From a virus: 29,157 nt of DNA. The DNA is taken from the IMG/VR virus record IMGVR_UViG_3300010885_053937, positions 1-29,157 of that record; one strand, written 5' to 3'. Below are positions 1 to 29,157 of this stretch, in pieces (position 1 is the first letter of the stretch; each line of letters opens with the position of its first letter). The notes under the pieces were generated by a model. It was not told the DNA's origin. It worked only from the letters and a program-made list of their open reading frames with translations, and ran no database searches. Position numbers and translations under genes: made by a program.

Positions 1-323
1 AATACCTTAAACCATACGTTGGTAACTAGGTCGACAATCACGAATGGTGCACAGCCCGCACCTGCAGCCAAAACTATCATAACAAAGCCAGCGTTCCTAC
101 CTATGCCACCAATGAACGTGGACACGACAAGAAACAAAGCACCAAGTGCCGCAAAGACCGTCATCATTGTGAAGCATGCAGATTCTAGGGCCCCGATTTT
201 AGCATTTTGTGCTGGGGTCAGGTCTAGTGACTCAAAGTAATCGTAGTCAGGTATGGGTGGTAGGTCTGTTGTAGCTACACATCCAGCTAACATAAATGCA
301 AATAATAAAATAAGCCTGTTCAT
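1..323 (-). CDS. Lipoprotein with two membrane segments (spanin-position protein), partial
   Basis: Reads off the left edge; 107 codons are visible and the C-terminus is missing. The start MNRLILLFAFMLAGC is a short lipoprotein signal peptide with an LAGC lipobox (Cys15 would be lipidated). A Pro/Asp/Tyr-rich stretch (residues 20-34) follows, then two hydrophobic segments at about 50-74 and 78-100 separated by a G-R-N turn. The ATG overlaps the stop of the upstream 93-aa gene (ATGA), suggesting translational coupling. It lies after the holin, where T7-like phages place the spanin gene, so a role in outer-membrane disruption during lysis is plausible. A classical unimolecular spanin has a long periplasmic region between lipid anchor and membrane segment; here the gap is only about 35 residues, so a different type of lysis lipoprotein or an accessory membrane protein is possible. 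Too short for automatic detection because it has no stop in the window. Confidence 0.7.
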   Translation of the reverse strand, partial: MNRLILLFAFMLAGCVATTDLPPIPDYDYFESLDLTPAQNAKIGALESACFTMMTVFAALGALFLVVSTFIGGIGRNAGFVMIVLAAGAGCAPFVIVDLVTNVWFKV

Positions 324-601
324 TCTATTCTTTTACCCCAATCCATTTGGTATGGCGGAGAAATTGGGTCCCAACTGGGCTTCATTCCGTCTGTCATTAT
401 TTTCTGAACTCTGGCGTGTGCTTTGTGAATGTCGGAACCACCATCTCTGAAACCCATCCAGTTTAAATAAGATTCAAAACCGTCTCCGCCCCATTCATCA
501 TCCATCCATGAGTCTTCGTCCTCAAAATTCATCGACCTGATATGATTAGCCATATCCAAATCTGAAAATTCCATATCCATATCTGAAAATCCGTCAGGCA
601 T
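320..601 (-). CDS. Highly acidic 93-aa protein of the lysis/packaging cassette, function unknown
   Basis: Not recognised. The first 43 residues hold 15 Asp/Glu and a single Arg, with a repeated D-x-D-M/D-M-E pattern and many Met. The second half (about 55-93) is mixed charge with Lys/Arg and Trp/Pro and ends in KRIE. The start overlaps the holin stop by 8 bases and the stop overlaps the lipoprotein start (ATGA), so it is translationally embedded in the lysis cassette. By position it matches T7 gene 18 (small terminase, 89 aa), between holin and spanin. I see no helix-turn-helix pattern that would confirm a small terminase. An acidic DNA-mimic role is another possibility. The overlaps and compact context make it likely to be a real gene; the function is open. 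Confidence 0.6.
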   Translation of the reverse strand: MPDGFSDMDMEFSDLDMANHIRSMNFEDEDSWMDDEWGGDGFESYLNWMGFRDGGSDIHKAHARVQKIMTDGMKPSWDPISPPYQMDWGKRIE

Positions 602-920
602 TGTCTATCTTCTTTCTAAATTTGTTTAAAATCATTTCAAAAACCTCTGGTGCGATTGCACCGGATACTGAAAAGATAACTGCTTTGTAAATTCCGTCAA
701 TCGGCTGACCCCATAATGCAAAATACGCCAACACCCCAATAATAGAACCGGCAATGGTTTTTCTAATCCAAACACTTATTGGGCTGTTTCTGTCGGTGAG
801 CAACATACGTGCTATTACACCGGCACCACCAAGCAAAGCTACAAGCCAACCTCCTTTGCGGAAGTCTTCCATGCTTTGTACGATGTTATTTAAATCATCT
901 GATGGTGGTTTCATCGTCAT
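594..920 (-). CDS. Putative holin (LydA / superfamily III-like)
   Basis: A 108-aa protein with three hydrophobic segments: about 25-41 (starting WLVALLGGAG), 55-71 (TIAGSIIGVLAYF) and 77-98. The N-terminus is short and polar and the C-terminus is basic (NKFRKKIDNA). Size, W-x-x-A-L-x-G-G pattern and charged tail resemble LydA-type phage holins, which oligomerise in the inner membrane to form holes at the time of lysis. It follows the giant gene directly and precedes the acidic protein and the lipoprotein, as the T7 gene 17.5 holin follows the tail and core genes. The start overlaps the giant gene's end by 26 bases. A second ATG two codons later could also serve as start; neither has a clear Shine-Dalgarno. 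No endolysin is seen in the window. Confidence 0.7.
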   Translation of the reverse strand: MTMKPPSDDLNNIVQSMEDFRKGGWLVALLGGAGVIARMLLTDRNSPISVWIRKTIAGSIIGVLAYFALWGQPIDGIYKAVIFSVSGAIAPEVFEMILNKFRKKIDNA

Positions 921-3900
921 CTTGATTACGTTTTAATGGAATTGGTTTATATCTAGTAAGCCATTTGTAGTCACCTACTGCTCGTTTAGCTTTAATATTT
1001 GGGTTTTTGAAGTCTCCAACTGACATTAGTGGGATGCCTTCAACAACCATTTTACGCATTTCAAACGTATGGGCTTCTGTTGGAAATCTTGGTCTAACAA
1101 TAAACGCTGGTGCAACGAATCCTGTTGTTTGAGCAATAGCCGCAGCAATTTCTTTTGCTGAAGATGTTTTTCTAACGCCCATAGCATACAATGCAGCAGG
1201 TAAATCTTGTCTAATTTCTGGAATATTTTGCGATGTACCATTTACAGCAGGTCCATAAAAACCACTATGTCTATTGGCACCTTGGTCATGTGTTGGTACA
1301 TTCGCAACCTGTACAGCTTGTGATTCTTTGGTATTAATATTGGGGTGTCTTTCTATAATGCCTTCTGTTTTTCTGTACAAATCAGCAGTGAGAGGGGTAT
1401 GACCAATGTTTCTCATCATACTATTGTAGGTATTAGAAATTGGGTCTACACCGGGCTCTCCAGATAAAATTTGTGTACCAAGATTATCAAGTGCACTTGT
1501 CATTCCGGTTGTTCTTCCGGTGCTAACATCTGTGTTATTCCATAAATGTGAGTTCATGAAATACATACCTGCACGTTTGTAAGTCCCAAGCCAGCTACTT
1601 ACTACAGGAACAGAACCTTCGTATTTTGATAATTGTGCTACCCTTTCTTTAACCATTCTTGGGTCTGTTAAATCGCCAACAAGAAGTTTTCCTGTTTTAG
1701 GGTCTAAAATATTAAATACACCATTCTTATGTTCAACAACAGGTCTTGTATACAAATCATGTTTAACTTTAGTTCTGGCTGCTTCACTTTGACCGCTTAA
1801 TACAATGTCTGCGGCCCAACTTGGAAGACCATAGTTTGAAGAGTATCCATTAAATCTTCCATACGGAACGGCTACAATAAGTGAAGTAGAACCTTTATGT
1901 ACCTTTTGAACTCTTGCTAAATCACTTTGACCAAAAGCATCAACAATTGCCGTATCCATATTTGGGTCATTTTTAGAACGCATGACAGCTCTTTTAACCA
2001 TTTCAAATGCACACTCTTTCATTTTAGCTTCGTGGTCTTTGTCAAAAACCAATAATTGATTAGCAATTTCATTAATTGCTAAATCAACATGGGTTTTTAA
2101 GCTGCCCATTTGTCCACCGTGAACAAATAAACCATCAGGTCTTATATCTGAATCTTTTAATTCACCACGCATTATTCTTCCAAGGAAATCGTGATTTGCT
2201 CCAATTTTTTGAGATTCATTAAGAGTATAAATAGCCGCTAAATCATTTACACCGGCATCTTGAATAAAGCCACCTCTGCCATTTCCAAGATTGTACATAA
2301 TTTTAATGTTACCGTTATTTCCGTATCTATTAATGTGGTATCTTCCATCAATATACGAAACGGCTTCTTGTCTTTCTTGAATTGCTTTCATAATTGAGAA
2401 AGCAGATTGAACGCCTCTGTAAGCACCTTCTTCGCCCAATGGAAGAACGTCTGGCATTGTTTTATTTTTTTGAGCTTGTTCTGTGATAATATCAACTTTC
2501 ATTTCTTTTTTGATATCTTCTAATTTTTGTACATTTAAATTTTGTTCTTCGATGAATTTTTTAGACTTATATGCGTTAATAATGGATGGGAATGTAACCT
2601 CTAGATATCTTCCAATAACCGTTCTTGAACTAAGCTTTGCAGCCGGTGGTGCTATTCTGGTGCCGCTCTCGCTTGCATCATTCATGTCTGTTGGTGCAGT
2701 AAGTGCAGAAAATAGAATGTGGTCACCGGTTGCTGCTTTACCCAAAATTTTATTCCAAGCTGGAATCATTGCATCTGGTCCATTTAAACCCATAGCAGCT
2801 TTGTACGAATCCATTAATTCATGTTTAGAAGAAGCCAAATACTCGTCTAAGCTCATGTTATGATTAGCGGCATTAATTTCCATCTGCAGTTTTAATGCTT
2901 CAATATAACTTAATCTTACTGTAGCCTTTGCGGAAGTTGGGTATGTTGCATCACCAATTCCGTGGGAAATTTTCTTATTCTCCATTAATTTCTTAACCAT
3001 TCCGGAGAATTTATCAGGATTACTGTATAAGTCATCCCAAGTGCGGCTAGTAATGCTTCTATCAAAACATTCTGTAATGTCTGAAAGCACAAACATTCTT
3101 GGTTTTGTTAAACCTTCCATTGTTGCTAATTCAGCTAAATTGCTTGCATTGTCATATCTTTGCTCTCCACCAACCCAACCATCAGACTGTTCGGAGATTT
3201 TTTCTATTCTCTTTTCGGGCATTATCATCTTACGTCCATCCATTTCTGCCATTGCTTTAAGGTCTGCAATTACTCTTCCAAGGAAAGCTCTTCCTTTTGG
3301 ATGCACTGCACCTGCTTCACCCCTATCCATTGATAGTAATTTAGTTTCAAGAATCTGGATAGCACGTTTACCGAGTGCATCAAAATCATAATTAACACCA
3401 AATAAAGACTCCTTAGTTTCAACGTCTGATATTATTCTTGGCATTGTTGCAGCCAGATTTTCATCAAACATTGATGCGGTTTTTAAGAACTTCAATGTTA
3501 ATAAACCTTGTGAGTCAGACCTAAATGACCTTGTTCCTCCATAATAATCATCGGAGTCCAATGGAATATCAATGTAAGGAATTTTTTCTCCAAATAATTG
3601 TTTAACTAGATTTTTTTGAGGATTAGAACCAAAATAAGTTCCTGTATCGTCGCTTAAATAACCCTCGGACAATTCTTTATAAAGCCAATTAGCGTATAAA
3701 TGATTATCATTAATGTAAAAATCTTCAATTTCAGCAGGTAAACCAAACCTGTCTTGTACTTCTTTAGGTATTTTAACTTTTCTACCTGTTTTTACAAGCA
3801 AGCCCTGCAAGAGCTCTTTTGGTGCAGTGGCGGTATTCATTTTCCAAGTTTCACCAGAAGTAATGTTTTCATAGCTTTTTAATAAAGCATATTTAGTAGC

Positions 3901-6900
3901 TACGTGTGCTTGTTGCATTCTTGCCTTCATTATTGATGCACCCAAAATTGCGTCGTTCCACATTCCCGGTTTATTTAGAACTCTTGTTTCTCTTATTAAA
4001 TCTTGGCGTTTATTTTTAGCAGCTTCAATTGCTGTTGTTAATCTTGAAAACTCAGGAAGTCTTTGGAATTGTACTGCTTCTTCTTGAGTTGATGGAAGAA
4101 CCTGCGAAGTCTCTATTTTTCCAAATTCCATTTTTTGATATTTGTCTGATTGTGTTTCTTCTAATATCAATGTTGGAACAATTTCCTGTTCTGCTAAACT
4201 TTTACTAAAAGCATCAGATAATGCCAATGGTCCATCACCAATGCTACTCACAAGAGTGCTTACACCGGACGTAAATCTAAGGTGACCAATTTCCCAAATA
4301 CCTGACCTCATCCATCTAAAGTGTTGGTGATTTGATGTTATATCTCGTAGCCTATCTTTTGCGTTAAAACTCTTTTTGACACTTTTAACGTTATTTGCAG
4401 ATTCAATCATCTTATTAAGTTTGTCCTTTTCAACAGGGTCAGTTGTTTCTTTTAATTTAGCTTTTAAATTCTTAACAAAATTATCAATTTTTTGAATTTC
4501 TACTGAGTCTTGGAATCCACCATGTAAAATGACTACATTTGGGTCACCATAACCAGAACTATATCCTCTGAATACTGTTGTATTAGTTACACCATATCCA
4601 TATGCACCAACTAGTTGAGCTTCTCCGGCTTCTCTTGATGGAGGAATTGGAAGCGTGTGGCCATCCTGACCAATAACAGGTTCTATTGCATTATCTGTTC
4701 TTGTATGATTGAAATTGTCTGTGGTTAATTCAAATTCTTTTAAATCAATTCCTATCGAATTTGCCAAATTAGACAGTGTAACGTCGGAATAGGACTTGGA
4801 TAAATTATTTCTGAATAACCAAAACGCACCAGCAGTAATATCAGGGATTCCAGATTCTCCATTTGGGTCCCATTTTAATCCTGCAATTATTTTTCCTACT
4901 GGTTCATTTTTATTCTCAAACAATTTAGCAGTTTTTTCAAAACCATATATTTGACCCAAAGAGGTAATCATGGTGTTCCTGATGTTATCTAATATCGTAG
5001 AGTAAACCTGCTTTGCTAAAGGGTTTTGTTCTGCATCAATTTTAGAAATTAAAGAAGATTCAATTTCACCAATTGCTTGAGAATGCTCTGAAACAACCCT
5101 GTTAATTGCTGCTTGTGGGTCTGTAATTCTTCTTGGAATTCTTGCTTCAGTATTTGTCTGACGAATGTCTCCCCTATCAATTGTTTGATAGAATGTTGGA
5201 TACATGGCTGCAGCAAACTGTGCAAATTCATTTCTGCTTAATTTATGGTCTTTTAAATTATGCAACATTGAAGCAACACCGGTAGCTCTCATTTCGCCTT
5301 TACTTACACCATTGGCTTTTAAAATTCTAAACCAGTCATTACCGGTGTATGCTTCAACAGATTTGTCTCTGCTTAATGCACCAAGTGTAATCGCCTTCAT
5401 TAATGTAGATGAAAAACTAAATGGAGAGCCGGTAATACCAAAGCTACTTCTTGCTCTTACAAGTCTTTCAAGTTCTGCTGCACTCTCAAGACCATCAGTC
5501 GATAGCATTATGCTGCGTTTAACTTCTGGTGCTTTAGCAGTAATTACATCCTGTGCTTTAAGCATTTTTGCCAATTCAACAGCTTGCTTCTTGGGGTATA
5601 TACCATCTAAGTTACCAACTTTATACAGTGTTTTGCTAATGGTTGTTCTAGCGTTACCTTCTGTATCCGGTACTAGTGAAACCACAGGAGTAATATCAAC
5701 ATTAACTGCTGATTCCCCCTTGGCTTCTGGTAAAGAAAGTTTTTCAACCCTATACCCATTATCACCAAAAAGCACATTTGGAATGCCGGCAATTCCACCT
5801 TGGTTCTGAACCGAAGTTGAATATGTATCTGCCTCTGCTCTGGTTTTAAATGTTTTAGCCTTTCTTCCCATTTCTGGAGTTCCATCGGCATTCATTCCTG
5901 TAATTGAATCATGACTTACAATAAATCCTGATTTGTCGCTCTTTTCAAAAACATCTAAATTTAAAGTTTTACCAGCATCCCAAGCATATTTTAGCAAATC
6001 ATTTCTTCCGGGGAACATGAGCTTAATGGCTTCTGACCTGTCTCCATTTAATTTTAACTTTCTTTCTGCAGATGGAACCGAGTATCCTCTTGGCTCTAAT
6101 ACGGCCCTAGATGACATTTCGTCAACGTGTGCAGCAAAATCTGGATTTGTTGATGCAAGTTTTCTTAAGACTGCTTGATTATACGCAATTGTTTTTCCGC
6201 TATTATCAGTGTTTTCCAGTTCTGGATTCAATCCCATTGAAGGTTTTGATTCTCTTGGTAGCTCTCTCTTTTTCCATGCCGCAATGTTTGTTTTATACAT
6301 TGAGCGGAAGTTTGATGATTCTTGATGTGTAAATCTATTAAAACCAATTGAATGAATTGTAGAGTTAAAACCCATCTCATCACCGGTCTGGTCGGCAGGG
6401 TTTAATTCATGGGCAATTGAGTGTAGTGCTATGATAACAGCATTAACATCTTCTTTGGTGCAATCTTTTGGAAGTACGTGTGTAAAATAACTGAATGTAT
6501 GGTTATTGTGCTGACTCATTGCATCCATCAAGAATTGATGATGGTATGGTCTATAGGCATCTTTATCTGTAAAATCAGTCATTGATTCTGGTGTTAGCCC
6601 AAACATTACAGGTTCGTCGGGGTTTAATAATGCCGCTAAATCATCTCTTCCTGGCCCTATTTCTGCCACGCCTTCATCTGTGTGATATTTAATTTGTGCA
6701 GAAAGTGGGTCACCCTCTGGAACATTGCCTGACAGTGCTCTAAATGCTTTTGCTTGTTGATTAGTTATTTGTTGGTCAAAATGAATAGAACCATTTAACA
6801 ATCTTGCTGTATCTGGATGACCTGTTCTGTTTGTCATTAAACTTAATCTTTTAGACATCCATAGCATTCTAGCTGACGATTGTGGTATTAATGTTCCAGA

Positions 6901-9900
6901 TGCAGTATCAAATCCAAGTCCTGTTTTAAATGGAATGCCCATTTGCTGTTCTCTGTTAATCATTTTAAACAACTGATTTAAATCAATTGTTGGTGTGTAG
7001 TTAATCATTAACCTTCCGTCTTCCAATCTTGTCCAACTTAGTCCTGACCTTGGTAAATCGTTTCTACCAACAATATCGGAAGTCTGTGTTGTCATTCCAA
7101 TTAGAGCTGTAGCAACGTGATTATTTCTCAAGTAATCAATCTTTCCAACTTCTGTAAGTCCCGGGAACAATGTTGGTACGCTTACAGAAATAGGGTATCT
7201 TGCAGCAATTGAAGAAATTTCCGTGGCACCATATTGTCTAGCTGATAAAGCTAACTGATGTCTAATAATGTCATCTCTAAGTGATTTACCAATGTTAGTT
7301 TTAACAATTGGAAGTCTTACTTTTACCCTGTCAGAACCAGAAGCACTGGTATGAAGAAGTTCACCATTGTCTTCAGTCATACCCATCTTGCTACTTCCGT
7401 CGCTTATTGTAATATTTTCTGAGTAATCAATGTTTCCCGGAATTTCAGTAGACCTATTTATCTTACTAGCATTGTAAAAATATTCGTTTAATGTAATTGG
7501 GTCCGTTGACTCAACTCCACCGTGCAGAACGCTGTCACTTGCTGCCGGTAAACTTGATGTTGGGTCTTCATTTGAAAATGCTTTTCTAAGGGGCACACCT
7601 TCACTTGGTAAGTTTCCAAGGTGCATAGAATTTAAATCAATAGTAGATGACTGCGAAAATCCATGTATTTCATTTGTGTATCTATCATGTTCAAGCGTAG
7701 TACTAAATCTTAAAAACGGACCGTTATTAATAACATCATTTAGATAAGTTCCCCTCCTTGATGCTAAATCAGCAGCATTGTCCTCAATTCTGAAATCATG
7801 GTTGCTATAAATTGAATGCCTTGTTCTTCCGATGATTGACTGCTTATGCCTTCTATCAAGGAATGAATATGGTGTCTCCATATTAGGCACCATTATTTCA
7901 TTATGTGCTTCGTGTGCTGCAAAATATCCATGCCAAAACTCAGGACTGTCTACAAGTTGAGCCATAATTGTATGAATCTCTTTATGTTCAACTACTCCAA
8001 GATTTGCTCTTTCACCTTCTTTAATTGTAGCAACCTTAGTGTGTAACGAATTTGAAACAGAGTAATCAACTGCATCCTGAAGGCTTAATCCATTTGGAAT
8101 GTTGTAATCAGGGTGTATAGGGTGTCTTACGGTTCCCTTAAATGCAGCAGGATTTTCTTGTTGTTTCTTAATTAATTTTAGCGAATTAATTACACCAAGA
8201 GAAGTAAGTACGTTCAATGAGTTGTTTGTAGAGCTTAATTCAGAAACAATGAAAGCTTTAGTTTTTTGAGGAAGCTGATTTATAAAATCATTAATTAAAG
8301 CAAGATTATCAGGTGAAAGTTGTGAAAATGGTACACTAAATTCTCCGGCAAGACCGGCAATTTCTGCTTGTCTGTAAGCAGCCGTGTCGATTCCGGGAAG
8401 TGTTCCATAAACAACGTTAGTTTTATCTGTAAATACAGAATTTCTAACCAATAAGTGCCTTAATACTACAGACGAGGCTACGCCAAGAGATTGGTGTTGT
8501 ACGCTTAAGTTTAAGTTTTGGCTCATTTCACCGCCTAAAAATTCTACGCCATTAAAGTTTGTACCTAGTCCAGACCAGTTTGCTGTATTATTTAAATAAC
8601 CGGTCTTATCCTGCATTGCATCTAAACTCTTATTAGTAACCATATCAGTTATAAGCTTTGAGTATTGGATTCCTTTATTTCTACCAAGTCTTACAGCATG
8701 CCCAAGCAAACCAATTTCAACAATAGATTTTCCGCTAGCAATTGTCATGTTCTTTGGTAAATCAAACCTAGAACTTGCACCGTTATCAGAGGAAATTTGT
8801 GTTAATAAATTAAATAAAGGCAGGTGTCTTTCTGTTGGTGTTACAGAAGCTAATCTTTTATCATTAGTGTTTCCGTCAGATTCCCAATAATCATGGTTTG
8901 CGAACATCATGAGTCTTAATTGACCGTCAAATAATAAACTAGCGTCAGCCTGTTTCTTTCTAATGGACAATGGAATACCAGAGCCAAATCCGCTTCTTAT
9001 TTCTAATGAATCTTTATCTTCTAAGCTACAAAAAATATGGTCTAAATCAAATATGGTTTTTCCACCAATTTGATAAGTTTGTACACCGTATTGTGGTGCA
9101 AATGCTATGTGCTCCTGTCTGCTGCCACCAACAACATTTTTTCTAAGATATACTCCACTGCTTGGTGAATTATCACGCACTACATCGTGTAAAAATCTTT
9201 GATTACCAAGAGCAAAAAGGTTTTTTAGTATTCCAGCCATTTGTTGTTCGTAATTATCATTAACAACACTTCTCTTTAAAGATTCTATTTGTTCTCTTTG
9301 CTTTTGTAATCTTACACTTGCCTCTTCTGGTGTTAAATTAAATTTTGCCATGTATTTTTGAGGGTCTGTTTCGTGTAAACGTACATAGCCCTCTAAATCT
9401 TCAATATGCATCATTGCTTCACCAATCTTATCTTGGTAACCGCTAAATAGATTCATTGCACATTCATGCAATGTTTCGTATTTTGCTAATGACGAATTTA
9501 CAGAATCAAGATTTCTGAAGTAATAATTAAACCGAGAACCAAGCTTTCCGCCGCTTTGTGAAAATTGCGGACCAACAGATTCAGCACTGGGTCCAAACGG
9601 AACAACATCACCCTGTGGGTGGATTCTTGTTCCAAACCAAGATGTGTTAATACTAGCTACTTCATTAAAATCAAACGGTGTTCCAAACCATGCAGCTCCA
9701 ATCATTGGAACCGGTGTATGGAATCCAAATGCACCATATTCAGAACCCTTTACGGTAAGGCCTTCATACGTACCGCCAACACCTTGAATTGTATTAGTTA
9801 ATCCTCTTCTCTTAATGACATTTGTTGTCAAGCTGCTAGGTACTGTGTTGCCCTCACGACCAGTATTAAAATTGCCAAAGAAAGGTCCTTTTGGTTTTCC

Positions 9901-12900
9901 TCCGCTTTGAAGAAATTGATTTGGTTGTATTACTAATGCATCCGTAACCATTTTATCAAACAGACCAACTATAAACGCATTGTAAGCATCATCTGACATT
10001 GCATTTGCTTCTCTTTGCTTTTTAACGTCCTTTAACATTTCTTGCACTACAGGTTCAATTAACAAAAGCTTTCTTTGAATTCTTTCGTTTAATTTATGAG
10101 CCAAGCTAGATATTGAGCCATTATTATCATTATCTAAATAACGTTTCTGTAAATTTTTGTAAGATTCAGAATTCAGATGTTTATTAATAATTTTTTCATA
10201 AACGTCGTCAGGAACCCAATCTGGTTTTATAAACTCAAATTTAAGGTCCTTTCCGTTTAAGCTATAAACCCCAAAATCAATACTTGTTGTATATGTTCTG
10301 TAAAATTGTTCTAAACCAAGTCTTCCAGTAACTTGTGGGAAAACTGTATCTTTTGCGGCTGCAATGATTCTTTCTCTTGGATATTTTTCAAAATCGGAAA
10401 TATCAAGTGCTTTTCTAGATGGAAGTGTTCCCATTTCACCGCCACTAACATTTGAGATGTCTAAACTATTATGATAGTACATAATAAGGTTAGCTAAATC
10501 TGCCTTGGTAACGTATCCATCTCCAATAGCCATGGAAATTTGTTCTACACCGGAAAGCTGAAATGCCTCAGGAGTATGAGAAAATCCACTTTTATTTAAT
10601 GTCTCAATTATGTTAGTTCCCTTAATCATAGGCGGGAATCTGTCGTTAAGAACATTGTCAACAACACTGTTACCAACAGATAGACCATGCTCTGCTTCAA
10701 TGGTGGCATTACTTAAGGCTAAAATATCGTCGATGGTATACGTTGCCTGTAATCCCTCTGTGCTTCCTCTAATTACTCCGTACTGACCAAAAGCGTATGA
10801 GAAACCAACAGGTGAACCGGTATCGTGAGTTTCATCATAAATTCCAGCTTTTTCAGCTTCTTTTTGTGTTTGGTAAAACTTATCGAAATCACCTCTTACT
10901 GTGTATGTTTTCTTTGTAAGAACTAATTTACCATCTTTATCAACTTCCCATCCATTTTGAGTAATCAAAAATCTTCCTAGTTTTTGAAACTCGCTGCTGC
11001 CTTTGAGTGCAATGTAGCTCACCAAAGACAATTTACCAAGCTTCTTGGTTACGTCAGATGCATCTTCACCGCCTTTTAAATCGCCAACTGAGAATAGCTG
11101 ACTGCCATTAAAATTTTCAACTTGGATTATATTGGATGAATTTGATATTCTTTTAACCAGTTCCAACGTGCTTCCTTCTTCTGGAACATCCTGTCTTGGT
11201 TGTTCAAATAACTGTTTTCTATTTAATGTTCTTCTTTTTTCAGTTACTCTTGCTTGAATTTCTGTTGGGCTTGTAAAGTAATTTGCTTTTGCAAATGCAT
11301 CTACTGCTCTTCTGAGAGATACAATTTTGTAAACATTTGGTTGGTCTATTCCAAAATTTTGTGGGTCTAGTGCTGAATGAAGCTCAAGTGCATGTCCTGC
11401 TGCATGGAAATCGTCATGCATGGGTAGAAGCCTCAATTGAACTTCTGGGTCACCCTGTGTGCTCATTAGCAAGTTTTCAAAACTTTCATAAACTAAATTT
11501 GCATCAGTTGGACTGTTAATTGTATCAACTTTGTTAATTAATTCTAAAGACTTATTAGCTAAATCAGGTGAAACTAGTCCTGCATCTGCAAGTTCGCACA
11601 AGGCACCGGATAATCTTCCAATGTACGTTTTAAATAATGGTTTAACGTGTGCATTTAAATTTTTATAAACCGGAGAATTGTTAATCTCCTGAATAAAGCC
11701 CTGAATTACTTGATGTGGGTCATAATCGCTTTCAATTTTCTTTAAATCAAGGTCTGCATCTTTTGCACCAAGATACCTCAAGAAATTCTTCCTAAGCATA
11801 GCCCTTTCTTTTGGTCCGTTGAACGTATAATTTTTTTGATGGTCGAACTTATACTGAAGAATATGTTGAACTTCATGCAACATCATGCTCGTTGCTGGGT
11901 TTTGTTTAATAAATTCGTTTCTGTATAGGTAACTTGGGTATGCCAGCTCTCCTGAATTTATTAAATTTCTGATACCAAATTCAATATGGTACATTGGTTC
12001 CCAAGAAACACCGTCATACGATTGAACAGCCGAAGCACCAAGCCTATCAACAAATTTTACAGGAATATCCTTCATTTCCGGGAAATGTTTATAAAGCTCT
12101 TCATGGTCAAATATATCACCAAGTGTAACATCTTTTGGGCCTACATATTTACCGGATGACGGTTTGTTGCCGTATTGATTCATGTAATCGTCAAACGCTT
12201 TTTGTGGTTCGTCTAATTTGATAAACGGAGTAAGCTCTAACCTTCCTTGATTTTTTGAAGTGAATGTAGCGTTGTTATCAGGAAGTTCAAAAAGAACATA
12301 TTTAGTGTTATTTTGTCCATTACCAACAACACGAACAAGACCTGTTGCTTCCATTCTCTTAACAAAACTTTCCTCTGATTCATTGATTGGTCTTTCAAAA
12401 CCAACAACAGATTGCATTGCACTTTGGGTTCCAAGTTCTCCGTATGGCGTTGCTTTGTTTGCGTATTTACTTAATTCCTTTAATGCCTCTGGGTCATGTT
12501 TAAAGTTTGGATTTTCATTTGCAGAATTAATTAAATCGTAAATTTTAGCTGGTTCTTTTTTGCTTCCAATACCTACAAGATTGAAAAATGAATTGTTAAA
12601 TTGAGATTTTTGGAAACGATTATTTACGTCTGCAAAATTGGTAATGTTTAATTTTTTTGCTAATGGTGGAATGTCATTCACACCATACAAAATTAAATTA
12701 GATTCTAATAAATTTATTGATGCAATAGCAGCACGATATGCTTGTGAGTTTCTTTGTTTAATTGCTACACGCTCAATAGTTCTCAAATACTTTATTTGAG
12801 TTTGCACACTGGAACCATCAAGTTTTGCAGCATCCCTAATCGCCATAAACGATGCGTCTTTTGATAAATCTAATTCGGGAGAATAATGATTTAATAAAAT

Positions 12901-15900
12901 TTCAACGTATGTTAAATGTGCTCTACTGTCTAAAAATTTATCTGTTACATTTATATCTCTTATTCCGTCTGAAATCGTTGTATCAAAAAACTTTACTTGC
13001 TCTGTAAATGGCAATTTAAAATAATCTTCAGTGGAAATTGATTTTGTTACCCCTGTTTCGTATTTAGTTTGAAATTTTTGGTTTTCTAAAGTTTCGGTTT
13101 CACCTTTTTCAGCAACTTTAGTGGCATCTCCACCACGTCCACCACGGTCATTTTTACCATTATCTGAACCGGCTATTACACTAATTATGGAACTACCATG
13201 CACTATAACATGTTTATCTGTTTGCTGTACAAAATAAGCATTATGTTCACCATCCGAAAGAAAACTTGGCTTAACCATCATTAATGGTTTTTTACTTGAA
13301 CCAAAAACAACAGTTACATCATTAAATGGAAATACTCCATTTGCCCCAATTAATGTTTGAATATTTTGGTGGTCAATGGTTCCTGATGCCTTTTTTAATA
13401 TTTTTTTGGCAATTTCTGAACCTTGTACAATTTCATTACATGAATATATTTGTTCTAGAAAAAAACTTGCTAGTTCTTTATGTTTTTCGTCAAGCAGTAG
13501 TATTGTTGCTGGTTTACCTTCTGAATCAGGGTGTGTATAATAAGTTCCGTTAGAATCAAGAAATTTTGCAGTTTCTGTTATCAAATCGTGCAGAAGTTTA
13601 TCATTTGCGTCACCGAGGGCTCGTAATTCTAACCAGTCTGGTGAATTAATTCTAGTTTGGAAATAATCTCTTAATTTCTTTACTCTTGTACTTTCTACCA
13701 ACTTAAAATCAGTTTGATTTTTTAAGCCGTGGAAAACTTTAAAATCAAATGCTAAATTTGCTTTTCCATATGTAGGCGTAGTGGCAGTTATAGGACTTTG
13801 TGAAATTGGACTTCTTTGTGAATCAGGTCTAGAGCCATTAAAAGCATCATCAAAAGCTTCTGCAAAATGTTGATTAATTACCCATTCCCTTTCAGCATCA
13901 TTTAATCCATGTAATAGTGGCGAATTTGCATCAACTACAAATACGGGTCCATGGTGCGAAATTTCTGCCCTAACAATTTTATTTTCTCTACGAAGTTGGT
14001 CTAAATATTCTGCTTCAGAAAACCCAAGTGCAGAAATATCGTCCAAGTCATAACCAGAAGCCCTCATTGCCTTGCCCTTACCTGTGCCTACGCTGTCTTT
14101 AAAGGCTAATACAGGAATTGAATTTACATTGTAAGAACGTTGTACGCCACGCACCCATATAGCAGCAGTAAGTTCTCTTTGTGTTTTTGAAGAAAGCAAA
14201 TCGCCTGTTCTGTATTTTTTCCAATAATGGTCTTTATCCTCAGAAAACGCCTTAAATTTTCCAAAATCTATTTCTGTATCAATTCCTACAACATTTCCCT
14301 TATCATCAAGGCCCCTGCATTGCAGCATTCTTCCCCTTGAATCAAAATTAGACAAATATTCATTTAATTTATCACGAACTCTCTTTTGTTCTGCAACATC
14401 TGCACCACCTCCAAAAAATGCTTCAGAGTTGAAACCATCCGGAGACGGAACTTTATCAGCGTCATCAAGCTTTTTAAAATGTTTACCTGCAACTTTTGCT
14501 GCTCTTTTAAAACTATCAACTACATCAATTTCTTGCCCAAACGGACTGTAAACTTTGAAATTTCCACCTTTTACGAAAATCTCGTAACCCTGTCTATCCC
14601 TGTACCTAGTGTTGGTAATTCTCTCAAAACCCTCCGTTGATAGATTTCTTCTAAATCCTTCGTATGAATTTCCGTGGTGATATGCAAACGGCTTAGAACT
14701 TGTTAACTCAAGGTTAACCATTCTATCTAATCTCAAAGAGTGATATGGGAAATTTGGACCCCTTTTATTGATTCTTGCTTCTTCACCGGGGCTGTTAATA
14801 AATCCTTCGTCTCCACGTTTAACGGCATTAAAAATATTGTACATAACGTCTCTTACCTTAGCCGAATTTGCACCGTATTTTGCTCTAAATAGTTCTTCTG
14901 AGGGTACACGGACAGATGGGTCCTGCATCATATTAATAACGTACTTATCAAATGCTACGTTCATTTCATCAATGCTTGTGAATAATTTTCTTACATCTGG
15001 TCTGCTCCAAGTCGTAATTTTGTTATTGTGAATAGCCATGTAATCAACCGCAGTAACCGTCATGGTTGTTCTTGTCTTGGATAATGGCTTTCCGTTGGCG
15101 TCTGCTATTTTGTTGGAAATTCTTAATTCATAAGGAACAAACATTCTATGCGTAATTGGAACATCTTTACCCTGTAGTCTGCTTAAAACTCCACCTCTCG
15201 TAATTTCTTTTTCAGCAGCCCAATAATCACTTACCATGATATTTGGTGTTGTAAATCCACTGTCATAGTAAGACCTAATTACGTCTCTAATTGCTTTGGC
15301 ATGATTAGCTGTTGTCTGGTCCATTCCTCCATCCCTAACAATAGCATCAAAAGCACCGTCACTTAAGTGAGTTAAATCAACCGCTTCATTTCCGTGTTCA
15401 TCTACACTTATTTCTACTTTTAAATTGTCTGGAAGGTTTTTGATGGTTTCAAAAGTCTTTTTGGACATGGAATCAGAAATTTCATTTAATTCCTTTTCCC
15501 CCTTCATAGTGACTCCACCGGCTACAGGATTAAACATGTATTCCTTGCCGTGTTTTTTGGCCTCAACTGCCATTCTTTCAGGAGATAGCCTGTAGATAGT
15601 ATTATTGTCTAAATTAATTGCCTCCCTGATTAATCTTTTGGCAAATTCATCCATTCCGGGGTGCTTCTGCCATTTTCCATCATCATAAACCTCTAATTGA
15701 ACTTTTGGTGTTCCATCTGGAGCAAATATTCCACTGCTTGTTACCCTTACACCTGCTTTATTTAATTCCAAATGTTTCTTTGCAAATAAATCATTTCTTG
15801 CACGTTCAAAATAATACCTGAGCGGTTTTTCCGAATCAGAAAGCATAATGTCTCTGAAATTTGAAAACATATACAAACCTTCCATGTGTTGGCCACATAT

Positions 15901-18141
15901 TTCTTCAAACATCCATCTTGCACCCGGATGCATTTGAGAATTAAAATCTTCTTCTTTAAAATCTGGGTCTAGTCTAGGGTCTGGGTAATTTTTATACAGG
16001 TTTTCCCTTAAATAATCCGTTTTATTTGGATAGTCTTTTCTTATTTCACCAAGCCATCCTTCAAAACTTTTAATAAGCTCTGGTTCTACATTTAAACTAT
16101 CTTTTTCAATAGACCATTTTTTATATTCAGGAGTAAATCCAGTATCTTTATTAAATGCTTCCTTTCCAGTTGCAGTTTTATACTGCCTCATGGCAGCTTT
16201 ACTTGAATAATACTCTGCACCACGTCTTTGTGCCCAAGCTTTAATCATTACTGCATCAGGTAAAATTCCACCGTCTTTTTTAGTTCCAAAGAAATCACTA
16301 TGATATGTTGATGTTTTTTGTTTTCCTTCTATTGCGTAAAGAGCAGCATGACTAAATATTTCGTGAGCAACATCTGCACCTCTTACAATGTCTGGAGTCA
16401 TTGTAATTATTGGAACTTTTTCTCCTTTTGCATTAGTAACTACATCAAAACTTGCTTTTCCTCCAATTTTTGCATTTTGATAACCATTTACTCCTTTATT
16501 TTGAAGTTGGTTTTGTAAATCTTTGTCTTCAAATGCTATGATTGCATTTCTTTGTTCGGTTGGGTCCAGAAGCCTAAATAATCCATCCCAAGAATTTCTG
16601 TTATTTGCCGAAGCTCTTTCATTTCCAAATTTGTCTTGTGCTTCAAGAATTGTTCTAATTTTTGCTGATGCAGTTGGATTATATTTTTCTATTTGTGGAA
16701 GAACGTTTCCGTCAAATTGGTCAATTAAAAGTCTGTGTGAAAATCCTCCATTAATTATGGACCATGAATGCCTAAATGCACCGGAATAACCAGACCACAC
16801 AAGACCCATGGCTGCACCGGATAATGCACCCTTATCCCTGTCATTTAAATATCCTAAAAATCCAAACTCAAGTGCACCTACGTATCCTTCTTTTAGTGCT
16901 GCTGTTGATAATTGTAATACTGGGTCTACGGTTACATTAAGAAACTTAGCAACCATTTTACCTGTGGGTGATAAATTTGGATTTTGGGCCAATCTTTCAA
17001 GTGTTGTTAATCCAATTTGCGACCTTGGGATTACTCCTTTTGCTGCATTTGCAAGCTCTTCACCGTAAGCACCCATTACTTCAGCATTTGTTCTAATTCC
17101 AAGAGAGCCAAGATAACCAACTGTTCTCTTAACGCCCCCGGCTGCTGCTGCTTCTCCTGTTACGCCAACGGCTGTTTCTGCTGCATTTCTTATTACTGCA
17201 TCGGTAACACCAAGACCACCGGCTGCCCTCTCAATATTAGCACCAATTAGACCTTGAACCATTGCCGCAGGATATTCCAATATTTTTCCGGCTGTTTTAA
17301 ATACACCGGCTGCTGCACCTTGGAATAATTTTCCAGAAGCGTTTTCAAATCTTGTTTTAGTTTTAGAGAAAAATGAACCAGCTTTTGATGCACCTTCTTC
17401 AATTGCCAATCCTGACGCAGATGCTGCAATTGCAGATTCTGCACCAGACGTCATTAACGCACGTCCAATAGCAGGAAGCTCAAGACCAATAAAACCCATA
17501 GCATGTGCTATTTTTGGGTTTATGTATCCTTTAATATTTTCTCTTTCTTGAGGACTTAAATTAATAAATCTATCTAATAAAACCTCCTGACCTTGTTCCA
17601 TTAAGTGCGTGTTATAATTTGTTTCTCTAGCGTCGTTCCATTGTGCAACTTCTGCTCTCCAATCACGAGATTTTCCTGTTACCAAAGAAGTAGCAGCAGC
17701 TCTTACGTGAAAAATTGGTGACGTTGGGTTTTCGGAAGATGTAAGAAGGTGTATCATGTCTCTATACATCCTTCCGACACCCTCAATGGTTGAACCTGCC
17801 CATACTAATGGATTTGGACTTTCTTTAATTCCCTGTGCAAGTGTTACAGGCAACATTGCCATGTCTTTTACGGCCTGACCAAACACTTCACCGTAATTTG
17901 TTACTCTGTCTGAGCTTTCCTGAACAATTTTTTTCCAAGTAGCTTCTGTATTTGGGTCATTTAAATCAAGTTTTTCACCGGGGTGAGCGGCAAAATAATC
18001 CATGTAGCTTTGTTGCTGTGGAGCTTCTGCGGCTAAATTAAGGTCTTGATATGTAGGATTAAGCGACCTGCCCATATCCGTTAATTGTTTAGCTCTTAAG
18101 GCTACTTCATTAACGTCTTGGTTTTGTTCAAAGTTTTCCAT
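895..18141 (-). CDS. Giant 5,748-aa polyvalent-type virion/ejection protein
   Basis: One uninterrupted frame of 17.2 kb (about 0.63 MDa). The ATG overlaps the upstream stop as TAATG. Landmarks by residue: polar N-terminus 1-200; Gly/Ala-rich hydrophobic stretches about 214-252, 268-334 and 418-455, as in DNA-ejection proteins; HEIFSH at 593-598 with Glu-Glu at 746-747; Ser/Pro/Thr linker about 1435-1455; Gly/Lys/Asp-rich linker (RGGRGGD) about 1655-1690; HEVQH at 2089-2093 (zincin HExxH) with TEIQAR at 2293-2298; a polyvalent-type domain about 4600-4765 with EETQSD at 4661-4666. These last features are typical of phage and plasmid polyvalent proteins carried into the recipient cell with DNA. 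The gene sits where T7-like phages encode the last internal core protein, directly before the holin. I infer a packaged, ejected multi-domain effector, possibly self-processing. No lytic transglycosylase, P-loop ATPase, methyltransferase or RNA polymerase motif was recognised. Most of the length is unassigned. Confidence 0.8.
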   Translation of the reverse strand: MENFEQNQDVNEVALRAKQLTDMGRSLNPTYQDLNLAAEAPQQQSYMDYFAAHPGEKLDLNDPNTEATWKKIVQESSDRVTNYGEVFGQAVKDMAMLPVTLAQGIKESPNPLVWAGSTIEGVGRMYRDMIHLLTSSENPTSPIFHVRAAATSLVTGKSRDWRAEVAQWNDARETNYNTHLMEQGQEVLLDRFINLSPQERENIKGYINPKIAHAMGFIGLELPAIGRALMTSGAESAIAASASGLAIEEGASKAGSFFSKTKTRFENASGKLFQGAAAGVFKTAGKILEYPAAMVQGLIGANIERAAGGLGVTDAVIRNAAETAVGVTGEAAAAGGVKRTVGYLGSLGIRTNAEVMGAYGEELANAAKGVIPRSQIGLTTLERLAQNPNLSPTGKMVAKFLNVTVDPVLQLSTAALKEGYVGALEFGFLGYLNDRDKGALSGAAMGLVWSGYSGAFRHSWSIINGGFSHRLLIDQFDGNVLPQIEKYNPTASAKIRTILEAQDKFGNERASANNRNSWDGLFRLLDPTEQRNAIIAFEDKDLQNQLQNKGVNGYQNAKIGGKASFDVVTNAKGEKVPIITMTPDIVRGADVAHEIFSHAALYAIEGKQKTSTYHSDFFGTKKDGGILPDAVMIKAWAQRRGAEYYSSKAAMRQYKTATGKEAFNKDTGFTPEYKKWSIEKDSLNVEPELIKSFEGWLGEIRKDYPNKTDYLRENLYKNYPDPRLDPDFKEEDFNSQMHPGARWMFEEICGQHMEGLYMFSNFRDIMLSDSEKPLRYYFERARNDLFAKKHLELNKAGVRVTSSGIFAPDGTPKVQLEVYDDGKWQKHPGMDEFAKRLIREAINLDNNTIYRLSPERMAVEAKKHGKEYMFNPVAGGVTMKGEKELNEISDSMSKKTFETIKNLPDNLKVEISVDEHGNEAVDLTHLSDGAFDAIVRDGGMDQTTANHAKAIRDVIRSYYDSGFTTPNIMVSDYWAAEKEITRGGVLSRLQGKDVPITHRMFVPYELRISNKIADANGKPLSKTRTTMTVTAVDYMAIHNNKITTWSRPDVRKLFTSIDEMNVAFDKYVINMMQDPSVRVPSEELFRAKYGANSAKVRDVMYNIFNAVKRGDEGFINSPGEEARINKRGPNFPYHSLRLDRMVNLELTSSKPFAYHHGNSYEGFRRNLSTEGFERITNTRYRDRQGYEIFVKGGNFKVYSPFGQEIDVVDSFKRAAKVAGKHFKKLDDADKVPSPDGFNSEAFFGGGADVAEQKRVRDKLNEYLSNFDSRGRMLQCRGLDDKGNVVGIDTEIDFGKFKAFSEDKDHYWKKYRTGDLLSSKTQRELTAAIWVRGVQRSYNVNSIPVLAFKDSVGTGKGKAMRASGYDLDDISALGFSEAEYLDQLRRENKIVRAEISHHGPVFVVDANSPLLHGLNDAEREWVINQHFAEAFDDAFNGSRPDSQRSPISQSPITATTPTYGKANLAFDFKVFHGLKNQTDFKLVESTRVKKLRDYFQTRINSPDWLELRALGDANDKLLHDLITETAKFLDSNGTYYTHPDSEGKPATILLLDEKHKELASFFLEQIYSCNEIVQGSEIAKKILKKASGTIDHQNIQTLIGANGVFPFNDVTVVFGSSKKPLMMVKPSFLSDGEHNAYFVQQTDKHVIVHGSSIISVIAGSDNGKNDRGGRGGDATKVAEKGETETLENQKFQTKYETGVTKSISTEDYFKLPFTEQVKFFDTTISDGIRDINVTDKFLDSRAHLTYVEILLNHYSPELDLSKDASFMAIRDAAKLDGSSVQTQIKYLRTIERVAIKQRNSQAYRAAIASINLLESNLILYGVNDIPPLAKKLNITNFADVNNRFQKSQFNNSFFNLVGIGSKKEPAKIYDLINSANENPNFKHDPEALKELSKYANKATPYGELGTQSAMQSVVGFERPINESEESFVKRMEATGLVRVVGNGQNNTKYVLFELPDNNATFTSKNQGRLELTPFIKLDEPQKAFDDYMNQYGNKPSSGKYVGPKDVTLGDIFDHEELYKHFPEMKDIPVKFVDRLGASAVQSYDGVSWEPMYHIEFGIRNLINSGELAYPSYLYRNEFIKQNPATSMMLHEVQHILQYKFDHQKNYTFNGPKERAMLRKNFLRYLGAKDADLDLKKIESDYDPHQVIQGFIQEINNSPVYKNLNAHVKPLFKTYIGRLSGALCELADAGLVSPDLANKSLELINKVDTINSPTDANLVYESFENLLMSTQGDPEVQLRLLPMHDDFHAAGHALELHSALDPQNFGIDQPNVYKIVSLRRAVDAFAKANYFTSPTEIQARVTEKRRTLNRKQLFEQPRQDVPEEGSTLELVKRISNSSNIIQVENFNGSQLFSVGDLKGGEDASDVTKKLGKLSLVSYIALKGSSEFQKLGRFLITQNGWEVDKDGKLVLTKKTYTVRGDFDKFYQTQKEAEKAGIYDETHDTGSPVGFSYAFGQYGVIRGSTEGLQATYTIDDILALSNATIEAEHGLSVGNSVVDNVLNDRFPPMIKGTNIIETLNKSGFSHTPEAFQLSGVEQISMAIGDGYVTKADLANLIMYYHNSLDISNVSGGEMGTLPSRKALDISDFEKYPRERIIAAAKDTVFPQVTGRLGLEQFYRTYTTSIDFGVYSLNGKDLKFEFIKPDWVPDDVYEKIINKHLNSESYKNLQKRYLDNDNNGSISSLAHKLNERIQRKLLLIEPVVQEMLKDVKKQREANAMSDDAYNAFIVGLFDKMVTDALVIQPNQFLQSGGKPKGPFFGNFNTGREGNTVPSSLTTNVIKRRGLTNTIQGVGGTYEGLTVKGSEYGAFGFHTPVPMIGAAWFGTPFDFNEVASINTSWFGTRIHPQGDVVPFGPSAESVGPQFSQSGGKLGSRFNYYFRNLDSVNSSLAKYETLHECAMNLFSGYQDKIGEAMMHIEDLEGYVRLHETDPQKYMAKFNLTPEEASVRLQKQREQIESLKRSVVNDNYEQQMAGILKNLFALGNQRFLHDVVRDNSPSSGVYLRKNVVGGSRQEHIAFAPQYGVQTYQIGGKTIFDLDHIFCSLEDKDSLEIRSGFGSGIPLSIRKKQADASLLFDGQLRLMMFANHDYWESDGNTNDKRLASVTPTERHLPLFNLLTQISSDNGASSRFDLPKNMTIASGKSIVEIGLLGHAVRLGRNKGIQYSKLITDMVTNKSLDAMQDKTGYLNNTANWSGLGTNFNGVEFLGGEMSQNLNLSVQHQSLGVASSVVLRHLLVRNSVFTDKTNVVYGTLPGIDTAAYRQAEIAGLAGEFSVPFSQLSPDNLALINDFINQLPQKTKAFIVSELSSTNNSLNVLTSLGVINSLKLIKKQQENPAAFKGTVRHPIHPDYNIPNGLSLQDAVDYSVSNSLHTKVATIKEGERANLGVVEHKEIHTIMAQLVDSPEFWHGYFAAHEAHNEIMVPNMETPYSFLDRRHKQSIIGRTRHSIYSNHDFRIEDNAADLASRRGTYLNDVINNGPFLRFSTTLEHDRYTNEIHGFSQSSTIDLNSMHLGNLPSEGVPLRKAFSNEDPTSSLPAASDSVLHGGVESTDPITLNEYFYNASKINRSTEIPGNIDYSENITISDGSSKMGMTEDNGELLHTSASGSDRVKVRLPIVKTNIGKSLRDDIIRHQLALSARQYGATEISSIAARYPISVSVPTLFPGLTEVGKIDYLRNNHVATALIGMTTQTSDIVGRNDLPRSGLSWTRLEDGRLMINYTPTIDLNQLFKMINREQQMGIPFKTGLGFDTASGTLIPQSSARMLWMSKRLSLMTNRTGHPDTARLLNGSIHFDQQITNQQAKAFRALSGNVPEGDPLSAQIKYHTDEGVAEIGPGRDDLAALLNPDEPVMFGLTPESMTDFTDKDAYRPYHHQFLMDAMSQHNNHTFSYFTHVLPKDCTKEDVNAVIIALHSIAHELNPADQTGDEMGFNSTIHSIGFNRFTHQESSNFRSMYKTNIAAWKKRELPRESKPSMGLNPELENTDNSGKTIAYNQAVLRKLASTNPDFAAHVDEMSSRAVLEPRGYSVPSAERKLKLNGDRSEAIKLMFPGRNDLLKYAWDAGKTLNLDVFEKSDKSGFIVSHDSITGMNADGTPEMGRKAKTFKTRAEADTYSTSVQNQGGIAGIPNVLFGDNGYRVEKLSLPEAKGESAVNVDITPVVSLVPDTEGNARTTISKTLYKVGNLDGIYPKKQAVELAKMLKAQDVITAKAPEVKRSIMLSTDGLESAAELERLVRARSSFGITGSPFSFSSTLMKAITLGALSRDKSVEAYTGNDWFRILKANGVSKGEMRATGVASMLHNLKDHKLSRNEFAQFAAAMYPTFYQTIDRGDIRQTNTEARIPRRITDPQAAINRVVSEHSQAIGEIESSLISKIDAEQNPLAKQVYSTILDNIRNTMITSLGQIYGFEKTAKLFENKNEPVGKIIAGLKWDPNGESGIPDITAGAFWLFRNNLSKSYSDVTLSNLANSIGIDLKEFELTTDNFNHTRTDNAIEPVIGQDGHTLPIPPSREAGEAQLVGAYGYGVTNTTVFRGYSSGYGDPNVVILHGGFQDSVEIQKIDNFVKNLKAKLKETTDPVEKDKLNKMIESANNVKSVKKSFNAKDRLRDITSNHQHFRWMRSGIWEIGHLRFTSGVSTLVSSIGDGPLALSDAFSKSLAEQEIVPTLILEETQSDKYQKMEFGKIETSQVLPSTQEEAVQFQRLPEFSRLTTAIEAAKNKRQDLIRETRVLNKPGMWNDAILGASIMKARMQQAHVATKYALLKSYENITSGETWKMNTATAPKELLQGLLVKTGRKVKIPKEVQDRFGLPAEIEDFYINDNHLYANWLYKELSEGYLSDDTGTYFGSNPQKNLVKQLFGEKIPYIDIPLDSDDYYGGTRSFRSDSQGLLTLKFLKTASMFDENLAATMPRIISDVETKESLFGVNYDFDALGKRAIQILETKLLSMDRGEAGAVHPKGRAFLGRVIADLKAMAEMDGRKMIMPEKRIEKISEQSDGWVGGEQRYDNASNLAELATMEGLTKPRMFVLSDITECFDRSITSRTWDDLYSNPDKFSGMVKKLMENKKISHGIGDATYPTSAKATVRLSYIEALKLQMEINAANHNMSLDEYLASSKHELMDSYKAAMGLNGPDAMIPAWNKILGKAATGDHILFSALTAPTDMNDASESGTRIAPPAAKLSSRTVIGRYLEVTFPSIINAYKSKKFIEEQNLNVQKLEDIKKEMKVDIITEQAQKNKTMPDVLPLGEEGAYRGVQSAFSIMKAIQERQEAVSYIDGRYHINRYGNNGNIKIMYNLGNGRGGFIQDAGVNDLAAIYTLNESQKIGANHDFLGRIMRGELKDSDIRPDGLFVHGGQMGSLKTHVDLAINEIANQLLVFDKDHEAKMKECAFEMVKRAVMRSKNDPNMDTAIVDAFGQSDLARVQKVHKGSTSLIVAVPYGRFNGYSSNYGLPSWAADIVLSGQSEAARTKVKHDLYTRPVVEHKNGVFNILDPKTGKLLVGDLTDPRMVKERVAQLSKYEGSVPVVSSWLGTYKRAGMYFMNSHLWNNTDVSTGRTTGMTSALDNLGTQILSGEPGVDPISNTYNSMMRNIGHTPLTADLYRKTEGIIERHPNINTKESQAVQVANVPTHDQGANRHSGFYGPAVNGTSQNIPEIRQDLPAALYAMGVRKTSSAKEIAAAIAQTTGFVAPAFIVRPRFPTEAHTFEMRKMVVEGIPLMSVGDFKNPNIKAKRAVGDYKWLTRYKPIPLKRNQDDDETTIR
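3850..4335 (-). other. Large-polyvalent-protein-type domain (EETQSD) inside the giant protein
   Basis: Residues about 4600-4765 of the giant protein. Order of landmarks: N-H-Q-H-F-R-W-M (from about 4604), G-H-L-R-F about 12 residues later, L-I-L-E-E-T-Q-S-D-K-Y-Q (EETQSD at 4661-4666), then G-M-W-N-D-A-I-L-G-A-S-I-M-K-A (about 4726-4740). This matches the pattern of a widespread domain of phage/plasmid polyvalent proteins: H-F-x(n)-aHvRf, then flEEiQSDwhQ, then W-x-x-alKrai. The biochemical role of that domain is not established to my knowledge. I do not assign a numbered family. Confidence 0.65.
11248..11877 (-). other. Zincin metallopeptidase-like domain 2 (HExxH plus EIQAR) inside the giant protein
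   Basis: Residues about 2089-2298 of the giant protein. The segment L-H-E-V-Q-H-I-L-Q is a canonical zincin HExxH in a hydrophobic helix context. About 200 residues later comes Y-F-T-S-P-T-E-I-Q-A-R-V-T-E-K-R-R, which matches the GEvEAR-type signature that follows HEIQHAIQ in polyvalent-protein zincins; Glu2294 is the likely third zinc ligand. The spacing is longer than I would expect for the compact family, suggesting an insertion between the two motifs. Family-level recognition is good; catalytic activity is inferred. Confidence 0.65.
15901..16365 (-). other. Candidate metallopeptidase-like domain 1 (HExxxH) inside the giant protein
   Basis: Residues about 593-747 of the giant protein. The segment contains V-A-H-E-I-F-S-H-A-A-L-Y, an H-E-x-x-x-H spacing, and about 150 residues later W-M-F-E-E-I-C-G-Q-H, whose glutamates could supply a third metal ligand. 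HExxxH is one residue longer than the classical zincin HExxH; it is known from dipeptidyl peptidase III (HELLGH), and similar HExxGH signatures occur in phage polyvalent proteins. This is a motif-level call; no fold could be tested. Confidence 0.4.
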
Positions 18142-19127
18142 TAATTTCTAATTTTTTTGGCTCCGGGTGGTGCCTTTTGTCCTGAAGTACCAGAACCCTT
18201 TGGCTGTAGCAACATCATTCCGTTATCTTGTGCTACAGTATCAATTTTGGTTCTAGCCATTTCTAGTGCCATATCAAGTTTAGCCAATTCATTGCCACCC
18301 AAATGAGTAAATGTATAACCAGCTCTTCTTGGAAGTATTTGCTCGGCTCTACCTGTGTCCATGTCTGAACTACCAGAGCCGGACATTTTAGCACCGTTTA
18401 GAATAAATTGAAATGTTTGTACCATTTGATTTTCTAATGCTTCTGCTTCTGCTGAATCTTTACTTGGGTCCATAGGTCCAAGGTACGTATTTCTTTTGTA
18501 TATTGCCCTGAGTCGTTCTGCCTGTTCTGTAAATTGTTGATATTTTTGAACAATAAGTCTGAAATTTGTTGCTTCAGCTTCTCCGCCCTTAAATGGAACT
18601 GTTTTAACACCAAATGTCTTTGCTAGCGTATAATTGTCTATGCTTTTAACCGTACCATCTTCCATTGGAACGCTTGAAAAACCAGCAGGAACAACATGAA
18701 ATCTATTTTTAATTACTGCACCGGTTTTTTCATCGTAACCTTGTGTGTATTCAAATGGTTGTTCCATGCCAAATACATCAATTCCTTTTTTTGAGCTAGA
18801 AAGCACAAGACCTGCATTAACATCACCAATTTTGTTAACATAAAAGTCCATGTCTGGACCTATTAAACTATTTCTACCCTGTGCCGGTGTTTGTGGTCTT
18901 TGTTGTGATGCATATCTACTTGCATTTAATGGAGTGGAAAATGCAGATTCATAACCAGCAAAAGGATTCAGTGCAGTCGCAGTTCTTGGTTGTGCATATC
19001 TTTGTTGCGAATAATCAATAACATTCTGGTTGTATGAATCATTTTCAGAAGATTGTGCCATTACATCACTCGGGTTGATGTTTGGTTCGTAATTGTAATT
19101 ATTTGGAGGTGTGTAATCGTCTTCCAT
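18141..19127 (-). CDS. Unknown virion-associated protein, 328 aa (core/ejection block)
   Basis: Not recognised as a named family. The first 80 residues are Asn/Gln/Tyr/Pro-rich and probably disordered. The middle (about 90-180) looks beta-rich, with repeated short strands. Residues about 190-300 are helical with charged heptad-like stretches (FTEQAERLRAIYKRN) and contain the motif K-M-S-G-S-G-S-S-D-M-D at about 248-258, a Gly/Ser/acid pattern reminiscent of small phage minor-virion proteins. The C-terminus is basic and Gly/Pro-rich (GQKAPPGAKKIRN). Its stop overlaps the giant gene's ATG as TAATG, so the two are probably translated in a coupled way. A partner or chaperone of the giant protein inside the capsid is plausible by position only. 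The start at 19127 follows the previous stop by two bases, without a Shine-Dalgarno. Confidence 0.65.
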   Translation of the reverse strand: MEDDYTPPNNYNYEPNINPSDVMAQSSENDSYNQNVIDYSQQRYAQPRTATALNPFAGYESAFSTPLNASRYASQQRPQTPAQGRNSLIGPDMDFYVNKIGDVNAGLVLSSSKKGIDVFGMEQPFEYTQGYDEKTGAVIKNRFHVVPAGFSSVPMEDGTVKSIDNYTLAKTFGVKTVPFKGGEAEATNFRLIVQKYQQFTEQAERLRAIYKRNTYLGPMDPSKDSAEAEALENQMVQTFQFILNGAKMSGSGSSDMDTGRAEQILPRRAGYTFTHLGGNELAKLDMALEMARTKIDTVAQDNGMMLLQPKGSGTSGQKAPPGAKKIRN

Positions 19128-19129
19128 TA

Positions 19130-20428
19130 TTAATTACTTTGATTGTTCATTGATTTTCTGTTGTTAATATCAACAAATTTATAAATATTGTTTTTTCTAT
19201 CAACAAAAAGTGCAACTCTATCTCCGTTGATTTGTGTCACTCCTCCTTTTTGATTCTGTTTTTTAATGCTTGGAAGCATAAATATTCCGTTGTCTGGAAT
19301 GTCAGCATCATGGTTTGCTTTGTGATAATCTGCTTGAATATCTTCAAAAAATTCTCTCGCTCCGTCATTTCCACCAGATAAATCTTTTTTATAAGATTTA
19401 TTAAATCTATCAAAATAAATTTTGTGAGTATCTGGATTTGCAGTAGATTTTCCATTTTTATTTTGATAAAGACTATTTAATAACCAATTACCCATTGGAT
19501 TTGTTTCCTTTCCATAATGTTTTGCTGCAAAATCAGCTTCATTTTCTGAATTTAATTCATCCATGTAAACTTTGTTATTTCTTACAATAAATCCATGTTT
19601 TACAAATTCTTCATCTTGTTTTGTTTGTAATTTGTTTTGGTCCTGTTGAATTAATTCTTGAGCTCTTTTTGTCATTTCATCTCTTGAAAGAGGAATTCCA
19701 GCGTTTCCTAATCCCGGCATACCCATTCTTTGTGCCAAACTAACAGCTCCTTCTGTAATACCAAGTCCATTAGAAGCTGCCATTAATCCTGTAGCGTATA
19801 TTGCCCTTCCTGCTGCTTCTGAAAGTACATTGGCTTTTGTTGGTGTTCCTCCAAACATTCCATATTCTTCTCCATTTAATGGATTCTCTGCATATTCTGT
19901 ATTTGGATTAGGTTCATATTTGTATTTTTCGGGAACTGCTGGTTTGTCTATAACTTGAACGTCATGGTCAATACCAAGTGTGTTTCTTGTTTCAGTTTTG
20001 TATGTTTCTGGAATGTAATCTGATTTTTTAACTCGTTCAAGAAGGTTGTAGCTTAATGGATTTCTTGGTTCATACATTTTAACACCTAAACCCTCACCAA
20101 GAGTAGCAACAGTTTTTTTTGCAGCTAAACCGGGTCTGAAAAAAGGATTTATAAAAAATCCTTTAATACCAGATGCAGAAGGTGCTTCCCATTCTTTCTT
20201 TAATTGGTTTGCTCTATCAATATCTTTTTGGTCAACAAGTGGCTTGTCTTTAAATCCAACTTTAGATACTTGTTTTGCTCCAGAACCAATTTGTGGATTT
20301 CCAGCAAGGTCATGTACGCCTTTTTCTACTTCTGGAACTCCTCTGTATATGTTATTAAAAAGACCCCTAGAAAAGTCTAGTAATTCTGCTAATGTGTTTT
20401 CATTGACTGGTGGTGGGAATTCTGACAT
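19130..20428 (-). CDS. Unknown virion-associated protein, 432 aa (core/ejection block)
   Basis: Not recognised. The protein is rich in Asn, Lys, Pro and Gly. It has a Gly/Ala/Met segment at about 200-246 (ATGLMAASNGLGITEG) that could be a membrane-active or buried helical stretch, like those near the N-terminus of the giant protein. A charged helical region (about 250-275, RAQELIQQDQNKLQTKQDEE) follows, then a mixed alpha/beta C-terminal part ending in a beta-rich stretch (DRVALFVDRKNNIYKFVD). It lies between the tail nozzle gene and the giant gene, where T7-like phages encode internal core proteins, so a role in genome ejection is inferred. The start at 20428 follows a 19-base A/T-rich spacer without a Shine-Dalgarno, the longest gap in the window. 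Confidence 0.6.
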   Translation of the reverse strand: MSEFPPPVNENTLAELLDFSRGLFNNIYRGVPEVEKGVHDLAGNPQIGSGAKQVSKVGFKDKPLVDQKDIDRANQLKKEWEAPSASGIKGFFINPFFRPGLAAKKTVATLGEGLGVKMYEPRNPLSYNLLERVKKSDYIPETYKTETRNTLGIDHDVQVIDKPAVPEKYKYEPNPNTEYAENPLNGEEYGMFGGTPTKANVLSEAAGRAIYATGLMAASNGLGITEGAVSLAQRMGMPGLGNAGIPLSRDEMTKRAQELIQQDQNKLQTKQDEEFVKHGFIVRNNKVYMDELNSENEADFAAKHYGKETNPMGNWLLNSLYQNKNGKSTANPDTHKIYFDRFNKSYKKDLSGGNDGAREFFEDIQADYHKANHDADIPDNGIFMLPSIKKQNQKGGVTQINGDRVALFVDRKNNIYKFVDINNRKSMNNQSN

Positions 20429-20447
20429 GATATTTTATTTGGTTAAA

Positions 20448-21095
20448 TTAAGAACGATATAATCTTTCTGGGTCATTCATTGGTTGTGGAGGCGTCGGTT
20501 GTGCTGGCGGTCTATAAAGTGCTGCTTGTGGTCCTTGACCTCCATTAAATGTACCAGCTCTAAGTTGGTCTGCTACTGTATTGATATGTGCAGACCATTG
20601 TGCTGCAGATGGCATTCCACGTGCATTCATTGTTTCTGTCTGTTGTTGCCCAACGCTTTTTTCACCGGAAGGAATTTGTTCGTATCCAAGCGAAGGTATT
20701 CCATTTTTATTATAAGATACTGTGGGCCTACTTGTTGGATACCCCTTTTGTCCAACAGGTCGGTTATCCATCCAAGAACCTGTTTGATGATTAAAACCTT
20801 GTCCTTGATTCATGTATGCTTGAATTCCGGGGTGATTTAAATCTGCAAATGGATTTCTTAAATAATTAGCGATATCCGAAAAATCTTCTTCGTTTAGCTC
20901 ACCAAACATGCTTGGAATTGTTTTTTTCAATAAACCCTGTGGAACATTACTTTTGGATGTAACACCGCCTGAATTTAGTGTGTTATTTAATTGGTTTAAA
21001 CCCTGTTGTGGTTGGTTTAAATTAAAGTTACCGCCCCACATACCGGGGAATAAGGGTTGGTTATTGGATTGGGGAAATGATGGAGGTTGTGGCAT
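20448..21095 (-). CDS. Pro/Asn/Gln-rich low-complexity virion protein, 215 aa
   Basis: Not recognised. Residues 1-45 are dominated by Pro, Gln, Asn, Gly and Phe (FPQSNNQPLFPGMWGGNFN), and the C-terminal 30 residues are Pro/Gln-rich (RPPAQPTPPQPMNDPERLY). The middle has short helices (GLLKKTIPSMFGELNEEDFS) and a Gly/Asn-rich linker. Such composition suggests a flexible or disordered structural or scaffold-like component. It is flanked by unknown core-block genes, and its start region shares a 17-base junction sequence with the next gene upstream (see repeat entries). The start codon is separated from the upstream stop by two bases. It is probably expressed, given the tight spacing and an unbroken frame in a consistently minus-strand block, but function cannot be assigned. 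Confidence 0.6.
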   Translation of the reverse strand: MPQPPSFPQSNNQPLFPGMWGGNFNLNQPQQGLNQLNNTLNSGGVTSKSNVPQGLLKKTIPSMFGELNEEDFSDIANYLRNPFADLNHPGIQAYMNQGQGFNHQTGSWMDNRPVGQKGYPTSRPTVSYNKNGIPSLGYEQIPSGEKSVGQQQTETMNARGMPSAAQWSAHINTVADQLRAGTFNGGQGPQAALYRPPAQPTPPQPMNDPERLYRS

Positions 21096-21109
21096 GATTA
21101 TGGTGTAAT
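21093..21109. repeat. Gene-junction repeat, copy 1
   Basis: A 17-base sequence spanning a start codon and the preceding stop: on the minus strand ATTACACCATAATCATG. A near-identical copy (one mismatch) spans the next junction upstream at 21749-21765. Both encode a C-terminal Ile-Thr-Pro-stop followed two bases later by the ATG. Confidence 0.6.
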
Positions 21110-21751
21110 TACCGGTTGTGGATTAAATTGGTTTTTTATGTGATTATACCCAGACATAATTTCATTAAGACCCTCACCGGCATACATTCCTGCTGGATGC
21201 GGAATTGTAAACATTCCACCTAAATTTATTAATCCGGGTGAAACTGGTGTATGGTGATTACCGTTTGATAATTGATTTTTCCAGTATTCTTCTTCTTCGT
21301 CGTTATACATATTTGGTGGAAAATTTGACATAAATCTATCTGTTAAAGTATTGTATCTTCTGCCATCGTAACCTGTTTTTGAATGTTTGTACACTTCCTC
21401 TCCAGCCATATATGTTGCAAGTGGGAGTGCATGTTGTACAATTAACCTTCCTGCGGTATTTTTAATGTAATGTTGCGAAACAGGGTTTTCAACTGCAGCT
21501 AATGCAGCTCTTGCTGGTGCACCCATTCGAGCAAGCCACGGAATTGCTTCTGGAGCAGCAAGTGCAAGTGCTGTCCCTCCAACACCAACAGCTAAACCTT
21601 GAAGAGCTTCCTTTCTTTCTTGTTCTTCTAATTTGCGTTTTATTTCATCCGGTGAATCTGGCCTATATCCAGATTTTTGCAATTGTGCTATTGCATTTCC
21701 CCAATTATTTGGGACTTCTTCAGTATTTTCAAAATTTGTATAATATCCCAT
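21098..21751 (-). CDS. Unknown virion-associated protein with Gly/Ala hydrophobic segment, 217 aa
   Basis: Not recognised. A polar N-terminus (1-48, with a charged helix KRKLEEQERKEAL) leads into a strongly hydrophobic Gly/Ala segment at about 50-88 (GLAVGVGGTALALAAPEAIP). A second moderately hydrophobic stretch lies at about 102-118. The C-terminal half is Asn/Pro/Gly/Tyr-rich. The hydrophobic block resembles membrane-inserting segments of internal virion proteins that form a trans-envelope conduit during ejection, which fits its place between the tail nozzle gene and the giant gene; this is inference from composition and order. It ends in Ile-Thr-Pro, like the upstream gene. Start at 21751, two bases after the previous stop; no Shine-Dalgarno at normal spacing. 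Confidence 0.6.
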   Translation of the reverse strand: MGYYTNFENTEEVPNNWGNAIAQLQKSGYRPDSPDEIKRKLEEQERKEALQGLAVGVGGTALALAAPEAIPWLARMGAPARAALAAVENPVSQHYIKNTAGRLIVQHALPLATYMAGEEVYKHSKTGYDGRRYNTLTDRFMSNFPPNMYNDEEEEYWKNQLSNGNHHTPVSPGLINLGGMFTIPHPAGMYAGEGLNEIMSGYNHIKNQFNPQPVITP

Positions 21752-21765
21752 AATTATGGTGTAAT
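21749..21765. repeat. Gene-junction repeat, copy 2
   Basis: On the minus strand ATTACACCATAATTATG, differing at one position from the copy at 21093-21109. It spans the end of the 246-aa gene (Ile-Thr-Pro-stop) and the start of the 217-aa gene. Confidence 0.6.
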
Positions 21766-22494
21766 CTCTCCATTTGTATTATTTACATTTCCAGCTCCAT
21801 TTGCATGTATCAAAAGACTTGAATCATCAGAATTATTTACTTCGTTATTTTTCTTTTCAAGAACTCTTTGTTTTTGTGCTTCAAGGGCTACTTGTAATCT
21901 TTCAGCCTGAGCAACAACTTCAGCAGGATTTGAATTTATTCCGCTCAATGCACCTGCAACCCTATCAGCATCTTCATCTGCTTGCAGTTTTTTTAGTAAT
22001 TCTAAAGTGCTTGTTACGTGACCGTAATAAGGGTGGTCTTGACCTAAAGAACGTTGAACTGCTTCAAAAGCTGCAATATGTGCAGCAATTTGACCTTTAT
22101 TTTTTGCACCAAGTTGTGCCAGCCTTTTAGCTTCAGCAGCAGCAATGACTTGGTCATTATGTTCTGCTGTTGCATTTTGAACCGCTAATCTTCCTTCGTT
22201 TGCTTTTTCAGTTACTTTGATTTGTGAATCTGCAAGTGCTGAAGCAGTTGTCACGGACCTGTCATATGCAGTGGTTGCGGCTTTTTCGGCCGTCATTGCA
22301 GCATCAAGTGTTGCTTGTTTTGTAAACTTTTCCTTCATTTTTTCCATTTTTTGTTCACCAGCATTTCTCATCCCAGCACTTCCAAATGTATCGGCCGCTT
22401 GGGCTAAGTTTTGCAACGGAGCATACTGCATTTGCATTGCTGTTTGAAGCGTATCTCGCTGACCCCTATAATCTCCTAATTGTAAATTTTGCAT
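21754..22494 (-). CDS. Ala/Gln-rich coiled-coil internal virion protein candidate, 246 aa
   Basis: Not a family I can name with certainty. The protein is almost entirely predicted helical: a Gln/Met/Ala-rich N-terminus (QTAMQMQYAPLQNLAQAADT), a long Ala/Lys/Glu helix region at about 50-145 and a second helical stretch at about 160-215, then a disordered Asn/Ser tail. Size, composition and position directly after the tail nozzle block recall small internal core proteins such as T7 gp14 (196 aa), which enter the host envelope at ejection. There is no visible sequence motif to prove it. It starts one base after the previous stop (TAA-T-ATG) with no Shine-Dalgarno, consistent with coupled translation. 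Confidence 0.55.
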   Translation of the reverse strand: MQNLQLGDYRGQRDTLQTAMQMQYAPLQNLAQAADTFGSAGMRNAGEQKMEKMKEKFTKQATLDAAMTAEKAATTAYDRSVTTASALADSQIKVTEKANEGRLAVQNATAEHNDQVIAAAEAKRLAQLGAKNKGQIAAHIAAFEAVQRSLGQDHPYYGHVTSTLELLKKLQADEDADRVAGALSGINSNPAEVVAQAERLQVALEAQKQRVLEKKNNEVNNSDDSSLLIHANGAGNVNNTNGEITP

Positions 22495-22495
22495 A

Positions 22496-23326
22496 TTAGT
22501 TTGTTATTGATGCAGCTCCTTGTGCGTTGATAGATGCTTGCGATACGTATTCGTCAAAAGATGGGAAAATATCTGTTCCTGTAGGCACTGATACAAATAA
22601 GTTTGAACCACCGGCAACTGATTGCCTGATTTGTTGCGAACGAATTGTTCCAATGTTTTGCGTTTCTACGCCAGAAGCACATGCATCTGAAATTAATTGA
22701 GATTCCAATGGAACTGCTAATGGAATTGCTGATGCTGCACTAAATGCATTTGAAACTACAGTTTGTGCAATTCCAGCAGATGTTGTAGCAATGTTGATTT
22801 GCTGACCTTGTGTTGCCACATTCTTGAAATAATCTACGTTTGCATGACCTCCGCCCATTGCAGCAGACATTCCTGCTAAAAATTGAGCAAATGCTACACC
22901 CTCATTAACAGGGCTAGAACCATAAACATCAGTTTTAATTGAGTTTTTAACTTCATCAAACTGGCTTTTTGCTTGAGCCCCGACAGCATCTACTGCAGTA
23001 ATAAATCTGTCTGTTAAAACAACTCCTGCATTAGTTTCTGCTTGAGCCCAATAACCATCGGTTTTCATTATTTCAGCTAAAGTTTGAGCCGTGTAGCTCA
23101 TTTCTTGAGCTGGGTCACGTGTTTTAAATGTAAAACCACCAGTTAACTTTGACCAAGTAGTTGTAATTGCATTCAACGCAGGTGCAGACGAGGTGGTACC
23201 TGTGTCATTTTCGTAAAAAATTCCGTGATAATAAACCCTTACTCCGGGGGAATAGTCTATTGTGGAATTGTAAAAATAAATTCCTTTTGAATCGTAGTCG
23301 TTGTATAATTTAGAGGGTAAAGCCAT
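22496..23326 (-). CDS. Virion protein with N-terminal carbohydrate-binding-like module, 276 aa
   Basis: Residues 16-60 hold a pattern Y-F-Y-N-S-T-I-D-Y-S-P-G-V-R-V-Y-Y-H-G-I followed by FYEN and a later Trp. This resembles the CBM5/12-like fold (Y-x-P-G-x-x-x-Y-x-G-x-x-Y) found in chitinases and phage tail proteins, and the same module occurs in the adaptor candidate at 28305-29003. The rest is Ala/Ser/Thr-rich and helical (about 75-210), like an internal or tail-attached structural protein. I chose ATG 23326 because it follows the nozzle stop in a TAA-A-ATG junction identical to the one before the adaptor gene. An ATG at 23368 (or TTG at 23371) in the same frame would add 14-15 residues and overlap the nozzle gene. 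It may be a tail or core component; the substrate of the module is unknown. Confidence 0.6.
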   Translation of the reverse strand: MALPSKLYNDYDSKGIYFYNSTIDYSPGVRVYYHGIFYENDTGTTSSAPALNAITTTWSKLTGGFTFKTRDPAQEMSYTAQTLAEIMKTDGYWAQAETNAGVVLTDRFITAVDAVGAQAKSQFDEVKNSIKTDVYGSSPVNEGVAFAQFLAGMSAAMGGGHANVDYFKNVATQGQQINIATTSAGIAQTVVSNAFSAASAIPLAVPLESQLISDACASGVETQNIGTIRSQQIRQSVAGGSNLFVSVPTGTDIFPSFDEYVSQASINAQGAASITN

Positions 23327-23327
23327 T

Positions 23328-24749
23328 TTAGAATACGCTAAAGATTGAGCGTCCGGATACGCTAGCATCAACCATTACAGAATAGAATGCAGGTCTACCA
23401 GAATTAACAACTACTTCTATCTTACATCCCATCGACTTTTTTGCAGCCAAAGCACGTCGAACCGTTGTTCCAAGATTTCCGGATACTTTATCAATAGTAC
23501 TTGTTGAGTCAGGATTCAATGTAATGAAGTTAATATCAGTCTCCGTTGCACCGTTTGTATCCATATGTACCGTTGTTGCGTCGTAACGTTTATCAAGGTG
23601 TGTTTTAAACATGTAATTACGTGTGCGAAACTTAGCAACAATTGGTGTACCATTATCTGTTGAATTTGCCTGTAATACAAAAACCCTTCCGTCGGCTGTA
23701 ACCCCAAAAACATGGGGAATTCCATCATAATACCGGCAAGTCACTAAATGCTTAAAATTTACAGGATACACGTCGATAGATTCGAACAGGTTTTCGAGCA
23801 GTGGATTAATTACTAGCACTTTATTGTTTTCCGATGAACCAACATCGGCAAACGATAGGTGATATCTGCCGTTGGCGGCTGCACCGGAGGCTTTTTGCAA
23901 AACTGCCGGGTCACGGTTTTCAAAGTAATTATGAAGCGGTAGGGTTGCTGGCCCTTGTCCCTCGAGCCATTGATAATTAAGTGGAAGTGCATACACGCCA
24001 TTGTATCCCATAAAGAAAATCTTACCGCCTGTCTCATCAACCGAGTCGGGTGCTATGCAACCTTCGTGTGCTGATAATAATTGAACCTTATGAAAATGGT
24101 CTTGTGTGGGTGGTTTGTCGCTAGCCGTTACTGCTGGCATTGCTGGCTCAATTTTGTACATAGAACGCTTACCAAGTGCTATAAGTTGTCTGGTAGTGTC
24201 AGACCAATGCAGGGCTGTGATGGGGTCATACGTGCCTTGTACAAGTGAAAGCGTGTCAGGATTGAATGGTTGCACACCACCGTATAAACTGAACCAAATT
24301 TGGTCGTTTTTGGCGTACGCCAGACGGCCCAATACGTACTCTGCTGACGTGAAATTGTAATCGCCAGACCAGCTTGCTGCTTCTGCGGCTTCAATGGCGG
24401 CTGGCTTAGTGTAACCTAACCCACCAACAGGAAGGTAAGCCCGATTTGCCGTTGGTAGCTGGGTAATAGCCGGTGTTGTTGTCATGGTTGGCACACGACG
24501 CACTTTTCCATCAGAGCCCCAAAGGTAAATGGCATCGTCGACTCCATGTCCTGCTGTGGCGTGAGTGCAAGTCACTCCTGTTGTAGCGTGGAGCAGTGCA
24601 CCTTGGCGTGGGCGAAGGACGCCATCGTCGATACGCATGTTTTCAATGTACTCAAGTAACCCTTTGTTGGGGTCAAAGGCGGCACTATTAGGAAATGTCT
24701 GGAAGCCCTGAAAGCTCAGGTCACCGTCTTGTTGGAATTCTCTTGGCAT
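23328..24749 (-). CDS. Tail nozzle / tail tubular protein B-like, 473 aa
   Basis: Beta-rich throughout, with repeated short motifs such as D-A-I-Y-L-W-G-S-D-G-K-V and P-H-V-F-G-V-T-A-D-G-R-V-F-V-L, as in beta-propeller tail nozzle proteins. The N-terminal signature G-L-L-E-Y-I-E-N-M-R-I-D-D-G-V-L-R-P-R (about 30-48) is the 'N-x-r-x-d-d-G-x-l-x-x-R-x-G' pattern of T7 gp12-like and P22 gp10-like tail proteins, which seal the tail tube and guide DNA exit. It is shorter than T7 gp12 (about 794 aa), nearer to the compact nozzle proteins of small podoviruses. GC content of hand-counted lines is 50-57%, well above neighbours. The start follows an A/T-rich leader with no Shine-Dalgarno. Confidence 0.65.
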   Translation of the reverse strand: MPREFQQDGDLSFQGFQTFPNSAAFDPNKGLLEYIENMRIDDGVLRPRQGALLHATTGVTCTHATAGHGVDDAIYLWGSDGKVRRVPTMTTTPAITQLPTANRAYLPVGGLGYTKPAAIEAAEAASWSGDYNFTSAEYVLGRLAYAKNDQIWFSLYGGVQPFNPDTLSLVQGTYDPITALHWSDTTRQLIALGKRSMYKIEPAMPAVTASDKPPTQDHFHKVQLLSAHEGCIAPDSVDETGGKIFFMGYNGVYALPLNYQWLEGQGPATLPLHNYFENRDPAVLQKASGAAANGRYHLSFADVGSSENNKVLVINPLLENLFESIDVYPVNFKHLVTCRYYDGIPHVFGVTADGRVFVLQANSTDNGTPIVAKFRTRNYMFKTHLDKRYDATTVHMDTNGATETDINFITLNPDSTSTIDKVSGNLGTTVRRALAAKKSMGCKIEVVVNSGRPAFYSVMVDASVSGRSIFSVF

Positions 24750-24756
24750 AAATTTT

Positions 24757-26247
24757 TTATTTGGATTCTGGACCTGAATTTAGGGTTTTTGTGTAACCGT
24801 CAAAATTACCTTTAATATCAGTACAAACATCAAAACCTTCACCCCAACTGGCTTGTTCTTCTATGGCTAATTGTTTTATCTTTATTGGACCAACAGGGGT
24901 TTGACGAAGAACAATTGTTCCTGTGTGCACTTGTGTTAATACAAATTTGCCCGGGCCCGGTGTAGTTTCTTCTGGGTTGTCTGGTGTCCAAGTAATTTTT
25001 GCTATGTCGTGCCTAATGCAATCAGTTTTAATGTAACCAACACCTTTTTCTTCTATTCCTGTAACGACTTCTACTTCATCAACATTGTTAGCATATACGT
25101 CAATTGGCCCATCGGCCACACTGGCGTATTCAGGGCAAGTGCAGCAGCCCTCAGATGGAGGCTCGTAGTTTGGTCCATTATTTAAACTAATCTGTATGTC
25201 TGAACCTTCAAAATGACCAATCATGTTACTGCTATTAATGGTAGGAAGTTTCAATGTTTCAGTAGTTACATCTACATAACTTTGCAAAGCTCCACTACCA
25301 TTCACTTTTGTTTTAATAGTTGTATCGGGAGCTGCTTTTTGCTCAGAAACACAAATTTGTGGAACGATTGATTCTAAAGCCATGTCAAAATCGGGTGTAA
25401 CTTTATAAACAAACACTACGTAATCTTTATTTTTTGTTAATTCAATTTTTCCATTTTCAATAAACTTACTAGACATGTTGGCTCCAACTGTTAATTTACC
25501 GGCTTCAAATACGTTATACCTTTTTACATAATGTGTTTTAGTTACTAACCCTGCTGAAAATCCACCAAGTGCAGTAGCACTTACTATGCCTTGGGCATTA
25601 GCTTTGTAACGGTCAAATATAACTGTACCTTTTTGAATTCTTAGCATGTATTTAGGGTCTTCGCCTTCTTTTGTTTCTGTGTCTATCTGGCACAAAAATT
25701 CTTGTCTTACGTCTTCTGTTACAGGAGCAATAATATCACTGCTCCATATCTGAGTAACAAAACTGTTTTTAACGTATCCAATAACAATGTCTTTAGGTGT
25801 TACGGAAAGGTCTGCTCGCTCAATAACACCTAACGCCCAATAATAAGATGCGTTTACATCAACTATTTTTGAAAGAACAATATAAGAGCCGTTTTGGAAT
25901 AAACCTGCTGGCCAAATTACTGTTTGTCCGGCTACAGAATCATTATTTGTAGCCATACCTATATCTTCATTTTTGTAATAAACAGGCGGAGTATTCCCAA
26001 CAAGACCACCCCTTTCACGTTGTGAGTTGTATGAGCCAAATGAAGATGAGCTTCCACCAACTCTATTAGTTACGGAACGTTTAGGCATAGCCCTTCTAGA
26101 TACGTATTCCGTTCTTCCTGCAGCAAGTGCTGGTTCATCGTAAATACCACCTAGGTGCATGGTTACTTGCCTGTAGCTTGCCTCAATGTGCCAAGGAGGA
26201 ATAGTTCTGCTTCCGGAAGTATTCGAGCCAGACCTTGTCCTTCCCAT
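24757..26247 (-). CDS. Unknown structural protein (tail-associated), 496 aa
   Basis: Not recognised. The N-terminal about 90 residues are Ser/Gly/Arg-rich and probably flexible (RTRSGSNTSGSRTI). From about 90 on, the protein is beta-strand-rich with many Val/Ile/Thr alternations (QTVIWPAGLFQNGSYIVLSK) and ends in another beta-rich part. A cysteine cluster G-C-C-T-C-P-E at 367-373 is unusual for a phage structural protein and could bind metal or form disulfides. It lies between the fibre-like/133-aa pair and the tail nozzle gene, so a tail spike, fibre or adhesion role is likely by position. A strong purine-rich Shine-Dalgarno (GAGGAGGG, about 8 bases upstream) supports the start at 26247. Low GC compared with the nozzle gene next to it. 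Confidence 0.6.
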   Translation of the reverse strand: MGRTRSGSNTSGSRTIPPWHIEASYRQVTMHLGGIYDEPALAAGRTEYVSRRAMPKRSVTNRVGGSSSSFGSYNSQRERGGLVGNTPPVYYKNEDIGMATNNDSVAGQTVIWPAGLFQNGSYIVLSKIVDVNASYYWALGVIERADLSVTPKDIVIGYVKNSFVTQIWSSDIIAPVTEDVRQEFLCQIDTETKEGEDPKYMLRIQKGTVIFDRYKANAQGIVSATALGGFSAGLVTKTHYVKRYNVFEAGKLTVGANMSSKFIENGKIELTKNKDYVVFVYKVTPDFDMALESIVPQICVSEQKAAPDTTIKTKVNGSGALQSYVDVTTETLKLPTINSSNMIGHFEGSDIQISLNNGPNYEPPSEGCCTCPEYASVADGPIDVYANNVDEVEVVTGIEEKGVGYIKTDCIRHDIAKITWTPDNPEETTPGPGKFVLTQVHTGTIVLRQTPVGPIKIKQLAIEEQASWGEGFDVCTDIKGNFDGYTKTLNSGPESK

Positions 26248-26249
26248 AA

Positions 26250-26651
26250 TTACTTACCCTCCTCTTCAGGTTTTTCAAATGGCGGTGCTTCGCTTGTATT
26301 AAATTCCATATACCGCTCAAGTATAATACCAAGTTCTAGACACTTTGCTTGCACCTCTTCCATTGTTCCAAAAAATATTTCAAGGTGTGTTAAACATGTG
26401 CGAGTTACTTTTTGAGTATATATTGAAATCACCTTAAAGTCTTTTTTATCCCAAAAAGCCCATCTGTAAAGTAACACTACCTGTCCGGCTTCGATTAGAT
26501 ATCGGGTTGGTTTATCTACTTGTACCTTGCCTTTAATTGTACCCTCATTCCATCTTTTTGCAAACCTCTCATTCCTCTCCTTGGCAAGTTCCCATCCGTC
26601 TTTAGCATCTACGTTAAAAGGAATTTTTTTTGAGTTTGATGCGTTTTCCAT
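26250..26651 (-). CDS. Small unknown protein, 133 aa, in tail gene block
   Basis: Not recognised. Polar, charged N-terminus (about 1-45, rich in Lys/Glu/Asn/Arg), then a hydrophobic beta-like core (YLIEAGQVVLLYRWAFWDKK, about 51-70), a helix with the EIFFGTMEEVQAKCLELGI pattern (about 91-109), and an acidic tail (FEKPEEEGK). It could be a small tail-fibre assembly factor or chaperone given its place just after the fibre-like gene, but nothing in the sequence proves that. The start lies two bases after the previous stop, with a G-rich leader (GAGGGTGGTG) overlapping the end of the fibre-like gene. Confidence 0.6.
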   Translation of the reverse strand: MENASNSKKIPFNVDAKDGWELAKERNERFAKRWNEGTIKGKVQVDKPTRYLIEAGQVVLLYRWAFWDKKDFKVISIYTQKVTRTCLTHLEIFFGTMEEVQAKCLELGIILERYMEFNTSEAPPFEKPEEEGK

Positions 26652-26653
26652 GA

Positions 26654-28012
26654 TTACACCACCCTCAATGGAATTGCGTAACTTACTCCGTTAATTGTAA
26701 TTTGAAGTTCCCTATTAATTCCAAAACTTGAAACAGTTGTAACTGTTGTTCCGGGAATTAAAGTAGTTCCATTAATCTTAATACCGGTATTGTCTAAGGT
26801 AAGTGCAACCGTACTTGGTTCAATTCCAATACCTACACGACCACTGGCATTAATTACAAAAGGAGTAGCATCTGGGCTGGTTTCATCTTCAATTCTAACC
26901 GTATCACCAGTTCCTGTATTTGTAATCTTAAGTCCAGCCCCAGAGCCAGTTTGATTGATAGTTACAGTAGGACTAGATGTACTGCTTTGAAATGTATTAC
27001 TTGAAGTATAAGTATTTCCCCTATTTGTATCAGCAACAATTCGTTCAGTTCCACCAGCATCTTTATATTTGATAGAACTTCCAGAAATCCAGATATCACC
27101 AGCAACTGAAGATGCTGGAATTACACCTGTTGAAAGGTTAAGTGGTGCGGTTGTAGTACCTGCATTTGCAAAAACTTTACCTCCTGTAAATGATGCACCA
27201 CCGTTTAATTTTGCATACACAGTAGTGTCTTCTCTAACCAGACCAACTCCATTTACTTTAACGCCATTTGTTGCAGATACACTTATTTCGTTAAATGTTG
27301 TGGCGTTTGGTGCTATGTTCTTTTCGTGTCTTAAAACAAGACCATCAGTAGCGTTTGCGTAAATTCTGTATTGTTTGTAGTCAGCATCTGTTACTTTATT
27401 GTGAAATGTATCAACGATTTCTACAATAGAAACACCTGTATCTGTTGCAATTTGAAGTCCGTTCCAACCTAGAACATAACTATTATCACCTGAAAATTGT
27501 TCACCATAAACTTGTGAAGCACTATGTCCCCAGTCTACACTTGTCTCACTACTACTTCCACTAATACCGTTGTGTGTTAAATTAAAACTACCAACATCTG
27601 AATCATCATCTTTAGGCTGTCCATAGCCAGTAATTTCTCCCGGTGTTAATATTAACGATTTGAAAGTTTCCGAAGCCGTATGTATGCCTTCTAATTGAAT
27701 TCTTGGAATGGTTGTACCACCAACTCTTCTCTCTATGCTAACTGGGTTATAATATTCACCGGGGACATCAGTTTCGATTGGAAATTCTAATGCACCACCA
27801 AAAGGATTAAATTTAAAAAGATTATGCGTACCAGCACCTGTGTCATTGTAAGCGTCGAGGACCAAATTTTCGTTTAGTAAATTCTGAACTTTAGGCACAT
27901 ACAATGTACCAGACATTAGTCCACCCGGAAGCCCACCAACAAGTTTTACTGCCGTTGGGTCTACTTCGTAAACAATGCTTCCATTGCCACCTCCTCCGTT
28001 ATTAATAGGCAT
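26654..28012 (-). CDS. Tail fibre-like protein, 452 aa
   Basis: Thr/Gly/Asn/Ser-rich, beta-repetitive sequence typical of trimeric phage fibres. Characteristic fibre-shaft phrases are visible: G-D-I-W-I-S-G-S-S-I-K-Y-K-D-A-G (about 305-325), like the 'GdlWyng-t-lk-rn' phrase, and N-A-S-G-R-V-G-I-G-I-E-P-S (about 388-400; G391-G396), the 'dGrvGIGt-P' phrase that precedes tail-fibre tip or chaperone regions. No C-terminal peptidase S74 chaperone domain is seen; the protein ends in a beta-rich stretch (LQITINGVSYAIPLRVV). Role: host recognition or fibre scaffold at the tail. T7 places its fibre after the internal core genes, so the position between adaptor and nozzle genes is a rearranged order. 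The start overlaps the upstream stop (TAATG). Confidence 0.65.
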   Translation of the reverse strand: MPINNGGGGNGSIVYEVDPTAVKLVGGLPGGLMSGTLYVPKVQNLLNENLVLDAYNDTGAGTHNLFKFNPFGGALEFPIETDVPGEYYNPVSIERRVGGTTIPRIQLEGIHTASETFKSLILTPGEITGYGQPKDDDSDVGSFNLTHNGISGSSSETSVDWGHSASQVYGEQFSGDNSYVLGWNGLQIATDTGVSIVEIVDTFHNKVTDADYKQYRIYANATDGLVLRHEKNIAPNATTFNEISVSATNGVKVNGVGLVREDTTVYAKLNGGASFTGGKVFANAGTTTAPLNLSTGVIPASSVAGDIWISGSSIKYKDAGGTERIVADTNRGNTYTSSNTFQSSTSSPTVTINQTGSGAGLKITNTGTGDTVRIEDETSPDATPFVINASGRVGIGIEPSTVALTLDNTGIKINGTTLIPGTTVTTVSSFGINRELQITINGVSYAIPLRVV

Positions 28013-28302
28013 TATTCGGAGTAGTGGTAGATGTAGCCGCTTCCTTTAATCCAGACCTGACCGCAGTATCCTGCGAAGTCCAAACTGCCACCGTCAGCAG
28101 CACCGGATGTTGAAGCTTTGCGTACAAGGATTGCGTCACCAGCACCATTAGGTTGAAGTATTACTTCAAGGTCAGTGGTTCCAGTATTTACGATGCCAAA
28201 TACTCTTCTGTTTCTAACTTCAGGAAGAATTTTGGTAGAACTGCCGTTGCTAAAACTAGTAACGTCAATGTTTGGGAGTGTTGGGGGGAGTAATTTATAC
28301 AT
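28012..28302 (-). CDS. Small beta-rich virion protein, 96 aa
   Basis: Mostly beta-strand prediction: R-V-F-G-I-V-N-T-G-T-T-D-L-E-V-I-L-Q-P-N-G (about 33-53) followed by short strands ending with G-Y-I-Y-H-Y-S-E. Such small beta-sandwich proteins occur beside adaptor and fibre genes in podoviruses, often as tail or head decoration, and I infer the same here without naming a family. A good Shine-Dalgarno (AGAGGA, about 8 bases upstream of 28302) lies within the end of the adaptor gene. The stop overlaps the start of the fibre-like gene as TAATG. Confidence 0.6.
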   Translation of the reverse strand: MYKLLPPTLPNIDVTSFSNGSSTKILPEVRNRRVFGIVNTGTTDLEVILQPNGAGDAILVRKASTSGAADGGSLDFAGYCGQVWIKGSGYIYHYSE

Positions 28303-28304
28303 GA

Positions 28305-29003
28305 TTAATATCCTCTAAAGTTAATAGGTCTTATCGACCCTTGTTGACGGAGCGTTTGGTCGAGGGCTGCGTCGATTGCCCTTTGGCAGTCGGCTTCTGC
28401 AGCGTTGGCGAGCTCCATTTCTCCTGTTGAACGACGGAAGTCCGAGAGGAGCCCATAGATAAGAGAGTTCGCAAATAGCTTAGGAATTTGGATAATTGTC
28501 CAATTGCTACTTGCACTAGGGTTTGTTCCGCCTGTTTGGTTTGTTGCTGAGGTGTTTTCATAAAAGTTTCCGTTGTTATATGTTTTTGCTCCGGGTGCGT
28601 ATGTTTTTGATGCGTCCCAAGTTTCTCCATCCAAGTAAGGGCATTCAAGTCTAGATTCAATCCAGACATCTTGGTCTAAGTCATTCTTGAGGTAAACAAC
28701 GTCACCTACAAGCTCGAAATCTTTTTGAACTGCATTTTGTGCCATAGGGTCTTTGTTCCAGATTGTAAGAATCTGTCCAAAGCCAGCCGGGAAATTAATG
28801 CTACGTCTTCCATCAACAAGCGTTGAGGAGCACTTTTCGATTTTTCTAATGTCCGTCCATTCGTGCATTTCCCAAATGGTACGAAGTCTCATGTTTGCAA
28901 AGTCCCTGAGCATAGCGAATCGTTGATTCGTAGACAAGTCCCTGTCCAAACCGCAAAGTTGCAGTGCTGGAAACAGGATTTGTTCATAGGAGACTGTACG
29001 CAT
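28305..29003 (-). CDS. Head-tail adaptor / tail tubular protein A-like, with carbohydrate-binding-like insert
   Basis: 232 aa from ATG 29003, chosen because it follows the upstream stop in a TAA-A-ATG junction with AGGA upstream. A GTG at 29054 would add 17 residues overlapping the previous gene and lacks support. N-terminal helices with M-L-R-D-F-A-N-M-R-L-R-T-I-W-E-M-H-E-W (31-49) match the 'R-x-fan-x-x-l-x-x-aWe-x-x-W' pattern of T7 gp11-like tail tubular A proteins that join the portal to the nozzle. An inserted module at about 129-171 (W-D-A-S-K-T-Y-A-P-G-A-K-T-Y-N-N-G-N-F-Y) resembles a CBM5/12-like fold. The C-terminal helix bundle (SLIYGLLSDFRRSTGEMELA) continues the adaptor fold. Order (adaptor before nozzle) matches T7 gp11-gp12. 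GC is higher than in the fibre-like block. Confidence 0.6.
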   Translation of the reverse strand: MRTVSYEQILFPALQLCGLDRDLSTNQRFAMLRDFANMRLRTIWEMHEWTDIRKIEKCSSTLVDGRRSINFPAGFGQILTIWNKDPMAQNAVQKDFELVGDVVYLKNDLDQDVWIESRLECPYLDGETWDASKTYAPGAKTYNNGNFYENTSATNQTGGTNPSASSNWTIIQIPKLFANSLIYGLLSDFRRSTGEMELANAAEADCQRAIDAALDQTLRQQGSIRPINFRGY

Positions 29004-29004
29004 T

Positions 29005-29157
29005 TTAAATTGTCCTACCGTATGCATCAAACAAGCCTTTAGTGCCGTTGACACGAACCGTAGTCTTCTCCGCTTTGGAGTTAACTAGGCATTCGGGATT
29101 ATCTTTCCAGAAACCTTTAACGAAGTTATCGTCTTTCCAGCAAGCATACCCAAGTCT
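29005..29157 (-). CDS. C-terminal end of an unidentified upstream gene, partial
   Basis: The open frame enters from the right edge and ends in TAA at 29007-29005; 50 residues are visible, from RLGYACWKDDNF to LFDAYGRTI. It is the only frame without stops consistent with the downstream gene's start. The residues are mixed (two Cys, several Trp/Phe) and not recognisable. In T7-like order the gene before tail tubular A is the capsid gene, but I cannot confirm that from 50 residues. Confidence 0.6.
   Translation of the reverse strand, partial: RLGYACWKDDNFVKGFWKDNPECLVNSKAEKTTVRVNGTKGLFDAYGRTI

Follow-up and report, generated by a model that had tools for sequence, protein, structure and literature searches.

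A CBM5/12-like module in the head–tail adaptor candidate of an uncultured phage clade, and its relative in a second phage protein

The head–tail adaptor candidate of an uncultured phage contains a module with a predicted CBM5/12-like fold, set within the usual adaptor fold, that appears to be an old and fixed part of the adaptors of its clade. A module homologous to it, as judged from sequence, is present as a lineage-specific newcomer in a second protein, p276. Both copies lack the exposed aromatics with which CBM5/12 domains hold their ligand. The stretch analysed (29,157 nt, hereafter the window) is IMG/VR record IMGVR_UViG_3300010885_053937, positions 1–29,157, and includes the following features:

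22496–23326, minus strand: p276 gene (276 aa, ATG at 23326), mostly helical, directly after the nozzle gene
23141–23290, minus strand: module inserted in p276 (residues 13–62)
23328–24749, minus strand: nozzle or head-closure-like protein gene (473 aa, weak PHROG matches)
26654–28012, minus strand: fibre-like gene (452 aa)
28012–28302, minus strand: conserved gene between adaptor and fibre (96 aa; 43 ORF rows matched, including the window and its copy L002)
28305–29003, minus strand: head–tail adaptor gene, SU10/T7-type fold (232 aa, ATG at 29003)
28485–28634, minus strand: CBM5/12-like module of the adaptor (residues ~124–173, between strand 112–118 and helix 175–192)

Kinship of the two modules

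Both modules carry the core Y-x-P-G-x3-Y-x2-G-x-F-Y-E-N followed by a distal tryptophan (adaptor residues 135–150 and W168; p276 residues 25–40 and W58), as an earlier note on this DNA had described. Searching stop-to-stop frames of at least 60 aa in 152 loci and the window, we found the exact core outside these two proteins in a single further adaptor, that of a closely related contig (entries L001, L003 and L076); the 47 further p276 loci all lack it. The core Tyr and Trp are invariant in alignment A4, which contains both window modules.

Adaptor and p276 give the highest Smith–Waterman score among the 28 pairs formed by eight window proteins (70, the next being 48; 0 of 5,000 shuffles reach 70). 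A profile of adaptor modules finds p276 as its best non-adaptor match (E = 9.1e-6 among 10,418 frames). With the window row included, p276 scores 25.0 bits, and two profiles built without that row give 21.4 and 22.1 bits (E = 1.3e-4 or 6.9e-5); in each case none of 5,000 shuffles does as well, which bears out the kinship proposed in the earlier note. The window adaptor, for its part, scores 14.8 bits (0/5,000 shuffles) against a profile built from modules of fibres and other phage proteins, with no window sequence among them. The p276 module reaches 5.6 bits against the pooled profile without its own row (50/5,000 shuffles) and −3.1 bits against a profile without window rows, a value equalled or exceeded by 3,974 of 5,000 shuffles. 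That last miss would fit convergence on a common Y-G-Y-W β pattern with no shared ancestry, as would the shortness of the module, with 12 identities when the two copies are aligned, and its low-confidence predicted structure in p276 (pLDDT ~45). Convergence is nevertheless very unlikely in our judgement, given the shuffle results for the adaptor profiles, with or without the window row, and the rank of p276 as the best match beyond adaptors. We take the two modules to be homologous.

Kinship does not extend to a recent copying event. Across the modules, the DNA is identical at 60 of 123 nt, against 58.4 ± 3.1 expected under synonymous recoding, and a recent event of the duplication proposed in the earlier note is rejected. 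Derivation of the p276 copy from this phage's own adaptor module seems improbable: among the sequences compared, the exact core motif without an extra hairpin occurs just in p276 and in the adaptors of the window and L001, but the DNA bears no trace of such a duplication and, after removal of the hairpin, some adaptor modules of other phages align better with the p276 module (86 for L049, 85 for L051) than the phage's own does (70).

The adaptor and its module

Comparing the adaptor alignment with SU10 gp11 by profile gave no significant match, so the adaptor is identified by a Pfam match below cut-off, its predicted fold and gene order. Pfam SU10_adaptor matches the window protein at E = 2.3e-4 (22.1 bits, under the cut-off of 27) and, at E ≤ 1, 18 of 42 clade members (best 1.4e-6). 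The predicted model superposes on solved phage adaptors over residues 2–226 (best Z 12.1), and its top 23 structural rows are all phage tail or adaptor chains (160–178 residues aligned, Z 8.9–12.1). Relative L001 has the gene downstream of that for the MCP, and 57 of 67 loci selected by their MCP, a set with many truncated members, contain it. Homologues of the nozzle candidate, itself weakly matched in PHROG (virion structural protein, E = 0.0094; Hc3, E = 0.17), were found in 43 relative loci, with the adaptor upstream in 43/43 loci holding both. The gene order of SU10 is similar. SU10 gp11 and T7 gp11 resemble the window adaptor in predicted fold over most of residues 2–226; unlike it, they have no module by profile, and sequence-profile comparison does not link them significantly to the clade.

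Against a phage collection, tblastn with whole adaptor and whole p276 returned nothing up to E = 1, and the modules gave weak matches (E = 0.3 at best with the adaptor module and 5 with that of p276). Scanning genome_contigs with the adaptor alignment confirmed zero relatives, so no host is indicated by the scan.

Residues 121–174 of the model align with CBM5/12 domains of chitinase B and chitin deacetylases (44–49 residues, 1.3–2.6 Å, Z 3.8–4.2). Structural Z values near 4 are modest. Foldseek lists chitin deacetylases at probability 0.99–1.00 but with E = 0.16–0.33. The Pfam CBM5/12 family scores the window adaptor module at 15.8 bits, below its cut-off of 26.2; at E ≤ 1 it matches only 1 of 42 clade adaptors, and at the same loose threshold it has matches in 11 of 14 control genomes. 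Neither window module alone finds a known chitin-binding domain with phmmer. A pooled profile of phage modules, which speaks first for fibres (7 of its 10 rows), reaches the CBM12 of chitinase A1 (1ed7, E = 5.9e-6) and a CBM5 (2rts, E = 6.1e-4), its top match lying in the C-terminal portion of dioxygenase 4ilv (E = 4.1e-7). The adaptor module is predicted to be CBM5/12-like, resembling the domains of chitinase A1, chitinase B and chitin deacetylases in modelled fold and in the core Tyr and Trp.

The module is present in 79 of 80 clade adaptor loci, and the 80th ends at a contig edge at the site; counted by sequences it is in 67 of 70, the remaining three being broken by contig ends. Among the matches listed, module-bearing adaptors include 17 at 31–36% identity. 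Since all clade homologues long enough to cover the site carry it, the insert is no local decoration but would be an old component of these adaptors, and we reject the window adaptor as a newly interrupted member. The earlier note had the module interrupting the adaptor fold; this stands in so far as a CBM5/12-like fold is predicted within the adaptor fold, whereas the lineage-specific insertion is that of p276. Homologues lacking the insert, which the note had proposed to look for, exist outside the clade by profile (with the adaptor-module profile, none of SU10 gp11, T7 gp11 and the C75C1 protein rises above its own shuffles), and within it the module is intrinsic.

The adaptors of T7, HRP29, PhiM1 and LME-1 span 47–53 fewer residues than the model, and those of SU10, N4 and DEV about as many; spans alone do not locate extra residues, and we dropped this argument in favour of the profile control.

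Among relatives, 15 distinct fibre-like ORFs from neighbouring genes carry similar modules. The window's own 452-aa fibre-like gene, whose counterparts in relatives thus often have one and for which six ORF rows were matched (including the window and its copy L002), is not among the module matches. In solved structures, the adaptor module matches the tail fibre of cyanophage A-1(L) (8kec, Z 4.5) and All3316 of the Anabaena contractile injection system (7b5h, Z 3.8; pooled-profile E = 0.14, weak), and the pooled profile weakly matches an F2-pyocin fibre (25vf, E = 0.44). By their titles these three are fibre or baseplate parts, in contrast to the head–tail adaptor described here. Within the titles and abstract openings of the papers listed by literature searches, we recognised no adaptor with a carbohydrate-binding module.

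p276 and its insertion

Encoded after the nozzle gene in 38/38 loci holding both, p276 is predicted to be mostly helical (72–87, 92–135, 143–156, 161–199, 207–245 and 257–274; mean pLDDT 66, pTM 0.34). It belongs to no Pfam family and no convincing PHROG family, and the best of 49 chains offered by Foldseek superposes at Z 5.3. Profile comparison of its homologues with SU10 gp11 and gp16–gp23 gave nothing significant, so we name it from position and predicted helices, position making it a candidate needle or ejection protein. The two halves of a 5,748-aa ORF gave sub-threshold DUFs at most in Pfam.

Relatives of p276 were found by an alignment scan of viral_contigs (scans with p276 or its module alone confirmed none). 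The module, which Pfam CBM5/12 does not match in p276, is absent from all 47 homologues; in the close ones, a KLYxDY segment runs nearly straight into GFxFxTRDP. The pattern points to a lineage-specific insertion.

Ligand site and proposed role

The key tryptophan of chitinase A1 is W687, a position that agrees with the residue order in the pooled-profile alignment. Depending on the alignment, its place is taken by Gly159 or Thr160 in the adaptor and by Pro49 or Ala50 in p276, and in neither window module does an aromatic lie between FYEN and the final Trp. Excluding the first two residues of the ligand loop, 64 of 67 clade adaptors have no aromatic there. CBM5s bind via an exposed pair of aromatics, Y-W or W-W, that is conserved, with a core structural role for conserved Tyr/Trp residues of the kind retained here, according to PMC8449059. 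By alignment, both window copies have neither this pair nor the chitinase A1 Trp, a difference from chitin-binding CBM5/12 domains that accompanies their miss of the Pfam cut-off. Absence of the canonical aromatics leaves room for another sugar-binding mode.

The earlier note viewed the modules as surface glycan-binding decorations, for which we find no support at the ligand site. That they tether the virion to a host envelope or extracellular polysaccharide is unlikely, although it draws on the CBM5/12-like fold and kinship to chitin-binding domains, on a Tyr near the key chitinase A1 Trp position in the relatives' fibre copies (12 of 15 distinct ORFs) and on a Tyr two residues past the FY of the second strand in many clade adaptors. 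Set against it are the lost aromatics, the report that no host binding was seen for the A-1(L) neck fibre's distal carbohydrate-binding module (PMC10966104), and the chance that p276 is packed inside the head.

We give an even chance to a different account, the likeliest of those weighed, in which a CBM5/12-fold module became fixed in the clade adaptor as a platform for protein–protein contacts and an adaptor-type copy was later inserted into p276. Absence of the exposed aromatics favours a connector over a sugar binder. The adaptor module would sit at the end of the β region, just before the C-terminal helix pair; the equivalent region in the SU10 and T7 adaptors belongs to the dock domain, which receives tail fibres (PMC9509320). 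In a dodecameric adaptor, twelve copies would ring the neck and may aid fibre docking or ring stabilisation through protein–protein contacts. In the window lineage, an adaptor-type module would separately have entered the N-terminal insertion site of p276. An extension of the platform account, with one CBM5/12-derived fold serving as an interchangeable connector in the adaptor, the neighbouring fibre of many relatives and p276, and with contacts between modules or between a module and a partner aiding tail assembly, has a slim chance of being right.

The analysis shows a CBM5/12-like module fixed in head–tail adaptors throughout one clade. It also cautions that annotating a phage structural gene as 'carbohydrate-binding' may describe a fold that lacks its ligand site, and, if the interchangeable-connector reading is true, these phages would have turned a sugar-binding fold into an internal plug-and-socket.

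Gene order and the shared motif

The head–tail adaptor and p276, the 276-residue protein encoded just after the nozzle gene, both carry Y-x-P-G-x3-Y-x2-G-x-F-Y-E-N followed by a Trp. Their alignment score of 70 (≤48 for other pairs among eight window proteins) was reached by 0 of 5,000 shuffles, so the common motif picked out by the earlier note is real; the module pair is genuine and informative. The virus record of 29,157 bases places the relevant genes as follows:

29003–28305, minus strand, adaptor gene
23326–22496, minus strand, p276 gene (276 aa)
895–18141, minus strand, 5,748-aa ORF (17.2 kb), in the position of internal virion (ejection) proteins

The minus-strand series runs adaptor, a 96-aa gene, a fibre-like gene, two others, a nozzle-like gene, p276, five ORFs and the 5,748-aa ORF, for which a Pfam search gave no significant match. 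In the ORF list the adaptor begins with a GTG at position 29054 (28305–29054); the ATG at 29003 fits homologues better. Upstream of the adaptor, the relative contig L001 has portal and major capsid protein ORFs, both supported by annotated matches, and we read terminase and scaffold there too, an order similar to that of SU10. The nozzle gene is downstream of the adaptor in 43/43 relative loci, with p276 next after it in 38/38.

Fold and distribution of the adaptor module

An AlphaFold2 model of the adaptor (alignment of 42 sequences) has a mean pLDDT of 84, with block means of 82–89 for residues 121–170. Solved phage adaptors are the structural matches of the whole model (Z up to 12.1). The module lies between strand 112–118 and helix 175–192, and residues 121–174 match the CBM5/12 domains of chitinase B and chitin deacetylases (1.3–2.6 Å over 44–49 residues, at a modest Z of 3.8–4.2), bearing out the CBM5/12-like fold proposed from sequence.

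The earlier note had suggested looking for adaptor homologues that lack the insert. These were found outside the clade of uncultured relatives, where the module profile scores SU10 gp11, T7 gp11 and the C75C1 protein no higher than their own shuffles; within it, 79 of the best 80 of 140 adaptor loci (many on contigs that also belong to the MCP-selected set of relatives) carry the module, and the 80th frame stops inside it. Judged by the clade adaptor profile (15.6 bits, 0/1,000 shuffles), the C75C1 protein is kin of the clade adaptors; the same profile does not recognize SU10 gp11 or T7 gp11, whose kinship rests on fold. All other displayed clade adaptors spanning the site have an extra hairpin within the module, absent from the window and L001; it measures roughly 15–30 residues and is missing from the window lineage.

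Origin of the p276 copy

In close p276 homologues, KLYxDY leads to GFxFxTRDP with few residues between; in the window, residues 13–62 occupy this gap. An alignment scan found the module in 0/47 p276 homologues, including L163 and L172, which begin downstream at the first Met and were nevertheless scanned as whole frames; the one module-profile match, in L180, is at chance level (E 7.7). The proposed direction of insertion, into the adaptor, is thus not borne out, the module being clade-wide there and missing from all these homologues. More remote homologues hold different inserts of up to ~100 residues in this stretch, which suggests that the site tolerates insertions and makes the p276 N-terminal region a possible hot spot. 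Six loci (L182, L174, L176, L173, L178 and L184) have a different ~100-residue insert in the N-terminal region that holds the window's module.

With the hairpin excised, an adaptor-module profile scores p276 at 25.0 bits; omitting the window row lowers this to 21.4 or 22.1 bits, and 0/5,000 shuffles reach any of the three scores. Against a profile that comprises seven modules from fibres plus one from a Microcystis phage, p276 scores −3.1 bits (3,974/5,000 shuffles as high) and the window adaptor 14.8 bits (0/5,000); pooling these eight with the two window modules and then leaving out p276 gives it 5.6 bits (50/5,000 as high). In single comparisons with the 64/70 adaptors whose hairpin could be cut out by pattern, the p276 module scores highest against the modules of L049 (86) and L051 (85), ahead of its own adaptor (70). 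The two window modules share 60/123 bases, against 58.4 ± 3.1 under synonymous recoding (≥60 in 696/2,000 trials), which speaks against a recent duplication. From these profile scores, partners and recoding-level DNA identity, the p276 copy is judged adaptor-type, and neither recent nor clearly derived from the adaptor encoded in the same genome.

Sugar binding and proposed roles

The ten-module pooled profile matches the chitinase A1 chitin-binding domain (E 5.9e-6) and the CBM5 2rts (E 6.1e-4), behind dioxygenase 4ilv (E 4.1e-7), with weak matches to other tail parts. Searched singly with phmmer, neither window module found known chitin-binding domains, and the window adaptor alone of 42 clade adaptors reaches Pfam CBM_5_12 at E ≤ 1. 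In CBM5, an exposed, chitin-binding Y-W or W-W pair is described as nearly fully conserved (PMC8449059). Between FYEN and the final Trp, both window modules are free of aromatics, as are 64/67 adaptors, excluding the two residues after FY (the second is often Tyr in clade adaptors); the other three have one Phe each. Glycan binding, as first proposed, is therefore not borne out. The same kind of module occurs in 15 distinct fibre-like ORFs of relatives (seven supplied the profile rows), and in 12 of them a Tyr lies close to the position of the chitinase A1 Trp; if any clade copy binds sugar, the fibres are the better candidates. These genes follow the 96-aa gene (L040, L058, L114, L005, L006, L062, L123 and others) and share N-termini of MPIYNGGGG or MGSSYLPP type; collagen-like repeats occur in some of them.

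Encoded just downstream of the nozzle, p276 is by position a candidate needle or ejection protein. The needle reading draws on SU10, where gp18 occupies the corresponding place; predicted helicity favours an ejection protein. The comparisons made found no homology to either class. In SU10 and T7 adaptors, the fibre-dock domain is described as adjoining the helix bundle (PMC9509320), and the adaptor module may enlarge this dock or brace neighbouring subunits. Our best explanation, held at even confidence because the Pfam and single-sequence results for CBM5/12 are weak, is that a CBM5/12-fold module became fixed in the clade adaptor as a protein–protein platform and that an adaptor-type copy later entered p276.
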